DNA of 64,000 nucleotides from a virus. Positions within the stretch are counted from its first letter, which is position 1, and every line of letters starts with the position of its first letter. Location of the stretch: the IMG/VR virus record IMGVR_UViG_3300019755_000002, positions 1 through 64,000 of that record; one strand, given 5' to 3'. The notes under the pieces are model-generated. The model worked only from the letters and a program-made list of their open reading frames with translations, had not been told where the DNA came from and did not search any database. A program made the position numbers and the translations under genes. Below, one piece after another: positions 1-64,000 of the stretch.

Positions 1-392
1 ATCAGATAATGGTGGTGGGTGCGGCTCGAAATCTAGACCCTAGCGAAGTGCTAAAACAAAAGTTACCGCCGAAAGAGGTTAACCCACAAGAATTAACTGA
101 AAGCGACCTAAACGCGGACGTGGATATTGAAAAAGAGGCTAGGCAACTCTACAACCAAATGAAAACAACTATGGCTACCATTTCAAACATGGACACAGGT
201 GAGAAGGTACAAATCTTTCGCGTGGCAACGCAACTACTTGAAAAATTGTTAACCTTGCAAGAAAAAGCAACAGGAATTGAACACTTTAAGAAGTTTAAAG
301 AATATATTATTAAAAGTATGGATAGGTTCTTAAACCCTGTTCAAAAAACAGAATTCGTTACCGAAATTGAAGAAATTTTATCTCAGGATTAA
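1..392 (+). CDS. Hypothetical helical protein, probably 5'-partial
   Basis: The first ATG is at 9, but it has no ribosome-binding site and the frame is open to the window edge, so the 5' end may lie outside. The visible 127 residues are charged and predicted mostly helical, with a C-terminal half rich in Lys, Glu and Leu (QLLEKLLTLQEKATG). No catalytic motif is visible. Size and helical character would fit a small phage regulatory protein or a small terminase subunit, but nothing proves either. The gene ends just before a bidirectional-looking terminator and faces the minus-strand gene at 441-797. Confidence 0.6.
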   Translation, partial: QIMVVGAARNLDPSEVLKQKLPPKEVNPQELTESDLNADVDIEKEARQLYNQMKTTMATISNMDTGEKVQIFRVATQLLEKLLTLQEKATGIEHFKKFKEYIIKSMDRFLNPVQKTEFVTEIEEILSQD

Positions 393-402
393 AGCCATAC
401 CA

Positions 403-428
403 GCTAAGATACGAAGCTGTATCTTAGC
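403..428. terminator. Convergent terminator hairpin
   Basis: Inverted repeat GCTAAGATAC / GTATCTTAGC, 10 bp perfect with a 6-nt loop, in the 48-bp gap between two convergent genes (stops at 392 and 441). There is no long T-run, so it may be a bidirectional weak terminator. Confidence 0.6.
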
Positions 429-440
429 CTTACTATGAAA

Positions 441-797
441 CTAACTATCGCTAGGTGCTTCATGCCTAAAAGTACCATCATAAAAAGTCAGGGACACATT
501 ACAACTAGGGCAACAAAAACTGCCTTGCTTAGTTTCTTTATTAGCTGAGTACCAGTAAATATTTTTACGACATTTCGGACAAGAACCAACCCAAGCACCA
601 CGATGCTCATCACCTCCCTTAATTTGATTGATAAAAACCATCACAATTAAAGGCACCCCAATAAAAGCACCAACGCCCGTAAAGCATAAGCCAATACCAA
701 CAAGGTATAGAAAACCACTCCATGCCGCACCACCACTACTTTCTAAGCGATAACTTTCGTCATATTTCGCTGGTGTCTTTGAAACAAACTTACCCAT
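441..797 (-). CDS. Small membrane protein with zinc ribbon
   Basis: 118 residues. A hydrophobic stretch at about residues 26-56 (two short membrane segments around GVGAFIGVPLIVMV) is followed by a four-cysteine zinc ribbon, CPKC at about 74-77 and CPSC about 20 residues later. The layout suggests a membrane-anchored protein with a cytoplasmic metal-binding tail. It lies 20 bp downstream of the RHH protein gene on the same strand and is probably co-transcribed with it. I do not recognise the family; function unknown. Confidence 0.7.
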   Translation of the reverse strand: MGKFVSKTPAKYDESYRLESSGGAAWSGFLYLVGIGLCFTGVGAFIGVPLIVMVFINQIKGGDEHRGAWVGSCPKCRKNIYWYSANKETKQGSFCCPSCNVSLTFYDGTFRHEAPSDS

Positions 798-817
798 CCT
801 AAAATCCTTATTAACTT

Positions 818-1504
818 TTAACTTCTATTAAAATGGTAGATTAACGCTTGCGTTAACACCATCATTCGGGTTGTCCCCATACGTCTAGCAACTTGGTACA
901 AAATATTGTTTATCGTCGAAGACACCCTTACTTTCATACTTTCTTTCTTTTGTTTATGTCGTTGGTGAAAGTAAAAACCCTCGACACTAATATCGACATC
1001 TTCGCCCGATAAACCATCTTGGACGTAATCTAAAATAATCTGACTAATTACTTCTACATTAAAAGGTCTATAAAAATCATGTCTATTCATTTCGGCAATT
1101 AAGGAAAAAGAAAACTCAAACCTTGGTATTTGTGCTGAGTTCGTTACTTCAAAAGTTTCTAAAGGTCGCTCCCATCGTAAAGGTAAATCTAAATAACCCT
1201 CTCCTCCAAGAACATTACCCATAAGATTAAGCAAATAACCACTAACAGACTGACCACGTTTACTGGCTTCTTTTTCATATCCTTTAAAGTTAGCCATCGG
1301 AAGATAATAGTTCTTACGCTTACCTTCCGAGTAGGGAACCGAAAGGGTACTTAAGTCAACCTCAGGGTATAACTCCGCCTGTGAAAGTGTTTTACGTATT
1401 TGCTCGGACATAGAAATAGCAGGGTAAATTTCAGCCAAAGCATCCACCAGTTTATGAGGCAAACAAAGGGTTACTTCCTTGGTGACTATTTTCGTTTCGG
1501 TCAT
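818..1504 (-). CDS. Protein with several ribbon-helix-helix-like segments
   Basis: 228 residues. At least three segments have the RHH pattern of a short beta strand followed by two helices: KEVTLCLPHKLVDAL with SEQIRKTL near the N-terminus, KNYYLPM with QSVSGYLLNLM near residues 65-95, and KVRVSSTINNILYQVARRMG at the C-terminus. RHH proteins bind DNA as transcriptional or partition regulators. It is transcribed away from the repeat-rich region at 2.7-4.2 kb, and a palindrome and T-tracts lie directly upstream (1.5-1.8 kb). It could be a repressor, copy-control or ParG-type centromere-binding protein. The RHH reading is by eye. Confidence 0.65.
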   Translation of the reverse strand: MTETKIVTKEVTLCLPHKLVDALAEIYPAISMSEQIRKTLSQAELYPEVDLSTLSVPYSEGKRKNYYLPMANFKGYEKEASKRGQSVSGYLLNLMGNVLGGEGYLDLPLRWERPLETFEVTNSAQIPRFEFSFSLIAEMNRHDFYRPFNVEVISQIILDYVQDGLSGEDVDISVEGFYFHQRHKQKKESMKVRVSSTINNILYQVARRMGTTRMMVLTQALIYHFNRS

Positions 1505-1768
1505 TAGGCCATATTTTGTAAGTGGGCGTGGTGCTTGGAGTGTATCACGGGGGGAACGTGGTTCAAAAATTTTTTCTCATTTTTAATTTTTTTTTATTTC
1601 GGGTTCTAGACCCGCCCCCACCAAAACGCCCTCAAACACTAGAAAAAGCCTCCCCCCCTTGCTATCATTTATCACAAGTCGAGGGCAATCAGCCCACGAC
1701 CACATCAACAACCTGGTGCTATTTTTACGCCCACGTTGTGCCCGTTGACCTGTGCAATTTTGCCTAAT
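1505..1768. other. Intergenic region with palindrome and T-tracts
   Basis: About 260 bp between divergent genes. It holds an 8-9 nt T-run region (about 1568-1598) and the palindrome CGGGTTCTAGACCCG at 1600-1614, possibly an operator for the RHH protein encoded just to the left. The open frame across this segment has low-complexity content and no ribosome-binding site, so no gene is called. Confidence 0.4.
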
Positions 1769-1772
1769 TAAC

Positions 1773-1824
1773 GGGTGGGGATATTTCCCCTCTTAATTAA
1801 ACTAAAATTTGGATTGACGATATT
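1773..1824 (+). promoter_or_regulatory. Hairpin + AT stretch + GGATTGACGAT box
   Basis: Hairpin GGGTGGGGATATTTCCCC at about 1773-1790, then TTAATTAAACTAAAATTT, then the box at 1811-1821. The box is separated from the ATG at 1825 by three bases, so its spacing to the start is one codon longer than in most copies. Confidence 0.7.
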
Positions 1825-2709
1825 ATGACTACATTAAAAGCTAGCTCAAAAAACACCCCTTTTAACGCCTCACGCCTTACTTTAGTAATGCAAGCAGGAT
1901 TACAAAATTCACGTAAAGGTGCCCTACAAAATGGCCTGTCTCTAGCCGCCTCAACACTTGTTAAGGGTGAACAATTAACCACTTTAGAAATGGCGCAATT
2001 ACTAGCGGATTGGAAAGGTGATATTGCACCCTCTAGAAAAAAGGGCGATGCCAACGAGAAGCGCTTAGGCGAATTGGTTAAAAAGTACATGCAAGATAGC
2101 CGTCTAGTGGCTAGTGCTGCGGAACACATAAGCGAGCCGATCAAGACTATGTTTACTAATCTGTACACTTTTGAAGATGCTGAGACTTTTGCTCTAGAAT
2201 CGGAAAAGGTGATCAAAAACATTAAGTTTTTAGAAGCTTTGGAAATTGAAAGTAAAACGGATTTAAATTGTTTTTGGTCGGGATTCTTACCAGAAACAAC
2301 CACAACCGAGGCCGAAGCCGTAGAAACGACCACAACCGAGGCCGAAGCAGTAGAAACGACCACAACCGAGGCCGAAGCCGTAGAAACGACCACAGCCGAG
2401 GCCGAAGCCGTAGAAACGACCACAGCCGAAGCCGTAGAAACATCAAAGGCGAAAACTAAGGTTAATAAAGATGAAATCAACAATAGACAAGCATTAGCTA
2501 ATGATGCCCTTGCCTTACTTGCAGATGAAATGCCCTTTTTAGATGCTTTACTTGCCACGGCTCAAAAGCAAGACACACAAGAGGGCGTGATCTTGACAAT
2601 ATGTCAAGGATTTAAAGCTGAGCTTGATAAAGTTAACGCTGAAAAGCTGGCTTTAGAGAATAAGCTTCACAACTTGACGCCAAAAGCCAAGGCCAAAAAA
2701 GCTGCATAA
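1825..2709 (+). CDS. Acidic repeat-containing protein, unknown function
   Basis: 294 residues. The N-terminal ~155 residues look folded. A linker at about 157-210 consists of nearly five 10-residue repeats of the type ETTTTEAEAV, then a Lys/Glu-rich helical C-terminus ending in a basic tail (KAKAKKAA). The repeat linker is acidic and Thr-rich, typical of an extended flexible tether. The start is the ATG after the conserved box. It is the last gene before the iteron-rich gap, so a role at a replication or partition locus is possible but unproved. Confidence 0.75.
   Translation: MTTLKASSKNTPFNASRLTLVMQAGLQNSRKGALQNGLSLAASTLVKGEQLTTLEMAQLLADWKGDIAPSRKKGDANEKRLGELVKKYMQDSRLVASAAEHISEPIKTMFTNLYTFEDAETFALESEKVIKNIKFLEALEIESKTDLNCFWSGFLPETTTTEAEAVETTTTEAEAVETTTTEAEAVETTTAEAEAVETTTAEAVETSKAKTKVNKDEINNRQALANDALALLADEMPFLDALLATAQKQDTQEGVILTICQGFKAELDKVNAEKLALENKLHNLTPKAKAKKAA
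2293..2436 (+). repeat. 30-bp in-frame tandem repeats
   Basis: Four full 30-bp units starting at 2293, 2323, 2353 and 2383 plus a 24-bp unit at 2413, coding ETTTTEAEAV-type decapeptides. Copies differ by only one or two bases, so copy number probably varies between isolates by slippage or recombination. Confidence 0.9.
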
Positions 2710-2742
2710 CAGCTAGCCACGTCCCAAGCCACAACATGAAGT

Positions 2743-2768
2743 AAAACCTAGCCCACGGGCTGGGTTTT
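2743..2768 (+). terminator. Rho-independent terminator
   Basis: AAAACCTAGCCC / GGGCTGGGTTTT, a 12-bp stem with one T-G pair and a two-base loop, followed by TTTTGTTG. An outer CCACAAC / GTTGTGG pair extends it. It lies 33 bp after the acidic repeat protein. Confidence 0.8.
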
Positions 2769-2796
2769 GTTGTGGGCGTTAATCAGGACACGTTCT

Positions 2797-3045
2797 CAGA
2801 CAGGTTTTTAATTTACGTTCGCGGTGGTGGGTAGAGTTCCCCACGGGGTAATGTTTCAATTATACCGCGAGGCTAAAAAACTGGGTGAAAAGTAAAATTT
2901 AGATTACAGACAGGTTTTTGAAAAGGGTGTCGGTGTTGGAAAAGTTCTCAGACAGGTTTTTGAAACAACCACGTTGACGGACAGGTTTTTAATCGTCAGA
3001 CACCTTTTTTAACAGTCAGACAAGATTTTGAAAAAGGTGTCTGAC
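2797..3045. repeat. CAGACAGGTTTTT direct repeats and 15-bp inverted repeat
   Basis: Copies of CAGACAGGTTTTT at 2797-2809, 2907-2919 and 2949-2961, a variant CGGACAGGTTTTT at 2978-2990, and degenerate copies near 2997 and 3015. The last ones lie in a perfect inverted repeat, GTCAGACACCTTTTT (2995-3009) with AAAAAGGTGTCTGAC (3031-3045). The arrangement resembles iterons plus an operator or origin hairpin. No Rep protein of a known iteron family is visible in the window. Confidence 0.75.
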
Positions 3046-3687
3046 AAGTCAAGGTTACATGTGGTCAAATAACAACCAAAAAATTAGAATCTATAGATTG
3101 AGATTTGCTTATTTCTTAAACGAATGTAGATTAAAAAACAAACAAAGCGAGCGTTTTTTTAGAAAACCTTAGTAGTGTGTATTTTTTGAACAAGAAAAAA
3201 AACAGAGGGTTAAAAAATAAGCAGTGAAAATTAGAGTTATTGCTCTAAGGACAACAAGACAAACCTAGACATAGAAGGACAAAGCCAGAAATTAGAGTAA
3301 TTACTCAGGACAGGTTATAGGTCTTAATGTCATTAATACCCTGTACCTGTCTAAGCTTTTTTTTTTCACTCCATTTACGGTGATCTTCCTATTTGCTCTT
3401 GTGTGGCGTTATTTTGGACGTTATTTTTCTTGTAGTAGGTGTACCTACAAAATCTATTTTAAGCCCGTTTCTGTTTTGATTTAACCCCTTAAATAGTGAA
3501 AACACCTGTGGATGTCGTCTTTATCTGTTTTAAAAACCACAACCACGGACACGACCACAAAAAAGGTTCTTTTGGAGGGTTGGAGTTGGTTATTTTTTAA
3601 CCTTTGAATCTAGACCTAAAAAATGACTTTTTTTTAGGACACCTTTTACAAGATCTAAAAATAGGTAGCGGACACGATTTCGCTACA

Positions 3688-3806
3688 CAACATATTATGT
3701 CAAGAACAGGGTTTTGATTGTCGGACATATTATGTCAAGAACATGGTTTTGATTGTCGGACATATTATGTCAAGAACCTAGTTCGATTGTATGACATATT
3801 ATGTCC
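3688..3806. repeat. Four 35-bp direct repeats with GACATATTATGTC core
   Basis: The palindromic core ACATATTATGT starts at 3690, 3725, 3760 and 3794 (spacing 35, 35 and 34 bp), each of the first three followed by CAAGAAC and a GTTTTGATTG-like tail. A related core, GACATAATATGTC, lies alone at 3925-3937. The period is close to 3.3 helical turns. This looks like a cooperative binding array for one dimeric protein. Confidence 0.85.
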
Positions 3807-4007
3807 CTTTTTTGATATTTTGGGCGTTAATGTTTATTTCATGGTTGATTGGCATAAAATTGTGGGCGTGAACGTTGATTTTTACCTATTTTTTATTCCT
3901 GTTTTGGGTTTTGGCGTGGCTGTTGACATAATATGTCACGGGTTTGGGTTGTATGCCTTTTTGAAATCCACGCCCTAAGCCAAAAATAAATGTTAACCAC
4001 GTCCAGA

Positions 4008-4116
4008 CCAGTGACCGAGCATCAAAATTATAACCCAAGGCAAAACACTGAAAATGGTTTTAGTGCCACGTCGAGGTAAAAAGCCTAAGCCTGCCAGTGA
4101 CCGAACATCAAAATTA
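4008..4116. repeat. 23-bp direct repeat pair
   Basis: CCAGTGACCGAGCATCAAAA-type sequence at 4008-4030, repeated at 4094-4116 with one mismatch (GAGC to GAAC). The copies are 86 bp apart and unrelated to the other two repeat families of this gap. Confidence 0.75.
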
Positions 4117-4225
4117 CTATTAAATTTTACGCCCCGACCCAACAGGGCAACAGAAATCTATTAATGATTAGTGCCCGACACCTTTTTAAGGGTTAGTTTC
4201 TGGTGCTAGCGATACTAAACCTACA

Positions 4226-4266
4226 AGGGGTAAGTTTCCCCACTTTAAAACTTGGAGATTGACGAC
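4226..4266 (+). promoter_or_regulatory. Hairpin + variant box GGAGATTGACGAC
   Basis: Hairpin GGGGTAAGTTTCCCC near 4227-4241, then a two-base-expanded variant of the box ending directly at the ATG of 4267. It carries a better Shine-Dalgarno core (GGAG) than the standard box. Confidence 0.6.
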
Positions 4267-4716
4267 ATGCTTTACTTTGCTAACCAGTTCACCCACGAAC
4301 AGTTTAACCGCATCCACCAAAAAGCGCTCAAAAGCGTAGAGGATATTTCGTCGTTGGAGAAAGAAAAGGCGTGGTTCTTAGGCCACTATCAAGAATCTAA
4401 AAAGGAGGCGGACTTAAAGCAGTACAAACAACGTACTGCGGAAATAGAAAAGCTACGTTGCTACGCCACTTGGTTGGACTACGTTAATCGTTGGATGACT
4501 ACCCTGGGTATAACCCAGTTATTTGCCTCAACTTTTGATATGGAAGAGGGCGAAGTAACAGAGTTCGCCCTCGTTCAGTACTCTCGCCCTTTTGATGAAT
4601 ATGGCTCACCAATTGCGGATGACAAAATATTCAAGTCTCAAACGGGCCGTAAAGCCCCATTTAAATTTAACGGCGCTTTTATAAACCATGGCCGACATTG
4701 GTCAGTTCATTCTTAA
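4267..4716 (+). CDS. Hypothetical protein
   Basis: 149 residues from the box-linked ATG; a TTG upstream in frame lies inside the box and is not used as the start. A charged helical stretch (residues about 25-60, with EKEKAWFLGHYQESKKEADLK-like composition) suggests a coiled coil, followed by a more mixed C-terminal part. First gene after the repeat-rich gap. No family recognised. Confidence 0.7.
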   Translation: MLYFANQFTHEQFNRIHQKALKSVEDISSLEKEKAWFLGHYQESKKEADLKQYKQRTAEIEKLRCYATWLDYVNRWMTTLGITQLFASTFDMEEGEVTEFALVQYSRPFDEYGSPIADDKIFKSQTGRKAPFKFNGAFINHGRHWSVHS

Positions 4717-4732
4717 AATAGGGGTTGAAATT

Positions 4733-5032
4733 ATGACTACAAGGAAAAAACCTTTGTCTGAGTGTGTAAAACGTACCCAGCAAAAATTCAAAGCTACGTT
4801 TGTCGTGCACGTTATTATTAAGGATAAAAGATTCCCCTTAGATATTTTGAGGTCTACCGTGGGCGAGTTGCCAGCTTTGGTAGCGTTGCAAAAAATTTAC
4901 CGTGAGTTACCTTCAAATATTGACCTTAATCAAGTTTTTGGAAAAATTACCTGTCAGGGAATTGTTTGCGGGGTCTCTATATTTGGTATTTACCACCCAT
5001 CGGGTACAAATATTCGTCTCTCTTTAATTTAG
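4733..5032 (+). CDS. Hypothetical protein
   Basis: 99 residues. The start ATG at 4733 follows AGGGGTT with good spacing. The protein has a basic N-terminus (MTTRKKPLSECVKRTQQKF) and a mixed alpha/beta body. It follows the 4267-4716 gene by 16 bp and is probably in the same operon. Function unknown. Confidence 0.65.
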   Translation: MTTRKKPLSECVKRTQQKFKATFVVHVIIKDKRFPLDILRSTVGELPALVALQKIYRELPSNIDLNQVFGKITCQGIVCGVSIFGIYHPSGTNIRLSLI

Positions 5033-5110
5033 GATTATATTTTAAAACTCTCGTTGTTGTGTTATTTTTCAAAAACCAATAACAAGGTTTTATTTATTAA
5101 GGAGAATATC

Positions 5111-5149
5111 ATGGGTGACGGTACGACTAATCCACCAGTAAAACCATAG
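5111..5149 (+). CDS. Possible 12-residue peptide
   Basis: ATG preceded by AAGGAG at ideal distance; reads MGDGTTNPPVKP then stop. The strong ribosome-binding site and lack of other coding potential in 5033-5206 make a leader-type or very small peptide possible. A small hairpin follows before the next gene at 5207. Confidence 0.35.
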   Translation: MGDGTTNPPVKP

Positions 5150-5206
5150 TTCTTAGGTTTTACGGGGAGTGAAGCTCTCACCATTTAACTAGAAGGATTT
5201 TTTTAG

Positions 5207-5821
5207 ATGTATCTTTTATCAAGTGAATGGCTTTGGCCGTTGTATCTCTGGTATGAAAAATACTTTATTTCCTCTGCCCCCTCGACAACCTTGTCTTGGG
5301 GTCAGGTAATGAGTATTTTTAAATTATTGTTAATACTCTTAATTACTTTTGAGGTTTACAAAAAACGCTCCGAGTATAATTACTCTTTAGTATTAACGAT
5401 ATTTATTTTCACTATCTTTCAATTTGCGTCCACGTTTATTGGTTTTGTTTTTTCCGAAATTCTACTTGTTTTGGGTAAAGATAATTCTAGTTGGAATTAT
5501 TATGCTTGGCTGTGGCTTGATTGCTTTTGTTTACTATCTATTTTAATAGCTCACACACTGACAGCGACAACATTAAATTGGCGTTCAGGATGTATCATGG
5601 CTTTATTGCTTGTTAATGGGTTTTGGTATATCACCCTTCAATCCCTAAATGTTAGCAACACCTACTGGGTTGAGGTTACGGGTTATCCTGGTGGCTATAG
5701 ACCTAATGCTCTGGCCGTATTCTATTTGTTCTACTATTGGGCGGAGACGTTATTAACCTTAGTTTTGCTTGGTGGGGTTACGCTATTACAAGAAAAAATT
5801 AATCTTCTTCGAGGTAAATAA
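5207..5821 (+). CDS. Integral membrane protein, unknown
   Basis: 204 residues with about five hydrophobic segments (around residues 27-45, 57-85, 93-115, 120-140 and 165-190), rich in Trp, Tyr and Phe. AGAAGGA precedes the ATG. The stop overlaps the start of the next gene by one base (TAATG), so the two are translationally coupled. The pair of membrane proteins next to the repressor could be a lysogenic conversion or superinfection exclusion module, by position only. Confidence 0.7.
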   Translation: MYLLSSEWLWPLYLWYEKYFISSAPSTTLSWGQVMSIFKLLLILLITFEVYKKRSEYNYSLVLTIFIFTIFQFASTFIGFVFSEILLVLGKDNSSWNYYAWLWLDCFCLLSILIAHTLTATTLNWRSGCIMALLLVNGFWYITLQSLNVSNTYWVEVTGYPGGYRPNALAVFYLFYYWAETLLTLVLLGGVTLLQEKINLLRGK

Positions 5822-6195
5822 TGTCTATATTGATCACGATGGTTCTAGTTTGGCTTATGTGTCTTTTGGTGTTTGTTTTTAGGGTTAAGATTTTTGCTTT
5901 ATTTTCCAAGCCTGAGTATCTTGTTTTAGGTGAGAAAATAACTTGTTTACGATTGCAAATGTTGGCTAAACCTATTGCAGACAGGTACGAGGATTTAAAA
6001 GAAATTTCTATTCTTGAAGATAGATATTCTTTTTTAGTTGCGAAAAAAAGCGAAGTGCATTTAGTTAAAAAAAACGTGTTCCCTGTCGAAGGAAAAGTTA
6101 TCCCGCTAAGAGGGGAAACAACCCCACCAACAGCCACAATACCACATCGAGTTAACAAGCCGCACGTTGTTGATTACAAACAGTATCAGAAATAA
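5821..6195 (+). CDS. Single-pass membrane protein, unknown
   Basis: 124 residues. One N-terminal membrane segment (about residues 3-22, ITMVLVWLMCLLVFVFRV) and a cytoplasmic-type charged tail. It is coupled to the preceding membrane protein by a one-base overlap. Its last 44 bases overlap the 3' end of the repressor gene on the opposite strand, so the two transcripts converge. Confidence 0.65.
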   Translation: MSILITMVLVWLMCLLVFVFRVKIFALFSKPEYLVLGEKITCLRLQMLAKPIADRYEDLKEISILEDRYSFLVAKKSEVHLVKKNVFPVEGKVIPLRGETTPPTATIPHRVNKPHVVDYKQYQK

Positions 6196-6550
6196 TGCGT
6201 GCTGCAGTGGAAATATCAGGGTATTTAATCTCTAAAAGCTTGAGATCATAAGCTTTAAATAAACCCTCTTCAATTAAAGGGGTTAAGACTTGGGTTTCAG
6301 AGTTATCTTCCTTCAATAACAAAAGGTTATCGAGGCAGACATTAAAACTCAAGGCGCAAGTGATAGCCATATCTAGAACAGGCTTTAATGTCCCTCGGCT
6401 TACAATGGTATTAATTGTCCCTTGTGGAAACCCGTAAGTTTCATCTAAGGAACTAATACGCTTGTAGCCATGGAGTCTAGAGATTTTTTCAAGTACCTTA
6501 CGTACCCAAATTTTCTTTTCTTCTGGAGATTTAGATTCAAAAAATAACAT
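6152..6550 (-). CDS. CI-type phage repressor (N-terminal HTH domain)
   Basis: 132 residues from the ATG at 6550. Residues about 14-75 match the pattern of the phage CI repressor N-terminal domain: a first helix (VRKVLEKISRLHGYKRISSL), then an HTH with GFPQGTINTIVSRGTLKP, then a helix ending in NVCLDNLLL, the position where many CI proteins have LDWLL. The remaining ~55 residues are too short for a LexA/CI-type autoprotease domain. The only minus-strand gene in the early region, it faces an AT-rich segment with inverted operator-like sites at 6658-6716. Likely the lysogeny repressor. A longer TTG start at 6634 is possible but lacks a ribosome-binding site. Confidence 0.65.
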   Translation of the reverse strand: MLFFESKSPEEKKIWVRKVLEKISRLHGYKRISSLDETYGFPQGTINTIVSRGTLKPVLDMAITCALSFNVCLDNLLLLKEDNSETQVLTPLIEEGLFKAYDLKLLEIKYPDISTAARIISDTVCNQQRAAC

Positions 6551-6657
6551 TATGAGATATTCGCTTTTGTCGTGTAGGAGATAGACAAAGAATACACAAG
6601 GAAAAGGAGTATTTCCAGTGCCAACCAGAGACAAAGACAGACATTTTAGTACAAAAT

Positions 6658-6716
6658 AATAACAAAAAGATATTTTAACAGTAAAACACTATCATTTAGA
6701 TATTATTTTTGTTATC
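6658..6716. promoter_or_regulatory. Inverted operator-like sites upstream of the repressor
   Basis: AATAACAAAAAGATATT at 6658-6674 and, inverted, GATATTATTTTTGTTATC at 6699-6716. They lie between the repressor start and the rightward early genes, and a very similar sequence recurs at 41078-41097. Candidate binding sites for the CI-like protein. Confidence 0.55.
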
Positions 6717-6778
6717 TTTCTGTTCGTGGTTGCAAGCAACCGCACTTTGGCTATTGGATTGGCTAATTACGAACTATT

Positions 6779-6789
6779 GGATTGACGAT
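6779..6789 (+). promoter_or_regulatory. Detached GGATTGACGAT box
   Basis: A full box not followed by a start codon or ribosome-binding site; the next gene has its own copy at 6869-6879. A partial copy (TTGGATTGGC) lies 22 bp upstream. It supports a role of the box beyond translation. Confidence 0.6.
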
Positions 6790-6817
6790 TGAACGTTCCT
6801 ATTCGCTGATATCGTTT

Positions 6818-6880
6818 TTGGTGAGGGGTTAGCAATAACCCCGAGCTAATTTTATTAAACTACAACTTGGATTGACGATT
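6818..6880 (+). promoter_or_regulatory. Hairpin + TTAAACTACAACTT + box
   Basis: Hairpin GAGGGGTTAGCAATAACCCC at about 6821-6840, then a variant of the AT stretch, then the box joined to the ATG at 6881 by one extra base. Confidence 0.65.
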
Positions 6881-7378
6881 ATGATTTCACTATCACTAAT
6901 GCCCTATCAACAGGCAAAACTTCTTGAGTACTTAAGCTCACTTCAAACACCAAGGGCTAAGCCTGAGATTAACGCTAACTATCTCGAAAACTATCTTTCT
7001 CGACTAACTAAAGAAGAACAAATCTTGGCTAGGGCTGTTAAACATATCACTCGTGATGTCTTGCTTAATGAACTAAAGCAAAGTGTTAACGGGGATGTTG
7101 GTGAGGTGCTTTTAAAATTTAGTATGTCGTTGAATTTGAAAAATATCGATGTTTTAGTTCTAAAGAAAAAAGTATTAACTTTTTCACCAGAAATTTATGT
7201 TGTCTATTTTAAAACCGAGGGTTGTATTTACCAAAGTTTTGAAACCGTGCCCACGCTTGAAATATCCGTACTTGAAATTTTGGTGCAAAACTATTATGCC
7301 CAAGGTTTAGCTACGAATGTAAGTCCAGAGGAGTTTTTAGCTCTGGATGCCCTCCCTTACTTACCTATGGAGCAATGA
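6881..7378 (+). CDS. Hypothetical protein
   Basis: 165 residues from the box-linked ATG. Mixed helical protein with the N-terminal segment MISLSLMPYQQAKLLEYLSSL and Leu/Val-rich strands in the second half. The stop lies next to the start of the coiled-coil gene at 7380, so the pair is probably coupled. No family recognised. Confidence 0.7.
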   Translation: MISLSLMPYQQAKLLEYLSSLQTPRAKPEINANYLENYLSRLTKEEQILARAVKHITRDVLLNELKQSVNGDVGEVLLKFSMSLNLKNIDVLVLKKKVLTFSPEIYVVYFKTEGCIYQSFETVPTLEISVLEILVQNYYAQGLATNVSPEEFLALDALPYLPMEQ

Positions 7379-7379
7379 T

Positions 7380-8105
7380 ATGGAGACCTTATTAATCAAA
7401 CTAGGAGCCTTAGCGCCACAGCTTGAGTCCTTTGTGGTAGCTATCAATAATGCTCACAACGAGGGTATTGATGAATTCAACACCTTGGTTGATGAATGTG
7501 AAGCTTTAAAAGCTGACCTTGTTGAACAGAAAAAAAGAGATACCGTTCTAGAGGAACTGATTTTTGAGCAAAACAAGCTTATTGAAAATTTAACGCAATC
7601 GAATACGACGTTGAAGGCTAACTTCAACAAAGCTAGTGCTGAACTAAGGGCGTTACAGTTATTAGACCCAAAGCGTTTAGCTAAGGTAAATAAAGCCCAG
7701 AAAAAGCAAATAGCTGAGGCCAAGGAATCAAATATCAAACTTGAAGAGGCACGTAAAAAGGCGCTAAAAATCACAAAAACTTTGCTTGAAGAAGCTAAAA
7801 GTAATGGTGGTGTCTATATTCATCAAGATCCTGAAAATGGTAACACGTTGCGATTTATTCCTAGTCTTTTTGTTGCCAAAAAGAATACCTTTGGCGCTGT
7901 GCCTGAAACCCCAATTTTAGAGTTTCACCACAAAGATAGAGGTATCACTCGCCAAGGTTTACTTGGTGTAGATGGCAAAATAATTTGGTGTGATGCCACC
8001 AATTCTGAGCCGACGAGACAAGAAAGTGATATTGCCTTGAACTTGATACTCAATGAATGTAAGAAACAAAAAATAAAAGTGCCAAAAGTTTCAGCGGTAG
8101 CGTAA
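7380..8105 (+). CDS. Coiled-coil protein, unknown function
   Basis: 241 residues starting at the ATG of TGATATG, right after the previous stop. A long coiled coil covers about residues 40-145 (heptad pattern with many Lys, Glu and Leu), followed by a globular C-terminal domain of about 90 residues. It could be a structural adaptor or DNA-binding scaffold; no known family is recognised. Confidence 0.7.
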   Translation: METLLIKLGALAPQLESFVVAINNAHNEGIDEFNTLVDECEALKADLVEQKKRDTVLEELIFEQNKLIENLTQSNTTLKANFNKASAELRALQLLDPKRLAKVNKAQKKQIAEAKESNIKLEEARKKALKITKTLLEEAKSNGGVYIHQDPENGNTLRFIPSLFVAKKNTFGAVPETPILEFHHKDRGITRQGLLGVDGKIIWCDATNSEPTRQESDIALNLILNECKKQKIKVPKVSAVA

Positions 8106-8116
8106 TTACCGTGCTT

Positions 8117-8147
8117 TTAATTAAACTAAAATTTGGAAATTGACGAT
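8117..8147 (+). promoter_or_regulatory. TTAAACTAAAATTT + box variant GGAAATTGACGAT
   Basis: Full AT stretch and a box with two extra A residues, ending at the ATG of the methyltransferase at 8148. No hairpin is evident here. Confidence 0.65.
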
Positions 8148-9890
8148 ATGAATAAAAATACTTTAGCGGTTGTTAGAGATTTAAAAGAAGCTAACCAAGA
8201 CTTTGAATGGTACCCAACCACAGTTGAGCAAATAAAAGTCGTTACCGACGACATCAAAACAATTAAAAAAGACTTTGACTTTAACGCCCGATACCGAGAA
8301 GAGATAAAAGTGTTAGATGTTGGTGCTGGGGATGGTCGTGTTTTACAGGCTATCAAAGACTCTTTTGACGGTGATGAGAGTTTCCCCGTTGAAGCGTATG
8401 CCGTTGAAAAAGCCTCGGTTCACACCTCAACTTACCGAACAAAAGGTATCACCTTAATCGGTACGGAGTTTAACCAAATAAACTTTATTTCTAAAAGTTG
8501 TCATGTTGCCTTTGTGAATCCACCTTACAGCGAATTTTCGTACTGGCTACAGACGTTACTACGACACCTTAATTTTAGCTTGCTATACGCTGTTATTCCT
8601 CAGCGTTGGGTTGAGGACAAAGGTATTAGTGAGGCTATGGAAGCAAGGGGAATTAAGTTTCATAAAGTTTTGGCCGAATCCGACTTTCTAAATGCGGATC
8701 GTGCAGCAAGAGCGAAAGTAAACGTTGTTCGTTTTAGCTTTAATGATTTAGATCCTGAAAGTTTTGGTCGTTTTAAAGAACGACATTATAAACCAGGGGT
8801 TAACCAATCGGCAACAGACCCGTTCCAGTTATTCCTTGAAAATGAGTTGGGCTTGAAAAAGACCTACTCACATACAACGGAAAAATTTAGTGAACATTGT
8901 GAAAAATCGCGTGTGAAAAAGGAAATGGAAACGGAAGGCTCTGTGGGGTTTGAGCTTGTCGAGTCTAAGGGTATCTTGTGGGCTTTACTCGATAATTACG
9001 AAATAGACCTAGCGAAAACGTTAGAGCAATACAAGTTAATTAGCAAAATAGACGCTCAACTATTACAAGAGCTTGGTGTTGATTACAATGGCCTACAAAA
9101 AGGTGCTAAGGAGAAATTACTTGGTTATCGTAATGTTTATTGGTCACTCTTGTTTGATAAACTTGAAGCCATTTCTAGCCGTTTAACGAGTAAATATAAA
9201 AAGACGCTGCTTAATAAACTCGCGTCGAATGCTTTGGACTTCACCTATACCAACGCTATTTACATCATTCAATATGCGGTTGAAATTGGTAACGAAATGA
9301 TTGAGAAAAGCTTGATTGATGTCTACAAAGGCTTGACTAGCCCCGAATCAATCTTGCGTTACTACAAATCCAACAACCACGTTTACCGTGATGATTGGCG
9401 CTATAACCAAGATGCTAAAGACAATGCCAAGTATATTCTGGATTACCGCTTCATTCATAGCAATTGGACTAACTTCAGTTCTCATTCTTGGGAAAAAGGG
9501 TTAGCTGAGGGTGCGAGAGAATTTACCACGGATTTACTCGTGGCCTTTAAGTTACTTGGTTATAGTGACTTGTGTGTTACTAAAGCTTTTGATGATGTTG
9601 AGTCGGGCAAGAGTGTAGCAATAAAGGGTACGCACCCCAACGGCAACGTTCTGGAATTAGTGACACTTAAATTCTACTTAAATGGCAACCGACACCTTAA
9701 ATTTAACCAAGATGCTATGTTGCGTTTTAACGTTACCGTATCACGTTTATTGGGTTGGGTTCGCAGTAAAGAAGACTTTATGGATGAATCCGAGACAACC
9801 AAGCGTGTGGATGATGATGCTTGGGAAATTAGCAAAGATATGAAAGTGACCCCGAGTAATATCTTTTTACTCACGGATAAAGCGGCGTAA
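8148..9890 (+). CDS. DUF4942-type SAM-dependent DNA methyltransferase
   Basis: 580 residues. An N-terminal class I methyltransferase fold has motif I LDVGAGDGRVL at about residues 55-66 and the catalytic motif NPPY at about 124-127 (AFVNPPYSEF), typical of N6-adenine or N4-cytosine amino-methyltransferases. The long C-terminal region resembles the DUF4942 domain of phage methyltransferases of this type. It would modify the phage or host genome to block restriction. No partner endonuclease is nearby. The family assignment is from memory of motif and size. Confidence 0.75.
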   Translation: MNKNTLAVVRDLKEANQDFEWYPTTVEQIKVVTDDIKTIKKDFDFNARYREEIKVLDVGAGDGRVLQAIKDSFDGDESFPVEAYAVEKASVHTSTYRTKGITLIGTEFNQINFISKSCHVAFVNPPYSEFSYWLQTLLRHLNFSLLYAVIPQRWVEDKGISEAMEARGIKFHKVLAESDFLNADRAARAKVNVVRFSFNDLDPESFGRFKERHYKPGVNQSATDPFQLFLENELGLKKTYSHTTEKFSEHCEKSRVKKEMETEGSVGFELVESKGILWALLDNYEIDLAKTLEQYKLISKIDAQLLQELGVDYNGLQKGAKEKLLGYRNVYWSLLFDKLEAISSRLTSKYKKTLLNKLASNALDFTYTNAIYIIQYAVEIGNEMIEKSLIDVYKGLTSPESILRYYKSNNHVYRDDWRYNQDAKDNAKYILDYRFIHSNWTNFSSHSWEKGLAEGAREFTTDLLVAFKLLGYSDLCVTKAFDDVESGKSVAIKGTHPNGNVLELVTLKFYLNGNRHLKFNQDAMLRFNVTVSRLLGWVRSKEDFMDESETTKRVDDDAWEISKDMKVTPSNIFLLTDKAA

Positions 9891-9900
9891 GAGTACAAAC

Positions 9901-9962
9901 AAGGTGGGTAAAGTTACCCACCTTTAAAGAGACAGAATTAAACTAAAATTTGGAGATTGACG
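9901..9962 (+). promoter_or_regulatory. GTGGGTAA hairpin + TTAAACTAAAATTT + box
   Basis: 11-bp perfect stem AAGGTGGGTAA / TTACCCACCTT (9901-9924, loop of two), AT stretch, and a box in which the final GAT is fused to the start: ATTGACGATG. Confidence 0.75.
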
Positions 9963-10349
9963 ATGGAACTTACCATAGATCAACAACGAACAAATCTTTT
10001 CAATCAACTAGGCGCGTTCTTCGCCTTTAATAATGCTCAGTTTGCCGAAAAGCAACAAGAAAACACCACCTATGTGACTATGGGCGCGGGTTTAATTTGC
10101 CCTAAAGAAAATGCGTCGGAGCTTGTTGACGGTTTAGAAAAGTTAAGTAACGAGAGCATACGCTTAGACCTAGCCAACAACACCATTAAAGAAATTATTC
10201 ATCGTGAGCTGGCCAACCATGAAGCCCAAATCACAGGCGATATTTCTGACACGGTTGATGCTCTTGATGGTTATCCGATAACAGTCGAGCAGATACAGGC
10301 TGAGTATTCTGTTTTCTTTCAAAAGTGTGTTGACAACGACTGGTTTTAA
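9963..10349 (+). CDS. Hypothetical protein
   Basis: 128 residues from the box-fused ATG. Mostly helical, with acidic patches. The C-terminal part (IEHRELANHEAQITGDISDT-like and a final SVFFQKCVDNDWF) shows no known motif. It is followed 13 bp later by the next gene. Function unknown. Confidence 0.65.
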   Translation: MELTIDQQRTNLFNQLGAFFAFNNAQFAEKQQENTTYVTMGAGLICPKENASELVDGLEKLSNESIRLDLANNTIKEIIHRELANHEAQITGDISDTVDALDGYPITVEQIQAEYSVFFQKCVDNDWF

Positions 10350-10362
10350 CCAGGGGATTATT

Positions 10363-10668
10363 ATGAAAACTTTAAAAGCTTGGCAAGAAAGTGACACCAA
10401 TTCTTTCGACCAGTTTGTACCAAAATATAGTGAGGTAGACGAGGAGATTTATTGGTATTTCCTTGAAATCTTACCTCTTTTGTTATGCCCAAGCGGTTTT
10501 ATGGTCAGCGAACCCTACTCATATTGCTCGGAACATAACACCCAAACTTACGCCTGTTTTGTTCAACTGGGCGCTAAGTACTACTACTTAGGCAATATTT
10601 CACCTAAAGCCGTTCGCTCAGAAATTGCTAATTTGAAAGCGCGTTTGTCTGGGGAGGTAAAGGACTAA
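10363..10668 (+). CDS. Hypothetical protein
   Basis: 101 residues; ATG preceded by AGGGGATT. Tyr- and Ser-rich centre (YSYCSEHNTQTYACF) and a charged helical end. Stop and next start overlap as TAATG, indicating translational coupling with the 70-residue gene that follows. Confidence 0.65.
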   Translation: MKTLKAWQESDTNSFDQFVPKYSEVDEEIYWYFLEILPLLLCPSGFMVSEPYSYCSEHNTQTYACFVQLGAKYYYLGNISPKAVRSEIANLKARLSGEVKD

Positions 10669-10880
10669 TGAACCTCGCCCAAATCAAAACCGCAATAGCC
10701 GAAGGAAAAACCGTCAACTGGAAAAATGCTTCCTATGTTGTCATTAAAGACAACCTCGGCCAGTACTTTATTCGATGCGACATAAACCAACATCACATAG
10801 GCCTAACATGGCTTGACGGTGAAACGCTTAACGGTAAGGAAGAAGATTTCTTCATTGCCATCAACACGAAAGAAGGATAG
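10668..10880 (+). CDS. Small hypothetical protein
   Basis: 70 residues, beginning within the stop codon of the previous gene. Two-sheet-like pattern with a Lys/Asn-rich N-terminus (TAIAEGKTVNWKNASYVV), consistent with a small beta-barrel or SH3-like fold. The exonuclease gene starts 3 bp downstream. Confidence 0.65.
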   Translation: MNLAQIKTAIAEGKTVNWKNASYVVIKDNLGQYFIRCDINQHHIGLTWLDGETLNGKEEDFFIAINTKEG

Positions 10881-10883
10881 AAA

Positions 10884-11756
10884 ATGAGTACATTCCCTTT
10901 AGCAGAAATGCACAAACACCCAGAAGATTTTAGATTGTTAACGCGAGTTCCTTACACCAAGGACAAACCGTTTCCTTTAAAACTAGCTGAGACGGTTGGT
11001 GATGAAATCCACTTTGTTATTCTCGATACTGAAACAACGGGGTTGGATAGCAAAACGGACGAAATGATTGAGTTAGGTGTTATTGGTATTTCTTATAGTC
11101 CCTCGGCTCAGCGTATCACCCAAATAAACGGTTGTGCTGACTTTTTTGAACAACCCTTAGTTCCTATTCCTGAGATTATCACCCAAATAACGGGTTTAAC
11201 GGATGCCGACGTTGCGGGATTTAGAATTGACGATAGCCACGTTGAGCAAATATTTTCGGGGGTAAGCCTCGTTATTGCTCATAACGCTCAATTTGACCGT
11301 GGTTTCTTTGATAAGCGTTTTCCACAGCTAAGTAACTTGCCGTGGGCTTGCAGTATCAAAGATGTTAATTGGCAAGACTATGGATTGGAAGGTAATAAAT
11401 TGCTGTTTTTACTATACCAGTTAGGTTTTTTCTATGAAGCACATCGAGCGGATATTGATTGTATTGCTACCTTGCGCTTGTTCCAAGAAAAGCCCGAGGC
11501 GCTTAATTCCCTGATAGCGTCAGCAAGTAAAAGCAGCGTCACCATTCGATGTCACACGGCACCTTTTAACGTTAAAGACCAGTTAAAAGAGCGTGGTTAC
11601 AAATGGAGTGATGTCGATCCAAACGCTAAGCATTGGCATGGCACGGTTGATTCAGACAAGCTTGATGAAGAACTTGAATGGTTAAAGAACCTTTGCCCTA
11701 CCAAGTACAAAAACTTTGTAAAAGAGCCGATAACAGCTCACAACCGTTATAAGTAA
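10884..11756 (+). CDS. DnaQ-like 3'-5' exonuclease (DEDDh)
   Basis: 290 residues. Exo I motif FVILDTETTGLD at about 43-55, exo II around IAHNAQFDRGFFD at about 132-144, and exo III region HRADIDC at about 189 with the DEDDh histidine, as in the epsilon proofreading subunit family. The C-terminal ~70 residues (TIRCHTAPFNVKDQLKERGY and following) form an extra small domain. Since the phage polymerase has its own 3'-5' exonuclease domain, this enzyme may act in recombination, repair or nucleotide recycling rather than proofreading. Confidence 0.85.
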   Translation: MSTFPLAEMHKHPEDFRLLTRVPYTKDKPFPLKLAETVGDEIHFVILDTETTGLDSKTDEMIELGVIGISYSPSAQRITQINGCADFFEQPLVPIPEIITQITGLTDADVAGFRIDDSHVEQIFSGVSLVIAHNAQFDRGFFDKRFPQLSNLPWACSIKDVNWQDYGLEGNKLLFLLYQLGFFYEAHRADIDCIATLRLFQEKPEALNSLIASASKSSVTIRCHTAPFNVKDQLKERGYKWSDVDPNAKHWHGTVDSDKLDEELEWLKNLCPTKYKNFVKEPITAHNRYK

Positions 11757-11815
11757 ATAGCGTTACAAACAACCGAGGGGTTAACTTTAAGAACTATTTT
11801 CTAGGAACTAAACCA

Positions 11816-12136
11816 ATGAAAGTAACCATACATCAAAAAATACGCCTTAGAAGCCTTATGTTGCAGTACGGTATAAACATCAATGGGTACCTGAAGTGGG
11901 TAAACACCAATGACGTACTGACAAGAAAGGCATCTAGACGACGCATAGCTTTTTTTATCTATTCTTACACAGGACAAAGTGTCATGTTTGTTTTAAATAG
12001 TCCGTATACAAGATATTACAAGCCTCATAGATCAACCCTTAGGGACGGTGAACCTAGACAGCCTAGTAATACAAACCGAGTGGGTAACTTTACCCACCAA
12101 AAATTAATTAAACTAAAATTAGGATTGACGATATGA
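11816..12136 (+). CDS. Hypothetical basic protein
   Basis: 106 residues, strongly basic and Arg/Tyr-rich (KIRLRSLMLQYG, RKASRRRIAFFIYSY), suggesting nucleic-acid contact. The upstream sequence has a weak GGAACTAAACC ribosome-binding site. Its last 70 codons run over the hairpin and box of the next gene, ending at that gene's ATG, so the true coding end is less certain. Confidence 0.4.
   Translation: MKVTIHQKIRLRSLMLQYGININGYLKWVNTNDVLTRKASRRRIAFFIYSYTGQSVMFVLNSPYTRYYKPHRSTLRDGEPRQPSNTNRVGNFTHQKLIKLKLGLTI
12080..12132 (+). promoter_or_regulatory. GTGGGTAA hairpin + TTAAACTAAAATTA + box
   Basis: Stem GTGGGTAA (12080-12087) / TTACCCAC (12090-12097), then the AT stretch and a perfect AGGATTGACGAT directly before the ATG at 12133. 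This is one of the canonical copies. Confidence 0.75.
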
Positions 12137-12597
12137 AAACCACAACGAATGGTACACAAAGTACCTTAGAAAGTAATACCACGCAAAAAATGAAAGCCAA
12201 CGCAAAGTTGACGCCTGAGCAAGTGAAAATCGTAACCAATATCGCCTCGGAGCTTTTTGACAAACCCGTAGTTTCTTCGGGTACAACTATTGCTCAAGTA
12301 GCAAAGGACTTACCTACGGTATACGCCGCAGGGTTAGTTCCTCAAATAGTGATGTTTGGCTCAGATAGTATTGAGACGAACATTGAAGTTAATTACCAAT
12401 GGCAGTGTTGGATTGAAATTGCCCCCTGTTTGACTATAGGAGAAAATTTTGAATGGAAATATGCCGACGACTCACAGCTTAACCCCAGCATTATTTATCT
12501 TAGTCCAACGGAAATTGGGGTCTTGTATCTACCCTCGGCTATTTTCTACTTGAAGAACATGAAAACGGGTGTCGCTCGTTGGTGCCGCTTGGATTAA
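12133..12597 (+). CDS. Hypothetical protein
   Basis: 154 residues after a canonical box. Thr/Asn-rich N-terminus, then a helix-rich segment (LTPEQVKIVTNIASELFDKPVV) and a beta-rich C-terminal half with several aromatic residues. The gene precedes a small gene and the DNA ligase. Function unknown. Confidence 0.7.
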   Translation: MKTTTNGTQSTLESNTTQKMKANAKLTPEQVKIVTNIASELFDKPVVSSGTTIAQVAKDLPTVYAAGLVPQIVMFGSDSIETNIEVNYQWQCWIEIAPCLTIGENFEWKYADDSQLNPSIIYLSPTEIGVLYLPSAIFYLKNMKTGVARWCRLD

Positions 12598-12602
12598 CTT
12601 CC

Positions 12603-12779
12603 ATGAGTACTCTAGGCCAATTACAAAAATTCAAAGTGGTTGTCACGAATGAAACGGTGGACTTTGAGTTTTATCTTGAACACAAGAGCATGTACTTAGC
12701 GGAATTAAGCACAGTGGTTTTACTGTCTATGGCTCCAAACTTACGCTTAAAAACAATTAAACAAATTAAACAGGATTGA
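12603..12779 (+). CDS. Small hypothetical protein
   Basis: 58 residues from ATG 12603, 5 bp after the previous stop. Hydrophobic residues alternate in the centre (KVVVTNETVDFEFYL), suggesting a beta hairpin. The end of the gene overlaps the box that precedes the ligase (AGGATTGACGATG, 12771-12784). Confidence 0.55.
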   Translation: MSTLGQLQKFKVVVTNETVDFEFYLEHKSMYLAELSTVVLLSMAPNLRLKTIKQIKQD

Positions 12780-12781
12780 CG

Positions 12782-13924
12782 ATGATAAACATTAAATTAC
12801 ATAAAGAACTATTCAAAATTCACTCTAACGGCCAGATTGGATCTTGGTCAATTACCGTAGCCGATAAAGGTGATGGTACAGCCACAATGTTAAGAAGTGC
12901 CTGTAAAGTACTTGGTGGTAAAGCGGTTGAGACACCAACAAATTACACCGAGGGCAAGAACATTGGCCGAAGCAACGAGACGACACCATTAGAGCAAGCA
13001 CTCTTAGATGCCGAATCTCGCTACAAGAAACAACTAGACAAAGGTTATGTTGTAGAAATGCCAAAAGCTGGTGACGTTGTTACTAATAGTCTTGGCTTCA
13101 TTAAACCGATGCTTGCTCAACCAATTGAAAAAGTTAAAGATTGGAAATTCCCTGTCTATGTGTCTCCTAAATTAGACGGTCACCGAATGTTAGCGACCGT
13201 TCAAGATGGTGAAGTAGTGCTTTACTCACGACAAGGTAAAGAAGTCAGTGTTGAACACATTAGAGGACATTTGCAAATCTTGTTCGACAATAATCGTTGG
13301 GATGGCACGACCTTAGATGGGGAAATTTATCAGCATGGCGAAACACTACAAAGAATTTCATCTTTAGTTAAGAAGCCAAAGCCAGAATCAAATAACTTGG
13401 TTTATCATGTTTATGATATTACCGCTAAAAACGAGTCCTATGGCTCAAGATTAGCAACACTGAATAACCTCTTAACGCGATTTAGTAAGTCTATTGTGGT
13501 GGTGCCAACTAGCTTCGTTGGTTCGTTGACCTTACTTAATGAAATGCACTCGGAGCATATTGCCCAAGGCTATGAGGGTACTATGATCCGACACGGTGAC
13601 ACAGGATATGAAGATGGTAAACGCTCGAAATCGCTAATGAAGAAGAAAGACTTCCAAGACGCTGAATTTAAGGTGGTCAACGTTCTGGAAGGTAAGCCCG
13701 TTATTAAAGCGGACAAAACCTACAACGTGGCTATTTATGAATGTATGACCCCCGATGGTGGACTATTCACTTGTACTGCGCCAGGTACGATGCAAGAAAA
13801 GCATGACGCTTGGGTAAATCGTGCCGAAGCACTAGAAAAAATGCTAACCGTTAAGTTTTTCAACTACACACCAGACAACATACCCTTTTTGCCCGTGGCA
13901 TTAAGACTGCGTGAGGATATTTAA
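12782..13924 (+). CDS. ATP-dependent DNA ligase
   Basis: 380 residues. The adenylation motif I, KLDGHR, at about residue 130 supplies the catalytic lysine; it is preceded by SPKLDG context and followed by VVLYSRQGKEV (motif Ia/III region), LDGEIYQHG, EGTMIRHGDTGYEDG (motif IV) and SLMKKKDFQDAEFKVV (motif V, two lysines). These are the ordered motifs of phage and bacterial ATP-dependent ligases. It seals nicks during phage replication and recombination. The start follows a box fused as GATTGACGATG. Confidence 0.9.
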   Translation: MINIKLHKELFKIHSNGQIGSWSITVADKGDGTATMLRSACKVLGGKAVETPTNYTEGKNIGRSNETTPLEQALLDAESRYKKQLDKGYVVEMPKAGDVVTNSLGFIKPMLAQPIEKVKDWKFPVYVSPKLDGHRMLATVQDGEVVLYSRQGKEVSVEHIRGHLQILFDNNRWDGTTLDGEIYQHGETLQRISSLVKKPKPESNNLVYHVYDITAKNESYGSRLATLNNLLTRFSKSIVVVPTSFVGSLTLLNEMHSEHIAQGYEGTMIRHGDTGYEDGKRSKSLMKKKDFQDAEFKVVNVLEGKPVIKADKTYNVAIYECMTPDGGLFTCTAPGTMQEKHDAWVNRAEALEKMLTVKFFNYTPDNIPFLPVALRLREDI

Positions 13925-13935
13925 TTTCACTAAGT

Positions 13936-13983
13936 ATGGTGGGTAAACTTCCCCACCATTAAACTAAAATTAGGATTGACGAT
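13936..13983 (+). promoter_or_regulatory. Hairpin + TTAAACTAAAATTA + box
   Basis: Stem ATGGTGGG / CCCACCAT (13936-13943 and 13952-13959) followed at once by the AT stretch and a perfect box before ATG 13984. Confidence 0.75.
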
Positions 13984-15522
13984 ATGAAACAGAACAACTT
14001 TGGATTACTCTCAGGCGAAATTAGCGTAGACAACTTCGCTGGTGGTGGAGGTGCTAGCACGGGGTATGAAATGGCTACGGGCAAATCCGTAGACATAGCC
14101 ATTAACCACGACCCTGACGCCATTGACATGCACAGACTTAACCATCCAGACACCAAGCATTACTGTGAAGATGTTTGGCATGTTGACCCTATTGAAGCTT
14201 GTGCGGGTCGTCCCGTTGGGGTGGCGTGGTTTAGCCCAGACTGTAAGCATTTTTCCAAAGCCAAAGGATCGGCACCAGTAGATAAAAATATTAGAGGTCT
14301 TGCTTGGGTTGCTATTCGTTGGCCCTTACTCGTGCCCGTTAGAACGTTATACCTAGAAAATGTCGAAGAATTCAAAACGTGGGGGCCAGTTATCTACAAT
14401 GATAAAGGTAAGCCTATCCCTTGCCCTGAACGCAAGGGTGAGACCTTTGATGGCTTCATCAAAGCCTTAACAACAGGTCTAAAGCCCGACCATCCCGCAT
14501 GGGTGGAAGCGGTTGAAGCCCTACAAATTGAGGATAAACCCGAGTTACAACAACGGTTACAAACGGGATTAGGCTATGACCTTGAACACCGTATACTACA
14601 TGCTTGTGATTATGGTGCAGCTACAATTCGTAAACGTTTTTTCTTAGTTGCTCGCAATGATGGCCTGAAAATAGGTTGGCCCGAAATTACACACGGTAAA
14701 GTAGGAAGCGGCTTGAAACCTTTTGTAACAGCGGCAGAAGTGATTGATTGGTCAAAGCCTTGTCGATCAATCTTTGGTAGAAAAAAGCCCTTAGCTGAAA
14801 AGACGATGGCGCGTATCGCTAAGGGATTAGAAAAATTTGTGTTCAACAGCGTTAACCCTTTTGTGGTTCCTGAGGAATGCGTCGTCCCGTTTATAACCGA
14901 ACATGCCAACGGTTCAAGCCAGCGGAATATGCCTATAACAGAGCCGCTGAGAACTATTTGTGCACAAGTTAAGGGGGGGCATTTTGCTTTAGTTAATGCT
15001 TACATTGCTAAACACTATACGGGTGTTGACGGTTCAGATATTAAGACACCACTACACACAATAACAACGCAGGATCACAACGCGTTAGTAACAAGTCACA
15101 TGATTAAGTTTAGGGACACAAACGTTGGGCATGAAACACGAGAGTCATTGCATACAATCTCGGCGGGTGATAATCATTTAGGAGAAGTACGAGCTTTCTT
15201 TATACAGTACTACGGTGAAAGTGTTGGTCATGAGATAAATAGACCCTTAGGTACAATCACAACAAAAGATAGATTCGCATTAATAACCATTCGCGGTGAA
15301 CAGTATCAAATTGTAGACATTGGTATGCGAATGCTTGAACCAGAAGAATTATTTGCCGCCCAAAGTTTCCCTGAGGATTATCAAATTGCTTATGACATGA
15401 ATGGTAAAAAAATATCTAAAGCGCGTCAGGTATCTCGTTGTGGTAATTCCGTCCCCCCTTTGGTTGCTAAAGAACTTATTTTAGCAAATCTTAGCGACCA
15501 ACCTATGAAGGAGGCAGCATAA
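13984..15522 (+). CDS. C5 cytosine DNA methyltransferase
   Basis: 512 residues. Motif I at about 17-28 (NFAGGGGASTGY) binds SAM; the catalytic loop reads SPDCKHFSKAKG at about 84-95 instead of the usual PCQ, a form common in phage Dcm-like enzymes; motif VI ENVEEF is at about 125; a C-terminal motif IX/X region (RQVSRCGNSVPP) closes the fold. The target recognition domain lies between. The enzyme would methylate cytosines to evade host restriction. No cognate nuclease is present. Its stop overlaps the next start by one base. Confidence 0.9.
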   Translation: MKQNNFGLLSGEISVDNFAGGGGASTGYEMATGKSVDIAINHDPDAIDMHRLNHPDTKHYCEDVWHVDPIEACAGRPVGVAWFSPDCKHFSKAKGSAPVDKNIRGLAWVAIRWPLLVPVRTLYLENVEEFKTWGPVIYNDKGKPIPCPERKGETFDGFIKALTTGLKPDHPAWVEAVEALQIEDKPELQQRLQTGLGYDLEHRILHACDYGAATIRKRFFLVARNDGLKIGWPEITHGKVGSGLKPFVTAAEVIDWSKPCRSIFGRKKPLAEKTMARIAKGLEKFVFNSVNPFVVPEECVVPFITEHANGSSQRNMPITEPLRTICAQVKGGHFALVNAYIAKHYTGVDGSDIKTPLHTITTQDHNALVTSHMIKFRDTNVGHETRESLHTISAGDNHLGEVRAFFIQYYGESVGHEINRPLGTITTKDRFALITIRGEQYQIVDIGMRMLEPEELFAAQSFPEDYQIAYDMNGKKISKARQVSRCGNSVPPLVAKELILANLSDQPMKEAA

Positions 15523-15773
15523 TGATCACGACACTTGGAATATTTAAAACGTTCTTTTGGTACTTTAAATTTGTGGTACTGGTGGTTTTTGCTGTAGCGC
15601 TAGTGTCCCCCGTAATAGCCGCGTTATCAGGTGTAGTACTTTGTGCTGCGGGTTTTCAGTATAGCCAAGATGAAGTTGAGCAACGATTAGTCGGAGATTT
15701 CTGTCAGTGTGGCCTACACTACGACCAACATGGTGGAGAGAATCACAATTTTATTTCAACCTATAGACGTTAA
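15522..15773 (+). CDS. Small membrane protein with C-terminal metal-binding-like tail
   Basis: 83 residues, beginning within the stop of the methyltransferase gene (TAATG). Two hydrophobic segments at about 13-45 (FFWYFKFVVLVVFAVALVSPV) are followed by a Cys/His-rich tail (DFCQCGLHYDQHGGENH). Probably inserted in the inner membrane. Function unknown. Confidence 0.6.
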   Translation: MITTLGIFKTFFWYFKFVVLVVFAVALVSPVIAALSGVVLCAAGFQYSQDEVEQRLVGDFCQCGLHYDQHGGENHNFISTYRR

Positions 15774-15824
15774 GTTTATTTCTTTCATAAGCTAGGCTAC
15801 ACTTACAATACAAGGTAATTATTT

Positions 15825-16049
15825 ATGAGTGTTATGAATAAACAAATTTACACGGCCCTAATTGAGGCTGGAGCAAGTCAGGACAATGCCGCTTCCGCAG
15901 CGGAGTCTGTTGCGGATTATCAAAAGGATATTAGTGGCATTAACGAAAAACTGGCTTTAATTATTGGCGAACAAAAAGTTATAAAATGGGGTATAGGTCT
16001 TGTTATCGCTGTAAATGTTCTCCCCGTTTTAAAGGATTTTTTTATCTGA
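15825..16049 (+). CDS. Small coiled-coil/membrane protein
   Basis: 74 residues. Helical, Ala/Glu-rich N-terminal 50 residues (EAGASQDNAASAAESVADYQ) and a C-terminal membrane segment (WGIGLVIAVNVLPVLKDFF). The layout resembles short tail-anchored coiled-coil proteins of the DUF1640 kind, found in many phages and bacteria. Weak SD (AAGGTAATTATTT). Confidence 0.6.
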   Translation: MSVMNKQIYTALIEAGASQDNAASAAESVADYQKDISGINEKLALIIGEQKVIKWGIGLVIAVNVLPVLKDFFI

Positions 16050-16052
16050 ACT

Positions 16053-16104
16053 TGCTCTAGCTACACGCTAGGGCATTAATTAAACTAAAACTAGGATTGA
16101 TGAT
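16053..16104 (+). promoter_or_regulatory. Hairpin + TTAAACTAAAACTA + box variant
   Basis: Hairpin TGCTCTAGC / GCTAGGGCA around a 5-nt loop, AT stretch, then GGATTGATGAT (C to T) before ATG 16105. Confidence 0.65.
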
Positions 16105-16872
16105 ATGACTATCAAACACATGACCTTCATGGTCGCCCCCGTATTTAAAAACAACCTCGGCATTCACTTTACCAAAGCACCACTGCAAGGTGTTGATAAT
16201 AACGCGTGGTATGAACTTGGCCCCGAAGGTACGCCTTTACTTCCTAAAATTCAGTCGCTACTTATTGGTGCTAATCTTGCCGAGGAAATAGTAGACATTG
16301 AGCAAAGAAACTCAACAGACTATATTGTTAGTTACAGACCGATGCCCGAAAATTTTCACTCCACCCTTACACCTAAAGGTTGGGAAATTGTTGAAAAGCC
16401 GCCTTTAACCGAGGAACAACTACTTGAACCATTTATGGTTATGTCCGACGAAGATAAAAGTCTATTGCTTGAGAATACCGACCTCCTTAGCCTATTACTT
16501 CGAGACTACGACTCTGAAGGTTTTGCTAAATTACTGGTAAATCAAGGCTTAGAAAACGCTAAAAACGAATTCTTTGGCTATCCTGAAACCTTAGAAATGG
16601 CACTAAAACACACAACCTTAAAGGCGGAGGAAATAGCCCCATTATTATGTGAGCATCTAAACATTGCCGAAATACTGTCTTCACCAGAGAAAGACCTTCA
16701 AGCGGAATTAGCTTCTTTAGGTTATGAATGGGTGAAAGAACAATTTGATATTTCAACAGAAGACTTGATCGAAGAGATTAAATCACGCTATCATAAGCAT
16801 GACCTTGTTGCTAAAGACTTTATTCTTAGCCTTGAACAAAAACAACGTACAGCGCTACTTATTAGTGCTTAA
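16105..16872 (+). CDS. Hypothetical protein
   Basis: 255 residues after a box. N-terminal beta-rich domain (TFMVAPVFKNNLGIHFTKAP), then a long acidic, Leu-rich helical domain with several short helices separated by Glu/Asp (LLLENTDLLSLLLRDYD; LKAEEIAPLLCEHLNIAEIL). No motif for catalysis. The stop overlaps the next regulatory module. Confidence 0.7.
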   Translation: MTIKHMTFMVAPVFKNNLGIHFTKAPLQGVDNNAWYELGPEGTPLLPKIQSLLIGANLAEEIVDIEQRNSTDYIVSYRPMPENFHSTLTPKGWEIVEKPPLTEEQLLEPFMVMSDEDKSLLLENTDLLSLLLRDYDSEGFAKLLVNQGLENAKNEFFGYPETLEMALKHTTLKAEEIAPLLCEHLNIAEILSSPEKDLQAELASLGYEWVKEQFDISTEDLIEEIKSRYHKHDLVAKDFILSLEQKQRTALLISA

Positions 16873-16898
16873 TTAAACTAAAAACTGGATTGACGACT
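16872..16898 (+). promoter_or_regulatory. TTAAACTAAAAACT + box variant GGATTGACGACT
   Basis: The AT stretch begins in the stop codon of the preceding gene, so there is no room for a hairpin. The box has one extra base before ATG 16899. Confidence 0.6.
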
Positions 16899-17015
16899 AT
16901 GAACCACTCCCCCCTATTTTGGGCCTCTTGCCCTAAAAGTGTTAAAAGACCTAAAAGCGTTAAAAACGAAAACTCAGCACAAAAACGCACAGCACACCCT
17001 TTTCACCCACCCTAA
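16899..17015 (+). CDS. Small 38-residue protein headed by a box
   Basis: The ATG directly follows the conserved box, which is the main argument that it is real. The product is short, basic and rich in Lys, Pro, Ser and His, with pseudo-repeats PKSVKRPKSVKN. Function unknown; could be a small regulatory peptide. Confidence 0.45.
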   Translation: MNHSPLFWASCPKSVKRPKSVKNENSAQKRTAHPFHPP

Positions 17016-17031
17016 CTAATGAGGTATTTTC

Positions 17032-17259
17032 ATGCTCAAAACCGTTAGATCCAATATAGCGTTAATTCAAAACATAGCTCAAAAAATGCTTACTTCAAAA
17101 GGAAAGTATGTCGTAGTAGACCGAAAGCGATACGACTATAAAGGCTTTTTATCACTTATTGGACAAACAAAAAATCAAGCCGATAAAAGTGGCTTAGAAT
17201 TAAAAGGCTTAAATATGTTATATGAAAAATATAAGACACAAATACTAGCCGAAGTATAA
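17032..17259 (+). CDS. Small basic protein
   Basis: 75 residues, preceded by GAGGTATTTTC. Basic and helical with a Tyr/Arg-rich centre (KGKYVVVDRKRYDYKGF). Possibly nucleic-acid binding. It is followed by a strong hairpin and the box of the next gene. Confidence 0.6.
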   Translation: MLKTVRSNIALIQNIAQKMLTSKGKYVVVDRKRYDYKGFLSLIGQTKNQADKSGLELKGLNMLYEKYKTQILAEV

Positions 17260-17263
17260 ACCT

Positions 17264-17309
17264 CTAAGGGCTGACTCAGCCCTTAGCAATTAAAAGATGG
17301 ATTGACGAT
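17264..17309 (+). promoter_or_regulatory. Perfect 11-bp hairpin + box
   Basis: CTAAGGGCTGA / TCAGCCCTTAG with a single-base loop (17264-17286), then AATTAAAAGA and TGGATTGACGAT before ATG 17310. The hairpin has terminator geometry for the upstream gene. Confidence 0.7.
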
Positions 17310-18011
17310 ATGACTAAGAACAAAGAACAAGCAGCAATACCTTGTTTTGGGCTTCACAAAGCACCAAACAATTTGTATTACTTATTTCAAGACACCAACC
17401 CCTCGGGTTTTGATTTTTTAGGTACGGGCCTAAAGTCAGGTCTAAACAGCGCTATGATATCGGGGAAATGTCCTCATATTATGAACCCGTACCTTCGTCA
17501 AAGAAGTGTACCAAGAAGACACAACCAAGCCTTTGAACTAATTTCAGCCGACCCGTTAGTTAAAGTGATGTCTCCGTTCCCTTCTGAGTTTAAAGAAGGA
17601 AAGATATTTCAACTTCGAGCGGATAAATTACGCTACGCCTTAACATGGTTAAAAACCCTTGAACGTTTAAGTTCACCCAGTTACAGCCAAGTAATTAATT
17701 TAAGTAGTCAATCAAAAGGTTATATAAAACGAGCACTAGGGCATACAAACATTCAACCTATGGCACTAACAGGAGTCCATTTAAGTGATGTTTCAGTAAT
17801 TAATGAAATCTTAGCAACGGCGGAAAAAAGCCCGCGTACGTTATTGCTTGTTTCCGATTTTCATATTGATGATATTCCCGAAATAGACACTAAATTACCA
17901 GAACTAATCGACTTGAATGACCTAGTAACACTGTCACTAGAGCATATCGGCGTTAGGTTAATAGACCAATTTATCAAAGGTGGGAGTTTACCATGGCAAA
18001 AGGCCGCATAA
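17310..18011 (+). CDS. Hypothetical protein
   Basis: 233 residues. N-terminal segment with aromatic residues (HKAPNNLYYLFQDTNPSGFDFLG), central basic region (YLRQRSVPRRHNQAF), and a C-terminal Leu/Asp-rich half with the pattern LLLVSDFHIDD. The gene overlaps the following HTH gene by 19 bases. No known family recognised. Confidence 0.65.
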   Translation: MTKNKEQAAIPCFGLHKAPNNLYYLFQDTNPSGFDFLGTGLKSGLNSAMISGKCPHIMNPYLRQRSVPRRHNQAFELISADPLVKVMSPFPSEFKEGKIFQLRADKLRYALTWLKTLERLSSPSYSQVINLSSQSKGYIKRALGHTNIQPMALTGVHLSDVSVINEILATAEKSPRTLLLVSDFHIDDIPEIDTKLPELIDLNDLVTLSLEHIGVRLIDQFIKGGSLPWQKAA

Positions 18012-18538
18012 CTGAAAGTGGCCTGCCAAGTGTTTGGCCGACAATACTTAGTAATCAAGAACGGGTTAAGCGTTTTTTGGATGTGTATCATAAAAACAGA
18101 GCACTGGGCATTACCCAGAATGATATTACGGCCCGAGACATGGGGCTAAATAGAAGCACAGTGTCAAAACAGATGGCCGACCCGTCGATTCTTTTTACGC
18201 TTAAATATTGTTATTTGTATGAATTAGATCCACTAGAAATATTCCCCGAATTAATCTGGTTAAGAGATCGTTGGTTGAAAGAGTTCCAAGACCATTTAGA
18301 GCTTTTAAAACAAGCAGCGCAGTTAAAAAACCCGAGCCTCATTATTGAGTTGGTAGAAGCGTGTGAATATGGTTTAAGTCTTTATCTTAGCCCAGAATTG
18401 ATTGGTGAAATGAAAAAACTTCGGGGTGAAGCGATTAATACCTTGGCTTTGGCAAAAAAAGGACAAAGCAGACGTAAAAAGCATGAAACGAGGTTAGAGG
18501 CGAGGTTAAGACAAAATGAAGAAAGTGCTAATACCTAA
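17993..18538 (+). CDS. HTH-containing regulatory protein (candidate)
   Basis: 181 residues; ATG preceded by GGGAG. Residues about 35-70 contain a helix-turn-helix pattern (ITQNDITARDMGLNRSTVSKQ, with the stretch ARDMGLNRSTVS as turn and recognition helix), like XRE-type regulators. The remainder is helical, ending in a very basic tail (RRKKHETRLEARLRQN). It overlaps its neighbours on both sides and is probably translated together with the helicase gene. Confidence 0.6.
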   Translation: MAKGRITESGLPSVWPTILSNQERVKRFLDVYHKNRALGITQNDITARDMGLNRSTVSKQMADPSILFTLKYCYLYELDPLEIFPELIWLRDRWLKEFQDHLELLKQAAQLKNPSLIIELVEACEYGLSLYLSPELIGEMKKLRGEAINTLALAKKGQSRRKKHETRLEARLRQNEESANT

Positions 18539-19985
18539 ACAACCTATAAACAATGGGCTTATTGACTTTGACCAAGTTCAGCTTGATCGTGAAGGACTAA
18601 CACTTAGACCTTACCAAGGTGAACACTTAGGCTTCTTCTTAAATGAACATCGAGCTATTGACCGAAGTGAGGCGGGTACGGGTAAAACACCTAAAATGTG
18701 TCTTTGGTTATACACCTTAACCAAGTCAGGTGATAAAGCAGTTTGGGCTATGCCTAAGTCGTTGTTAGCAAAAAATTATGAAGAACTTTTGTTGTGGAGC
18801 AATTTAACACCAGAACAAATTACGCTAGTGGATGGTACACCCGAACAGCGTAAGAAACAGATTGAGCGAAGGTCAACCAAAGTATTCATCATGGGATTTG
18901 ATGCTTTTGCCAATAATTGGTCTGCAATGAGACAGGTTCATCCTACGTTGGTTCATCTCTGTGTGGACGAATTACATAAAGGCTTTAGTACGCATGGTGA
19001 ACGTAATTGGAAAGACCCAAATAAATTCTTTGGCCCTAAAAGAACGGCGCTCATGTATGAGTTCCTTAAAAAAGGAGGGGGGTTCTTCCCCAATACGGGA
19101 ACGATATTAAATGGGCGATTAAATTCCGCCTATCCAGCCATCACCATGATTGAGCCTAGATACTATGGCTCGCATAACGCTTTTCTTGATTGGCATTCTA
19201 TTCGAGACGATTGGGGTAATCCAGTTATGTGGAAAAACCACGACAGACTTAAAGAAATTTTAGATAGGCACGGTCGTCGTATTACCTTTGAAGAGGCCTA
19301 TGGTGAAGAGAACAAGCAAATCATCACCATTCCTTGTGTGCTGAGTGCTAGTCAACTTAAGCCCTACAAAGAACTTGAAAAAAGAGCGATAACCGAGTTA
19401 GAGAACGGTGACATGCTTGAAGCCGCTAATGAAGCGGGTGTGCTTCGTCGTTGCCTTGAAATTATGCAAGTTCCAGAAAAGTACGGTTTCAAGGAAGGTA
19501 GTGAGGGAAAATTAGCCCAACTAGTAAACATGCTTGAAGATGCCCGTGACGAAAAACAACCCTTACTTATTTTTGAAACCGTTAAAGCAGCACAATATAA
19601 ATGGAAGGACGCGGCTGTAGAGCTTGGGTTAGTGGTCGAAGTAATGAACGGTGACGTTAGCGGTGAGCCTAGAATGTGGCTAGATAAAAACTTTAGAGAC
19701 GGGAAAATCGACGTGCTTATTTGTTCGCCAGATGTTGCGGGTGTTGGTTTTAACTGGGGTCACGTTAATAGGATGATTTTTATGAGTTTGGATTGGCAAG
19801 ACACCACTTTCATACAAAATTATCGTCGTGCTATTCGTGGTAAGCGCGAACTTTGCTTACTTATTTACGTGTTTATGTACCGTTCATCTATTGATGGGCG
19901 TATTGCAGGAAAGGTTAACGCCAAGTCTATAGACCGATTAAAGGTTGAAGAAGGTGTTTCAGTACAAATTAGAATAACAAATTAG
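18516..19985 (+). CDS. SNF2-like superfamily 2 DNA helicase
   Basis: 489 residues. N-terminal LRPYQGEHLGFFL (Q-motif-like), Walker A EAGTGKT at about 52-58, motif II VDELHK at about 150, motif III region GTILNGR, and motif VI QNYRRAIRGK at about 434. This is the SF2/SNF2 arrangement seen in phage helicases such as T5 D10. It likely remodels or unwinds DNA in replication or recombination. The last codons form part of a direct repeat with 21308-21340. Confidence 0.85.
   Translation: MKKVLIPKQPINNGLIDFDQVQLDREGLTLRPYQGEHLGFFLNEHRAIDRSEAGTGKTPKMCLWLYTLTKSGDKAVWAMPKSLLAKNYEELLLWSNLTPEQITLVDGTPEQRKKQIERRSTKVFIMGFDAFANNWSAMRQVHPTLVHLCVDELHKGFSTHGERNWKDPNKFFGPKRTALMYEFLKKGGGFFPNTGTILNGRLNSAYPAITMIEPRYYGSHNAFLDWHSIRDDWGNPVMWKNHDRLKEILDRHGRRITFEEAYGEENKQIITIPCVLSASQLKPYKELEKRAITELENGDMLEAANEAGVLRRCLEIMQVPEKYGFKEGSEGKLAQLVNMLEDARDEKQPLLIFETVKAAQYKWKDAAVELGLVVEVMNGDVSGEPRMWLDKNFRDGKIDVLICSPDVAGVGFNWGHVNRMIFMSLDWQDTTFIQNYRRAIRGKRELCLLIYVFMYRSSIDGRIAGKVNAKSIDRLKVEEGVSVQIRITN
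19947..19978 (+). repeat. Direct repeat, left copy (32 bp)
   Basis: GAAGAAGGTGTTTCAGTACA and following bases to 19978 match 21308-21340 apart from one inserted T and one substitution. The left copy codes the last residues of the helicase, the right copy the end of the DGQHR protein in another frame. Confidence 0.8.
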
Positions 19986-19993
19986 GTTCTATT

Positions 19994-20227
19994 ATGAAAA
20001 AGAGTATTTTAAATAATCCTGAATATGACGAGCAAGTTATGCAACAAATAGCTAGCGAATCCGAAACGTTTAGGTATCTTCTTGAGGGGATGGTTAAAGA
20101 CACCGACAGTGAACTCCCTACTAATGAAGCTTGGCTCGGGACGCTGTCCTTGGGTAAGAAAAAAGCGCATACACAAGTAAAGCTTGTTGTTACCCAAGAA
20201 ACCAAAAATCTTATTGATGAGAATTAA
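19994..20227 (+). CDS. Small acidic protein
   Basis: 77 residues, Glu/Asp-rich with short Ser-containing segments (SESETFRYLLEGMVKD). It lies between the helicase and the DGQHR gene with 3-8 bp gaps and inside the segment flanked by the direct repeats. Possibly an accessory partner of the DGQHR protein; no known domain. Confidence 0.6.
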   Translation: MKKSILNNPEYDEQVMQQIASESETFRYLLEGMVKDTDSELPTNEAWLGTLSLGKKKAHTQVKLVVTQETKNLIDEN

Positions 20228-20230
20228 ATT

Positions 20231-21334
20231 ATGAGTGAATTTACATATACTTTTGGCGCTATATTAGGCCAGCAAAATGGTCGCCCCTTTTATCAAGCTA
20301 CAGTGCCTTTTAGAACGTTAGCTTCAATGCTGAAACTTGACGAGGATTTTGACGTCAATAAACGCTCTCAGCGCTTGGTTGATACTACCAGAGCCAAAAA
20401 AGTAGCTAAATATTTACATAAGAATATAAATGGCTTTTTTGTAATTCCTCCGCTTGTCGGTTTTATTGAGGGGGATTTTGAATTTGAGTCTGTGCCGATT
20501 GATGGGTTTGGTAACGTTGGTCGAATGAAAGTTGATTTGGATGCTAGATTTATGTTGTTTGATGGCCAGCACAGAGCTTTTGGTATACGGGAGGCAATGG
20601 CGTTAGCCCCTGAACTTGGCCAGCAAAACGTGTCGATTATGTTCTTTGCGGGCATGAGCTTAAGTGAAAGACAACAAGCTTTCCACGACATTAATTTCAC
20701 TCAAAAAACACCCGCCGCAGCACTTTGCATTGCTTACAATAGTCGTAGTGACTTTGACAAGATGGTTACAGACACATTCAGCAAATCCAGTATCAGAGGT
20801 ATTATTGAATATGAAAAGAATACCGCTAGCGGCAAAAGCAATAAAATATATTCACTCAAAACATTAAAAGATTTTGCTACAAACTTTTGCGGTAAAGATA
20901 TTCAAGAAAATACGCAACAACTATTAGCTGAGTATATTAAGGGCTTATTTACAACAGTTAATATACCTGCTCATTTATCTAGAATTGAAGCTGATAGAAG
21001 GGAGTTATTAAGGCACGGTTTTGTTTGCGCTAAGTATTACCGTGAAAACTATATATTACCTCATGCGGTAACACTGAAAGCATTAGGTTTGCTAGGTAGA
21101 GCTTTACTTAGCGAACACCCATACGATTGGCATCAAAAGCTAGAGGCTATTGGTAATATAAGCGTATTCGATAAACATGCTGAGCATTGGCTTGGCCGTT
21201 GCGTTAATGAACGTGAAAAAATGGTTAGTAACCAATTAGCCGTTCGTCTGACTTTTTACAAACTAAAAGAACTCTGCGGTTTAGCGCTAGCACCCGAAGA
21301 AAAAGTAGAAGAAGGTGTTTTCAGTACAAATTAA
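20231..21334 (+). CDS. DGQHR-domain protein (DndB-like)
   Basis: 367 residues. The signature LFDGQHRAFGIREAM at about 109-123 defines the DGQHR domain found in DndB, the regulator of DNA phosphorothioation gene clusters, and in related proteins of DNA-modification islands. Preceding SQRLVDTTRAKKVAKYL and following FAGMSLSERQQAFHDIN fit the family. No other dnd or dpd gene is seen. In the phage it could repress or interfere with host phosphorothioate or deazaguanine modification systems, or regulate phage genes; this is inference. Confidence 0.8.
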   Translation: MSEFTYTFGAILGQQNGRPFYQATVPFRTLASMLKLDEDFDVNKRSQRLVDTTRAKKVAKYLHKNINGFFVIPPLVGFIEGDFEFESVPIDGFGNVGRMKVDLDARFMLFDGQHRAFGIREAMALAPELGQQNVSIMFFAGMSLSERQQAFHDINFTQKTPAAALCIAYNSRSDFDKMVTDTFSKSSIRGIIEYEKNTASGKSNKIYSLKTLKDFATNFCGKDIQENTQQLLAEYIKGLFTTVNIPAHLSRIEADRRELLRHGFVCAKYYRENYILPHAVTLKALGLLGRALLSEHPYDWHQKLEAIGNISVFDKHAEHWLGRCVNEREKMVSNQLAVRLTFYKLKELCGLALAPEEKVEEGVFSTN

Positions 21335-21340
21335 AATAAC
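21308..21340 (+). repeat. Direct repeat, right copy (33 bp)
   Basis: Copy of 19947-19978, with an extra T that shifts the reading frame so that the DGQHR protein ends VEEGVFSTN. The two copies bracket the genes at 19994-21334. Confidence 0.8.
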
Positions 21341-21386
21341 GAACTAAAAACCCACGACACCAATTACACAAAGGTAGGAATGAATG

Positions 21387-21545
21387 ATGTCTAAAAAAGA
21401 TAAACCCCTATGCGCTGTTAACGGGTGCTTTAAGTTCGGGAAGTTGATGGGGATATGTAAGTATTCTTCTGTCGGTGAACCAACTCGATGCATGGCTCAC
21501 GACAATAAGAAGTGTGAGCATAAAATTCCAGTTACACAAAGGTAG
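21387..21545 (+). CDS. Small cysteine-rich protein
   Basis: 52 residues, five cysteines (about positions 9, 14, 23, 35 and 43) in a spacing that could hold one zinc ion. The ATG follows GTAGGAATGA. The gene ends in TTACACAAAGGTAG, the same sequence that precedes it at 21365-21378, so the start/stop boundaries repeat. Confidence 0.55.
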   Translation: MSKKDKPLCAVNGCFKFGKLMGICKYSSVGEPTRCMAHDNKKCEHKIPVTQR

Positions 21546-21555
21546 GATTTTAAAG

Positions 21556-21918
21556 ATGTTAGATGCGAATGCGAGATACCTTCCTAAGGGGATTAAATTT
21601 TTTGTACGAGGTCATGTTAGTGAAGACAGTGAGCTTATTGGCTTAGGTGTTAAATCCCACCATTACTATCTGTGCAAAATGATGGATAACTCTAATGCGA
21701 ATCCAAGATTTAGCATAAAAGTTGACGGTAAAGTTCACGTAGTTAAATACAAATGCGATTACTCATTCCTAGTGTACCAAGGCACACCAAACGGCAGAGG
21801 CTTTATTCGTGATAAGGCTAAGAAAGCATGTGAACAGGTTGTTGGTGGTTTTAACAACACCTATTGGGAACGACATACTAAAACAAGAATAGAAACTTGG
21901 AGAAGAAAATGTTCTTAA
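21556..21918 (+). CDS. Hypothetical protein
   Basis: 120 residues from the ATG at 21556, which follows TAGGATTTTAAAG; the longer upstream frame runs back through the Cys-rich gene and is not used. Mixed fold with several basic patches and a Lys/Arg-rich end (RHTKTRIETWRRKCS). Last codons overlap the next gene. Function unknown. Confidence 0.65.
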   Translation: MLDANARYLPKGIKFFVRGHVSEDSELIGLGVKSHHYYLCKMMDNSNANPRFSIKVDGKVHVVKYKCDYSFLVYQGTPNGRGFIRDKAKKACEQVVGGFNNTYWERHTKTRIETWRRKCS

Positions 21919-22115
21919 TTGAAAACGAAAAAGGCTCTTTTATTGATGCAGAAAAAATCGACACAATTAACGTGAATGGCGGGAAAATTACTTTTTCAGT
22001 GGTTGGTGATAGTGAGAACTCGTATTCTGTTTCTAAAGCTTACGAGGAGGTATTCCTTAAACACCTTAAGACATTAAACAACAACAGAGCATGTAACGTT
22101 GTTACATCGAAGTAG
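21909..22115 (+). CDS. Small hypothetical protein
   Basis: 68 residues from ATG 21909, preceded by GGAGAAGAAA. Beta-rich N-terminal half (KIDTINVNGGKITFSVV) typical of a compact small fold. It overlaps the previous gene by 10 bases, so is likely translationally coupled to it. Confidence 0.6.
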   Translation: MFLIENEKGSFIDAEKIDTINVNGGKITFSVVGDSENSYSVSKAYEEVFLKHLKTLNNNRACNVVTSK

Positions 22116-22123
22116 GAATGAGT

Positions 22124-22648
22124 ATGACAACCCTAAAACAATTAGAACAAACACCCGTTTTAGATGCTTGCTGTGGGTCTCGCATGATGTGGTTTGATAA
22201 GTCGAATCCGTTAGCAACTTTTTGTGATATTCGCCAAGAAACGATAACTGTCACAGATAGAACACATCGACCAGACGGTACTCGTACAATTGAAATCAAA
22301 CCAGACTCAATAAACGACTTTAGGGATATGCCTTTCTCGGAAAACAGCTTTAATCTTGTTGCGTTTGATCCCCCACACTTAGAGCGAGCGGGGAATAAAA
22401 GTTGGTTAGCTGCCAAATATGGCAAGCTAAGTGATAACTGGCGTGAGGATTTGAGCCAAGGTTTCTCCGAGTGTTTTCGAGTATTAAAGCCAGGTGGAAC
22501 TCTGGTTTTTAAATGGAACGAAACACAGATAAAAGTTAGTGAAATAATTAAACTATCACCATTCCCTCCTCTATTTGGTCAAGTATCTGGTCGTAAGGGC
22601 ATGACTCATTGGTTGGTGTTTATGAAACCAGTTGTGGCCACAAACTAA
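22124..22648 (+). CDS. Class I SAM-dependent methyltransferase
   Basis: 174 residues from ATG 22124 (AGGA at correct spacing; an ATG 6 bases upstream is too close). VLDACCGSRMM at about 12-22 is motif I, AFDPPHLER at about 82-90 matches the DPP(Y/H) catalytic motif, and ECFRVLKPGGTLVFKWNE is the post-catalytic strand. A short stand-alone enzyme; the DPPH motif suggests DNA or other nucleotide-amine methylation, but the substrate cannot be told. One of four methyltransferases in the window. Confidence 0.75.
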   Translation: MTTLKQLEQTPVLDACCGSRMMWFDKSNPLATFCDIRQETITVTDRTHRPDGTRTIEIKPDSINDFRDMPFSENSFNLVAFDPPHLERAGNKSWLAAKYGKLSDNWREDLSQGFSECFRVLKPGGTLVFKWNETQIKVSEIIKLSPFPPLFGQVSGRKGMTHWLVFMKPVVATN

Positions 22649-22658
22649 GGAATAAAGA

Positions 22659-22910
22659 ATGCTAGAGGGTACATTACATGCGCGAGAAGACAACAATATG
22701 TCCTTATCTTGTTCTGGCTATATGGCTATTACAGAAGGAAAAATCACCGAAGTCTCTTTTAAAGGTATGGCGCGAACTGGCGGTCGTGACGCTTGGGTTA
22801 CGGCTTTTGAGAACGCTAAGATTGGTGATGAAGTTAGACAGTCTATCATTGATTGGGTTATAAGCTTTAACGGACACAACAACGTGGTCGCAAAATTCAC
22901 ACCACAGTAG
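22659..22910 (+). CDS. Small hypothetical protein
   Basis: 83 residues, AAGGAATAAAG before the ATG. It has an alpha/beta pattern (ITEGKITEVSFKGMARTGGRDAW). An internal ATG at 22698 could give a 70-residue form. The stop is followed directly by AGGATTTGAATATG, the SD and start of the next gene. Confidence 0.6.
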   Translation: MLEGTLHAREDNNMSLSCSGYMAITEGKITEVSFKGMARTGGRDAWVTAFENAKIGDEVRQSIIDWVISFNGHNNVVAKFTPQ

Positions 22911-22919
22911 GATTTGAAT

Positions 22920-23099
22920 ATGGTTACAGGAATAAGTTTGGATGATGGGTCTTACGTAGAGATCACACAGATTGCGTATGTAAAACCAGATGTTAGGAAT
23001 TGGTGCAAAGTTGTTTTAAAAAATGGCTTTGAGTTTGAATGTCAGTCTTACGACAGAATAAAGGCGGCACTTGCTGCTTATAAATCTTCACCAAAGTAG
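22920..23099 (+). CDS. Small hypothetical protein
   Basis: 59 residues; the ATG at 22920 follows TAGGATTTGAAT. Beta-rich (ISLDDGSYVEITQIAYV), then a helical end. Its last codons again give CACCAAAGTAGGATTT at the junction to the next gene. Confidence 0.55.
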   Translation: MVTGISLDDGSYVEITQIAYVKPDVRNWCKVVLKNGFEFECQSYDRIKAALAAYKSSPK

Positions 23100-23139
23100 G
23101 ATTTAAGTAACTTTTCAAAGTAGACGGAGAAAAACAAAA

Positions 23140-23409
23140 ATGATTAAAGCAGAATCTTTTGCCATTGCCATGATCTCAGGCTTGGTAAAACAACTAGAAG
23201 TTAATGAGTCAAGTTCAGAAGTAGATAAAATGAAGTTTGCTTGCGAGCGTATTCATTTTGAATACTTAAACTCACCACCAGAAATACGTTTAGAACTTTT
23301 AAACAACATGAATGTAGAGTTATTAGAAATACAGGCTTGGTGCACGGCGCAAGAAAAGGATATAAGTTTAGCAATAACAACACTTGAAAGCCAAGAGAAA
23401 CAAGACTAA
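23140..23409 (+). CDS. Small hypothetical helical protein
   Basis: 89 residues; AGACGGAGAAA precedes the ATG. Entirely helical with Glu/Leu heptads (ESSSEVDKMKFACERIHFEYL). Last gene of the small-gene run before a strong terminator. Function unknown. Confidence 0.6.
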   Translation: MIKAESFAIAMISGLVKQLEVNESSSEVDKMKFACERIHFEYLNSPPEIRLELLNNMNVELLEIQAWCTAQEKDISLAITTLESQEKQD

Positions 23410-23414
23410 ACTAA

Positions 23415-23513
23415 CCAAGGTCAGGATTACAAGTCCTGACCTTGGGTGATAATTTACCCCTAAGCGACAACGTTTAGGGGTGTATTAACACCCTCACAAT
23501 TTGGATTGACGAT
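23415..23513 (+). promoter_or_regulatory. Three hairpins followed by a detached box
   Basis: CCAAGGTCAGGA / TCCTGACCTTGG (12 bp, 23415-23445), CCCCTAAGCG / CGTTTAGGGG (23457-23480) and GGGTGT / ACACCC (23478-23493), then TTGGATTGACGAT (box 23503-23513). The next ATG is 53 bp further, with its own AAGG ribosome-binding site. The box here cannot serve as a start-site leader. Confidence 0.75.
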
Positions 23514-23566
23514 ACTAACCAGATTGAGAGTTAAATCTTAATCAATTAATCGAAAAGGTATACCCC

Positions 23567-24661
23567 ATGGAAAACAACATAGACAACTTAATTTTAAATG
23601 CTCAAAACAATGCTAACCAAGAAACGACACAACAAAGTGGTTTCCAACACCAGCAAGTGCAGCAACAAGGTCAACAGCAGCAACAGCAAGTTCACCCTCA
23701 AACGAATGGCTCAGTTGTTATTGACCAAGCGCCACAAGGCCAGCAAGTTCAAGGCCAACAACAGCAACAAGCACCTAGCGGCTATGTAGGGCAACAACCA
23801 CAAAATGGTTATCAACAACCACAGCAAGGTATGCAACAACCACAAAATGGTTATCAACAACAACCACAACAAGGTACGCAACAACCACAAAATGGTTATC
23901 AACAACAACCACAGCAAGGTATGCAACAACCACAAAATGGTTATCAACAACAACCACAGCAAGGTATGCAACAACCACAAAATGGTTATCAACAACAACC
24001 ACAGCAAGGTATGCAACAATATCAGCAAGCACCTCAGCAACAGGCACAACACCAACTTCCAGCACATCTAGCGCAAATGACACAACCAATGGAAATGACC
24101 ATGGATGCGTTAGATGGAATGGGGATGAGTGTAGACCATTGGCTTAAACCAGACTTTAATGGTATGACGGTCGGTGAAATACCATCCGTAATTCCTTACG
24201 TGGATGTTGAAATTGAAATGACCCAAAACCACGGTTTTGTCCTTGGCATGGGACTACGATTTGGTAAAGACCCCGTTCAGTATGATTTTACACATGACAA
24301 CGTAGTTTCATCAAAAAATGGCATGCCCTGGTCAAGTGTATTGCAAAATGCCGTAATGATTGACGCTGGAGCCTTGCCGTATCGTGCAGCGCAATTATGC
24401 TTCGACATTTTAAGTGATGTTACGGGTCACGATGGTACTTTAGTTGCTAAAGCGGGAGAAAGTTTAGGCTACACCACACCACAATCTAACTGGACGGAAT
24501 GGTCAAACTTCTATAAAGCCTGTGTTAAACATGGTTTGATTGGCACAAAAGTTAAAGCACGTATTACTAACAAGTCGTTAGATAAAAACAAAAACAAGTG
24601 GGGTGTTGCGGTTATCACCCTACTTGATGAAGTTACGACAACACAAGCTACAGCGGCTTAG
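23567..24661 (+). CDS. Q-rich protein with C-terminal folded domain
   Basis: 364 residues. Residues about 15-170 are a Gln/Pro/Gly/Asn-rich low-complexity region made largely of 14-15-residue repeats of the type QQPQNGYQQQPQQGM. The folded C-terminal ~190 residues (from about MEMTMDALDGMGMSVDHWLK) have no known motif. Its position just before the 5'-3' exonuclease and DNA polymerase suggests a replication role, perhaps a single-strand binding or scaffold protein; this is positional inference. Confidence 0.8.
   Translation: MENNIDNLILNAQNNANQETTQQSGFQHQQVQQQGQQQQQQVHPQTNGSVVIDQAPQGQQVQGQQQQQAPSGYVGQQPQNGYQQPQQGMQQPQNGYQQQPQQGTQQPQNGYQQQPQQGMQQPQNGYQQQPQQGMQQPQNGYQQQPQQGMQQYQQAPQQQAQHQLPAHLAQMTQPMEMTMDALDGMGMSVDHWLKPDFNGMTVGEIPSVIPYVDVEIEMTQNHGFVLGMGLRFGKDPVQYDFTHDNVVSSKNGMPWSSVLQNAVMIDAGALPYRAAQLCFDILSDVTGHDGTLVAKAGESLGYTTPQSNWTEWSNFYKACVKHGLIGTKVKARITNKSLDKNKNKWGVAVITLLDEVTTTQATAA
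23792..24016 (+). repeat. 45-bp in-frame tandem repeats
   Basis: Five copies of a CAACCACAAAATGGTTATCA-containing unit, the first shortened to 42 bp, encoding QQPQNGYQQQPQQGM. Near-identical copies imply recent slippage or unequal recombination. Confidence 0.9.
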
Positions 24662-24702
24662 AAAACAGCGAAAAAAAAAACTAAAGTAAAAAAGAACTAA
24701 AT

Positions 24703-24761
24703 TAGGTGGGTAAGTTTACCCACCTACTATTCAACTGAAAACAAAATTAGGATTGACGATC
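24703..24761 (+). promoter_or_regulatory. GTGGGTAA hairpin + box
   Basis: 11-bp perfect stem TAGGTGGGTAA / TTACCCACCTA (24703-24726), then AACTGAAAACAAAATT, then AGGATTGACGATC before ATG 24762. Confidence 0.75.
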
Positions 24762-25556
24762 ATGCCTTTAAAACTTATTGATGGTAACAACCGCTTTCGT
24801 GCTCGATGGGAAAAGTTAGGCCCAAATGCACTATCCATTCTTTACAACGAATCAATCACCCACATGCCAAACCACACACTTATTTGGGTTTGGGATGGAG
24901 AAAATGGCGCTGGGCCAAGGCGCGAAATCTTCCCGATGTATAAAGGCGGAAGAAAGCCTGGCTCAGACCAATTTCATGAAACAATGGCTTTATTTCAAGA
25001 CCTTCTTCAACATTCTAACTGTCTTCAATTAGCCGTACCTGGTGTTGAGGCCGACGATGTTATTGCTTGTCTTGCTCAAGGGTCAAGTGATGTCATAGAA
25101 ATAGACTCAAATGATGCCGACTTCTTAGCGCTGGTTTCAGAGCGTATAACGGTTAACCGTGAACCTATTGCGGGTGTTATCCCCGACTATGTTCACCTTT
25201 ACAAGACGCTCGTTGGTGACAAATCAGATAACGTCAAAGGACTGCCCTCTTTTGGCGCGGGAACGTGGGGTAAGCTTGAGGATTCAGAACGGATATTACT
25301 GATCAAACACTTTACGGGTGAAAGCCGACTAACGGGTGAAGACTGTTCAGAGCTTTTTGGTTGGGGTAAAGCCCTTTGCTCGAAATGGGAGGATAACTTA
25401 GCCGATTTAGATGTGGCATGGAAAATAACCGATTTTTTCCCTGTCGATAGCCGCCTGATTAGCGAACACTTAAAGGCTGGGGTATTAAATATGGACGCAG
25501 CTAACGCCCTACTAGCACCGTTATTATTTACGATGGATCATGAAAAGGTCGCCTAA
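24762..25556 (+). CDS. 5'-3' exonuclease (PIN/flap type)
   Basis: 264 residues. FDGEN-like start (WVWDGENGAGPRR, about 41-53), the acidic cluster VEADDVIACL at about 95-104 and DSNDADFLAL at about 115-124, and the helix-three-turn-helix segment VGDKSDNVKGLP at about 150-161 give the full set of the RNase H/T5 D15 family. It removes RNA primers and processes flaps in replication. The polymerase gene follows immediately. Confidence 0.9.
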   Translation: MPLKLIDGNNRFRARWEKLGPNALSILYNESITHMPNHTLIWVWDGENGAGPRREIFPMYKGGRKPGSDQFHETMALFQDLLQHSNCLQLAVPGVEADDVIACLAQGSSDVIEIDSNDADFLALVSERITVNREPIAGVIPDYVHLYKTLVGDKSDNVKGLPSFGAGTWGKLEDSERILLIKHFTGESRLTGEDCSELFGWGKALCSKWEDNLADLDVAWKITDFFPVDSRLISEHLKAGVLNMDAANALLAPLLFTMDHEKVA

Positions 25557-25557
25557 T

Positions 25558-28389
25558 ATGTTAGAACTTTTTAACGAACAAACGGGTATTACCGAAGTCC
25601 TAGTTGATGCCCGTAACTTTAACAACATAATTCCACAATTAATCACGCAAATTCAACAATCGACATCACCTTATGTCGGGTTTGATATTGAAACAGAAGA
25701 TAGTGGTCGTCATGCGGGACTTAACAAGTTCATGGCAATGAAGAAAGGCGACCAAAAGTATAAGAAAGCCAAAAAGCTCGTCTTTGATTTAAATAGAACA
25801 GTAATTACGGGGTTTTCTATTTACTTAGACAACGACAGCCGAGATTACTACTTTAACATGGCTCATGCCGACGTTGAGAACCGATTAGAATGGCAAACGG
25901 TGTTACCTTTACTTGGAACCATTAAAGCGACAAAAACGTGGGTGATACATAATGCCGCGTTTGAACTTGCTCAGTGCAATGGAACGTGGAAATTTGACCT
26001 AGGCCACAACTACATTTGTACCATGCAACTCTGTGTTAGTGCCTACAACTCAGACGAGTATGACATTCAGAAGTTTCACGAAGCGGGTCTTGGTGGTATT
26101 GCTAAGTTAATCCCCGAAATTACGAAAACTTTTGCGGGTTATGAGCCTAGACAACGTATGACAACACAACAAAACGAGTTGTTACAACGTTGTGTGCCAA
26201 AGCAATCAGCACCAGAGCATAGTTATAACGGCTGGGTAAGAGAGCTTAGCTATGGCTATGGTCTGAAAAAAGCCGTTAAATCTTGGTTTGGGTATGAACA
26301 GCAAGAATTTGAAACGGTTCTTCAAGGACGTGCTCACATGGGCTTGTTGACGGGTGAAGAAGTTTTACACTACGGCGCTGACGATGCCTACTGGTGTTTG
26401 AAGCTTATGCACCGTGTTATTGCTTTTATGCAAGAGACTAACCCGCAAGTTATCAACACGTTTTTTGAACAAGAAAACCCAATGCCACGCATATGGGCAG
26501 ATAATTGGTTACGCGGAATACGTCTTAACTATGAGCAATTAGAGTATCGTAGAACCGAGGCAAGAAACAACTTTGCCAACATCCTACGTGACTTTATTAA
26601 AGCTTTACAGCAAATAGCTTTCGCGGATAAACCCGCAGAACGTTTAGTCCAAAAGCAAATGAAATGGTACATAGGTAAAGATGAAGACCAACCAAAGTAC
26701 TTAGAATACCGTGAACGCTATCAAGCTATTGCCTCAGTAGATGCCGATAGCCTAAGCGACTATGACGTTTGCCAGTTGGTTTCAGGTTCCGTTCCAGAAA
26801 ACTGGGCAACGGAACGAGGTGAAAAGGTAAACAAGAACAAAGGCAACATTACCCATTACATGATGGCTCGAGTACTGTTCCATGATTTGTTAGATTTACC
26901 GCTTATCTACGTAAAAGGTGCTATTCAATCGGGAGGTGATGCCCGAGGTAAGCTTAAAGAAAAAATAGAGTTATTAAGTACTGAGCCTAAAGAGTGGCTA
27001 AAAGAATGGGGGCGATACAAATGTCATACCGAACTTAGTGACCAAGAGCGTCAAGCATTGGCTGAGAAGAAGGTAGCGGAATACCCACGACAAGCGGCGG
27101 AAACGATTTTAAATTGTTTAGGTAAGATGGCTACCGTTGAACAGGTAATGAAGCTTTACCTTAATTCTTATTTAATGTTAGTAGACCCTGAAACTAAGCG
27201 TATTTATCCCACAATTAGTTCTAGGTTAAATACCCGCCGTATGGGGTGTGAAAACCCTAACGGTATGCAACTAAGTAAACGCGGGGAAACAACTTATGTT
27301 AGGGGTTTCTTTTTACCCGAACGTGATGATCACCTAATTGTTTCAGTGGATTGGTCTCAGGTAGAACTGGTCCTAATTGGTGAAGACTCTAAAGACCCAA
27401 CCTTTGGTAAAGCTTACGGTCAAATACCTTATGATGATTTACATTTAGATGCCGCAGCGTCAGCAGTACGAGTGTTTCATCCTGACTTTACCAACTTACA
27501 TCTAAAAGAGTTACCTAAAATGGTAGAAGCGGATATCACTTCGTTCAGCATTGAGTTTCCACAGGTGTTAATGAATCCAGTAAAAAAAGAAACAATGACA
27601 CCTAAAGCGGCACATAAATTTTGGCGCGGTACTGCAGGTAAGGTTTCAAACTTTGGTTATTGGTATTCAGGGTCGTTGATGACGGTGCAACCTGGTCTAG
27701 GTTGGACGGATAAGCAAATGTGGGACGCTACGGATAATTATCGTAAACAATTTCCCGTTGCTGAAGCATGGAGAATACGAACCCAAAACGAAGCCAAGAT
27801 GTATGGGTGTGTTTACATTCTTGATGGTCATCGTAGAACACGTTACGAGTCAACCCAATACTGGTATAACGCTATGGTAGCCAAGTTTGCCAGCTATGGT
27901 AATGCGGCAGTTACGGCCTTTGGTCAAAGAGTTTGTTCCACCATTCAACGTAGAGCAGCAAATCAAGCCGTTAATGCCAAAATCCAAGGTGGTTGTGCCA
28001 CATTAGCTAAGCGTTCAATTCTACGCTTAGTACGTTGTATCAAATCCGAAGGTTGGGATGCCGTGTTTTACATGCCCATACACGATGAATTAGTTTTCTC
28101 GGTTCGTTGGGATCAAGCCATAGCATTTAGCAAGCGCGTTAAAGAAATTATGTGTCATCATCCTGATTTGGTTCAATGGCTGAAACTTGATGGCACTGTT
28201 TCCGTGGGTAAAACGCTAGAGCCTTATGACAAGGACAAAGCACCCCTAGGTCAAATTGAACTTGACGAAGCACCACTATTACCCGAGTACTTGCCAAAAG
28301 ATACCGAAGGCAAAGCCCTAGACGATAATCAGCGCATGAACGTGGTTAATTATCTTATGGGGTTAACACCTATGACGGACGCGGCCTAA
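25558..28389 (+). CDS. Family A DNA polymerase
   Basis: 943 residues from ATG 25558. N-terminal 3'-5' exonuclease: FDIETE (exo I, about 42-47), HNAAFELAQ (exo II, about 131), YGADDAYW (exo III, about 270). Polymerase domain: motif A VDWSQVELVLIGE (about 597), motif B region KVSNFGYWYSG (about 695), motif C HDELVF (about 842). A large insertion separates exo and polymerase domains. This is the replicative enzyme. Start and previous stop are separated by one base; the following gene overlaps by one base. Confidence 0.95.
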   Translation: MLELFNEQTGITEVLVDARNFNNIIPQLITQIQQSTSPYVGFDIETEDSGRHAGLNKFMAMKKGDQKYKKAKKLVFDLNRTVITGFSIYLDNDSRDYYFNMAHADVENRLEWQTVLPLLGTIKATKTWVIHNAAFELAQCNGTWKFDLGHNYICTMQLCVSAYNSDEYDIQKFHEAGLGGIAKLIPEITKTFAGYEPRQRMTTQQNELLQRCVPKQSAPEHSYNGWVRELSYGYGLKKAVKSWFGYEQQEFETVLQGRAHMGLLTGEEVLHYGADDAYWCLKLMHRVIAFMQETNPQVINTFFEQENPMPRIWADNWLRGIRLNYEQLEYRRTEARNNFANILRDFIKALQQIAFADKPAERLVQKQMKWYIGKDEDQPKYLEYRERYQAIASVDADSLSDYDVCQLVSGSVPENWATERGEKVNKNKGNITHYMMARVLFHDLLDLPLIYVKGAIQSGGDARGKLKEKIELLSTEPKEWLKEWGRYKCHTELSDQERQALAEKKVAEYPRQAAETILNCLGKMATVEQVMKLYLNSYLMLVDPETKRIYPTISSRLNTRRMGCENPNGMQLSKRGETTYVRGFFLPERDDHLIVSVDWSQVELVLIGEDSKDPTFGKAYGQIPYDDLHLDAAASAVRVFHPDFTNLHLKELPKMVEADITSFSIEFPQVLMNPVKKETMTPKAAHKFWRGTAGKVSNFGYWYSGSLMTVQPGLGWTDKQMWDATDNYRKQFPVAEAWRIRTQNEAKMYGCVYILDGHRRTRYESTQYWYNAMVAKFASYGNAAVTAFGQRVCSTIQRRAANQAVNAKIQGGCATLAKRSILRLVRCIKSEGWDAVFYMPIHDELVFSVRWDQAIAFSKRVKEIMCHHPDLVQWLKLDGTVSVGKTLEPYDKDKAPLGQIELDEAPLLPEYLPKDTEGKALDDNQRMNVVNYLMGLTPMTDAA

Positions 28390-28721
28390 TGGTATACACC
28401 CTACGACAGCCCTCAAAGAAAAACTTAAGAAGCAACGTCTACAAGGAGTTACGTCGAGTTTACCAAGTTCCTGCTTATACGGGTGCAAAAGTCCGCTACT
28501 TAGGAAGACCTGCCACCATTATCGCTGCGGCTGCAGAAAACTATCTTATTTTAAGGTTGGAAGATAGACAGGACAAAACGGAAATAAGAGCGGGAGTTCG
28601 TCAAGTAGAATTTCTTGAACCAATGAACAAGAAAAAACGACCACGAACTAAGCTACAACAGAAATTAGAATCTCAACCTAATAAGGCTAAAAATGACGCC
28701 TTTGAAGATGGTTGGTGGTAG
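28389..28721 (+). CDS. Small basic protein, coupled to polymerase
   Basis: 110 residues beginning in the stop codon of the polymerase gene (TAATG). Very basic, with a beta-barrel-like centre (AYTGAKVRYLGRPATIIAAA) that resembles SH3 or KOW folds, and an acidic/aromatic end FEDGWW, like the acidic tips of single-strand binding proteins. May be a polymerase accessory or nucleic-acid-binding factor; inference. Confidence 0.65.
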   Translation: MVYTLRQPSKKNLRSNVYKELRRVYQVPAYTGAKVRYLGRPATIIAAAAENYLILRLEDRQDKTEIRAGVRQVEFLEPMNKKKRPRTKLQQKLESQPNKAKNDAFEDGWW

Positions 28722-28755
28722 ATAAACAATACGAACTTAAACAGAGAGAAACGAA

Positions 28756-29643
28756 ATGAAAAACATCCATGTATTTAAAGCAGAATTACCTTCTATATCA
28801 GAATTTGAAGAGGCGCTTATTGATAATGACACACTTATGTTTACCCGCTGCGGTGATCATGACTTTAGTCGCTTTGGTTTTTCACTAAAGTCAACACTAA
28901 CTTGGCTTTCAAATGGCTACAAAATTGCTTACACGTACCAAGAGAAAAAAATTCCTAGTGCTACGGTAAGAGAATTGGTTGATGAAAAGGTTGCCGCGCT
29001 TGAAGAAGCGGAAGAACGCCCTATTCTTCGACGAGAGCGTAACGAATTTAAAGAGAAAGTACTCCAAGACTTATGTACAAAAGCCCTAACGACCACGACC
29101 ACGTTTGAGGCCTTTTATCACACCGAGCATAAGCTACTTGTTGTTGATGTTGCTAGCGAAGCCTTAGCGAGTTCAGCATTGAAACTCATTTGTCATTGCT
29201 TGCGGTCAGTAAAAACCGAAACCTTGCATGTTAGTCAAATATCTAACAGTTTAGCTATTAACCTTGCTAAAAGCATTCGTCAAAACGTGGCATTAGGCTT
29301 TGCGGGTTTCACGTTAGGAGATAAACTCCATTTAGAAAACGTTGATGGTGAACAAGTTAAATATAAAGGGGATTATGCCCTAGAGCATATCGAGGATTTA
29401 ATTGCCGATGATTACGTGGTAAAACTAATCACCCTAGAAAAAGATAATATAACTTTTGATTTTACTTCGGAACTCAGAATAAAAAACATCCGCATAAATC
29501 CCGAGTTATTCGACGAAATTGATTCCAACGAGGTTGCTACGCGATTAATTCGTGAAGCAACAACGTTGGAATTAATGGTAAATATCTGCCTTGACCTTGT
29601 TAACTATTTTGACAAAGCAGCAGAAACAAACAAACGTAAATAA
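28756..29643 (+). CDS. rdgC: RdgC-like recombination-associated protein
   Basis: 295 residues, close to the ~303 of E. coli RdgC. The N-terminal [16 protein letters not shown] matches the AFTPCG..D...GW block, [22 protein letters not shown] matches the KEEKILPSPVIKQALEAKI block, and a [15 protein letters not shown] segment matches the region before the central domain. RdgC is a ring-shaped double-stranded DNA-binding protein that restrains RecA. Phage copies may protect replication forks or control RecA during phage recombination. Confidence 0.85.
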
Positions 29644-29665
29644 ACTAACTATAGGATTACACCTT

Positions 29666-29941
29666 ATGAACAAAGCACAATTAATAGAAAAAATCGCTTT
29701 AGAAGCCGAAATTAGTAAAGCCTCCGCTGAACGAGCTCTTAACGCCTTTATCAGTAATGTTAGTGATGAACTTTCCTCAGGGGGCGAAATTTCCCTTGTG
29801 GGTTTTGGTACTTTTAAAGTAGCTGACCGTGCGGCACGAACAGGCCGTAACCCACAAACGGGGGAAACGCTTCAAATTGCTGCTTCTAAAAACCCGACTT
29901 TCAAAGCGGGTAAAGTCTTGAAAGAGGCCGTAAACGCTTAA
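29666..29941 (+). CDS. HU/IHF-family DNA-binding protein
   Basis: 91 residues, the classic size. [25 protein letters not shown] at the N-terminus, then [25 protein letters not shown], the HU DNA-binding arm with GRNPQTGE, and [11 protein letters not shown] at the end. Clearly HU-like. It can assist DNA bending in replication, integration or packaging. SD (ATAGGA) precedes ATG 29666; the longer upstream frame overlaps the rdgC gene and is not used. Confidence 0.95.
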
Positions 29942-29958
29942 CAAAATTTAACCTAAAA

Positions 29959-29981
29959 GACTTAGAGTTAATACTCTAAGT
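29959..29981 (+). terminator. Hairpin after HU gene
   Basis: GACTTAGAG / CTCTAAGTC with a 6-nt loop; no clear T-run follows. It lies 18 bp after the HU stop and 17 bp before the ATG of the next small gene. Confidence 0.5.
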
Positions 29982-29997
29982 CTAAGGTATTTACCAG

Positions 29998-30156
29998 ATG
30001 AATCTAGTCACAGAAGATTTACTTTTTATTTCTTTGGTTTTTTTCCTACTTACTGTATTAATTCTTTTTTTACGCCTAGAGGCCAAGCACATCAAGCATA
30101 ACTGGCTTAAGAAAGAAGAAAACAAAAATAAGAACCTTGGAAATCACCCTCAATAA
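29998..30156 (+). CDS. Small single-pass membrane protein
   Basis: 52 residues. Transmembrane segment at about 8-27 (LLFISLVFFLLTVLILFLRL) and a basic, Asn/Lys-rich cytoplasmic tail (KHIKHNWLKKEENKNKN). The positive-inside rule places the C-terminus in the cytoplasm. Function unknown; size and layout fit a phage accessory membrane peptide. Confidence 0.6.
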   Translation: MNLVTEDLLFISLVFFLLTVLILFLRLEAKHIKHNWLKKEENKNKNLGNHPQ

Positions 30157-30198
30157 AGAGTAATATCAACACTTAAAAATTAAACGTTTATAAAAATT

Positions 30199-30210
30199 AG
30201 GATTGACGAT
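30199..30210 (+). promoter_or_regulatory. Box (AGGATTGACGAT)
   Basis: Canonical copy directly before ATG 30211, following an AT-rich stretch (TATAAAAATT). No hairpin. Confidence 0.65.
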
Positions 30211-30795
30211 ATGTTAACAATATCACCAACACTTTATACGAAACTTTATCAAGACATCGTAGATTTTCGTAATGCTTTTCAACTACCTGTAAACGCGCCT
30301 GAGAAATTTTCTCTTGCCGACGACGAACTACACAACAAATTATATTTAGAAGAAACTATTGAGCTTTCAGAAGCCGACACACAAGTTAGTCGTGTTGACG
30401 CTCTGGTTGATTCTGCATACGTGCTTATGGGGCGTTTAGTCCATTTAGGGTATCGTAATTTAACCGTTGCTAGATCGTCAGAACCAGCTAGAGTCTTTGC
30501 ATTAGAAACCATCTGGAATGTTTGTCAAACCGCCTTTAAAGAAGACACTTTTGTTAAGTGTTGGGACAACATTCATGCCTCAAACCTTTCAAAAGTTTGT
30601 AAAACGGAGCAAGAGCGTGATGATACTCTGCGTAAGTATAAGAAACTTAAAATACCCACCCTTGTTGAAGAAGTTAAGGGACTATATGTCGTAAAAGTAG
30701 CTAAAGACGCCACGATTGACGACAAACATTATCCAAAAGGAAAGGTATTAAAGAATGCACATTACAAGGCAGCAGACCTTGTTCCACTAGTTTAA
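30211..30795 (+). CDS. MazG-like / PRA-PH superfamily nucleotide pyrophosphohydrolase
   Basis: 194 residues. LYLEETIELSEAD at about 47-59 with DALVDSAYVLMG about 12 residues later gives the EExxE...ExxD-like metal-binding pattern of the all-alpha NTP pyrophosphohydrolases. Such enzymes hydrolyse (d)NTPs or (p)ppGpp-related nucleotides; phage copies are proposed to alter host nucleotide pools. The C-terminal ~60 residues form an added small domain. Confidence 0.75.
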   Translation: MLTISPTLYTKLYQDIVDFRNAFQLPVNAPEKFSLADDELHNKLYLEETIELSEADTQVSRVDALVDSAYVLMGRLVHLGYRNLTVARSSEPARVFALETIWNVCQTAFKEDTFVKCWDNIHASNLSKVCKTEQERDDTLRKYKKLKIPTLVEEVKGLYVVKVAKDATIDDKHYPKGKVLKNAHYKAADLVPLV

Positions 30796-30813
30796 GAAAC
30801 TAACTCAAAAATT

Positions 30814-30827
30814 TGGATGGATTGACG
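30814..30827 (+). promoter_or_regulatory. Box with GTG start
   Basis: TTTGGATGGATTGACG followed by GTG at 30828, aligned exactly with copies in which ATG follows ATTGACG. Confidence 0.6.
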
Positions 30828-33800
30828 GTGGCCGACATGATCCCACAAGTATCATTAAGTATAATTACTAAACCAAGCGGAATACTAACTAAAAAACTAA
30901 GTGTTCAACAAGGTCGAGTAATAAGTGACTCTAGTGAATGTAGAATTAGTTCCGCTGTAGCGAATAGAATAACGCTACCGTTTGACCAAGTTCCACAATT
31001 ACTTAAAGAGTTGGGCAACAATCAATGTTGTGCGACGGGATGGGCGAACACCGACCACACCCAAGTTGAGTTAATGTCGCGAGACAAATTTGAGTCTAAG
31101 CATTACCAATTCCCCGTGCAAGAGTTACCGCACGGGGTTTATGCTACCAGAACACTAGACTCGTTTACTCAAAAAGGGCAAAGTCTAATCATGTTTGATT
31201 ACGACGACGATGAGGCTTGTCCGTATAAAATTAACTGCCCCGAGCAATTTATAGAATTACTATCACAAGTAATCCCAGACTTTAACAAAACCACCTATAT
31301 CCGAACATTTTCAACCTCGTCGGGTGTTTATGACCGCACAACAGGGGTTTGCCTAAAAGAAGCCGCAGGTTTTCATCTATGGATGGTTGTACCCGATGGT
31401 AGTGATATTCAACGATTTGGTGAAGTGTTAGAAAAAAGACTCTGGTTAGCTGGTCTAGGCTATATCAAAGTTTCGACTAAGAATGCCAACCTAAATATCC
31501 GTACTGTAATTGATACGGCGGTATTTAGTCCTGAAAGGCTGGTATTTGAAGCGGGGGCGGTTATTAGTGATGAAAGTATCGAACAACGGCTACCATCCCC
31601 TGAGTATAATGCCAAGCAATATAATTTACTTGATACCAAGAGACTACCTAACTTAAGTGATTTAGAGGAAAAGTCTTATCAAACGGCTATTTTAAATGCG
31701 AAACTAGCCGATCACGTTGTCAAAACAAAAAACGAAATTAAACAACGCATAGCCGACGATTTTGTTGTTAAAGCACAAATGGCGGGTAGAATAATTCCGC
31801 GTTCACAAGCAATGAGAATGGTAGAAAATTTAGAAAGGCATATTCTCCCACCATTTCATATTATTTATTTCGCCGACGGTTCACAAGCGACGGTAATGGA
31901 TATTGTTGCTAACCCCATGGCTTTCGATGGTCGTGAATGTTTAGACCCCATTCGAGAAGATAAGGGTCATGGACGCTCAAAAATCTTCGCTAATTTAGAC
32001 CAAGCCGTACCTAAACCACAAATACACTCTTTTGTTGAAGGTGGGCGTAACTTTGATTTAATGGCTTCTATGAAGTTATTACACGTAAAAACGGTTGACG
32101 AAGAATTTACCGCCTTGCGTGATTTAGTCACTACATACCAAAGTCAGGATAGTGAATACTTCAAAGCAATTGAACTTAAACCAGGTATTAATCTGATTAA
32201 AGGTGAAAAAGGCACGGGTAAAACCTTCACTATTGCAGAAACAATAAGAGCAACAGAATTAAGTGTTCTGGGGATTACCCCTCGAATCGGTTTAACTGAA
32301 ACGGTTTCAGACGACTTTGGCTTATCTTGTTATAACGACGAAAAATTTAAAGAAAGCCACGTTCTAAGGTCACAAAAACGATTAGCTATATGTTATGACT
32401 CTATACATAAGATTGCAGGACAGTATTTTGATATCGTTGTCATAGATGAAATTATTCAAGTTATGCGACACGTTAAATCCAGTTCGGTTAAATTTAAATT
32501 TGTTTGTTTAAATGTTCTCAGGTCTTTAATCTTAAACGCTAGATACGTTGTTATGATGGATGCCGATATCAGCGCGGATTATCTTGGTTTACTTAGAGAC
32601 CCAGATTTGGGCTGCTGTAAACAAAACGTAGACATAAATCTAATCCTTAATCATTACAAACCCGCTCAACGTCAGGGTAGAAAAATTTACAATTACATTG
32701 ACCTTGAAGATAAAGCCGATGAAGAAGCTTGGGGAATAAATTTACTTGAGTACGTGAAAGATAAGGGTACCTTTATTGCCACAAATGCTAGAACACAGGC
32801 ATACAATGTTGCCAATGAAGTTCTCGAATCTTGGGGTTTAAATGTTACCCTAGAACAAGGACATTTTATTACTGAAGTTAATGGTCGTCGTGTTATAACC
32901 ATAACCTCAGACAACTCGGGTTTGTCGGAAGTAGCGCAATTTGTAAGTAATATTAATAAAAATCTCAGGCCGACGGACGTTTTTATTTCTTCACCAAGCT
33001 TAGGTACAGGTGTCTCAGTTAATAAACGTGAAGGTAAGCCTGTATTTGAACGTGTTTATTGTCGCTTCACTAAACGAGCGGGTAACACCTCAGCCGATTG
33101 CTCTCAACATATTGCACGAATCCGTGGTTGTACCGAGTTTCACAACATCATTATTGATACGTTGGAGTGGCAAGAAACTGACCCAGAATTAATCGTAGCG
33201 CAAGAAATTTATGGTCGAGTTAAAGCTGTGGATGGCTATGTTCGTAGTAATGATTTGAACTTTGACCCCTACATGAATAAATACGTTTTTGCGGATAATA
33301 ATTGGGGACAGTGGTTTGGTTTAATGGTTAGTTTTGAAAACCTTGATCGTAATGAATTTGGCTTAAACTTCTTAACGCGATTAGAGCAAGAGGGGTATAC
33401 CATTGAGACAGTTAAATCGGAAATAGCCCCTGAAGCAAGGACTAAAAAGCATGAACAAACTAAGCGTGTAAAAACGAAACAGAAGGAGTTAGAAACACAA
33501 CTAACAGTTGATTCCCCATTATTAACAGATGAAGAAAAAGCGGAGTTAGATGCAAAGTCTCAGTTAACAGTAGATGAAAAACGTCAAATGCTAAAACGTA
33601 GCACTGCCGATGCCTTTGGTGAATACAACCAAGACGGATTGGAAGGTTTACTACGCCTGAGTAAAGCAGCATTAAAGTATCGTCGTTCAGGTTTATATTT
33701 TGGTATGAATAGCGAAACGTTGTTGTTAACCGATTTAAGTAATCGACTTGATCACGAAAAAATGCATATTGAAAAAACAGTACATTACCCCCGTTGGTCG

Positions 33801-34310
33801 CTAATGATATCCTTAGCAAGCATTTTAGGTATAACGTTAGATAATGATAAACTTCCCCATTCAAACGGTGCGGTTATCAATGATGGTGTAAAAGTGGCTT
33901 TTTACAATCGCCTTCGAGAAGAAAAAGAGGACGTAAAAACACTTTTAGGTATTAATGTTGGTTACCATAAAGAAATGCACGGCATTAGTACCGTGGTTGG
34001 TAACGCGGCTAAAGCCATGGGACTAAAACTTATTCGTAAATCGCATAAAGGCCCAAATGGTGAAATAAAAGTCCGTGTAGTCTGTCAAGAATCCTTAGCT
34101 ACTCTTCGCAGCGATATACTACGAGCTAGAGCATACAGCCCATCACCATTACACACAACACTAGCAGAGCCACCACATTCGCTAGTTAACTATGTTGCTC
34201 AGTATAATGCTGGAATGCCTGAAAGAGCACCTAGAGAACATCGATACTTATCTCAGCTTAATGACTATGAATTTGACTTACTTCACAAATTTATTAAACG
34301 AGTGGTATGA
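30828..34310 (+). CDS. Primase-helicase with origin-binding-protein-like helicase domain
   Basis: 1160 residues starting at the box-aligned GTG (alternative ATG at 30837). The N-terminal part carries MFDYDDDEACP at about 120-130, an acidic cluster like the active site of archaeo-eukaryotic primases, followed by YIRTFSTSSGVYD. The second half is a superfamily 2-like helicase: Walker A GEKGTGKT at about 458, motif II VVIDEI at about 537, and motif VI QHIARIRGC at about 762, resembling the herpes origin-binding-protein group. It likely primes and opens the phage origin; the best replication-initiator candidate in the window. Confidence 0.75.
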   Translation: MADMIPQVSLSIITKPSGILTKKLSVQQGRVISDSSECRISSAVANRITLPFDQVPQLLKELGNNQCCATGWANTDHTQVELMSRDKFESKHYQFPVQELPHGVYATRTLDSFTQKGQSLIMFDYDDDEACPYKINCPEQFIELLSQVIPDFNKTTYIRTFSTSSGVYDRTTGVCLKEAAGFHLWMVVPDGSDIQRFGEVLEKRLWLAGLGYIKVSTKNANLNIRTVIDTAVFSPERLVFEAGAVISDESIEQRLPSPEYNAKQYNLLDTKRLPNLSDLEEKSYQTAILNAKLADHVVKTKNEIKQRIADDFVVKAQMAGRIIPRSQAMRMVENLERHILPPFHIIYFADGSQATVMDIVANPMAFDGRECLDPIREDKGHGRSKIFANLDQAVPKPQIHSFVEGGRNFDLMASMKLLHVKTVDEEFTALRDLVTTYQSQDSEYFKAIELKPGINLIKGEKGTGKTFTIAETIRATELSVLGITPRIGLTETVSDDFGLSCYNDEKFKESHVLRSQKRLAICYDSIHKIAGQYFDIVVIDEIIQVMRHVKSSSVKFKFVCLNVLRSLILNARYVVMMDADISADYLGLLRDPDLGCCKQNVDINLILNHYKPAQRQGRKIYNYIDLEDKADEEAWGINLLEYVKDKGTFIATNARTQAYNVANEVLESWGLNVTLEQGHFITEVNGRRVITITSDNSGLSEVAQFVSNINKNLRPTDVFISSPSLGTGVSVNKREGKPVFERVYCRFTKRAGNTSADCSQHIARIRGCTEFHNIIIDTLEWQETDPELIVAQEIYGRVKAVDGYVRSNDLNFDPYMNKYVFADNNWGQWFGLMVSFENLDRNEFGLNFLTRLEQEGYTIETVKSEIAPEARTKKHEQTKRVKTKQKELETQLTVDSPLLTDEEKAELDAKSQLTVDEKRQMLKRSTADAFGEYNQDGLEGLLRLSKAALKYRRSGLYFGMNSETLLLTDLSNRLDHEKMHIEKTVHYPRWSLMISLASILGITLDNDKLPHSNGAVINDGVKVAFYNRLREEKEDVKTLLGINVGYHKEMHGISTVVGNAAKAMGLKLIRKSHKGPNGEIKVRVVCQESLATLRSDILRARAYSPSPLHTTLAEPPHSLVNYVAQYNAGMPERAPREHRYLSQLNDYEFDLLHKFIKRVV

Positions 34311-34322
34311 TAGTGGGCTAAT

Positions 34323-34383
34323 AGCCCAAACGGACTAAAAACTGTTTGGGCTTCAACTCAAATACAGACAGATAGGATTGATG
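34323..34383 (+). promoter_or_regulatory. AGCCCAAAC hairpin + box variant
   Basis: AGCCCAAAC / GTTTGGGCT (34323-34331 and 34344-34352), then AGGATTGATG fused to ATG. It follows the primase-helicase stop. Confidence 0.65.
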
Positions 34384-34869
34384 ATGCGTACTAAAATGAC
34401 GCTCGGGGTTAGTCGTTCAAAAACAAACACGACGACAGAAACCAAGGCAATAAAACCAGAATTCTCCAAAGAAGATAAAGATGCTTATTACTGGCTAGGT
34501 CAGGTTATGGTTGAGTTGTATCGTCTCAAGTTTAGAATTAAATGGGATAAACCCCTTGCTAAGAACTTTTACAAAAAAGTACGTAAAGTTCTAAGCAAAG
34601 ACTTTATTTCATCAAAGAATCTAAACGCCGCTATTAAACATCACGTTAAATCACCTAAATATTTATTGATGTTAAGACCCGGCGTCTTTAGACATGACCT
34701 AAAAGGGAAACCCACAGTGGCGGTCACTGAATTTGAGTCTAAGCATGCCTTAACAGAGTTATACGAGCATCATGGCGCTTTTATGCGCGACCGTAGAAAG
34801 CGGAGAAATAAACAACCTATTACCTCCACAAGGAAAAATCATGTTACGAAACACAGGCAAACCCAGTGA
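34384..34869 (+). CDS. Hypothetical basic protein
   Basis: 161 residues. Lys/Arg-rich throughout, with a Tyr-rich middle (DAYYWLGQVMVELYRLKF), consistent with nucleic-acid binding. An ATG three bases upstream is equally possible. It overlaps the start of the RecU-like gene by 29 bases, so translation is probably coupled. Confidence 0.65.
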   Translation: MRTKMTLGVSRSKTNTTTETKAIKPEFSKEDKDAYYWLGQVMVELYRLKFRIKWDKPLAKNFYKKVRKVLSKDFISSKNLNAAIKHHVKSPKYLLMLRPGVFRHDLKGKPTVAVTEFESKHALTELYEHHGAFMRDRRKRRNKQPITSTRKNHVTKHRQTQ

Positions 34870-35272
34870 GGATGCTTATGAGTCTTGGGTAGAAGAATGT
34901 CACGGACACGTCTACCGATTTGAAGATGCTTATGATGCTAAGAAAAAAGGCAAGGCGGCATCACGAAAACCCGCCGATTACTTAATAACGTTAGGTGGTG
35001 TCAGTTGTTTAACCGAAGTAAAAAGCACGACAAAAAAATCACTTTCGTTCTCAGCCATTAGGCCAGAACAGTGGCGAAATGCTGTAAAAGTTACTAAAGC
35101 TGCGGGTATCTATACCTTCGTGATGCACTTTATTGACGAAAACAAATGGTTTGCTGTACCAGCCCAGCTATTGATTAATAGCACCAAACAGTCTATAAAT
35201 ATACTTGAAGTCGCAGAGTACGAATTTGACATAACAAAATTTGAACCAAAGCAACTTTCCTATCTGAAGTAA
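34841..35272 (+). CDS. PD-(D/E)XK nuclease, RecU-like Holliday junction resolvase candidate
   Basis: 143 residues from ATG 34841 (AAGGAAAAATC before it). N-terminal GKPSEDAYESWVEE, then PADYLIT and LTEVKST at about 61-67 and 75-80, giving the D...ExK motif, and a helix with SAIRPEQWRNAVK like the RecU glutamine-containing helix. Size and motif order fit RecU-type resolvases. Next to SbcD/SbcC it would resolve recombination intermediates. Exact specificity is uncertain. Confidence 0.65.
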   Translation: MLRNTGKPSEDAYESWVEECHGHVYRFEDAYDAKKKGKAASRKPADYLITLGGVSCLTEVKSTTKKSLSFSAIRPEQWRNAVKVTKAAGIYTFVMHFIDENKWFAVPAQLLINSTKQSINILEVAEYEFDITKFEPKQLSYLK

Positions 35273-35276
35273 TTGG

Positions 35277-35302
35277 TTGGCTCCAAAGGGAGCCGATTTT
35301 AT
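35277..35302 (+). terminator. Rho-independent terminator
   Basis: GGCTCC / GGAGCC with a 4-nt loop (35279-35294), followed by GATTTTATT, right after the nuclease stop. Confidence 0.7.
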
Positions 35303-35318
35303 TCAGGTAGATACAATT

Positions 35319-35329
35319 TGGATTGACGA
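35319..35329 (+). promoter_or_regulatory. Detached box upstream of SbcD gene
   Basis: GGATTGACGAT ends 11 bases before ATG 35341. A separate AGGA follows it and serves as the ribosome-binding site, so the box is not needed as an SD here. Confidence 0.7.
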
Positions 35330-35340
35330 TAGGATCACAC

Positions 35341-36420
35341 ATGAAAACATTCATAATGCCCGAGGGCAGCCGAGTTATAAACTTCCCTTTATCTTCTTTA
35401 GGGCCAAACTCCACCTTAGATAAATACCTTCAACATTGCTATATTCTTGGAGACCCACATTTAGGTCGTAAATTCAAAACGGGGGTTCCTATTCATCGTC
35501 TTGGTGATCGTGAACAAGCCGTCAAAGTTGATTTTCAAGAAAGTCTTATTGGCCTTAAACCAGGTAGAAAATTCCACGTTTGTATGGGGGACTTGTTTGA
35601 TAAGTTTACCGTACCAAATGAATGGGTAGAATTCGCTTATCAAACATACCGTGAAGCAGCGTTAAAGTTCCCTGCAGTGACGTTCATTGTTATTCAAGGA
35701 AACCATGACGCATCAAAAGATAAATCTAAAGTAAGTTCTTTTGAAATATTCGCTGAGCTTTGTAAGCCAATAAGCAACATTAAAGTGCTAACGGAACACC
35801 CAATATTTATCCCACACGATCAATTAAACTTTCTATTCGTTCCGTGGACTCCTTTTAAAACAACGTCTGAACTCTTAGCTTTAGAATTTCCACTATTAAA
35901 CAAAGTTAAAAATTCACCCTTTGTAGCTTTCGGCCATTGGGACACAAAAAGCCACGGTGAAGATATTTGTGAGAACATCATCCCTCACGACCATTTTACT
36001 CGTGATTGCTGTGACGGGGTGGTTACTGGTCATTATCATAAACCCGAAAGAACTATGTTAAAGAAAATTGAATTGTTTGTTACTGGGTCAATGCAGCCAT
36101 ACGCACATGGTGAAGAAGCCGACGACGTAGATAATCCTATGTACGTTACTGACACTAAAGCAAACGTCGAAGCAAAACTTATTGAAGACGAAACCTTTTA
36201 TAAAAACAAAGTGCTTAGGGTATTGGTTGAACAAGACGACACACCGTTAGCGGGTATTGATTGCTATGCACTCACCCACAAAAAGACCGCGCCGTTAGGA
36301 GAAGAAAACGACGTGGACGTGGAAATTGACGACTTTGATATTAAGGGGTTATTCAACAGCGTAATGACAGAAAAAGGCGTTTCCTCTGAACTAACGCAAG
36401 AACTATGGGCTAAATTATGA
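35341..36420 (+). CDS. sbcD: SbcD/Mre11-like nuclease subunit
   Basis: 359 residues. The calcineurin-like phosphoesterase motifs are complete: GDPHLGR at about 37, GDLFDK at about 83, GNHDAS at about 120, and GHYHKPE at about 230. It forms a complex with the Rad50-like product of the next gene (T5 D12/D13 are phage equivalents) that cuts hairpins and processes ends in recombination-dependent replication. The stop overlaps the SbcC start (ATGA). Confidence 0.9.
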   Translation: MKTFIMPEGSRVINFPLSSLGPNSTLDKYLQHCYILGDPHLGRKFKTGVPIHRLGDREQAVKVDFQESLIGLKPGRKFHVCMGDLFDKFTVPNEWVEFAYQTYREAALKFPAVTFIVIQGNHDASKDKSKVSSFEIFAELCKPISNIKVLTEHPIFIPHDQLNFLFVPWTPFKTTSELLALEFPLLNKVKNSPFVAFGHWDTKSHGEDICENIIPHDHFTRDCCDGVVTGHYHKPERTMLKKIELFVTGSMQPYAHGEEADDVDNPMYVTDTKANVEAKLIEDETFYKNKVLRVLVEQDDTPLAGIDCYALTHKKTAPLGEENDVDVEIDDFDIKGLFNSVMTEKGVSSELTQELWAKL

Positions 36421-38465
36421 TTTCAAAAATTAAATATAAAATTGACTTTAGTAATGGGAAATCTCGAAGTAACGATGCGGAGTTATTAAACGGCAGCACC
36501 ATGATCACGGGTAAAAATGGTCGCGGTAAAAGCCTAAATCTTGAAATGATTGCCTTCACATTATTTGGCACCGTAGCGCTACGTGGAAAAACGGGGGATT
36601 ACTCAAGAATAAAATCGCAAATAGATGTTACCATTAAAAATACGCCCTATGTTATTAAGCGTACTAAGAGTGGTGCCGACGTGTTAAATGTCGATGGAGA
36701 GCCACTAGCAACGGGTCATAAAGCCGTTAACGAATGGATAATATCTACATTAGGTTATGGTTATGATGTCTTCCGTATCGCGCATTGGTGCGCTCAAGGA
36801 GACATTCAAGCGTTAGCTAATATGTTACCAACACAGCGTAAGCAAATGATTGATGATGTTGCGGGCTTAACGCAAATGGACGGCCTGATTAAGCTTGTAG
36901 GTGAAGAGGCTAAAATTTATCGTGCGGGGATTACCGCTGCTGAAAGTGTCTTAATAAAACCCACCAAACCCACCAAACCCGAAGGTCAGAGCGAAGGGGA
37001 TTTAAACATAGGCCTAGAACAACTTGAAGTTGAACGTTTAGACTATTTAAAGCTGGAGGCGGAAGTTAATAGCTTACCCCCTTTAGTCGAACCTGTTAGA
37101 CCAACCGAACCTCAACCGTTAACATTACCAGCGCAACCAGAGGAATTAACGGTCGAATTGTTAGAAATTGTACCCGTGACTATTCCAGAAAATTTAGCGG
37201 GGCAAGATATTTTTCAAGTGATTAGGGACTTAAATGAACGACGTCAACAGCTAGAATCCAACCAACGGGATTTATCCGCTATTAAGCAGCAGTTATTGAC
37301 CGCACCACAGTATATTGTAGACATGATCCCAGACGTTGCCTTATTAACGCGAGAAGAACTGGAACGTCAGCATGAAGTTTATAAACAAGCGACGTTAAAG
37401 AAACAGCTTCTAGACCAAGGTGACGTTACGTGTCCCAACTGTAATGTCGCACACCCTTTAGCAAGTGACGCACTAAAGGAATACGAGAATGTTGACTTAA
37501 ACATACTAAACTCAGCACCTTTAAGTTTCCAAGACTTTGAACGTTGTCTTAAGTGGAAAGACTTGAATAGTCGCGTAGCAGAATTAGAAGCAACACTACA
37601 ACCGTTACCAACAATCTTAATGTTATTAGAGCAATTTGAGCCTATTGCGGCACAATTAAACGCTAACGAAAATGCTGAGAAAACTAATGCGGAAAAAATT
37701 GCACAGCAAGCTAAAAGTAACGAACATAACTATCGCCAATGGCAGAACACTTGCCAAAGCCTTAAGCAAAGCCACGACAATAGTGTGGCGCAGTTTAACG
37801 CTAATTTAGAAAACTTTGCCAAAGCCTGTGAAGCGCATAAAGCCGAGGTAATTAGACAAGAGCAAATAGTTAGCACTTGGCACCAATGGGGAACGGATTT
37901 CAAACTAGAGAACCAAGCGTTAATCTCGGAGGTAAATAAAGCACTTCAAACTTGGGCGACGTATCACACCCTTGTTGATGTTTATAATAAACAGCTAACA
38001 TCATACGAATTAGCTAAGAAAAGCATAGATAACGACAAAGCCCTACTTGAAGACCGAAACAAGGCTAAAGCGGCCTTGACGGAAATAAAAGCACGAGTAA
38101 AAACGTACATCGTGCCAAGCCTTAATAAAGTCGCTAGTTATCTACTTAGTGAAATGACAGGCGGTGAGCATAGCAACGTTGTTATTGATGAAAACTTTGA
38201 AGTGGACGTGGACGGCCAACCGCTTAGAACGCTGTCCGGATCGGGAAAAGACATCACAAATTTAGCCATTCGTATTGGTCTTGGAAGAATTCTCACGCAT
38301 AAAGTTTTACCCGTAATGATGTTGGATGAAATTGACGCCGCTATGGACGAAGAACGTGCTCAATATACTTGGGATTGCATACAAAAAATAACGCCCCGAA
38401 TTGGTCAAGTCCTACAAGTTAGCCATAAAGATTTACCTGCTCAACATAGAATGGAGGTGGTTTAG
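36417..38465 (+). CDS. sbcC: SbcC/Rad50-like ATPase
   Basis: 682 residues. Walker A GKNGRGKS at about 31-38; zinc hook CPNC at about 339 between two coiled-coil stretches; signature LSGSGKD at about 607; Walker B MMLDEIDAA at about 635. At 682 residues it is shorter than cellular SbcC (~1050) because the coiled coil is short, as usual for phages. It works with SbcD in double-strand end processing. Confidence 0.9.
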   Translation: MISKIKYKIDFSNGKSRSNDAELLNGSTMITGKNGRGKSLNLEMIAFTLFGTVALRGKTGDYSRIKSQIDVTIKNTPYVIKRTKSGADVLNVDGEPLATGHKAVNEWIISTLGYGYDVFRIAHWCAQGDIQALANMLPTQRKQMIDDVAGLTQMDGLIKLVGEEAKIYRAGITAAESVLIKPTKPTKPEGQSEGDLNIGLEQLEVERLDYLKLEAEVNSLPPLVEPVRPTEPQPLTLPAQPEELTVELLEIVPVTIPENLAGQDIFQVIRDLNERRQQLESNQRDLSAIKQQLLTAPQYIVDMIPDVALLTREELERQHEVYKQATLKKQLLDQGDVTCPNCNVAHPLASDALKEYENVDLNILNSAPLSFQDFERCLKWKDLNSRVAELEATLQPLPTILMLLEQFEPIAAQLNANENAEKTNAEKIAQQAKSNEHNYRQWQNTCQSLKQSHDNSVAQFNANLENFAKACEAHKAEVIRQEQIVSTWHQWGTDFKLENQALISEVNKALQTWATYHTLVDVYNKQLTSYELAKKSIDNDKALLEDRNKAKAALTEIKARVKTYIVPSLNKVASYLLSEMTGGEHSNVVIDENFEVDVDGQPLRTLSGSGKDITNLAIRIGLGRILTHKVLPVMMLDEIDAAMDEERAQYTWDCIQKITPRIGQVLQVSHKDLPAQHRMEVV

Positions 38466-38466
38466 T

Positions 38467-38709
38467 ATGTTTATTAGTGAAGAATGGTTGACGTTGTTTC
38501 TCTTAATGTCAATTTTGGGGATGCTTTATTTCTTTATCTTAGCCTTTAAGCTCGGCAAGCGGTTAGTTTATTGGGTTTGCTATTGGTATACACATTTTAC
38601 GTGCAACCATATTTATGTACCAGGTAAACACAGTCATAAAGGTTCGGTTTTATTTTGCATAAACTGCTATCGAACTAAAGAAAACAGGAAAGAGGTAAAT
38701 GGGAGGTAG
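38467..38709 (+). CDS. Small membrane protein with Cys-containing tail
   Basis: 80 residues from ATG 38467, just after the sbcC stop. A long hydrophobic segment ([20 protein letters not shown], about 8-27) is followed by an aromatic stretch and CNH...CINC, a possible metal site. Probably an inner-membrane protein. Overlaps the SEC-C gene when the latter starts at 38699. Confidence 0.6.
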
Positions 38710-38716
38710 ACAACAA

Positions 38717-38959
38717 ATGAAAACAGGTCTTGCAGCCATTCTTGCCATAGCCGCTAGCGGCGTCTCTGTTCAGCAAGAGATAGAAAACGCCACTCGAAAG
38801 TCGAGTAATCGTGTGTGGAAACCTATAGCCTCAAAAGCCAAGGGGTATTCGTTCAACGACGCTGGGGTGGCTAATAAGCTATCAAGGGTTGGACGTAACG
38901 AACCCTGTCCTTGTGGCTGCGGTAAGAAATTCAAATATTGTACTTTAATTAAGGAATAA
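38717..38959 (+). CDS. SEC-C motif protein
   Basis: 80 residues from ATG 38717 (GGGAGG upstream; an ATG at 38699 is an alternative). The C-terminus [16 protein letters not shown] is the SEC-C zinc-binding motif found at the end of SecA and in many small proteins and fusions. The N-terminal part is Ala-rich and could be a weak membrane anchor. The motif is diagnostic, the function not. Confidence 0.7.
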
Positions 38960-38961
38960 AA

Positions 38962-39120
38962 ATGTTAGAACTTTTGGAATACGTCACTAGCGGTTTTTGG
39001 GTTTTCATAGGCTCAATAATTATTATACCGTTATTCTTACTTTGTACTGGCTGGGCTATCAATGCCTTACTGCTAGGTTTGTGGGGAAAGAAATGCTCAG
39101 ACATAGATATTTCACTTTAA
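38962..39120 (+). CDS. Small membrane protein
   Basis: 52 residues, AAGGAATAAAA before the ATG. Long hydrophobic centre (VFIGSIIIIPLFLLCTGWAI) flanked by charged ends. The last gene before the attC-like array; the array begins 7 bp after the stop (GTTAGTG at 39127). Confidence 0.55.
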   Translation: MLELLEYVTSGFWVFIGSIIIIPLFLLCTGWAINALLLGLWGKKCSDIDISL

Positions 39121-39154
39121 GGGGTTGTTAGTGTTTAAATTTAGGAGAACAATT

Positions 39155-39456
39155 ATGGATATGTATGGATTTATTGAAAAAATCAATCGTGAAGTTTTGC
39201 ACCCTTTGGGTTTGGCCATGACTAGAAACCCAGAAACGGCAGCAGCGATGGTCTTCTTATTTCGGATGATGGTGAATGGGAGAACGCGCCTGAAATGAAG
39301 ATAAAAACAGAAGATGCAATGGAATTAGGCTTTGCAAGAGACAACCGAAAAAGGCGCAGGCAAATGCGTAGGAATGCCCAGGCATTATTTGCGGCTGGTG
39401 GTTCTATAATGACTGTAGCTGCAAAGTGGAATTTAGAGCAAGCAAGAGCCGTATAA
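39155..39456 (+). pseudogene. Frameshifted small conserved gene in cassette 1
   Basis: The frame from ATG 39155 reads IEKINREVLHPLGLAMTRNP and then ends early at 39298. A +1 frame from about 39238 continues SDDGEWENAPEMKIKTEDAM and onwards to a stop at 39456. Restoring one G in the GG run at 39238-39239 gives a continuous PETGSSDGLLISDDGEW, the usual form of this small phage/accessory family as I remember it. It is either a real frameshift, a programmed site or a sequencing error. AGGAGAACAATT before the ATG is a good SD. Confidence 0.7.
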
Positions 39457-39552
39457 CCTTTGCGTTAAGCGGTGAGTGAAAGTTAGTGTGTTTTTGGCTA
39501 ACTGTAAGGAATCCGATGAGCGCAGCGAATGAATTTGAACGCGTTGTTAGAA
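39451..39552 (+). other. attC-like site 1
   Basis: R'' GTATAAC (39451-39457), L'' GCGTTAAG (39462-39469), L' TTGAACGC (39535-39542), R' GTTAGAA (39546-39552), 102 bp. The centre contains AAGTTAG / CTAAC-type pairing. L'' and L' pair over GCGTT. Confidence 0.7.
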
Positions 39553-39580
39553 TTGGCGTTAACTAAAAGGTATAATTAAA

Positions 39581-39898
39581 ATGGAACAAGCTTTAGCGGC
39601 AGTTTACGCAGAGGGTGAAAAGGCTTTTCATACTGGTAGTGTGAACCCCTACCCAAACACAGATCAGTACTGGGGTGAATGGACGGCAGGATGGACGGCT
39701 GAAAAATTAAAAGCAGAAAATAAAAACAAGGTAGAAACTATTGAAAATATAGGTCTATCAAAAAACAAACAAAAAGCAATTAAGCAATTTTCGGAAATGA
39801 TAGCCAAAGATTGTGCTGAATTGATTGAAACGGTAATAGAAAAACGAGTGAGAATGTACGCTACTCATTTAGCTGAAATAATGCAAAAAGATGATTAG
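39581..39898 (+). CDS. Cassette 2 gene: RMF/CrpP-like N-terminal motif
   Basis: 105 residues. Residues about 10-38 (YAEGEKAFHTGSVNPYPNT then YWGEWTAGW) fit the pattern of ribosome modulation factor and CrpP-like small proteins (A..G..A...G...NPY......W..GW). The C-terminal part is a helical Lys/Glu-rich extension. Such proteins act on ribosomes or modify small molecules; the function of this one is unknown. The gene is the whole cassette content, typical for integron arrays. Confidence 0.65.
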   Translation: MEQALAAVYAEGEKAFHTGSVNPYPNTDQYWGEWTAGWTAEKLKAENKNKVETIENIGLSKNKQKAIKQFSEMIAKDCAELIETVIEKRVRMYATHLAEIMQKDD

Positions 39899-39901
39899 TC
39901 A

Positions 39902-39995
39902 TTCTAACCTTTGCGTTAAGCGGTGAGTGAAAGTTGGGAACCAACTGTAACGAGTCCGACGAATGAAATGAGTGAATTTAAACGCGTTGTTAGTG
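39902..39995 (+). other. attC-like site 2
   Basis: R'' TTCTAAC (39902-39908), L'' GCGTTAAG (39913-39920), L' TTAAACGC (39978-39985), R' GTTAGTG (39989-39995), 94 bp. R'' with its preceding A (ATTCTAAC) is the exact complement of GTTAGAAT at the left end of the same unit (39546-39553). Confidence 0.75.
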
Positions 39996-40022
39996 ACGCA
40001 TTACGGGAATACTGGAGATAAT

Positions 40023-40277
40023 ATGCCAATTACAAAAGAGCAGCTAAAGGAAACTAAAGTTCCTTACTTAATAGTAGCTGACTGTAGAGCAGGAAAGAGA
40101 AAAGGACTACCTAAAAAAGAACAACCTAGCACCGTTGTTGGTTATTCAGTGAATGACCCCCTAGGTGTTGGTGGTGGTATTTTTGACACAAACCCATGTG
40201 TTTATTTTAAAAGTGGTGGATGGGTATTACTAAGCGACTTTGTGAAGAACCACTCTATTGTGAGTAATGCGCACTAA
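40023..40277 (+). CDS. Cassette 3 gene: hypothetical protein
   Basis: 84 residues from ATG 40023 (GGAGATAAT before it). Compact alpha/beta-type sequence with Gly-rich turns (DPLGVGGGIFDTNPCVYF) and a Lys-rich segment. The stop codon lies within the R'' box of attC 3. No family recognised. Confidence 0.65.
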   Translation: MPITKEQLKETKVPYLIVADCRAGKRKGLPKKEQPSTVVGYSVNDPLGVGGGIFDTNPCVYFKSGGWVLLSDFVKNHSIVSNAH

Positions 40278-40329
40278 CCTTTAACTTAAGCGGCAAGCTG
40301 TTTTTGTCACGTTGAATTATTTGTTATGT
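40272..40329 (+). other. attC-like site 3 (short)
   Basis: R'' CACTAAC (40272-40278), L'' around TTAACTTAAG, L' around GTTGAATTA, R' GTTATGT (40323-40329), 58 bp. TAATGCGCACTAAC at its left is the complement of GTTAGTGACGCATTA at the left end of its own unit, apart from one extra base. Confidence 0.65.
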
Positions 40330-40356
40330 TACCACGAAATAACGGAGATAAATATA

Positions 40357-41043
40357 ATGAAAACGACATACTGTAGTGATCGCGTTGAGCCTGTTGTTAG
40401 CTTTGCTGCTACACCATTAAATACTGAATCAATGAGGCAGCACAGAGAAAGATGGTTAAACAGGATTCAAGAAGCGGAGAGTAAATTTAACATAATAGAG
40501 AATTGCGTTCATGAAATACTAAACGACATAGAAGAGGATAAAATAACAACCTTAAAATCTGTTTATGATCGATTACTAATAGCGGTAAAGAAATCAAACT
40601 TAACCCCGACACCAGAAGCTAGAGTCGCAATGATTATTTATAGCGATGAATATGAAAAACAGTGCGGGGGATCAATGGATTTTTTTGATTCGCTAGATGA
40701 AGATAGAAAGCACCGATGTAAATTGGTGGTGGCAACATTAAATAACCTATCAGCAACGGATAAGAAGGTGTTACTAACCGCTTTAAGAAGCAAGGGTTTT
40801 ACGAAGAATAAAGTATACGCCGATAGCTTAGAAAAAAAACGTGAGTTTAATTCAGCAATAAAGTTAACGAGTCTAGGTCTTATTAATGGTGAGGTTACTT
40901 ATGAACATACTAATGGCTATGCTGTAACTGGGTTTGGTAGAACTTGGGTTGACGGTAAGTCATGGAATAGTTTTAAAGGTGAGTTAACGAAAAAGGGGAT
41001 CGAGGTGGCAAAAGTCCTTCTCCCCCACATTAGACCCGTTTAA
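40357..41043 (+). CDS. Hypothetical protein after attC 3
   Basis: 228 residues from ATG 40357 (CGGAGATAAAT before it). Mostly helical with a charged N-terminal half (RERWLNRIQEAESKF; HEILNDIEEDKITTL) and a C-terminal half that ends GIEVAKVLLPHIRP, resembling winged-helix-like small proteins. It starts directly after the R' half of attC 3 but no further attC follows, so it may be a last cassette that lost its site or a resident phage gene. Confidence 0.6.
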   Translation: MKTTYCSDRVEPVVSFAATPLNTESMRQHRERWLNRIQEAESKFNIIENCVHEILNDIEEDKITTLKSVYDRLLIAVKKSNLTPTPEARVAMIIYSDEYEKQCGGSMDFFDSLDEDRKHRCKLVVATLNNLSATDKKVLLTALRSKGFTKNKVYADSLEKKREFNSAIKLTSLGLINGEVTYEHTNGYAVTGFGRTWVDGKSWNSFKGELTKKGIEVAKVLLPHIRPV

Positions 41044-41077
41044 TTTATATCGTGAAAAGACAGAAACAAAATAACAA

Positions 41078-41097
41078 AATAACAAAATGATATTATT
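41078..41097. promoter_or_regulatory. Operator-like site matching the repressor region
   Basis: AATAACAAAATGATATTATT, one mismatch over 17 bases to AATAACAAAAAGATATT at 6658. It overlaps tandem ATAACAAAAT repeats and lies just upstream of a TTGACC hexamer at 41100-41105, a possible -35 element. Confidence 0.55.
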
Positions 41098-41173
41098 TCT
41101 TGACCTCAAGACGTCTTAAAGGTACTTTATGCAGACAAGGAACGACAACAACGTCCTTGTCCTACAAATTAAC

Positions 41174-41184
41174 TGATTGACGAT
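41174..41184 (+). promoter_or_regulatory. Detached box variant TGATTGACGAT
   Basis: First base differs (T for G). ATTGAGGTAACG lies between box and ATG 41197, giving a separate ribosome-binding site. Confidence 0.55.
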
Positions 41185-41196
41185 ATTGAGGTAACG

Positions 41197-41535
41197 ATGT
41201 CCGCGAATAACCACCAGCGTAGTCCTATACGCTTAGATTTAGTCCCTAATGACTTACTCACACCCGAAGACCTTTTTACCCTAACGGGTTACGAAGACCC
41301 AAAGTTTCAAGCCAAAGTCCTAAAAGAAAACAATATCTTTTACTTAAAAGTTAGACGAAACGAAATCCGTACTACCTGGTATCACATCAACAACCCCATA
41401 CATTTACGCGTCCCCCATTTGGCTCAGGCAGATGGTGGTGTCGGTTGGAATAAGAGTTTCCAACCTCGTGTGGATTCGGTTCCCAAACCAGATGCCACGG
41501 ATATAGCAAGCACGTTAGAAGCGTATAATAATTAA
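41197..41535 (+). CDS. Hypothetical protein (regulatory module)
   Basis: 112 residues. An N-terminal PNDLLTPEDLFTLTGYEDPKFQAKVLKENN region looks like a domain with HTH-type helices, as in small phage DNA-binding proteins that act with AlpA-like regulators; the C-terminal part is Pro-rich and disordered. Followed by a box and the AlpA-like gene, so control or excision is plausible. Confidence 0.55.
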   Translation: MSANNHQRSPIRLDLVPNDLLTPEDLFTLTGYEDPKFQAKVLKENNIFYLKVRRNEIRTTWYHINNPIHLRVPHLAQADGGVGWNKSFQPRVDSVPKPDATDIASTLEAYNN

Positions 41536-41538
41536 CTT

Positions 41539-41549
41539 TGGATTGACGA
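41539..41549 (+). promoter_or_regulatory. Box
   Basis: TGGATTGACGAT joined to ATG 41551, four bases after the previous stop. Confidence 0.65.
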
Positions 41550-41550
41550 T

Positions 41551-41802
41551 ATGAACAACCAGAACACTCTTGGGGTAAACACCAACATGTCCCCACTTCA
41601 ACAAAGCAAACATCAAAAATATTGGAGTACAAAACAAGTATGTGAACGATTTGGATATATATCGTCACGCACACTCTCTAGATGGGTCGAGTCCAGAGGA
41701 TTCCCGCCGTCGGTTACACCTGAAGGAGAGGCGAATTTATACTCCATTGAAGCCATCCTCTTGTGGGAAGAAAACTATTTCACCCAACCAGATATAGCCT
41801 AA
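41551..41802 (+). CDS. AlpA/MerR-type HTH regulator (excisionase candidate)
   Basis: 83 residues. WSTKQVCERFGYISSRTLSRWVESRGFPPSV is the winged-helix pattern of AlpA-like and Xis-like proteins (strand, helix, turn, recognition helix with SRTLSRWV, then RGFPP). These proteins activate or direct excision of P4-type integrases. The integrase gene lies 1.9 kb downstream on the opposite strand. Confidence 0.75.
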   Translation: MNNQNTLGVNTNMSPLQQSKHQKYWSTKQVCERFGYISSRTLSRWVESRGFPPSVTPEGEANLYSIEAILLWEENYFTQPDIA

Positions 41803-41811
41803 GGAATAAGC

Positions 41812-42021
41812 ATGTTTCTATATCTTCTACAATTTGTGGGTCTATTCCTGTTTCTAGGGCTATCGGGGTCAATGATTATCCTCGGAATTTTAGCCCTAAC
41901 AAATGCGGGATTTTCAGAGCCTAATCCGGTACAGAAAGTTTTTGGTTTACTAAGTGTCTGTACAGGTATCTTAGGTTTATACCTTATCTTTAGTTCCATA
42001 ACATTAACCATTAACCATTAA
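41812..42021 (+). CDS. Small membrane protein
   Basis: 69 residues with two hydrophobic segments (about 3-29 and 43-66). AAGGAATAAGC precedes the ATG. No known motif; a possible accessory membrane protein of the lysogeny module. Confidence 0.6.
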   Translation: MFLYLLQFVGLFLFLGLSGSMIILGILALTNAGFSEPNPVQKVFGLLSVCTGILGLYLIFSSITLTINH

Positions 42022-42035
42022 CTAACGAGAAAATT

Positions 42036-42137
42036 ATGTTAAAAACTCCGTTCAAAGAAACAAGAATAACATATGCCGTAAGACATGCCTTAGCACAACC
42101 TGAGTACTACCGACCAAAATCGGAGGATAAAGACTAA
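42036..42137 (+). CDS. Very small basic protein
   Basis: 33 residues, ACGAGAAAATT before the ATG, ending in TAATG that overlaps the next gene's start. Basic with an aromatic centre (TYAVRHALAQPEYYRP). The coupling to the DUF6378-like gene supports it being real. Confidence 0.5.
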   Translation: MLKTPFKETRITYAVRHALAQPEYYRPKSEDKD

Positions 42138-42409
42138 TGGCTGACACCGAATCGACACTCATTGAGAGAGGAAAAAATTACGGTCGCTTTCAAAGTGGTG
42201 CTACTACCATGCAAAACTTAAAAAACGTGATACGTGATAACAAAGGCTATGAACACTTAACCGCACCTCAGCGTGAAGCTCTTGACATGATCTTACACAA
42301 AGTAGGTCGTATTGTTAACGGTAATGCGGAACACGTTGATAGTTGGCACGACATTAGTGGCTATGCTCAATTAATTGAAAATCAAATTAAGGGTATTGGT
42401 GAACAATAA
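42137..42409 (+). CDS. DUF6378-like phage protein
   Basis: 90 residues. The C-terminal block ILHKVGRIVNGNAEHVDSWH then DISGYAQLIENQI matches the conserved core of a small phage family (DUF6378) often found with replication or thymidylate genes. All-helical; function of the family is unknown. Confidence 0.7.
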   Translation: MADTESTLIERGKNYGRFQSGATTMQNLKNVIRDNKGYEHLTAPQREALDMILHKVGRIVNGNAEHVDSWHDISGYAQLIENQIKGIGEQ

Positions 42410-42433
42410 TCCGTGAAATAAAGGTGGTGATAT

Positions 42434-42676
42434 ATGTTAAAAGAAGTAAAACCCGTACCAACCGTTGGTGTAGATACCAAAACGGTACAAGCTTTAGAGT
42501 CATTATTAGCCTCGGCTAAAAAAGGTGACTTAAAGAGCGTTATTTATATCGATCAATACAAAGATGGTAAGTGTGGCCACGGCTGGGCTGGTAAACCTGA
42601 CAACAACATGCTGGGACAAATTGAGGACTGTAAATTCAACATTATATCCCAACGATATTTTACGGTTCAAGAATAA
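42434..42676 (+). CDS. Small hypothetical protein
   Basis: 80 residues, AGGTGGTGATAT before the ATG. Alpha/beta sequence with a Gly/His patch (DGKCGHGWAGKPDNN). It is followed by a terminator. Function unknown. Confidence 0.6.
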   Translation: MLKEVKPVPTVGVDTKTVQALESLLASAKKGDLKSVIYIDQYKDGKCGHGWAGKPDNNMLGQIEDCKFNIISQRYFTVQE

Positions 42677-42683
42677 CCTAACC

Positions 42684-42709
42684 AAGACCTACGTATGTAG
42701 GTCTTTTAA
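42684..42709 (+). terminator. Rho-independent terminator
   Basis: AAGACCTAC / GTAGGTCTT with a 4-nt loop (42684-42705), followed by TTAAC. Ends the unit that begins at 41197. Confidence 0.75.
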
Positions 42710-42729
42710 CTTTAGATAGGAATAAAAAT

Positions 42730-43056
42730 ATGTCAAACAGAAAAAGTACGATGGTCGAATTGGTTGATGAACTCAAGAAGTTACCTAAATCCCCCGACAT
42801 TAACTTCATGATCCAAGAAGCTTTAGCAGGAGAATACCACGATTATAAGAATGAGAAGTATGTCTGTGGGAAGATGGAAAGCTCTCAACGATTAAGGACA
42901 TTGGGTTATCCTGACTTAGCTCAGCGTATTGAGAATGGTGAGTTTGACGAAACGTGCGACGATGATGATAAAGAACGTCTTGCTAAGGAATTAACGGAAA
43001 ACATGCCGCCAGAACAAGCACAATCATTAATTAACGCCTTAGGCCTTAACGAATAA
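42730..43056 (+). CDS. Hypothetical acidic protein
   Basis: 108 residues, ATAGGAATAAAAAT before the ATG. Acidic and helical, with a Asp-rich patch (DETCDDDDKERLAKEL) that could bind metal or act as a DNA mimic; this is speculation. Ends 13 bp before the Dam gene. Confidence 0.6.
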   Translation: MSNRKSTMVELVDELKKLPKSPDINFMIQEALAGEYHDYKNEKYVCGKMESSQRLRTLGYPDLAQRIENGEFDETCDDDDKERLAKELTENMPPEQAQSLINALGLNE

Positions 43057-43057
43057 T

Positions 43058-43069
43058 AGGATTGACGAT
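43058..43069 (+). promoter_or_regulatory. Box
   Basis: AGGATTGACGAT directly before ATG 43070, beginning two bases after the previous stop; no hairpin. Confidence 0.65.
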
Positions 43070-43666
43070 ATGAGCCATCAACAGATAAATCAAAGCTCAG
43101 GTAATGTTGAATACTACACCTCTGAAGAACTACTTGTCTTAGTACGAGAAGTGTTGGGAACAATAGACCTCGACCCAGCAAGCTGCTCGTTAGCGAATGA
43201 AGTGGTAAAGGCAAAAAATATTTTTACCAAAGAGAACGACGGCCTAAGTCACTCTTGGTTTGGTAAAGTGTTTATGAACCACCCCTTCCATAAGGGAGAA
43301 AAACCGTGTAAGAAAAACTGCAAAAAGAAAATTTGCCAACCGAGCAACGACCCTAAAAAACCTACGCGTGGTCATTGTATCGATTATGAAATCCCTGGCA
43401 ATGCCATCTGGACGAATAAACTTGCCGATGAATACTATAAGGGCAATATTGAAGAGGCTATTTGTATAACGTTCTCATCAATGTCTGAAGATTGGATGTG
43501 GCCGCTACTTCAAGAAGTGCAATGCTTCCCGCGCGGTAGAGTACATTATCGAAAGCCTGACGGTACAGTTGACCGACAAGCAACGAAAGGTAGTGTGTTA
43601 ACTTACTTCGGTAAGAATCCTGAGAAGTTCGAGGCCGTTTTCAGTGCTATAGGCAAAGTAAAATAA
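43070..43666 (+). CDS. Phage Dam-type N6-adenine methyltransferase
   Basis: 198 residues. N-terminal YYTSEELLVLVREVLGTIDLDPAS is the family start (target site E..LL..V...IDLDPAS) and FMNHPF at about 73-78 takes the place of the NPPY/DPPY catalytic motif. Ends with GRVHYRKPDGTVDRQATKGS. This is the family of small phage DNA N6-adenine methyltransferases, with a replaced catalytic second residue (NHPF). Its activity should be checked. It ends 2 bp from the integrase stop, facing it. Confidence 0.75.
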   Translation: MSHQQINQSSGNVEYYTSEELLVLVREVLGTIDLDPASCSLANEVVKAKNIFTKENDGLSHSWFGKVFMNHPFHKGEKPCKKNCKKKICQPSNDPKKPTRGHCIDYEIPGNAIWTNKLADEYYKGNIEEAICITFSSMSEDWMWPLLQEVQCFPRGRVHYRKPDGTVDRQATKGSVLTYFGKNPEKFEAVFSAIGKVK

Positions 43667-43667
43667 G

Positions 43668-44975
43668 CTACCAAACTACACCACCATCCTTATCCACTGT
43701 TCTAGTGTCAGTAGAAGAATTGTCTAATTTACGCTCAGGCAGTGGTGAATTTAACAGTTCTTCTATACGTTCACCCCACTTATTATACGCTCGTGCTTGA
43801 TCTGGAAGATAGGAGTTTAAATCATAAACATCTTCAACACCTGGGGTAGAGTGCCCCAACATTATCTCGGCAACGTGTGGTAACGTTATCTTTTCGCCCT
43901 TAATCTCTTTAGTCCAGTTGGTTCTAGCGGTTCTACGCAAGTCATGTATCGTCCAGTGAACCATCTTAACATTGAAGTTTTTAAGAATGTACGCATTGAT
44001 GTTCTTGGGTATGTTTAAGTGTGACTGACCTTTAGCTTTATCACTAAACTTATCTGGCTTAGTAATGTTCGTAAAAACAAATTCCTTAGACCCACTTAGG
44101 GACAGGGCTTGCACGATCAAAGGTTTAGAAAACTTAGTAATAGGACGGACAATGGGTAAATCCATAAATTCCCCTGTCTTATGTTCTTCAGGTAATAACG
44201 TCCACAGACCAGTATTAAAATCAAATTGCTTTGGATGTGAATTCGTCAACTCCCCTATTCGACAACCATAGTATAAACATAACAATACCTGTATCTTTGT
44301 CTTTGCTGCAGAACGTCCCAACGTAAGCGCCTTGAGAATATAAATTAACTCATCATCGGACAAAACTCTTTTTCTTTTCTTACGAACAATTTTCAAATCA
44401 CGTCTAGCACTAAGATGTGCTAACGGGTTTTCGTTAACGACACGTTTACTTATACCTCGAAAGTACACTTGTTTTAAAAAGGACAACATCACCCCCGTCA
44501 TGTACGGTCTAAGCGGCATGTGTTTTTCAAAAAAATCCATCCAACGAGCGGTGCTTATTTGTGAAGCTGGATAGCCCCCCATTTCAGAAAGTACGTGCTG
44601 TTTCGTGGCCTTAACATTTCGTGAAGCTTTTTTCTTAACGCCTTCCTGTTCGTACCAATCGAGAAATAAATCACTAAAGGTTGAATATCTACCCTCCCCA
44701 AATAAATTTTTTTCTTGGGTTATTTTTGGATGAACACCCTCAGCGATACCCTCTTTAATTTTGGCGTTTAACTTTCGGGCTTTACTAAGAGAAAGGTCGG
44801 GGTAAGTCCCTAAGTCTAGTCTAGAAGGTTTGCCCCCTTTTGGGTATCTATACCTTAGTTGAAAAACTATTTTCCCTTTTGCCGAGACTCGAACACTTAA
44901 GCCATTGCCGTCGCTCTTTTCATATGTGCGTCCTTTTTTATCAGGTGATTTTAACCAAGTGTCAGTTAAGGCCAC
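43668..44975 (-). CDS. int: Tyrosine recombinase (P4-type integrase)
   Basis: 435 residues from a GTG (GGAG before it). N-terminal DUF4102-like arm domain: LSVRVSAKGKIVFQLRYRYP and LGTYPDLSLSKAR. Catalytic domain: Arg in CRIGEL at about 238, HDLRRT at about 343-348, HSTP at about 373 and Tyr in DVYDL at about 383. The family integrates into tRNA or tmRNA genes. It proves a temperate or integrative lifestyle. An AlpA-like candidate directionality factor lies at 41551. Confidence 0.95.
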   Translation of the reverse strand: MALTDTWLKSPDKKGRTYEKSDGNGLSVRVSAKGKIVFQLRYRYPKGGKPSRLDLGTYPDLSLSKARKLNAKIKEGIAEGVHPKITQEKNLFGEGRYSTFSDLFLDWYEQEGVKKKASRNVKATKQHVLSEMGGYPASQISTARWMDFFEKHMPLRPYMTGVMLSFLKQVYFRGISKRVVNENPLAHLSARRDLKIVRKKRKRVLSDDELIYILKALTLGRSAAKTKIQVLLCLYYGCRIGELTNSHPKQFDFNTGLWTLLPEEHKTGEFMDLPIVRPITKFSKPLIVQALSLSGSKEFVFTNITKPDKFSDKAKGQSHLNIPKNINAYILKNFNVKMVHWTIHDLRRTARTNWTKEIKGEKITLPHVAEIMLGHSTPGVEDVYDLNSYLPDQARAYNKWGERIEELLNSPLPERKLDNSSTDTRTVDKDGGVVW

Positions 44976-45385
44976 GTATAGCTCCTAGAGAGAAATTGTG
45001 TACATATTTTCTCAATATTTCAGTTTAATAGTACCAAGATAAAAATATGTACATGGATATGTACACATATTTGTTGGCTGCAAGTGACCTAGTATGTCTT
45101 AATTTGACAGCCTTGAAAAGCACCTTTAGCCTAAGCCGCATAGATACTAGATTAAAGTTTTGTCCTGATGTGTCTTGATGTGTCGAAACAATACCATAGT
45201 CTCCACATGCTTTGTTTGAGAAAACATATTGCGAACACTTAAGGTATTGAATTAAAAACAAATAATAAAAAGCAATATTTGGAACTTTAAAAATATGTAC
45301 CTGATTCTGTACACTTTTCTAAAAGTGTCCCCTGAATCTTGCGTTTAGGTTTAAAACACTTTTCTAATATTACGCTATTTTAAAT
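44976..45385. promoter_or_regulatory. Candidate attP region
   Basis: About 410 bp gene-free between the integrase and lysis genes. Repeated inverted and direct copies of TGTACATATTT-type sequence: 44998-45010, 45042-45072 (AAAATATGTACAT and ATATGTACACATATTT), and AAATATGTAC near 45291-45300. These are candidate integrase arm sites or operators. No tRNA end or core duplication can be identified from the window alone, so the core is not placed. Confidence 0.55.
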
Positions 45386-45413
45386 AGAGAAAAAAGAAAG
45401 CTCTTTTTTCTCT
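45386..45413 (-). terminator. Late-operon terminator
   Basis: AGAGAAAAAAGA / TCTTTTTTCTCT, perfect 12-bp stem with a 4-nt loop, six bases after the Rz1-like stop (minus strand). Ends the lysis and tail transcript; the long A and T arms can terminate in both directions. Confidence 0.85.
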
Positions 45414-45418
45414 ACATG

Positions 45419-45706
45419 TTATTTTGCTTGATTTCGGATATAAGCTGCCGCAGACGACATTTTAGAGGCGCAAAGGTGATAGCGATTATTGTTCCTAATT
45501 GTGACACCCAGCATATCCCTAAAATCGTTACTGTTATAAGTTAATAATGGTAAACACTCCGTAGTTATACTACTCGGTGGCTGCACTTGTAACTTTGGAA
45601 GACTCAGTTCGGTTGGGGCTACGGTTATTGATGGAGTCGTTGAGCAACCTAATAGCGTCGTCACTAACAATAGCACACTCAGGTTCAACTTTAATTTTAT
45701 CAACAT
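45419..45706 (-). CDS. Outer-membrane spanin (Rz1-like lipoprotein)
   Basis: 95 residues. N-terminal signal with lipobox LLLVTTLLGC (cysteine at about 21) followed by a Pro-containing segment (TTPSITVAPTELSLPKLQVQPP), typical of Rz1 o-spanins. It is encoded in another frame and overlaps the end of the Rz-like gene by about 137 bases, as in lambda. It would fuse the inner and outer membranes at lysis with its partner. Confidence 0.8.
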   Translation of the reverse strand: MLIKLKLNLSVLLLVTTLLGCSTTPSITVAPTELSLPKLQVQPPSSITTECLPLLTYNSNDFRDMLGVTIRNNNRYHLCASKMSSAAAYIRNQAK

Positions 45707-46010
45707 ACTTAATTATCTCCTTAGTTATAATTTTAGTTTGAACATCTTGGTTACGCCGAGCTAATTCGTCGGCGTGTATCTGAGCTTGTTTATTTAACGC
45801 GTCTTGCATTTCTTTGTGAGCTATTTTAATTTGCTTAGCTGTGGCCTCCTCAACAGCCTTAGCGCTAGCACTACTCATTTCAGCAATGGCCCTGTTGTAG
45901 CCATTACTATCCAAATAAGTACCAATGGCAACTAAAGCGGATAAAGCACTAAGAATCGTAAACACCCATTTATAGCCATCAACAAAATCAACTATTTTTG
46001 TTACCCACAT
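45570..46010 (-). CDS. Inner-membrane spanin (Rz-like)
   Basis: 146 residues. One N-terminal transmembrane segment (WVFTILSALSALVAIGTYL, about 15-33) and a long periplasmic coiled coil (EMSSASAKAVEEATAKQIK to about residue 105). Size and architecture match Rz. Works with the Rz1-like lipoprotein. GGAG precedes ATG. Confidence 0.8.
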   Translation of the reverse strand: MWVTKIVDFVDGYKWVFTILSALSALVAIGTYLDSNGYNRAIAEMSSASAKAVEEATAKQIKIAHKEMQDALNKQAQIHADELARRNQDVQTKIITKEIIKYVDKIKVEPECAIVSDDAIRLLNDSINNRSPNRTESSKVTSAATE

Positions 46011-46013
46011 ATA

Positions 46014-46598
46014 TCACTCCAACAGCAAATAAACGTACCATTTATTGATTGTATTCTTAACGTACCCAATAGTTTCTTGGCTGTGATTCCCTGTAATATC
46101 GGGTAGACATCTGATTATTGGTGCGTAGGGAATAGGCATGCCACAGGCTTTCTGTGAGTTGTGAATATTCCCCGCTCCAGCGTTATAGCTAGCAAGCGCC
46201 AACATATACCTGTCAGCAGAACTTCGTGGACTAGACCAAAATAGAGCCATTTGATTCATATACCTCGCCGCCGCCAGTATGGAGGTTTCAGGCAACCAAA
46301 AGTTAACTAACTCAGGGTATTTACGTTGCATTTCTCTTGCGGTATTGGGCATAAATTGACATAACCCATAAGCACCAACAGGAGACACAGCCCTAGGGTT
46401 GAGTCTGCTCTCTTGGTAGCATTGGGCTTTTAATAACCGCCAATCCGTCCCAACAGGTAAAAAGATAGCCGCATCTTTAAAATGCTTGTCATACTCTTTA
46501 CTTATTAAGCTAGCCGATTGCACAGCCGACGATAATAGCGATAGCAATAAAACGCCCCGAATGATACAGCCCGTTATATAACGCCTTAGATTTAACAT
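46014..46598 (-). CDS. Lytic transglycosylase (SLT) endolysin
   Basis: 194 residues. N-terminal hydrophobic signal (CIIRGVLLLSLLSSAVQSA, about 11-29); catalytic Glu in CYQESRLNP at about 62; SPVGAYGLCQFMP; YNAGAG near residue 140. These are the blocks of the SLT (soluble lytic transglycosylase) fold, which cleaves peptidoglycan between MurNAc and GlcNAc. The N-terminal segment makes it a SAR- or Sec-exported endolysin. It overlaps the holin candidate by 89 bases. Confidence 0.85.
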   Translation of the reverse strand: MLNLRRYITGCIIRGVLLLSLLSSAVQSASLISKEYDKHFKDAAIFLPVGTDWRLLKAQCYQESRLNPRAVSPVGAYGLCQFMPNTAREMQRKYPELVNFWLPETSILAAARYMNQMALFWSSPRSSADRYMLALASYNAGAGNIHNSQKACGMPIPYAPIIRCLPDITGNHSQETIGYVKNTINKWYVYLLLE

Positions 46599-46743
46599 CT
46601 ATATTCTCCTGCCACGCGGTAAAATGCGTGTCCTTAAAAAAACAATCAAACCAGAACAGCGCCACACGGCACATAATAATACCAAGCAGCGCTAGGGCTA
46701 ATTTAAATAAACCCGTGATTAAGACACTTTCTAAACCTAACAT
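46510..46743 (-). CDS. Holin candidate
   Basis: 77 residues from ATG 46743. Two hydrophobic segments, about 8-34 (LITGLFKLALALLGIIMCRV) and at the C-terminus (FIAIAIIVGCAIG), with a charged loop between. Size and location next to endolysin and spanins fit a class II-like holin, though there are other small membrane proteins in phages. SD AAGGAG present. Confidence 0.65.
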   Translation of the reverse strand: MLGLESVLITGLFKLALALLGIIMCRVALFWFDCFFKDTHFTAWQENIDVKSKALYNGLYHSGRFIAIAIIVGCAIG

Positions 46744-46757
46744 CAACCTCTCCTTAA

Positions 46758-47120
46758 CTATGTTTGTATTGTAAATAACTTAGCGTTACTCATTGGCCTA
46801 CGTGGGTGTAAGATCGTTTCCCCTTCGGGCATAGCTAGACTAAAAACCTTTATTGAAACAGGTACGGCTTGGTTTAGTTTAGTTTTAGTTGACTCCCCCA
46901 AGTGCAGTTGTACTCTTCCACCATCGAAGTACTTTATTTCTTCTGGGCTACTACCAATTTCAACATTATCCATGTAGAGCTTCATACTCGTCGCTTTTAT
47001 ACCACTGACAAAATCGATAGGTGTTTCTTGCCACGACTGTAAGCTATGGTTGTATCTTCGTTCCTTAAACACCCATTCTATAATGTCTGAGCTACCTTTA
47101 AAGACTGTTTCAACCGTCAA
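46758..47120 (-). CDS. Late hypothetical protein with TTG start
   Basis: 120 residues. The best start is TTG at 47120: AAGGAGGTG lies four to five bases before it and the TTG is directly after the previous stop. A longer frame starting within the upstream gene is not needed. Beta-rich, possibly a structural or virion-associated protein; it sits between lysis and fibre genes. Confidence 0.65.
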   Translation of the reverse strand: MTVETVFKGSSDIIEWVFKERRYNHSLQSWQETPIDFVSGIKATSMKLYMDNVEIGSSPEEIKYFDGGRVQLHLGESTKTKLNQAVPVSIKVFSLAMPEGETILHPRRPMSNAKLFTIQT

Positions 47121-47121
47121 G

Positions 47122-47742
47122 TTACACCTCCTTATCTTGCACAATAGGTACAGGAACATTCGCGGCACCAATACTTACGGTATCTTCAACGGCTGCTGAA
47201 ACCGCTTTATCCGTAGATTCATCAACAGCAAGGAGAACTTTTGTACCATTGGTGTAGACCACGGACAGATCATCATATAACTCAAACACACTGCTATCGT
47301 CTGGAGATATTTGGAAGGCATTAGCCTCAAAGGTCAATGTGTCTGACGTATTAGAGATAACTTTAGCGCTTTGTCCTATCCCTGTGCCTGACGCAATATG
47401 CACTACTTTACGAATGTATGTGTCTACAACCCAACCAGCACCAGCTTCAGTAATTGTGCTAGGCGTTCCAGCGGAGGCATTACCCGTATGCCATTTATCA
47501 CTTTTACCTGTTTTTGTTAAATCATTTTTACCTGAAATAACTAAGTTAGATAAACCATCAACATCTTGGATAGACATGTCCCCCGCTGTTATCATGTCGT
47601 TTGCGATTGCTAAAGACCCCGTAATAGTAGAAAAATCGTTAGTACTTCCAAGGTCTTTTACTAAATAAACTTTAGTAATGTTGGCTTTTAAGGTGTTAAG
47701 GGCTGCTAAACCCGCGTCTTCATAGATATAAGGTGTGTTCAT
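47122..47742 (-). CDS. Late structural protein candidate
   Basis: 206 residues, Thr/Ser/Gly/Asp-rich, with beta pattern (TITGSLAIANDMITAGDMSI, SGTGIGQSAKVISNTSDTLTF). No cysteine. Composition resembles virion decoration or fibre-associated proteins. It is downstream of the fibre gene at 47747-49153 and coupled to the following gene by its SD-containing end. Confidence 0.6.
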   Translation of the reverse strand: MNTPYIYEDAGLAALNTLKANITKVYLVKDLGSTNDFSTITGSLAIANDMITAGDMSIQDVDGLSNLVISGKNDLTKTGKSDKWHTGNASAGTPSTITEAGAGWVVDTYIRKVVHIASGTGIGQSAKVISNTSDTLTFEANAFQISPDDSSVFELYDDLSVVYTNGTKVLLAVDESTDKAVSAAVEDTVSIGAANVPVPIVQDKEV

Positions 47743-47746
47743 GTCT

Positions 47747-49153
47747 TTATTCTCTCGTTAAAATATATTGAGGTGTGGTTGAAATCATTCTGTACTGAGA
47801 TGTAGTTGAATAAAGCACGACATTTTCCCAATCTATATATCCAATCGTCGGTAAAGCACCAACATATAATTGTGTCGCTGAAATAAGAAATACTTGTTCA
47901 ACAGGCGTTGTTGAAACGTTAAAATCTTGGTTAATGTTTGACTGCAATATCTGTGTCACATAACCCAGGTTGTGGACGGTAAAAATCTGCTCAATACCTA
48001 CCACAATATTCCTAATATCAAAGGAATAGGAGATAGGTTCGCAGGTTAACACAGAATCAATCTTGATATTTGCTCTGCTAATGTGTGAGAACTGCTCAAT
48101 AGGATTTACAGTATAAACAGCCTCGGAATTTAACGGTACGGTCTCAATAAACGTTACTTGCTCAATTGCTGTCGTTGTGAACTGTTGTTCAAAGTTAACT
48201 GAAAGGGTGTTAATAGCAATATGTTGTTCAATAAGCTGTGTAGCGTAGTTTTGCTCTTGGTTTATTCTAGCGGTTGAAGCGTATATTGTTTGTTCAATAT
48301 CCTCAGTGCTATAAACTTGGTCAAGTAAGACTTGGTTTTTATCTATTTCAATTGTTTGCTCTATTAATGCAGAACGTAATAGTTGCTTTGTTTCAACAAT
48401 TGATGGTGAAATATTCTGATACCATCTAGGTTTGGCAATAACGAATGTTTGTTCCACACCTGAGTCAATTAGTTTAAATAATTGATACGGATTTGCTTCA
48501 ATCGAGTCTAAGTTTTCATTCGATGGAATATTATCGTAAACATATACAATAGTTAATGTGGAAGACCAATCACCTAGCTGAACGTAATTTCTAATACTAG
48601 CGTCTGAGGAGTAACAACTACTATTAACCGGAGCCTCGATGCCGTTGTGGTAGCCGCGCAACGGGAGTCTATCACCTGCTTGTCTAACACTAAATGCTAC
48701 TGACGTGAATGTGTCGCTGATGATAGGCATATTACTCATTGAGTAAGAGTTGTAGTTCGATTTAGCTACGGGGTATGTACTTGACCACCTACCATCTGAC
48801 TTTATCTGAAAATCTGAGGTCGATTCCGAAGAATTAACCAAAAATCTCAGGTCTTCACCCGATTCGCCGTTAGTTCTCGTATTGAATGAACCAATCATCT
48901 GAAAAGTGTTATAGTTGATATTTGTTAGGTCTATGCCTACATCTGCTAACAAGAACTGAGCGACACCTTTCCAATTGTTCCCGTTACTGTCACTGTTAAC
49001 CGTAGGAGTACTACCCGAGACTGTACCTGAAACGACTTCAACAACGTTAGTACCGTCACATATAAACGCGGCAATTACCCCCATCTCAGCTACAAGAGGA
49101 TTTTCCCAATCGATTTCGGGTACGATTTCACTCGCTAAAACAATCTCAGGCAT
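47747..49153 (-). CDS. Fibre-like protein with IEQ repeats
   Basis: 468 residues. The N-terminal ~230 residues look like a lectin/LamG-type beta-sandwich (SGSTPTVNSDSNGNNWKGVAQ; FQIKSDGRWSST). The C-terminal half has at least eight degenerate ~24-residue repeats centred on (V/I)EQxxxI (for example VEQTFVIA, IEQTIEID, IEQHIAIN, IEQVTFIE). Such beta-repeats are typical of trimeric tail-fibre shafts. The lectin-like domain could bind surface sugars. Confidence 0.65.
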   Translation of the reverse strand: MPEIVLASEIVPEIDWENPLVAEMGVIAAFICDGTNVVEVVSGTVSGSTPTVNSDSNGNNWKGVAQFLLADVGIDLTNINYNTFQMIGSFNTRTNGESGEDLRFLVNSSESTSDFQIKSDGRWSSTYPVAKSNYNSYSMSNMPIISDTFTSVAFSVRQAGDRLPLRGYHNGIEAPVNSSCYSSDASIRNYVQLGDWSSTLTIVYVYDNIPSNENLDSIEANPYQLFKLIDSGVEQTFVIAKPRWYQNISPSIVETKQLLRSALIEQTIEIDKNQVLLDQVYSTEDIEQTIYASTARINQEQNYATQLIEQHIAINTLSVNFEQQFTTTAIEQVTFIETVPLNSEAVYTVNPIEQFSHISRANIKIDSVLTCEPISYSFDIRNIVVGIEQIFTVHNLGYVTQILQSNINQDFNVSTTPVEQVFLISATQLYVGALPTIGYIDWENVVLYSTTSQYRMISTTPQYILTRE

Positions 49154-49159
49154 AATGAA

Positions 49160-49873
49160 CTAACCGCGATTCGTGCTAGCAATAGCTGTGAAATTACAAA
49201 CTGCGCTGGGCTTTACATAGAGTTTGTTATAAACACGCATTTTCCTAGAACTTAACTCAATTAACAATCTGTTATTAACAGATGAAACAGCATAAGTTAT
49301 AGCTCTATCACCATTAACTGGCCTGTAATTTAAAAAGTCTTCTGGATCTAGCTTATCTGAACAAACAGACAGAAAGACACTAAAAGCGCAGTCAACATCC
49401 GTAGTTATTTCAACATCAACGCCTTGGTTCGACGCTGTTTGAATGTACGCTAAAGTCTGTGGGTAGGTACATTCTTGTTTTTCAATAGCTAACAAGGCTT
49501 TAGCTGAATCAAACTGCTCTTGAGTAGCATCCGAAAAAGGGAATGTTGTTGTGTTAGCTTTTGACAAAAGAATAGGCTTTAGCTGGGACAAAGCCGTACT
49601 TATATCCGTATCTGCGGCAATCATACCGTCTAATACAGATATTTGAGCATCACCCGTATCATTACCGATAATAAAATTATAATTCTGCGAATCTAAGAAC
49701 GCGGCAAGAATATTTTGATGTGGGTGTGTGTTGTCCGTAGCTATTTCTTTAAAGCGAATATAAACACCTGACAAGGCTAATATGTTATTCATTGTGTCAC
49801 GATTTATTATTTTACCCACCGTTTCAGTGTATGCTTGCGCTTCTGCTAACGTATTAAAATCTGATAGTTTCAT
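49160..49873 (-). CDS. Late tail-fibre-region protein
   Basis: 237 residues, starting MKLSDFNTLAEAQAYTETVG. Ser/Thr/Ala-rich alpha/beta protein with two Cys-containing strands (DVDCAFSVFLSVCSD). It overlaps the next gene by four bases (ATGA). Likely virion or fibre-assembly related by context only. Confidence 0.6.
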   Translation of the reverse strand: MKLSDFNTLAEAQAYTETVGKIINRDTMNNILALSGVYIRFKEIATDNTHPHQNILAAFLDSQNYNFIIGNDTGDAQISVLDGMIAADTDISTALSQLKPILLSKANTTTFPFSDATQEQFDSAKALLAIEKQECTYPQTLAYIQTASNQGVDVEITTDVDCAFSVFLSVCSDKLDPEDFLNYRPVNGDRAITYAVSSVNNRLLIELSSRKMRVYNKLYVKPSAVCNFTAIASTNRG

Positions 49874-50148
49874 AATGTCTTTTTAACCTCTTTTTTTATT
49901 CCATTCTTAAATCGTGCAAACGCTACGTTTTTAACACCAAGCATTCTTAAAAAGTTTTTAAAATCGTCGTAATCTTGCTTTGTGAACTTAACCTCTTTTT
50001 TATTAAGCATAAGTTCTATGTTGGGTACACCGTCAACGAACGTGATCACGGCACACGCTACGAAATCATCACCATGAACCTTTGTTTTACGTGCGAAAAC
50101 TTGCTTAAGCTCAAAAGTCCAATTCCCGATGGTGACGATGATTTTCAT
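49870..50148 (-). CDS. Small late hypothetical protein
   Basis: 92 residues, beta-rich N-terminus (MKIIVTIGNWTFELKQVF) and a very basic C-terminus (KNGIKKEVKKTL). Coupled to the downstream gene. Function unknown. Confidence 0.6.
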   Translation of the reverse strand: MKIIVTIGNWTFELKQVFARKTKVHGDDFVACAVITFVDGVPNIELMLNKKEVKFTKQDYDDFKNFLRMLGVKNVAFARFKNGIKKEVKKTL

Positions 50149-50153
50149 CTTCG

Positions 50154-50555
50154 TTACTCACCCCACACCGTAGAATATTTTTCATCGTTCTCTATGGCTA
50201 CTCGGCAATGAGAATTCTGTTTCAGGATTTTTTCAAAACACCAATCGATTACTAATTCCATCTTCAAAGCGATACCATTGCCACGCTTAGCATGATAGCC
50301 TACTCGACCACTGACATGAGTATCCATGTTGCCGCCAAGAACCGTGTTTGTAGTTTGATCTTGAGCAATGAACATCTGGTAAGCCCAACCTTTAAAATTC
50401 AAAGTTACACCTAACACCGTAGCGACAGGCTTAATTTTAGATATTAAATAAATAGGCAAAACTACAGGTGACATGACAACAAACAATGTTGACCAGCACA
50501 CAACTACAATAACCAAAAACACTAAAGCTACTAACCACTGAGCTATATTTTTCAT
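50154..50555 (-). CDS. Membrane protein of a temperate-phage family
   Basis: 133 residues. Long hydrophobic N-terminal region (WLVALVFLVIVVVCWSTLFV and SPVVLPIYLI) and a soluble domain with AQDQTTNTVLGGNMDTHVSGRVGYHAKRG, a block that I recall as DQxxNTLLGG..DET(L/V)S in small phage and ICE proteins. Function of that family unknown to me. Confidence 0.55.
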   Translation of the reverse strand: MKNIAQWLVALVFLVIVVVCWSTLFVVMSPVVLPIYLISKIKPVATVLGVTLNFKGWAYQMFIAQDQTTNTVLGGNMDTHVSGRVGYHAKRGNGIALKMELVIDWCFEKILKQNSHCRVAIENDEKYSTVWGE

Positions 50556-50563
50556 AAATACTC

Positions 50564-51139
50564 CTACACCAAAAAATCTATATCATCAAATTCGACATGA
50601 AACGCTGCTGTTCCACCACTTAACCTATCTAGCGCTCGGTTAGTTCGTGCTGCGGTAACTTTATAATTACCACTAATAACAGGTTCACCACCACATGTGA
50701 GTACACCATTGACTATTGCCCCTGTTAGGTATAATTCCGTGGTGGTTGGTTCATCATCTGCGTATTTAGTAAGCGGTATTTTTACTAATGAGATGTTGAT
50801 ATTTAAATCAGACAACGTTAATTCAACTAACGGCGTAAAACCTACTTGAGCATAGTATTTATTGTCTGTGTTAATAACTGGATTAGTTGTCTTATCTGAT
50901 ACAGTTATGCTTGTTATTGTTTTAACTGGGGCATTACTTGGTGCAACATAGGCCGTTGTTGTTAGTATTCTCGTTGGGGTTAACTTCGTAGGCGGAACTA
51001 AATACCCCTCTTGAAATAAGTACCCTATTGGATAATTACCTTCTATCGCTATATGATCATCATAGTTGGCCAGTATAAACGCTTCATCTGCTTCTATAAC
51101 ATTTATAACTTTGTTGTTTTTTATGAGTGTGTATTGCAT
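50564..51139 (-). CDS. Tail-fibre-associated protein candidate
   Basis: 191 residues from ATG 51139 (GGAG with 7-nt spacing). N-terminal MQYTLIKNNKVINVIEADEAF, then a Thr/Val-rich immunoglobulin-like beta domain (SITVSDKTTNPVINTDNKYY) and a C-terminal beta part. The upstream open frame overlaps the Gly-rich gene and has no start signals. Probably a fibre or fibre-cap protein. Confidence 0.6.
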   Translation of the reverse strand: MQYTLIKNNKVINVIEADEAFILANYDDHIAIEGNYPIGYLFQEGYLVPPTKLTPTRILTTTAYVAPSNAPVKTITSITVSDKTTNPVINTDNKYYAQVGFTPLVELTLSDLNINISLVKIPLTKYADDEPTTTELYLTGAIVNGVLTCGGEPVISGNYKVTAARTNRALDRLSGGTAAFHVEFDDIDFLV

Positions 51140-51149
51140 ATAATATCTC

Positions 51150-52169
51150 CTAAGCTTGTTGTTTAACAAAATTAATAAGTACGTAAGGGGAAAAACTACC
51201 ACCTTGTTGTCTTCCAACATAATCAATACCAACATTAGCGGCATAATGAGGGTTAGGGCTAGAGGCACCAGCACCCAACAAAGATGGTCTACTATCAATT
51301 GATGCAAGGTAACCTTCGGTTTTATCTTCACCATCATTAGATGCACAAGCACCTCCACCAGCACCATGATAGTAGGCGGCACTACCTGTTTGGGTATATC
51401 CTGCTCCATCCCCTTGTATTTTACCGTTTGAAGTTACAGCCCTAGTTGGTACATTTGCAACAGATCCATTCATACCATCAGTACCTGCTATACAAGTAAT
51501 ACCATCATCTACTTCTTGACCATTCCACAGAACTTTGCCACCGATGCCGCCAACCGCAGGATATGAACCGTGGTCTGCACCTTGACCACCAGCTTCCACA
51601 GTAAGTGCACCTAGAACTAAAGAGTAACCCTTCGTTAAAATTAGTTCCTGTCCAGGGGTAACGGCTATTTCAAAATCTATAACAGCACCACCTCCACCTC
51701 CACCTCCACCAGATTGTTTGCTGTTAGAAGTACCAGCATAACTAGTACCACTACGACCACCAGCAGCTTGGTATGTAACCTTAATCAAGTAACAATAATC
51801 AGGAATGGTTATCGTTTGACTTGATCCGTATTGCTGAATGTTATCTTCATGCACAGCACGTATACGGCTAGGCATAGTGATAAACCGTAATAGCTGCAAA
51901 TTGTCTGCACTCAGTAACGATGAGTTGTCTACATATACTTGTATATGAGTATCTAAACCATCAAAAGTAGATATACCCATATCATAACCAGCATGTTTAG
52001 CGTTCAACAACTCTCTTAATGTTGCATAACTAACGTTACTGTCATCAAAGCCTTCTGCTTGTGCAGCGGTTATCTCTCCTACTGTTGGAGAAGGTAAAGC
52101 TATTACTCGATCAATTTCTGTTTTAGCACTAGCTGCTAAAGGGGCTAGTTGTCCTGCTGTCAATGTCAT
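51150..52169 (-). CDS. Glycine-rich adhesin-like fibre protein
   Basis: 339 residues from ATG 52169, overlapping the previous stop (TAATG). N-terminal helical part (MTLTAGQLAPLAASAKTEID), a beta domain (SSQTITIPDYCYLIKVTYQA) and several Gly-rich loops including eight consecutive glycines (QSGGGGGGGGAVIDF). Gly-rich tips of this kind occur in phage receptor-binding adhesins. Likely the distal tail tip. Confidence 0.7.
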   Translation of the reverse strand: MTLTAGQLAPLAASAKTEIDRVIALPSPTVGEITAAQAEGFDDSNVSYATLRELLNAKHAGYDMGISTFDGLDTHIQVYVDNSSLLSADNLQLLRFITMPSRIRAVHEDNIQQYGSSQTITIPDYCYLIKVTYQAAGGRSGTSYAGTSNSKQSGGGGGGGGAVIDFEIAVTPGQELILTKGYSLVLGALTVEAGGQGADHGSYPAVGGIGGKVLWNGQEVDDGITCIAGTDGMNGSVANVPTRAVTSNGKIQGDGAGYTQTGSAAYYHGAGGGACASNDGEDKTEGYLASIDSRPSLLGAGASSPNPHYAANVGIDYVGRQQGGSFSPYVLINFVKQQA

Positions 52170-53389
52170 TAGATTATGAATCCCCAAAGTTTACAGTTTA
52201 AGTTTGTTCTCATTTTATTTAACTCCACGTTCATGAGTGATACATGTGCATCATACTCTGTCTGAGCTACCTTGCTGTTTGCCATACCAGTAGCAGCATC
52301 AATAGCAGATTGAAGCCCAGCAATATCTGCGATGTTTAATACCACAACACCTTGTTTACCATTTACACTTACTACGCTTTCACTATTATCAACCTTGAAC
52401 CACTTCTCTAAAGTCCAATTAGTACCATCGTGTGTAGAGTTTTGGCTATCCCATATGATGTTGTCGTTTGGCTCATAATCAACACCATCAATAACACCTG
52501 AAACTGTAATCTTGTACATTGGGTTACCTTGAGGAACACCGTCTACAATCGATGGAGGGGGTGGCGCTATATTGGCACCAGCATTCCACTGACCTACAAA
52601 ATATAATGATGCGGTAACACTAGACACGGCTGCTTGCGCTGTAGCGGCTGCGGCTTGTGTTTTAGCTAGGTAGTGTTTAAGACTATAAATCCCAGAACTT
52701 ATTTCGGTATCTACGGCGGTATCGGATAATGCATAAGCAAGGGCATACACATCCTCAGTCTGAGACTTGAGCATAGTGACATCATTTTTTAGCGTAATGG
52801 TGTCGTTCTTAGCTCCTTCGGCTAGCACTTTGGCTGATAAGGAATCGGTGGCATGATGCAACGAAGATTTATCTGTTGTATTCGTTACGTTCTGGTCATA
52901 AGGATTTACAGCATACTCTTTAGCTTTTGTTGCATCTAAATTAGCTGAACTAGCACTGGTACTAGCTGATAACTTGTCATCATCAATGTCTTGCTGAAAA
53001 GAGGCAACCGTCGTCGTCAATGTGTCAACATCGTTTTCTAATTGATTGAAGGTATTCACTGCTCCTGTAGCATTCGACGTTATTTGGTCTACAGTCTCAA
53101 CGACCTCACCCCATTGCTCGCTAATAGCAACTACTTTTTCCACTGCATCAACTAACCCTTCAATAGTATAGGTGATAACAAAATCTACCCCTGAGACAGT
53201 TGCATGTTTCCAATTGTTACGAAGCTGGATTTCACCAACACTACCACTCATACCCTCAACAGTCATAAACCCATTTAACTCAATGTGACTACCGCTACTA
53301 ACAAAAGTAGCATCCACTCCACCATCTAAGGTCATCGTTTTAGACCCATTCACAAAAGAGGCTGTACCTGTTAAAAAGCCATTTGCCAT
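52169..53389 (-). CDS. Tail fibre / appendage protein
   Basis: 406 residues, ATG preceded by AGGAATTAATT. N-terminal beta-rich attachment domain, a coiled-coil segment around residues 95-145 (VENDVDTLTTTVASFQQDIDDD-like), and a C-terminal region that includes SVNGKQGVVVLNIADI, a motif found in many phage fibres. Fits a trimeric fibre attached to the J-like hub. Confidence 0.75.
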   Translation of the reverse strand: MANGFLTGTASFVNGSKTMTLDGGVDATFVSSGSHIELNGFMTVEGMSGSVGEIQLRNNWKHATVSGVDFVITYTIEGLVDAVEKVVAISEQWGEVVETVDQITSNATGAVNTFNQLENDVDTLTTTVASFQQDIDDDKLSASTSASSANLDATKAKEYAVNPYDQNVTNTTDKSSLHHATDSLSAKVLAEGAKNDTITLKNDVTMLKSQTEDVYALAYALSDTAVDTEISSGIYSLKHYLAKTQAAAATAQAAVSSVTASLYFVGQWNAGANIAPPPPSIVDGVPQGNPMYKITVSGVIDGVDYEPNDNIIWDSQNSTHDGTNWTLEKWFKVDNSESVVSVNGKQGVVVLNIADIAGLQSAIDAATGMANSKVAQTEYDAHVSLMNVELNKMRTNLNCKLWGFII

Positions 53390-53403
53390 AATTAATTCCT
53401 ACT

Positions 53404-56400
53404 CTAAAATCTATATGTACAAGCTATTTGTTTAACTTGTTCAGGGTAATCAAAAATAACGTCTTCGTGGCTTTCTGCCACTGTGTAGTTATAAACCAAA
53501 TCATCATCTTGCTGCTGGGCTTTACCCGCCATAGCGCTAGAGCAAAGATTGTCGCCATCGAGGATATTCCCACCTAGACCACAAACATTAATTAAGCCTT
53601 CACCAACGGAATTTATCGTTACAAGTTCGTCGTCCATGTCGAATTCTTCGGACAACTGTTCCCAAGTCATTCCTAGAGGTAGCTGGTCATAACTATTAAG
53701 ATATGTGGCTAGAGTTAAAGCCTCAGAGTAAACGCCATAAACGTTCTTTTCTTTAAACGTTTCAGTTTTTTTAACTTCGGATATTGAGTTGCTTATATCT
53801 GACTTAACCACCACTCTAGCCCTACTAACTAAATCTCCTACTTCGATAATATGGGGGGTTTTCACTATACATATGTGTCGCCCCGTAAAAGGAGATACAC
53901 CACCAGGACTAAAAATACCCCGCCAGTTATTAGCGGCATTACGGTTAGAAATATAAAGCCCCCAATCACTATAACCTCGAGCATCGAAATCGGCAGGAAC
54001 GTAACTTGCTGGGGGTTGACTGATGATCCCCCCCTTTTCAGGTATGTAGCATCGGGAATAGCCCGAACTATCAGAAAATATGAAGGCCGTAGACCCTTGG
54101 TTATTTTCAGTTACACTAAAAGAGCCACCATTCCCCCCGCGCATTTTAATAGACGTAGTCTCAATGTCGCACTTACCTGTTGCGGGATTAAAGTCTAATT
54201 TTGCATTTCCAGAAGAACATAACAGTCTACCCGTAAAGGTCGCATCTACAGCCAAAACGATGTCCGCTGCTAATTTACTGGTTGTAACCGAGTTTGCGGC
54301 TAAGTGTACGGCTTCAATAGCTAGAGCCTTAATCTTCCCCGCTGTAATAGCGTAGGCTGCAATCTTATCCGCTGTGATTGCACCAGCGGCTATTTTACTC
54401 GCTAACACCGAGTTTGCAGCGAGTTTATCCGCAACTACCGCCCCTGCAGCTATTTTATCCGCAATCACAGCGTTGGCTGAAATTTTGTCCGCAGTCACAG
54501 CATTTGCCGTTATATGGTTGGCATAGATTTGATTGGCCGCAATCTTATCGGCTAAAACGGAGTTAGCCATCAACTTAGGTGTCGAAATAGAATTATTCGA
54601 GATGTTCGTTGTCGTTATGGGGAACAAACCATTTAAATTACCAAGCTCTTGCCAAAGTGTTCCTAATTGTTGACTACGAGTAACACCCTCATCTACGATT
54701 GCTTGCTTATTTATCAAACCTTCTTGGGTAATTAATGCCTGACCAGCAGCTAATCTTATATCATTTACCATGGCGTCCCACGCCCTTGGTATCGTGTCTA
54801 ACTCAGCTTGTATTTCTTCAATCAACTCCCCCTCGCCAGATAAAGGACTTTCATTAATATAAACCAGTACCCCACCTTGTTCAGGGAAGAAAGCTGTTGT
54901 TCCAAATGGGCCTATAGACCTCGCCCACAATAAATACTGGCTGTCAGCGTCTAGATTAAAATAATCCACTAGGGTTGGTGCTGTGCGAATTAATTCGGCA
55001 TCAACAATGTTAGGAAGTGGTTCACCCTCAATAACCTTGGCTATCCACCACTCGACCAGCACATCTTCTATCACCAGTTCATCAAATAATGGTGATGCTG
55101 AAAGTGATTGGCGAACAACGTTTGTTTCAATATCCACAATCAAAGGAACACCGTCGGCCGTTATGTTCTCTACACGTAGAACCGAGTATTCCCCTTGTTG
55201 GTCTATTAATTGAAACTCTAAACGTAGGTCATTACTAGCAGCACCTAATTTCTTAAGATGCTCTAATAAGGTATAAGTTATCTCACCGTCCGAGCTTGTC
55301 CCCTCTAATAACAAGGTTTCAGTTTTATTATCTATCAGAGAAAAACGCACACCCGAAATAAGACCTGAGCTTAATAAAGGCATCTTGCTTCTGGGCGCAT
55401 CAACATCAAAAAGATATTCTGCCTCAATAAGACACGTTAAATCGCCTTGATTAAAACTAAAACTTAAGGAAGTAAAAAGCTGGTCTTCAGAGTATTCCCC
55501 TAAAACGAAAGATAATTCATTAATCGTCCATTTAAAAAGGTCGGAATAAAACTTCTTATCGTTATAAACCATAACCACGGTAAAGCCGTAGTCTCCAACC
55601 GTTACGTTAGGTACTTCAATAAGCGTAGCATTGGTCGTTAACCTTAAACCTGTATCAACACCATCTTTGAAAACTTGTAGCTCATAGTAAGCCCCAAGAT
55701 AGACTTTTGAGGGCGAATCCCATGTTAACCATAAATTAAGTTGCCTCTGATCTTTCACATTAACGTATTCTTGCTTAAGCACCGTAATGTTCTGGGGTGA
55801 TTCCCCTGTTTTGGGGTTGTCAAAATTAAAGCTTGGTTTATTGGTTAACAGTAAGTTATCCGCTGCATCGTGTTTGTTTCTATTTACTTCAACAGCCGTT
55901 AGACTCACAGCTTTACTTTCGGGGTCAACTTCCGAAATGGAAACAATTCTAAATGGTTTAGATATCCCTGGAGCACTATTTTCACGTTGAATAGAAAACG
56001 CGGGATATTGTGGTAAGTCCAGTGTTGGGGCTACACTTAGCGTTAGCTCCTTAAAAAAACCTACCCTATCAACAGTAAAAGAGATTGTTTCAATAGCGTC
56101 AGATTGCGTTTGCACCAAGAAATAAAACGTGCCTGACTCTTCTAAATAAATAGGGTCTCTAAACGTGACCTTTTTATTTTCTAACGCTAAAATACGCCCT
56201 GATATACCCCAATCTTGATCAGGGTCAACAATGTTTATAATGTCGAAAAGTTCAAAACGAATCCCAGCATTAGGCAACATGAAAGTTACAGACATGGTTT
56301 CTGTTTGAGACGAGATTAGTCGAAAATACATCTTCCGCCATGCTTCTTGAGCATAGATACAACCAACACTCTCGTATTCCAAAACATTCGCACCATGTTT

Positions 56401-58194
56401 ATCTTGTGCATTTTGGTCAACTAATGGTCCTAAGTATTGACGTTCCCAATCCAATTCAGAATCTATATATGAAGAAACTATTTCATTCGGTCGCTCAGTT
56501 AAATCCGTATGGCTGTAAGTAAAGACCACGTTAGGACTCGTTTCGATACACTGCTCAGGGGTAATGGTGGCTACTGCGGCTGTGTTCCTGTCAGCAACAA
56601 TAACTAACTGACCATGTTCATCATCATAGGCCTGAGCATTGGCCGAGCCTAAAATGTAGTTGATAAGATCTAACCCATTTTGCTTTTCAGTGATCACACC
56701 ATTAAAAGTAAAACGCGCATGTTCCCCACCATCACCGTCTGACAACATTTCATCCGCATGTTTCGCTAACGTGTAGACGCGATATCTGTCTATCGTAACT
56801 CGTGGGTTTATACGGTAATAACCTATTCTAGTATTTGTTACTAGTTCATAGGCGATCCAAAAAGGGTTATCCGTCCATCTTTTTTCAGTTTTAAATTCCC
56901 CATCCCAAACAATGCTCTCATCATATGTTTTGGTCTCTGGGTTATAGTTGGTTGGTACTGAACAAAGTAAACCTTTCCATACCCCAGAAATATTTGGTAG
57001 GTTTTGAATTTCACTATTAAGTAGAGCGGCCACATGCAACATTGCCGTCCCTGCATGATATTCTGCCTCAGCTTCCGAACCAGCAATACCCACGTTTTCT
57101 GTTTCATAACTTAACCAAGAGATTCGTTGAATAAATTCTTCATCGTTCTCAACGCCAACTAACGTAACCGAAAGTTCAACGCCTTTTTCACTATTTGGTA
57201 CCGTAAAAGTGTAGCCTCGAACAAAGCCACCAACAGTTGTTTTTCCCTCGACAGTTATTTTGTCCGTTAATAGTGTTGGATTAGAAACTAAGTCATCTTC
57301 TTCAATAACGAGACGCCCCCACCCATCGACCACAATCCATTTAACCAACAAATCCATGCCTAATTCTTCTCTGGAATGCCTTTCAGCCACTTTTTCGGCA
57401 TAAAACTGGGCAAACTCTGCCTGAGTTTTACTTATCGTAGCCCCCCATTCATCGCGTTCAAGTTCAAGTTGAAACCACACCTGAGAATAGAAATATTTTT
57501 CGTATTTATTCGTCTCGATATTTAAAATCCAAGCACCGACAAGCGTACCTTGCTGACCTGCTTCGTAATAGAGTCCGAGATAATAGATATTAACGCGCCG
57601 AGGAATGGCTCCATTCTCTGGAGACATACCACCAGAAGATTCATCGGAAATAACCCGCTGCTTTATCGCCGTCCAATCTTCACCAATATAACGCCACTTT
57701 ATTGCTAATTCCGCACTTGACGATTTATACCCCTCATCAGTTGCGCGATATAATTGCTGTACAGCTAAGCGAATTTCAACTCGGTTATATTGTCCTGCAA
57801 TAGCTGCGGGTATCGTCCTAGTAAGTGTAACGTCGTCTACCAGTGTAGCATTAACAACGTGAGGAGAAGTGTTTCCGCCAAGTAGGTAAGCAATAGGACT
57901 TTGACCGTAAAGATTGTCTTCTAAATCCGTCAACACTTTTCCAGATTCAGACCGTAGAATAAACTCGGCTTCAGGAAATTGAAGTTCACCATTAACGTCT
58001 CGTATCGCAGTGTCATCCACAAAAAGATTCGCTAATTTTTCTTCTTCCGTGTCACCGTCTAGGCCATAGATTGGGCCTTCACAAATACCAAGAAGCATTT
58101 CAAAGCCGTCAGTAGACCATAACGAATCTCTATCGTTACCAGCGTCATTTCCGCCACCACTGCCCGAGGCAAATGTGGTCTTCATCTTCGTCAT
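53404..58194 (-). CDS. J: Central tail tip protein (lambda J-like host specificity)
   Basis: 1596 residues from ATG 58194 (box-aligned; the earlier ATG at 58206 lies inside the box). N-terminal domain with LWSTDGFEMLLGICEGPIYG, FVDDTAIRD, then gp27-like hub regions, followed by fibronectin-like segments (VTVGDYGFTVVMVYNDK). The C-terminal part has tandem 10-residue repeats such as ADKIAANSV and ITADKIAAGA, typical of J proteins. It contacts the host receptor and forms the tip with I, K and L products. Confidence 0.9.
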   Translation of the reverse strand: MTKMKTTFASGSGGGNDAGNDRDSLWSTDGFEMLLGICEGPIYGLDGDTEEEKLANLFVDDTAIRDVNGELQFPEAEFILRSESGKVLTDLEDNLYGQSPIAYLLGGNTSPHVVNATLVDDVTLTRTIPAAIAGQYNRVEIRLAVQQLYRATDEGYKSSSAELAIKWRYIGEDWTAIKQRVISDESSGGMSPENGAIPRRVNIYYLGLYYEAGQQGTLVGAWILNIETNKYEKYFYSQVWFQLELERDEWGATISKTQAEFAQFYAEKVAERHSREELGMDLLVKWIVVDGWGRLVIEEDDLVSNPTLLTDKITVEGKTTVGGFVRGYTFTVPNSEKGVELSVTLVGVENDEEFIQRISWLSYETENVGIAGSEAEAEYHAGTAMLHVAALLNSEIQNLPNISGVWKGLLCSVPTNYNPETKTYDESIVWDGEFKTEKRWTDNPFWIAYELVTNTRIGYYRINPRVTIDRYRVYTLAKHADEMLSDGDGGEHARFTFNGVITEKQNGLDLINYILGSANAQAYDDEHGQLVIVADRNTAAVATITPEQCIETSPNVVFTYSHTDLTERPNEIVSSYIDSELDWERQYLGPLVDQNAQDKHGANVLEYESVGCIYAQEAWRKMYFRLISSQTETMSVTFMLPNAGIRFELFDIINIVDPDQDWGISGRILALENKKVTFRDPIYLEESGTFYFLVQTQSDAIETISFTVDRVGFFKELTLSVAPTLDLPQYPAFSIQRENSAPGISKPFRIVSISEVDPESKAVSLTAVEVNRNKHDAADNLLLTNKPSFNFDNPKTGESPQNITVLKQEYVNVKDQRQLNLWLTWDSPSKVYLGAYYELQVFKDGVDTGLRLTTNATLIEVPNVTVGDYGFTVVMVYNDKKFYSDLFKWTINELSFVLGEYSEDQLFTSLSFSFNQGDLTCLIEAEYLFDVDAPRSKMPLLSSGLISGVRFSLIDNKTETLLLEGTSSDGEITYTLLEHLKKLGAASNDLRLEFQLIDQQGEYSVLRVENITADGVPLIVDIETNVVRQSLSASPLFDELVIEDVLVEWWIAKVIEGEPLPNIVDAELIRTAPTLVDYFNLDADSQYLLWARSIGPFGTTAFFPEQGGVLVYINESPLSGEGELIEEIQAELDTIPRAWDAMVNDIRLAAGQALITQEGLINKQAIVDEGVTRSQQLGTLWQELGNLNGLFPITTTNISNNSISTPKLMANSVLADKIAANQIYANHITANAVTADKISANAVIADKIAAGAVVADKLAANSVLASKIAAGAITADKIAAYAITAGKIKALAIEAVHLAANSVTTSKLAADIVLAVDATFTGRLLCSSGNAKLDFNPATGKCDIETTSIKMRGGNGGSFSVTENNQGSTAFIFSDSSGYSRCYIPEKGGIISQPPASYVPADFDARGYSDWGLYISNRNAANNWRGIFSPGGVSPFTGRHICIVKTPHIIEVGDLVSRARVVVKSDISNSISEVKKTETFKEKNVYGVYSEALTLATYLNSYDQLPLGMTWEQLSEEFDMDDELVTINSVGEGLINVCGLGGNILDGDNLCSSAMAGKAQQQDDDLVYNYTVAESHEDVIFDYPEQVKQIACTYRF

Positions 58195-58220
58195 ATCGTC
58201 AATCATTCCAAATTTTAGTT
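58195..58220 (-). promoter_or_regulatory. AACTAAAATTTGGAATGATTGACGAT module
   Basis: Minus strand copy preceding the J-like start. The AT stretch is intact and the box carries a three-base expansion (GGAATGATTGACGAT). It shows the module within the late operon. Confidence 0.6.
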
Positions 58221-58234
58221 ACTTAGTTGTTTAA

Positions 58235-58867
58235 TTATTCATTGTTTAACGTAACGCTTAAATTTTCCCACGAGTCTTTAAATAATTGTGGTGTAAGCAA
58301 TAAGTCCGACAAATGTAACTCTTTTGTTTCTCTACTCACGGCATTAAGACTAAATATATGCCCCCCGTGTTTATGTCTTCCGAGGATAATCGGTATTGGT
58401 GTACCTGATTTTACGGTGTTTTGGTAACTCGTTACAGAATAATTTTTATTATCCTCGTCGGTTTCTTTTTTTATTGGATTTAGTAGTTCAACAACTCCAC
58501 CAAGAATTAAACCTACCCCCGCTGGTTGAAGATATGGTGCTGTAACAGGGGCAACGTAAGCCACGACCAAAAGCACAATACCGATCACAATTCTAACATT
58601 GGGGTTATTCCCTGAACCACATACGTCTTTAGGATAAATTACGCTCTCACTGGTGATGTTCAAAGTATTGACTTCTATAGGTTCATCTAAGCTTGAACTT
58701 TGAGTGCACTCTTTTACCCGACACAAAAAACGCTTTTGTGTGTTGTTTGGATTAAGCTCAGGTATTAATTGCAGGGAATTCAATGCTTCGCGTATCGTTC
58801 TAGCCGCCACTTTAATCGGTTTGGTGTACAGCTTGGAAATATCACCGTGTAATTGTATTGTGATCAT
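58235..58867 (-). CDS. I: Tail assembly protein I-like
   Basis: 210 residues. N-terminal ubiquitin-like domain (MITIQLHGDISKLY), two hydrophobic segments in the centre (IVIGIVLLVVAYVAPVTAPY; GVGLILGGVVELL) and a C-terminal NTVKSGTPIPIILGRHKHGG block as in lambda I. Encoded between K and J homologues in lambda order. It is a chaperone-like tail tip assembly factor. Confidence 0.8.
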   Translation of the reverse strand: MITIQLHGDISKLYTKPIKVAARTIREALNSLQLIPELNPNNTQKRFLCRVKECTQSSSLDEPIEVNTLNITSESVIYPKDVCGSGNNPNVRIVIGIVLLVVAYVAPVTAPYLQPAGVGLILGGVVELLNPIKKETDEDNKNYSVTSYQNTVKSGTPIPIILGRHKHGGHIFSLNAVSRETKELHLSDLLLTPQLFKDSWENLSVTLNNE

Positions 58868-58868
58868 A

Positions 58869-59219
58869 CTAAAAGTCTCGTCTGCTAAGATTCATAACTT
58901 TACCGTCAATTGCTTGATAACAAGCCACCCCCTTAACGCTAATAATGTAATGGGATAAATGGGGTAGCCTTTTAAAACATTCGTAGTCGTTCAATGATAA
59001 GTTGTAGCTTCTTAGAGTATGACTATGCCAGGTACTAACAATCTCACCTTCAACGTTATCCACGTCTTCGCTTAACATTCTAAAATTATCTCTCGGCTGG
59101 GTATGTCTGTTGGGTAGCTCGACAACCTCACCAGACTCAAGAATAACGCCGCAACGTTCTTCATTCCAAGTAGTTATAATAGCTAACCAATCAACCTTAA
59201 GACCCTCCTTATTAAGCAT
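58869..59219 (-). CDS. JAMM (Mov34/MPN) peptidase domain of tail protein K
   Basis: 116 residues from ATG 59219 (AGGAGG eight bases upstream; a TTG two codons earlier is not needed). Glu near residue 16 and HSHTLRSYNLSLND, which is exactly HxHx7SxxD, the JAMM zinc motif. In lambda the K protein carries a Mov34 domain and an NlpC/P60 domain in one chain; here the domain is a separate gene. It overlaps the NlpC gene by 8 bases. Confidence 0.85.
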   Translation of the reverse strand: MLNKEGLKVDWLAIITTWNEERCGVILESGEVVELPNRHTQPRDNFRMLSEDVDNVEGEIVSTWHSHTLRSYNLSLNDYECFKRLPHLSHYIISVKGVACYQAIDGKVMNLSRRDF

Positions 59220-59703
59220 TTCCAAAACCTCCTAGTTTCTTTTTAGCCTCGTAAGGTAACTGGGATAAAATTACGGGGTTAACACTAGATAAGGTTCGTT
59301 CCATTTCCGTATGCCTTAAGACTTTTTTAACGCGCATTCTCCACTTTGGAGAATACTCTTCAATAAAACTACGTTGACCTTCCAAATGATGAAGGATTTT
59401 TCCTTGACCAACGTAGGTTGCAACGTGATTTGGGTGTTGCGGTCTACCCAAGCTAAGCAATAAAACATCACCTAGTCTAACATTTCTAGGATTATCACCA
59501 ACATCAACAAAACCCTGATTTTGAAATTCAGAAACAAAAAAGTTTAAATCTGGGTGAAGATACCAAAGATGTGGGCGAGCAAGGTCTATTAGCGTAACAT
59601 CCAAATACGACTGAAATAATTGCTGTACTAGGGTGTAACAATCTTGCCACCCCTCAACATACTCTTTACCTTGTAATGACAAAGCGGCATCAAAAAGAAT
59701 CAT
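59212..59703 (-). CDS. K: NlpC/P60 domain of tail protein K
   Basis: 163 residues. YVEGWQDCYTLVQQLFQ at about 14-30 holds the catalytic cysteine and HPNHVATYVGQGKILHH holds the histidine, the NlpC/P60 signature. It cleaves peptidoglycan peptides at DNA entry. Overlaps the L gene by four bases (ATGA). Together with the JAMM gene it equals lambda K. Confidence 0.85.
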   Translation of the reverse strand: MILFDAALSLQGKEYVEGWQDCYTLVQQLFQSYLDVTLIDLARPHLWYLHPDLNFFVSEFQNQGFVDVGDNPRNVRLGDVLLLSLGRPQHPNHVATYVGQGKILHHLEGQRSFIEEYSPKWRMRVKKVLRHTEMERTLSSVNPVILSQLPYEAKKKLGGFGNA

Positions 59704-60185
59704 AAGCGCACCTGATTAAATTCAGGCTGTGTGAAACGTCTAGGCGGCAACATAAAATTATTACCATCCGACAGGTAGTTTAATTGGCAACTAATCATTT
59801 GACGATTAACTTCAACAATACGACTAACGTAAAATTGATTCGTTAAGCTTTCATTACTGTCAAGATTCTCTGGATGGACTAAATACTGGGTTACTCTCGC
59901 ATTATCCAAGTAACCTTTTTGGATGTAATAACTGTAAACACCTTCTGGGTTCGGCAATATTAATCGTGGACGTGTTTTTTCACCCCCGCTTTTATCACCT
60001 AAACCACTTAGATTAAAAGCGACTTTACTCCAAGTAAGACCATTCCATTCTAGGGTTTGTGACAAGCAAAAGTGCTGAACAACGGGGCCGTCGTCAGTTT
60101 CAATGTATATTTTTAGAAGTTCATAGGGCGCAGAGCTATTCAAGGAATGCTTCTCTTGCTCCATTCCCGAAGGCAAAACTTTCAT
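59700..60185 (-). CDS. L: Minor tail protein L-like, lacking the Cys domain
   Basis: 161 residues. The N-terminal domain of lambda L is recognisable (PYELLKIYIETDDGP, LEWNGLTWSKVAFNLSGLG and TRPRLILPNPEG), but the sequence ends at FTQPEFNQVRL, without the cysteine-rich C-terminal domain that binds the iron-sulfur cluster in lambda L (232 residues). The gene begins after its own box (minus strand, 60186-60198) and a terminator-like hairpin separates it from M. Confidence 0.75.
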   Translation of the reverse strand: MKVLPSGMEQEKHSLNSSAPYELLKIYIETDDGPVVQHFCLSQTLEWNGLTWSKVAFNLSGLGDKSGGEKTRPRLILPNPEGVYSYYIQKGYLDNARVTQYLVHPENLDSNESLTNQFYVSRIVEVNRQMISCQLNYLSDGNNFMLPPRRFTQPEFNQVRL

Positions 60186-60198
60186 ATCGTCAATCCAG
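60186..60198 (-). promoter_or_regulatory. Minus-strand box before L
   Basis: CTGGATTGACGAT read on the minus strand, joined to ATG 60185. A box inside the late operon, right after a terminator. Confidence 0.7.
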
Positions 60199-60228
60199 AT
60201 TGTCGTTGTTCTTAAATTTGACTATAGC

Positions 60229-60268
60229 AAAAAAAATAAAACCTCGGAACATAAAAATGCTCCGAGGC
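60229..60268 (-). terminator. Terminator between M and L genes
   Basis: On the minus strand, CCTCGGA / TCCGAGG stem with a 12-nt loop region (60242-60267) followed by TTTATTTTTTTT (60229-60240). A strong rho-independent terminator between tape measure/M and L. Confidence 0.75.
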
Positions 60269-60269
60269 C

Positions 60270-60317
60270 AACTATTGGATTGACGATATGTGCCTTACGA
60301 CGCATACCACAAGATAA
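60270..60317 (+). promoter_or_regulatory. Plus-strand box with a 9-codon frame
   Basis: TTGGATTGACGAT at 60275-60287 directly before ATG 60288, which opens only a nine-residue frame (MCLTTHTTR). It points against the tail genes, so the module seems bidirectional here. Whether the short frame is translated is unknown. Confidence 0.5.
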
Positions 60318-60361
60318 CATTACCCGTAAACAAGCGACAAGTCCAGACATTTTAAGATAAT

Positions 60362-60748
60362 TTATCTCGGCTGTTCTTTAAATTCCAAAGTAAACCCTTG
60401 ACTAACACCATTACCCTCCTTCAATAACTTTGGTGCTTCAAATGGTGCTGAAAACATCACCACAAGCACACCATGTAAGTAGTGTTCGTACTCAAAAGCT
60501 TTGTGTGTTTCATGTTCTTGGTAAAACCTCTCCAACGCCAAAAGATTTATCTCTGGATTTATTATCTCACTCACCAAGCCATCCTCATCAAGGAAGTATT
60601 TCATGGCGTTAAAACTCAACTTAAAAGTTCTCGCTGGGGGCGAATTGGGCTTAATCGTATGAGTCCAACCACCACCAAGGTCAACTTGGCTGTTTCTCTT
60701 TGGGTATGAATGTTGAACTTCATGGTACGGGAAATTAAACACCTCCAC
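60362..60748 (-). CDS. M: Minor tail protein M-like
   Basis: 128 residues. MEVFNFPYHEVQHSYPKRNS at the start, then the Phage_min_tail-like pattern with PPARTFKLSFNAM and LERFYQEHETHKAFEYEHYLHG. Encodes the tail tip protein that sits under the tape measure in the lambda order H-M-L-K-I-J. The gene overlaps the end of the tape measure gene by one base. Confidence 0.8.
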   Translation of the reverse strand: MEVFNFPYHEVQHSYPKRNSQVDLGGGWTHTIKPNSPPARTFKLSFNAMKYFLDEDGLVSEIINPEINLLALERFYQEHETHKAFEYEHYLHGVLVVMFSAPFEAPKLLKEGNGVSQGFTLEFKEQPR

Positions 60749-63700
60749 TATAATTCTCCTTTAGCTATACGTTTAATTAATCGTTTTGTTTTACCATTTT
60801 TAAGCGCGTCTTCTTGTATAATGGTGACTACATCATTTGGCCCTAAGTTTTGCACTTTTTCTTGCTCAGTCACAACCCAGATATTTACATCCCCAGAAGA
60901 CCCCTTATCCGTGGGTATTGCTTGAGGTTCTAACGTTGCTGAGTTGTTGCCCAAACTACTAACCGTCGATGCATCAAGATTGTTTAAGGCCCGTACTCGG
61001 TCAATACCTAAAGCCTTAACCGCTGCTTGCCTGAGGACAAATTCCCCTTTAGCGGCTTTAATCAATGTTGAATCTCGACTCTCAATCCCTGAAGTAATTG
61101 CACCACCCGTAGAATAACCACCACCATAAATCAAACCACCATTCCACGCTGTTTGAACGTTAGAACCTAAGCCAATCGTTGTAACACCATCACCCATACC
61201 ACCCGTACTACCACCAAAGGCACTAGCAGCCAAGCCAAGCACTTGTTCCATCACGGAATTGGCCGTCATTTGTGCCGCTAAATTTAACATGCTGTCAATA
61301 ATACTTAAGGTAAACCCTTTAAAGGCATCCGAGGCACTTGCTGAACCATCCACCCAAGATTTAAAGGCGTTAGCCCCAGCATCCCCCATCCCCACTATTA
61401 CACTTTGAAGACCTAGTGAGGCCTCTGTTAACAAATCAAATCCCTCATAAGCTTTGTTGCTTTCCCTAAAAATAATACTGAAGAAACGAGAGACATCATC
61501 TTCCTCGGGATTAAACGAAAAATCTTCGGTTTGACCTTGATCAGAGGAAAACGTACCTCCCCTAAGTTCTGAGGTGCGACGTCGTTTTTCCGCAGTCTTA
61601 AAGGTATACCCTTCATTTTGCAACACGCGATTATTAAGCCTTAAGGCATCCGTTTGATCACCCGTTGCTTTGATATTTTCTTCCAATTGACCATTAAGCT
61701 TAGCAATGGTTTTGTTGTTGTTCTCAATCTCTGTTCTCAACTTTTGACTGTTTATCTTGGCAGTATCAGAAACTTTCCCCGCATTAAGTGGGTCATTAAT
61801 TGTTGCTTGAAGACCCGCTATTTCACCTGTATTTGCTAAGTTCTGAGCCTTAAGTACCTCTACTAGCCTAGCAATACCGTTGGCGAATTCTTTTGACGAT
61901 TGTTCATAAAGGTTAATGGCTGATAAATTTCTTGCTGCGCTGGTGTCTTCACCTACTTGGCTATCACCACCAAAACGCGCTTGACGTTCAGCACTACTCT
62001 TCGTTTGTTTAGCCCCTGTTTGGTCTTCTATTAACGTGGTCTCAGCTTTTAATCTTTGCTGCTTATTACCTAAAGCATAGTCTTTATAATAGTCATTAAT
62101 ACCCTGAGCACGTTCCCAAGCATAACGTCGTTCTTTCAACTCTGATTTTCTTCGTTCACGTTCTTCTTTACGCTGCTGAGCTTCAAAATTTTTCTGTAAC
62201 TCTTTACTGCGACGTTGAAAATCAGCTTCACTTTTAGCTTTAAATTTAAGGGCTTTTAATTCAGCATTATATTGAGCGCGACGCTCAGCTTCTAGTGTTA
62301 ACCTCTCTTGCTCTCTAATACGAGAAAAAACCCTGTCCCCTTGCTCTTGGATATAGGCGTCACGGCTAATCTTAGCCAGTTTCTCTTGGTCATCTAATTT
62401 GTCAGACGTTGCTTGGTCAGAAGAATCAAACTTATTACGCTTTGTTTTTATTGCCGCAATCTGGTCTTCTATCGCAATGAGCTTAAGCTCTAGAGCATCA
62501 ATTTCGGGCTTATTTTTAGCTTGAGTTAGCAATAGATTATTAAGCTTTTTATCTTCCGATAAGGTTCTAAGTTCACCCTCAGTTTGAGCAAAATAGGCCG
62601 ATTGTGCTGGTTTTTGTTGTTGTTGAACAAAACCCAAAATTTCAGAATAAACACCCTGACTAGATGAAACAATGTCTGTGGCGTTCAGCACTTTATTTAA
62701 TTGCACCCCTGTAGACTTACCTTCACCAAAGAACGTCTCTAAAGCGGCTTTAGCTTCGGATTTTACTTCTTCCTGAATACTATTGATTTGCTCGGTAAAA
62801 CGCTTTTGTAATTTTTCAGCCAAATCATGTCTAAGTAAGGGGTCGTCTTTTCCTTTGGTGCGTATTCTCTTTTGGTCTTGACCTAATTGAACTTGTAAAT
62901 CTCTTACTTGCCCTTGGTATTTGTTTTGTAGATCAGCAACAATTTTATTTAATGCTTGAGGCTCACCAGAAGTCACCTTGTCGTACTTTTTAGCCGACTC
63001 AGTTATCTCCGAAGCCTTATCTTTTATAGTTTCCGTATAATTAAGTAAGTTTTGAATTCCAACCTTAAAATCAACTAAGTCATCGTCTCTGTTTCCCGTC
63101 TTAGCCGTAAACTTTAACCCTTGCTTTAGTTTCTCATCAGGTAAATTACCAATGCCCGTAAGTATATTTCTGTAAGCTATTATACGACCTAAATTTTCTT
63201 TAGCCTTAGCGTAGCCATTATTATCAATATCTAATTTTGATAAATTGTCTAATGTCTCCGATAACCTTAAGTTTTTAAGTTCAGGTGAAATCTCTTCAAG
63301 ACTGAACCTCGTGCCATATTCAAACTGAGTATCGCCATAAAAGACCTCTCGTTTTGAGATGTTTTCTCTATTATATCGATACTGATCTACTTTACTTTGT
63401 TGACGGGTTTCGCGTTTAATCTCGGGTGATAAACTGTCAATCTGTGTTAATAACTGCTCTTTAAGTAGTACACCACTTTTAGTTAACCCATCAGAATTAA
63501 AATTAGCCACATTTGTTCTAAATTCTTTTAACTTGGCACTAACCTCCTCAAAAGAAGTTGCATTAGAATCGAGAAAAAATCCCATGTCCTTAAGTTCAAC
63601 ATTTAAGGTGTTAATGAACTTAGTTAACGCTTTAGATCCTGTTTCACCATCAGCGAACTGTGCCTGTTTTAAATAGAGGCTATCCATAGAACTAGACAGT

Positions 63701-64000
63701 GTTTTTAACCAATGATCGTAACGCTTTAAGTCTGCCTCGTTTTCGTTAACATTAGCCGTTGCTTTATCCAGGGGGTCTTCATAACGTCTGTTGGCTGTAG
63801 CATTTGAATACGCATAGGTTCCTAATGTTACCGCTGTCGCTAAACCAGCAACAACAGGACCACCTAAAATAGCAGGAAGCGCTCTTGCAGCAATACCTGT
63901 ACCAGCCGAGGCCGCAATACCTGCAGTACTCGCCCCGCCCGCTCCAGCAATTAATTTTCCAACGGGGTTCTTTGCCAAAAAAGCAAGCAGCTTTAAAACA
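60748..64000 (-). CDS. H: Tail tape measure protein, 5'-partial
   Basis: At least 1076 residues; the TTG at 63978 has no SD and the frame stays open to the window end (KLLAFLAKNPVGKLIAG), so the gene continues beyond. Long coiled-coil stretches with many Lys, Glu, Arg and Gln between about residues 170 and 700, and a C-terminal membrane/lipid-like region (FTLSIIDSMLNLAAQMTANSV) with TGGAITSGIESRDSTLIKAAKGEFVLRQ, the typical C-terminal block of tape measures. Sets tail length and helps DNA entry. Confidence 0.9.
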   Translation of the reverse strand, partial: VLKLLAFLAKNPVGKLIAGAGGASTAGIAASAGTGIAARALPAILGGPVVAGLATAVTLGTYAYSNATANRRYEDPLDKATANVNENEADLKRYDHWLKTLSSSMDSLYLKQAQFADGETGSKALTKFINTLNVELKDMGFFLDSNATSFEEVSAKLKEFRTNVANFNSDGLTKSGVLLKEQLLTQIDSLSPEIKRETRQQSKVDQYRYNRENISKREVFYGDTQFEYGTRFSLEEISPELKNLRLSETLDNLSKLDIDNNGYAKAKENLGRIIAYRNILTGIGNLPDEKLKQGLKFTAKTGNRDDDLVDFKVGIQNLLNYTETIKDKASEITESAKKYDKVTSGEPQALNKIVADLQNKYQGQVRDLQVQLGQDQKRIRTKGKDDPLLRHDLAEKLQKRFTEQINSIQEEVKSEAKAALETFFGEGKSTGVQLNKVLNATDIVSSSQGVYSEILGFVQQQQKPAQSAYFAQTEGELRTLSEDKKLNNLLLTQAKNKPEIDALELKLIAIEDQIAAIKTKRNKFDSSDQATSDKLDDQEKLAKISRDAYIQEQGDRVFSRIREQERLTLEAERRAQYNAELKALKFKAKSEADFQRRSKELQKNFEAQQRKEERERRKSELKERRYAWERAQGINDYYKDYALGNKQQRLKAETTLIEDQTGAKQTKSSAERQARFGGDSQVGEDTSAARNLSAINLYEQSSKEFANGIARLVEVLKAQNLANTGEIAGLQATINDPLNAGKVSDTAKINSQKLRTEIENNNKTIAKLNGQLEENIKATGDQTDALRLNNRVLQNEGYTFKTAEKRRRTSELRGGTFSSDQGQTEDFSFNPEEDDVSRFFSIIFRESNKAYEGFDLLTEASLGLQSVIVGMGDAGANAFKSWVDGSASASDAFKGFTLSIIDSMLNLAAQMTANSVMEQVLGLAASAFGGSTGGMGDGVTTIGLGSNVQTAWNGGLIYGGGYSTGGAITSGIESRDSTLIKAAKGEFVLRQAAVKALGIDRVRALNNLDASTVSSLGNNSATLEPQAIPTDKGSSGDVNIWVVTEQEKVQNLGPNDVVTIIQEDALKNGKTKRLIKRIAKGEL

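Follow-up and report, generated by a model that had tools for sequence, protein, structure and literature searches.

Does the gene-free gap of this phage, in which short direct repeats run into an inverted repeat, start replication, control transcription, mark an end of the virion DNA or maintain the prophage as a plasmid? The window analyzed in our study was the whole stretch of 64,000 nucleotides, which represents bases 1–64000 of a 78,716-base IMG/VR record. The first and last 123 bases of this record were found to be identical; therefore, the genome is a closed one of 78,593 bp, and it belongs to a 78.6-kb temperate siphophage. The phage encodes a terminase of the GpA type and a DNA polymerase (DNA polymerase A, 25540–28389), and reading of the ORFs revealed tail genes of the lambda type. 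The nearest named relative, and the sole close one, was Pseudoalteromonas phage KB12-38 (MF098558, 78,271 bp), which forms a subfamily-level cluster with nine uncultivated genomes (PMC10232697). The gene order was shared between the two phages, and the identities were 65% for the primase-helicase, 64% for the polymerase, 63% for the terminase, and 47% for TerS. Searches for similar DNA among phages and plasmids gave no match to 1500–4400, and scans of IMG/VR with single proteins, as well as a scan with the primase-helicase alignment, gave none.

The gap extends from 2710 to 4263 (1.55 kb) and contains the repeat array. The first-pass annotation had described an iteron array that ends in a perfect 15-bp inverted repeat, and both elements were found to be real. 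Three exact copies of CAGACAGGTTTTT were present on the plus strand at 2797–2809, 2907–2919, and 2949–2961, followed by a near-exact copy with one mismatch (CGGACAGGTTTTT, 2978–2990, plus strand). Two weaker plus-strand copies, each with two mismatches, completed the set within 2797–3029: CAGACACCTTTTT at 2997–3009 is part of the left arm of the inverted repeat, and CAGACAAGATTTT at 3017–3029 is located in its loop. A further two-mismatch match was found on the minus strand at 3031–3043. The copies were irregularly spaced. When at most one mismatch was allowed, the sites at 2797, 2907, 2949, and 2978 were the only ones in the whole 78,716-base record, and the reversed CAGACAGGTTTTT pattern, used as a control, had zero matches there at the same threshold. 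At three mismatches, the 64-kb window contained 27 matches against 31.6 expected by chance, which is no excess; the evidence for the array is therefore the strong copies and their clustering. The shorter word GACAGGT occurred six times in the gap, where 0.15 copies were expected and 2000 shuffles gave a maximum of three. The inverted repeat covers 2995–3045, with arms at 2995–3009 and 3031–3045 and a spacer of 21 bp, and 100 shuffles reached at most 12 bp. The extent assigned earlier (2797–3045) was too narrow, as core copies were also found at 3308 (plus strand) and 3345 (minus strand) and the conserved architecture of the gap extends to about 3430. Clustered copies of a short repeat in non-coding DNA are one of the marks of an iteron origin, and they were found here. 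The Rfam search gave nothing above the gathering score. The matches returned by DNA-pattern scans for the array were unrelated coding sequence and one unrelated enterobacterial prophage, and they were rejected.

Beyond the iterons, the gap contained an AT-rich stretch, a dyad block, and a shared 21-mer. The AT-rich stretch (3067–3216) is 75% AT and stands at the 99.98th percentile among the 150-bp windows of the genome; its counterpart in KB12-38 (35680–35829) has the highest AT content of any 150-bp window there. By its composition it is a candidate DNA-unwinding element, and such a neighboring region is another mark of an iteron origin. The conserved dyad block (3304–3353) is composed of the core GACAGGTTAT (3309–3318, plus strand), TTAATGTCATTAA, and the reverse core ACCTGTC (3345–3351), and the dyad AATGTCATTAATA was conserved in the gaps of both phages. 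In pairwise comparison the block aligned without gaps to KB12-38 35794–35843 (E 4e-6). The 21-mer CGTTATTTTGGACGTTATTTT (3407–3427, plus strand) was identical at 21 of 21 positions to KB12-38 36071–36091; the longest word shared in 1000 shuffles had 20 letters and appeared once. In both gaps the AT-rich stretch comes first, followed by the dyad block and then by the 21-mer. Two copies of CCAGTGACCGARCATCAAAATTA were located further downstream at 4008–4116 on the plus strand. Weak matches resembling the 21-mer on E. coli phage-plasmids had E values of at least 5 and were taken as chance.

Is the array conserved? The first-pass annotation had made its reading depend on conservation in relatives, and conservation was found in one relative, KB12-38, so that repeats kept at the same place, a third mark of iteron origins, are documented for this pair. 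KB12-38 contained a gap of 1.76 kb at the same syntenic place, flanked by the 294-aa gene's homologue and the early operon. Over 1.3 kb of this gap, GGACAGG appeared 15 times, in either orientation, and KB12-38's own iterons formed a perfect 14-bp inverted repeat, whereas shuffles reached at most 10 bp. A profile built from the KB12-38 sites alone had its four best matches in the 78.6-kb genome all within 2794–3321, with the dyad block at 3304–3353 as the top match of the whole genome. In the reverse direction, 12 of the 16 best matches in KB12-38 were located inside its gap. The two phages thus resemble each other in gene order, gap position, the GACAGGTT core, the perfect inverted repeat, the AT-rich stretch, the dyad block, and the 21-mer. 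They differ in the layout of the copies, which in our phage lie mainly in one orientation within 230 bp, and in the position of the inverted repeat within the gap. KB12-38 also has four tandem 12-mers where the studied phage has one 21-mer, and its gap is devoid of the ACATAWTATGT palindromes described below.

On these sequence features, we consider with modest confidence that the gap at 2710–4263, chiefly 2797–3430, is the replication origin region of this temperate siphophage. The origin proposed in the first-pass annotation therefore stands as the best, though putative, reading, on the conservation in KB12-38 and the origin-like anatomy. An initiator, probably coded by the phage, would bind the GACAGGTT iterons and the dyad and would melt the AT-rich stretch, and the phage's own replisome, with the primase-helicase (30813–34310) and the DNA polymerase, would be loaded at the gap. 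By analogy with known iteron origins, the repeats, the AT-rich stretch, and the dyad may together provide what an initiator-controlled origin needs; the binding, the melting, the start of replication, and the identity of the initiator are what we infer. The reading is favored by a full replication set in both phages, including a primase-helicase of the ori-binding type, and by the motif core being kept while the proteins flanking it are only 26–31% identical. Several observations count against it. Iteron initiators are usually encoded beside their origin, and here the array and the gene for the candidate initiator are 27 kb apart. The spacing of the copies follows no regular pattern. No Rep_3 initiator match was found in the record, the motif was present in one close relative only, and the gap of a more distant genome, G002, contained repeats of a different sequence.

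The GC skew suggested by the first-pass annotation as a check was computed and proved uninformative. The minimum of the cumulative skew was near 2.0 kb in our phage and at 35.05 kb in KB12-38, beside the gap in both, where the genes also reverse their direction. When third codon positions and fourfold sites were considered, neither phage had a negative-to-positive switch of top-strand skew at the gap. The whole-genome skew was therefore regarded as an effect of coding direction and was not counted, and its minimum was dropped as an origin signal; the degenerate-site skew, which lacks the sign of a fork origin at the gap, speaks against an origin. A limited search of the open-access literature gave no mapped origin for the group of KB12-38, JWF, Seuss, and TCUP2199, some members of which have been investigated for possible therapeutic use. 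The conserved candidate origin, with its defined boxes, would offer an entry to the start of replication in these phages. The array is ordinary in kind and is useful as a test object.

Which protein reads the repeats? The 294-aa gene (P294; 1825–2709, plus strand) adjoins the array and has a 31% identical homologue at the same place in KB12-38. The 228-aa protein that had been called RHH (818–1504, minus strand) is 26% identical in KB12-38 and had no Pfam or PHROG match. Both adjoin the repeats, a recognized initiator domain was found in neither, and their AlphaFold models were of low confidence (mean pLDDT 40 for P294 and 32 for the RHH candidate). The 1165-aa primase-helicase (Herpes_ori_bp; N15 RepA/CyRepA1-like; plus strand) shared about 22% identity with N15 RepA/CyRepA1 over half its length and is a candidate initiator, or else the helicase loaded at the origin. 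A kept motif core fits a well-conserved reader better, which slightly favors the replication machinery over the RHH candidate and P294. The proposal that the repeats form an autoregulated operator of the RHH protein lost ground, because GACAGG was absent upstream of its gene, both at 1505–1824 and in the KB12-38 counterpart, and because this protein is only 26% identical while the core is kept. In distant relatives, homology of the small proteins neighboring the gap was not demonstrable for the P294 and RHH families; P294 and its counterpart in G002 reached an hhalign probability of only 5%.

Other repeated elements were noted in the genome. The 294-aa gene contained in-frame tandem repeats at 2281–2446, which encode a linker rich in Thr, Glu, and Ala, and a 183-aa gene of the structural region contained in-frame tandem repeats (Ala/Glu/Lys) at about 70785–71060 of the genome. 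Many genes begin with ATTAAACTAAAATTNGGATTGACGATATG after a palindrome such as GTGGGTAANNTTACCCAC, for example at 1780–1827, 9920–9965, 12100–12135, and 13950–13986. KB12-38 has the same gene-start sequence with its own palindrome, CGGGGTAACGTTACCCCG, and G003, G007, and G008 have yet other palindromes. This element resembles the SAS/ESAS elements of the cluster K mycobacteriophages (PMC3203893). A DndB-family protein was encoded at 20231–21334, with no other Dnd proteins noted; its KB12-38 homologue is 45% identical.

The same gap could be explained otherwise. It precedes the early operon, whose start is at 4264, and the array might serve transcriptional control, as operators of a phage regulator over early promoters with palindromes as repressor sites. 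Five ACATAWTATGT(C) palindromes at 3690–3937, four of them on a period of about 35 bp, are candidate repressor operators, and the gene for an HTH repressor-like protein has a counterpart in KB12-38 at 40% identity. We regard this explanation as unlikely, since the palindromes are missing from the KB12-38 gap and the GACAGGTT copies are not associated with promoter-like sites (8 found against 5.6 expected), with no copy upstream of the RHH gene. Moreover, an array of 1.3–1.8 kb and an extreme AT-rich stretch are required neither by promoters nor by operators. No further copy of the palindromes was present in the genome, and the HTH protein at 6152–6634 may use them as operators. Slightly less probable still is that the gap is a terminus of the virion DNA, at the edge of a direct terminal repeat, where the terminase would read the repeats for cutting and concatemer processing. 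Repeat arrays near genome ends are known from T7, and the terminal repeats of the more distant relatives Lumi, Seuss, and JWF are found at this genomic place. Near a 21-bp repeat pair, the edge of the Lumi repeat falls inside a long gene-free gap that separates the early operon from the gene in the P294 position. Its terminal repeats were determined as 2298 bp by PhageTerm (PMC9959647), whereas Seuss has an annotated repeat of 1748 bp at the same position and JWF has identical ends of 1466 bp; the 123 identical end bases of our record are typical of circular assembly. However, the termini of the studied phage and KB12-38 would be placed here by synteny with these three phages, the JWF repeat includes little gene-free DNA, and the fifteen KB12-38 copies in both orientations over 1.3 kb are unlike compact pac or cos sites. 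The AT-rich stretch and the dyad are also left unexplained. The origin and terminus readings are mutually compatible, and the terminal repeat of the studied phage may include the array or lie close to it.

Maintenance of the prophage as a plasmid, with the array as iteron origin and/or centromere, is very improbable. The primase-helicase is related to the plasmid proteins N15 RepA and CyRepA1, and a distant family member was deposited as the 85.7-kb Methylobacterium plasmid pMaq22A_3p, so that a plasmid state is possible for the family. That plasmid (NZ_AP014707.1) is a full phage genome of the wider family, its terminase is 38.5% identical to that of the studied phage, and integrase annotation is absent from it. 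A phage-plasmid is expected to carry a partition ATPase or plasmid initiator, and to lack an integrase or to have a protelomerase instead. Our phage was found to possess a tyrosine integrase with an arm-binding domain (Arm-DNA-bind_3/Phage_integrase, P4-type), with repeated ATGTACA-type sites adjoining it, and the record had no match to ParA (PF13614), Rep_3 (PF01051), or a protelomerase. Mystique, which is predicted to be virulent (PMC12013898), is also repeat-rich at that place. The plasmid state put forward in the first-pass annotation is therefore unsupported for this phage, and the combination of an iteron array with an integrase is not enough to infer a phage-plasmid. The ATGTACA-type repeats (44976–45570) are likely attP arm sites for the integrase.

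Across the family, the position of the gap is kept and the repeats change. In G002, whose primase-helicase is 50% identical, a 264-aa gene and a gap of roughly 1 kb were found at the same place, with repeats of its own that include a 40-bp pair containing TTTGGACG; in Mystique the place is occupied by GGCCGTGAAAGT repeats together with long inverted repeats. It is a tentative and rather doubtful proposal that in siphophages of about 77–85 kb one fixed gene-free locus joins the origin and the virion-DNA terminus, with recognition repeats that turn over quickly. Each lineage would then have its own set: GACAGGTT in our phage and KB12-38, TCAGACCC-like repeats in G002, and GGCCGTGAAAGT in Mystique. 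The origin candidate thereby also bears on whether the origin and the packaging end share a locus.

Compared with known systems, the candidate origin is similar to each in part. The terminal repeats of JWF, Seuss, and Lumi occupy the same place, with terminase-side genes on one side and early genes on the other, but their sequence is unrelated to the array, and those phages lack the RHH gene and have a P4-type primase. The N15 RepA and CyRepA1 replicons have a related primase-helicase. The N15 origin is located within repA, whereas the array of the studied phage is far from the primase-helicase gene and its record has no protelomerase match. From the iteron origins of theta plasmids and lambda-type phages (Rep_3/RepA, lambda O), the locus differs in having irregular spacing, no Rep_3-type initiator, and a replication protein encoded 27 kb away, while it shares with them the arrangement of short repeats beside an AT-rich stretch.

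Follow-up and report, generated by a model that had tools for sequence, protein, structure and literature searches.

A probable integrase-less cassette array with reversed attC polarity in a phage related to Pseudoalteromonas phage KB12-38

Exchange of genes among phages is commonly ascribed to homologous or illegitimate recombination. Arrays of attC sites that lack an integron integrase (CALINs) have already been published from phages, with 17 of them in 10,705 genomes (Qi et al. 2023, PMC9892861). In the part of that report covered here, IntI1 recombined five of six tested phage attC sites, two of them from PH101, the cassettes of PH101 are described as lying in the same direction with a typical structure, and the attC directions of P12002L as divergent. 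Phage Va_90-11-286_p16 has been published as carrying a piece of the integron of its host. For the integrase IntI, the substrate is the bottom strand of attC; the direction of a gene at attI follows from this, and the excision rate is governed by how exposed that strand is (PMC11023631, same restriction to the part covered). Here, we analyze a stretch of viral DNA of 64,000 nucleotides (the window), positions 1-64000 of the IMG/VR record IMGVR_UViG_3300019755_000002, which comprises 78,716 bases (~78.7 kb). The window probably holds a CALIN of reversed polarity in a phage related to KB12-38, with the IntI of the host as the likely recombinase.

Within the phage collection, Pseudoalteromonas phage KB12-38 appears as the nearest relative according to two proteins, namely the DNA polymerase (64.0% identity across 98%) and the SbcC-like protein (45.5% identity across 100% of its length; MF098558, tblastn). 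The array is preceded by sbcD/sbcC-like genes and followed by small genes and the phage's own tyrosine integrase (Table 1); a lambda J-like tail protein is encoded as well. Between the matches of SbcC and of the right flank gene, KB12-38 has 466 bases (~0.5 kb) compared with 2.7 kb in the window, and a search of its record positions 30000-78271 with the covariance model R2 (see below) yielded only two weak matches elsewhere, of 17.2 and 15.5 bits. As the same flanks adjoin without attC sites in KB12-38, the window array occupies a stretch that is absent from this relative. No match to TIGR02249 (IntI) was found in the whole 78,716-base record, extending what a sequence-only reading had stated for the window. 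With IntI absent, the locus is not a complete integron, and its three attC-like sites within 0.9 kb in a record free of intI make it a CALIN. A blastn search of the array region against 50,697 phage records gave no result.

Table 1 Features of the window array and its flanks (positions in the window; strand of the canonical attC or of the gene).
Feature	Position	Strand	Evidence or remark
SbcC-like gene, left flank	36417..38465	+	PHROG 77; tblastn match MF098558
S0, probable half site, R''-L'' arm only, canonical CACTAACAACCCCTTAAAG	39115..39133	-	Inspection and inference
Cassette gene 1, two overlapping frames, 39155-39298 and 39295-39456	39155..39456	+	ORFs
attC-like site S1	39451..39552	-	R2 25.2 bits, E 0.0017; R1 4.8 bits
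Cassette gene 2, 105 aa	39581..39898	+	ORF; no relative in searches made
attC-like site S2	39902..39995	-	R2 23.1 bits, E 0.0062; R1 6.9 bits
Cassette gene 3, 84 aa from ATG 40023	40023..40277	+	GGAG just 5'; alternative GTG start at 39972 possible
attC-like site S3, somewhat degenerate	40272..40329	-	R2 24.5 bits, E 0.0026; R1 12.5 bits
Possible remnant attC (S4?) covering the 5' end of gene 4	40337..40402	-	R2 12.3 bits, E 0.12 in 4 kb; weak
Cassette gene 4, 228 aa, last of the array in gene direction	40357..41043	+	ORF
Right flank gene	41197..41535	+	49.6% identity in KB12-38
Phage's own tyrosine integrase	43668..44975	-	Arm-DNA-bind_3 and Phage_integrase (Pfam), PHROG 1; not an integron integrase

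Sites were searched with two covariance models. R1 is built on 37 attC sites whose arrays adjoin host intI genes, taken from genomes of the order that contains a Paraglaciecola MAG (the likely host order), where IntI scores above cut-off in 33 of 59 genomes. R1 alone was insufficient for the window sites, and R2 was therefore built from 35 phage sites, none from the window, aligned to R1. R2 rests on a model-fitted alignment (A3) that leans towards the structure of the model; a MAFFT alignment (A2) misaligned the arms and was dropped. Covariation across arms with unpaired extra bases is found in host sites and in phage sites, scoring 0.408 in the model-fitted alignment of the latter versus 0.108 after shuffling. 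R2 matches occur in 56 of 99 host-order genomes, intI-linked arrays included. As R1 and R2 each recognize sites of the other class, phage and host sites represent one attC family. A generic hairpin scanner, with up to 3 matches per 10 kb strand in shuffled sequences, served only as a pointer to sites. The exact 19-mer TAACCTTTGCGTTAAGCGG is present on 7 viral contigs and 5 genome contigs, and the pattern TAACCTTTGCNTTAA...GCGTTGTTA on one contig. A 20-base core of another site type is found on 16 viral contigs; seven of these loci gave no R2 match at E≤0.5, and one (L008) was searched with R1 instead. A polarity-neutral pattern is found on 32 further viral contigs, seven of them with at least two R2 matches and 20 loci without any at E≤0.02.

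The window sites possess the R''/R' boxes (RYYYAAC / GTTRRRY) flanking L''/L' arms with a variable middle, and all boxes of the three units are present where the sequence-only reading had placed them. In gene direction, the right boxes read GTTAGAA, GTTAGTG, and GTTATGT. The right box of S1, GTTAGAAT, is the exact complement of the left box of S2, ATTCTAAC, the latter complementing the left end of cassette 2. The right box of S2 (GTTAGTG) likewise complements the left box of S3 (CACTAAC), with an extension to GTTAGTGaCGCATTAC / GTAATGCGCACTAAC across one bulge. Inspection of the sequence thus confirmed the complementary ends that had been proposed for units 2 and 3, with runs of 8 bases in cassette 2 and of 7, resuming after the bulge, in cassette 3. 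Cassette 1 violates the rule (left end GTTAGTG, right end GTATAAC). Own-end complementarity reaches a mean run of 8.2 in 75 phage cassettes versus 4.9 with ends permuted, and 8.4 versus 4.6 in 95 host cassettes. The arms of S1 and S2 pair as GCGTT.AAG, with one extra base (C and T, respectively) on the canonical 5' arm in R2 alignments; a second extra base is not clear in these two sites, extra bases being a family-wide trait of phage sites.

A loose two-armed consensus, composed after the sites had been seen, occurs three times in the window compared with 0.013 times per shuffled 64 kb. R2, an independent test of the window sites as none of them was used to build it, ranks S1, S3, and S2 first to third in 175,749 bases (~176 kb), all on the minus strand, with rank 4 at 18.1 bits. 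These ranks and the permutation result bear out the earlier suspicion of more than a chance likeness. The covariance check it had called for, carried out with our own models, was significant with R2 (23-25 bits) and weak with R1 (4.8-12.5 bits): with filters off, R1 located all three sites at their exact positions on the minus strand of 38000-42000 (E 0.09-8.7), and a wider R1 run across window and phage contigs found nothing in the window at E≤1. Folding of the canonical strand as single-stranded DNA, likewise suggested beforehand, revealed R and L stems in S2 only, and unusual stability in none of the sites (z -0.8, -0.4, and +1.6). In comparison, four host sites range from -1.7 to -5.7 and six phage sites from -5.95 to +0.40, two of these six folding no better than shuffles (z -0.35 and +0.40). 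Judged by their sequences, the window sites are confirmed as genuine integron-type attC sites that form one array of cassettes.

Unit 1 of the sequence-only reading begins inside S0, a site without covariance-model match. Gene 1 is probably one frameshifted gene related to phrog_3954, a match (E 1.5e-11) limited to the first part of the gene. The S1 crossover is expected in GTATAA|C at its left end, behind the TAA stop of gene 1, and the TAA stop of gene 3 falls within the TAAC box of S3. Stop codons embedded in TAAC were considered as a phage speciality and rejected, being present in 35 of 61 inverted phage cassettes versus 32 of 71 same-direction host cassettes. Gene 4 reads through the possible remnant site as MKTTYCSDRVEPVVS|FAAT and has no recognizable box at its 3' boundary. 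Genes 2, 3, and 4 have no relative in phages by tblastn; a search of viral contigs with SbcC and genes 3 and 2, limited to close relatives, gave no result. A search of 295 host-order genomes, run without a positive control, produced no convincing relative of genes 3 and 4, the one weak match of gene 4 having an E of 8.5e-4. AlphaFold models from single sequences are not usable, with mean pLDDT values of 33.8 (gene 4) and 41.6 (gene 3).

All window sites lie on the minus strand and all genes on the plus strand, and the usual, albeit not absolute, common direction of gene and attC is hence not observed. Read along the genes, phage sites carry their extra bases on the 3' arm (TAACC...GCTT-AACGGG- / GCTTCAACGGGA), whereas intI-adjacent host sites carry them on the 5' arm (TAACAAG...TTACTCAAACGGACGC / TTACT-AAGCGG-CGC). 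The reverse complement of a phage site corresponds to a canonical attC (TAACAA..., extra bases on the 5' arm), and attC is therefore inverted relative to the genes. The view that each gene is followed by its attC had been derived from the wrong strand: the canonical site is on the minus strand and, in the reversed reading, the unit runs from attC to gene, assigning S1 to gene 2, S2 to gene 3, and S3 to gene 4.

This polarity is not confined to the window. Cassettes are inverted relative to attC in 61 of 66 cases across 14 phage loci, window and PH101 included; in the remaining five, the longest ORF runs in attC direction, and cassettes of the same array are not independent. In host integrons, 71 of 89 cassettes run with attC and 18 against it, nine of these 18 in a single array (L085, 9/13). 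The difference yields a Fisher p of 1.6e-20, uncorrected for relatedness. Counts refer to the longest ORF between neighboring sites matched by R1 and R2 at E values up to ~0.6, sites seen by eye only being omitted. When a ribosome site is required, 57 of 61 phage cassettes are inverted compared with 14 of 79 in hosts (65/79 same direction). Intervals without qualifying ORF number 0/66 in phages and 1/90 in hosts, or 5/66 and 11/90 with the ribosome-site requirement. We left out L003, L107, and L111 as apparent near duplicates of L002 and L103, L104 as the same contig as L045, the matches L098 1-120 (cut by the locus end), L109 10216-10276 (opposite strand), and L155 11802-11895, single matches in L012 and L157, and the opposite-strand host matches L084 5780 and L085 11123.

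Further contigs follow the same division. On MAG contigs L009 and L010, the latter bearing a phage tail gene, 3/3 cassettes are inverted. In a search of window and phage contigs, R1 yields 30 sites at E≤1, spread over six contigs, and all 30 lie on the strand opposite to that of the majority of array genes. Virulent phage PH101, an isolate, has four R1 sites, all of them on the plus strand amid minus-strand CDS. Among contigs with the polarity-neutral pattern, phage-type sites on L152, L159, and L167 are inverted in 8/8 cases, and host-type sites on the viral contigs L154, L155, L160, and L175 run with their genes in 11/12. Three phages whose CALINs have been published, TJE1, P12002L, and MW202573, gave no R1 match. 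In TJE1, three sites are of normal polarity as judged from arm alignment and motif only; candidate sites of the Polaribacter phage P12002L, seen at motif level only, are on the plus strand amid minus-strand genes. All 16 R1 sites of Va_90-11-286_p16 are on the plus strand, as are 15 of its 18 annotated CDS from 28334 on. With Va_90-11-286_p16 being normal and TJE1 apparently so, reversed polarity characterizes one class of phage arrays and not all of them. The classes differ in sequence as well: the spacer after TAAC is AAC in 60 of 96 phage sites versus AAG or AAA in 103 of 109 host sites, and the median site length is 78 in phages versus 101 in hosts. For each of 14 inverted contigs, one or two large proteins were scanned. 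Head, tail, or terminase families are present on seven (L046, L039, L041, L099, L103, L152, and L167), a DNA transfer protein on L044, and replication or annealing families on L109, L105, and L159; nothing was found at 1e-8 among the large proteins scanned of L048, L098, and L102.

The extent of the movable unit can be read from a cassette common to four contigs (G001, G003, G005, and L103), which is 82-95% identical in a blast comparison of the array regions. No other DNA of at least 150 bp is shared at E≤1e-5 among these contigs, three of which were compared in full and the fourth over 12.6 kb. The shared block starts at the TAACC before the upstream attC in three of the four contigs, the front half of that attC also differing in L103, and ends in all four at the TAACC of the next site, the remainder of which differs. 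These borders, from upstream attC to next site, identify the movable unit as attC followed by gene, and by its sequence the unit is as expected for an inverted attC with the crossover at G|TT in R' (TAA|C along the gene). Judging from this block, at least one cassette has passed between unrelated phages. Whole attC modules that are alike also precede different genes across arrays. As the window cassette genes are unmatched in the other phages searched, this evidence for mobility concerns the cassette of other phages and not the window units. Of the two origins offered by the sequence-only reading, use for gene exchange was thus the better guess, with exchange between phages evident in related arrays.

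An attC upstream of its gene makes a further arrangement possible, in which the site itself is translated. In 17 of 97 phage-type sites (one on MAG contig L009), an ATG and a ribosome site lie inside attC, and the reading frame continues across the R'' box and on into the cassette gene; ten of these 17 frames stop at the TAAC of the following listed site. Among 119 host-type sites, there are three such frames, none of which ends at the next site. The attC would thereby encode an N-terminal leader of the cassette protein. Similar leaders stand before unlike bodies. Six contigs carry a total of eight that resemble KPTVSNPVEAVVS; another sequence, MKNNKLLIVLLSVLLVSLSGC, is common to two leaders and resembles a lipoprotein signal peptide. 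In the window, gene 4, with its start over the weak site in Table 1, may be such a case.

The first protein of the shared cassette matches Pfam Acb2_Tad1_hairpin (E 2.5e-21) and solved chains of p26 (8h2j, E 2.8e-19; 8ixz, E 1.4e-18), as well as Vs.4 (7uq2, E 0.0013). By these similarities, the cassette encodes an Acb2/Tad1-like protein and hence carries an apparent counter-defence gene; Acb2 and Tad1 are sponges of immune nucleotides according to literature abstracts. We scanned 72 of 76 cassette proteins, excluding two further Acb2/Tad1-like copies and two doubtful ORFs. Pfam assigned them to seven families with one member each, including DNA methylases, MT-A70, and Lar restriction alleviation. 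PHROGs yielded 36 families, with one member each among the 25 matches listed and several DNA methyltransferases. An ORF beside a host-type attC in phage array L043, for which a recent host capture was considered, had no match in 247 genomes.

The canonical bottom strand, the one recombined by IntI, is the coding strand of the array, and the movable cassette would consist of attC, ribosome site, and gene. We propose that a host integron integrase folds the coding strand of attC into a hairpin, and that recombination of attC with attC excises or inserts single genes. The crossover would lie at TAA|C as read along the genes, which corresponds to G|TT of the canonical R' box, and often just past the preceding stop codon. 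As genes run against attC, an inserted cassette would follow the gene direction of the phage but would be antisense to Pc in a host integron; conversely, host cassettes would be antisense when inserted into a phage array. Given this opposite outcome for expression, the phage and host pools would be compatible in recombination and functionally separate. We infer host IntI as the catalyst, and both the effect on expression and the reason for which the polarity persists are proposed on the same footing. No integron integrase scores above cut-off in 17 array-bearing records, several of which are fragments.

The opposite polarity of the window and of the other phage arrays bears directly on whether the window holds an ordinary stretch of host chromosomal integron, with genes followed by attC. 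Both kinds of sites belong to one family in which each model recognizes sites of the other, and such captures exist, as seen in Va_90-11-286_p16 and in the normal polarity of L154, L155, L160, and L175. Polarity, spacer letters, and site lengths nevertheless set phage arrays apart from host integrons, and genes 3 and 4 lack a convincing relative in the 295 host-order genomes, rendering this origin quite improbable. The same observations on genes, polarity, and spacers oppose the earlier suggestion that the cassettes were captured from a host integron, as does Va_90-11-286_p16, which carries such a piece and has its sites on the strand of most of its genes. A founder effect, i.e. a truly inverted attC inherited from one ancestral array and a polarity devoid of advantage, is a more serious contender, though we still regard it as rather unlikely. 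Similar attC modules before different genes suit a common stock, and, as TJE1 suggests, a phage can tolerate the opposite polarity; however, PH101 and, at motif level only, P12002L are reversed too, and starts inside attC require an upstream attC.

A role of another enzyme, either a phage tyrosine integrase or XerCD, would accord with the 17 phage-type records devoid of an IntI above cut-off and with the tyrosine integrase of the window phage itself. Since extra bases and a box layout as in IntI substrates are retained by the sites, the likely host order commonly carries IntI, and IntI1 recombined two sites of PH101 (PMC9892861, in the part covered), whose sites match R1, we consider such an enzyme improbable. 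We find it hard to believe that the repeats are regulatory RNA or terminator-like elements between small phage genes: their intergenic position, the overlap of many with start or stop codons, and the folding of the window sites as DNA no better than shuffles would fit, but extra bases, complementary ends specific to each cassette, and exact sharing of a single cassette are explained by recombination at the boxes, and Rfam has no match at E≤1 in 36000-46000. Our favored reading hence is the integrase-less array of reversed polarity recombined by host IntI.

An exact-bordered cassette in phages that share no other DNA in the comparison appears as the outcome of an integron reaction in reversed layout. 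It offers a concrete route for the spread of counter-defence genes and would explain a possible lack of mixing between phage and host cassettes. More tentatively, and with somewhat less than even confidence, phages may maintain a cassette economy parallel to bacterial integrons that uses host integrases, with pools separated by polarity, attC as a portable start, and a trade in counter-defence. If so, phage cassettes would be expressed in phages and silent in host integrons, and vice versa; attC would supply new genes with N-termini, from short leaders to even a lipoprotein-like signal peptide; and the traded Acb2/Tad1-like sponge, Lar, and DNA methyltransferases would mirror the defence genes of bacterial integrons. 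The phage sites are directly testable in existing assays of attC x attI recombination, and our results suggest that the orientation of attC with respect to genes should be recorded by programs and surveys. Searches of the open-access literature did not turn up a description of reversed polarity, of an attC upstream of its gene, or of N-termini encoded by attC.

The window array resembles the published phage CALINs, which are, in the part of PMC9892861 covered, integrase-less attC arrays of temperate and virulent phages with methyltransferase cassettes; that part of the text makes no mention of a rule-like reversed attC, an upstream-attC unit, a translated attC, or a cassette found in multiple phages. 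Recombination sites that provide translation signals are known from ORF-11 in attI1 and short ORFs in attC (PMC8876359, in the part covered). The ORF-11 type is, however, a separate short peptide with its own stop, whereas in the phage arrays the N-terminus of the cassette protein itself would come from attC. Unusual orientation is likewise described for spirochaete integrons, where, per the description covered, it is IntI that is reversed (PMC9668308). In the inverted chromosomal integron of Vibrio cholerae (PMC11023631, in the part covered), as in our reading, orientation decides which attC strand is exposed and hence the excision rate; there, experimenters turned the whole array, whereas here genes are turned within cassettes. 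The phage arrays share the attC fold, extra bases, and complementary cassette ends with the sedentary chromosomal integrons of the host order. These, unlike phage arrays, possess IntI, have genes running with attC in most cassettes (71/89), and carry mostly AAG/AAA spacers with GCGTT, compared with mostly AAC spacers with GGTT in phages.

A host-type attC site is embedded in one phage array (L043), where it scores 79 bits with the covariance model built from host-integron sites. The ORF of the adjoining cassette, equipped with a ribosome site, runs along the attC and opposite to the phage genes, and this cassette is possibly a captured host cassette. Among host integrons, L085 (G022) has the longest ORF opposing attC in nine of 13 cassettes. 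Three 14 kb viral records (L155, L160, L165) contain similar sets of large ORFs adjoining host-type attC, and are perhaps small prophages sitting in host integrons.

In the window, cassette gene 1 comprises two overlapping frames, with the phrog_3954 match confined to its first part, and looks like a single frameshifted gene. Four phage contigs have in common one cassette, consisting of an Acb2/Tad1-like gene and a second small ORF. Two other cassette proteins, from L109 and L098, have unlike bodies and the same attC-encoded N-terminus, which resembles a lipoprotein signal peptide (LSGC).

Coordinates of cassette features and of the helicase-like gene
Feature	Location	Strand
Gene 1	window 39155-39456	
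Acb2/Tad1-like cassette	L002:9410-9697	
Acb2/Tad1-like cassette	L040:14226-14486	
Acb2/Tad1-like cassette	L103:11366-11638	
Acb2/Tad1-like cassette	L045, about 13103-13680	
Host-type attC	L043:13934-14031	
Adjoining ORF	L043:14036-14368	minus
Cassette protein with the shared N-terminus	L109:9125-9337	
Cassette protein with the shared N-terminus	L098:2041-2292	
Helicase-like gene	window 30813-34310	

Contig G001 (L047 9800-11467; L048) is related to the window phage, with similar polymerase and sbcC. Its cassette array is located elsewhere, and the model built from phage sites detected no site downstream of sbcC. The window phage also encodes a large protein that resembles helicases and matches Herpes_ori_bp; in Pseudoalteromonas phage KB12-38, an identically annotated gene occupies the corresponding position.
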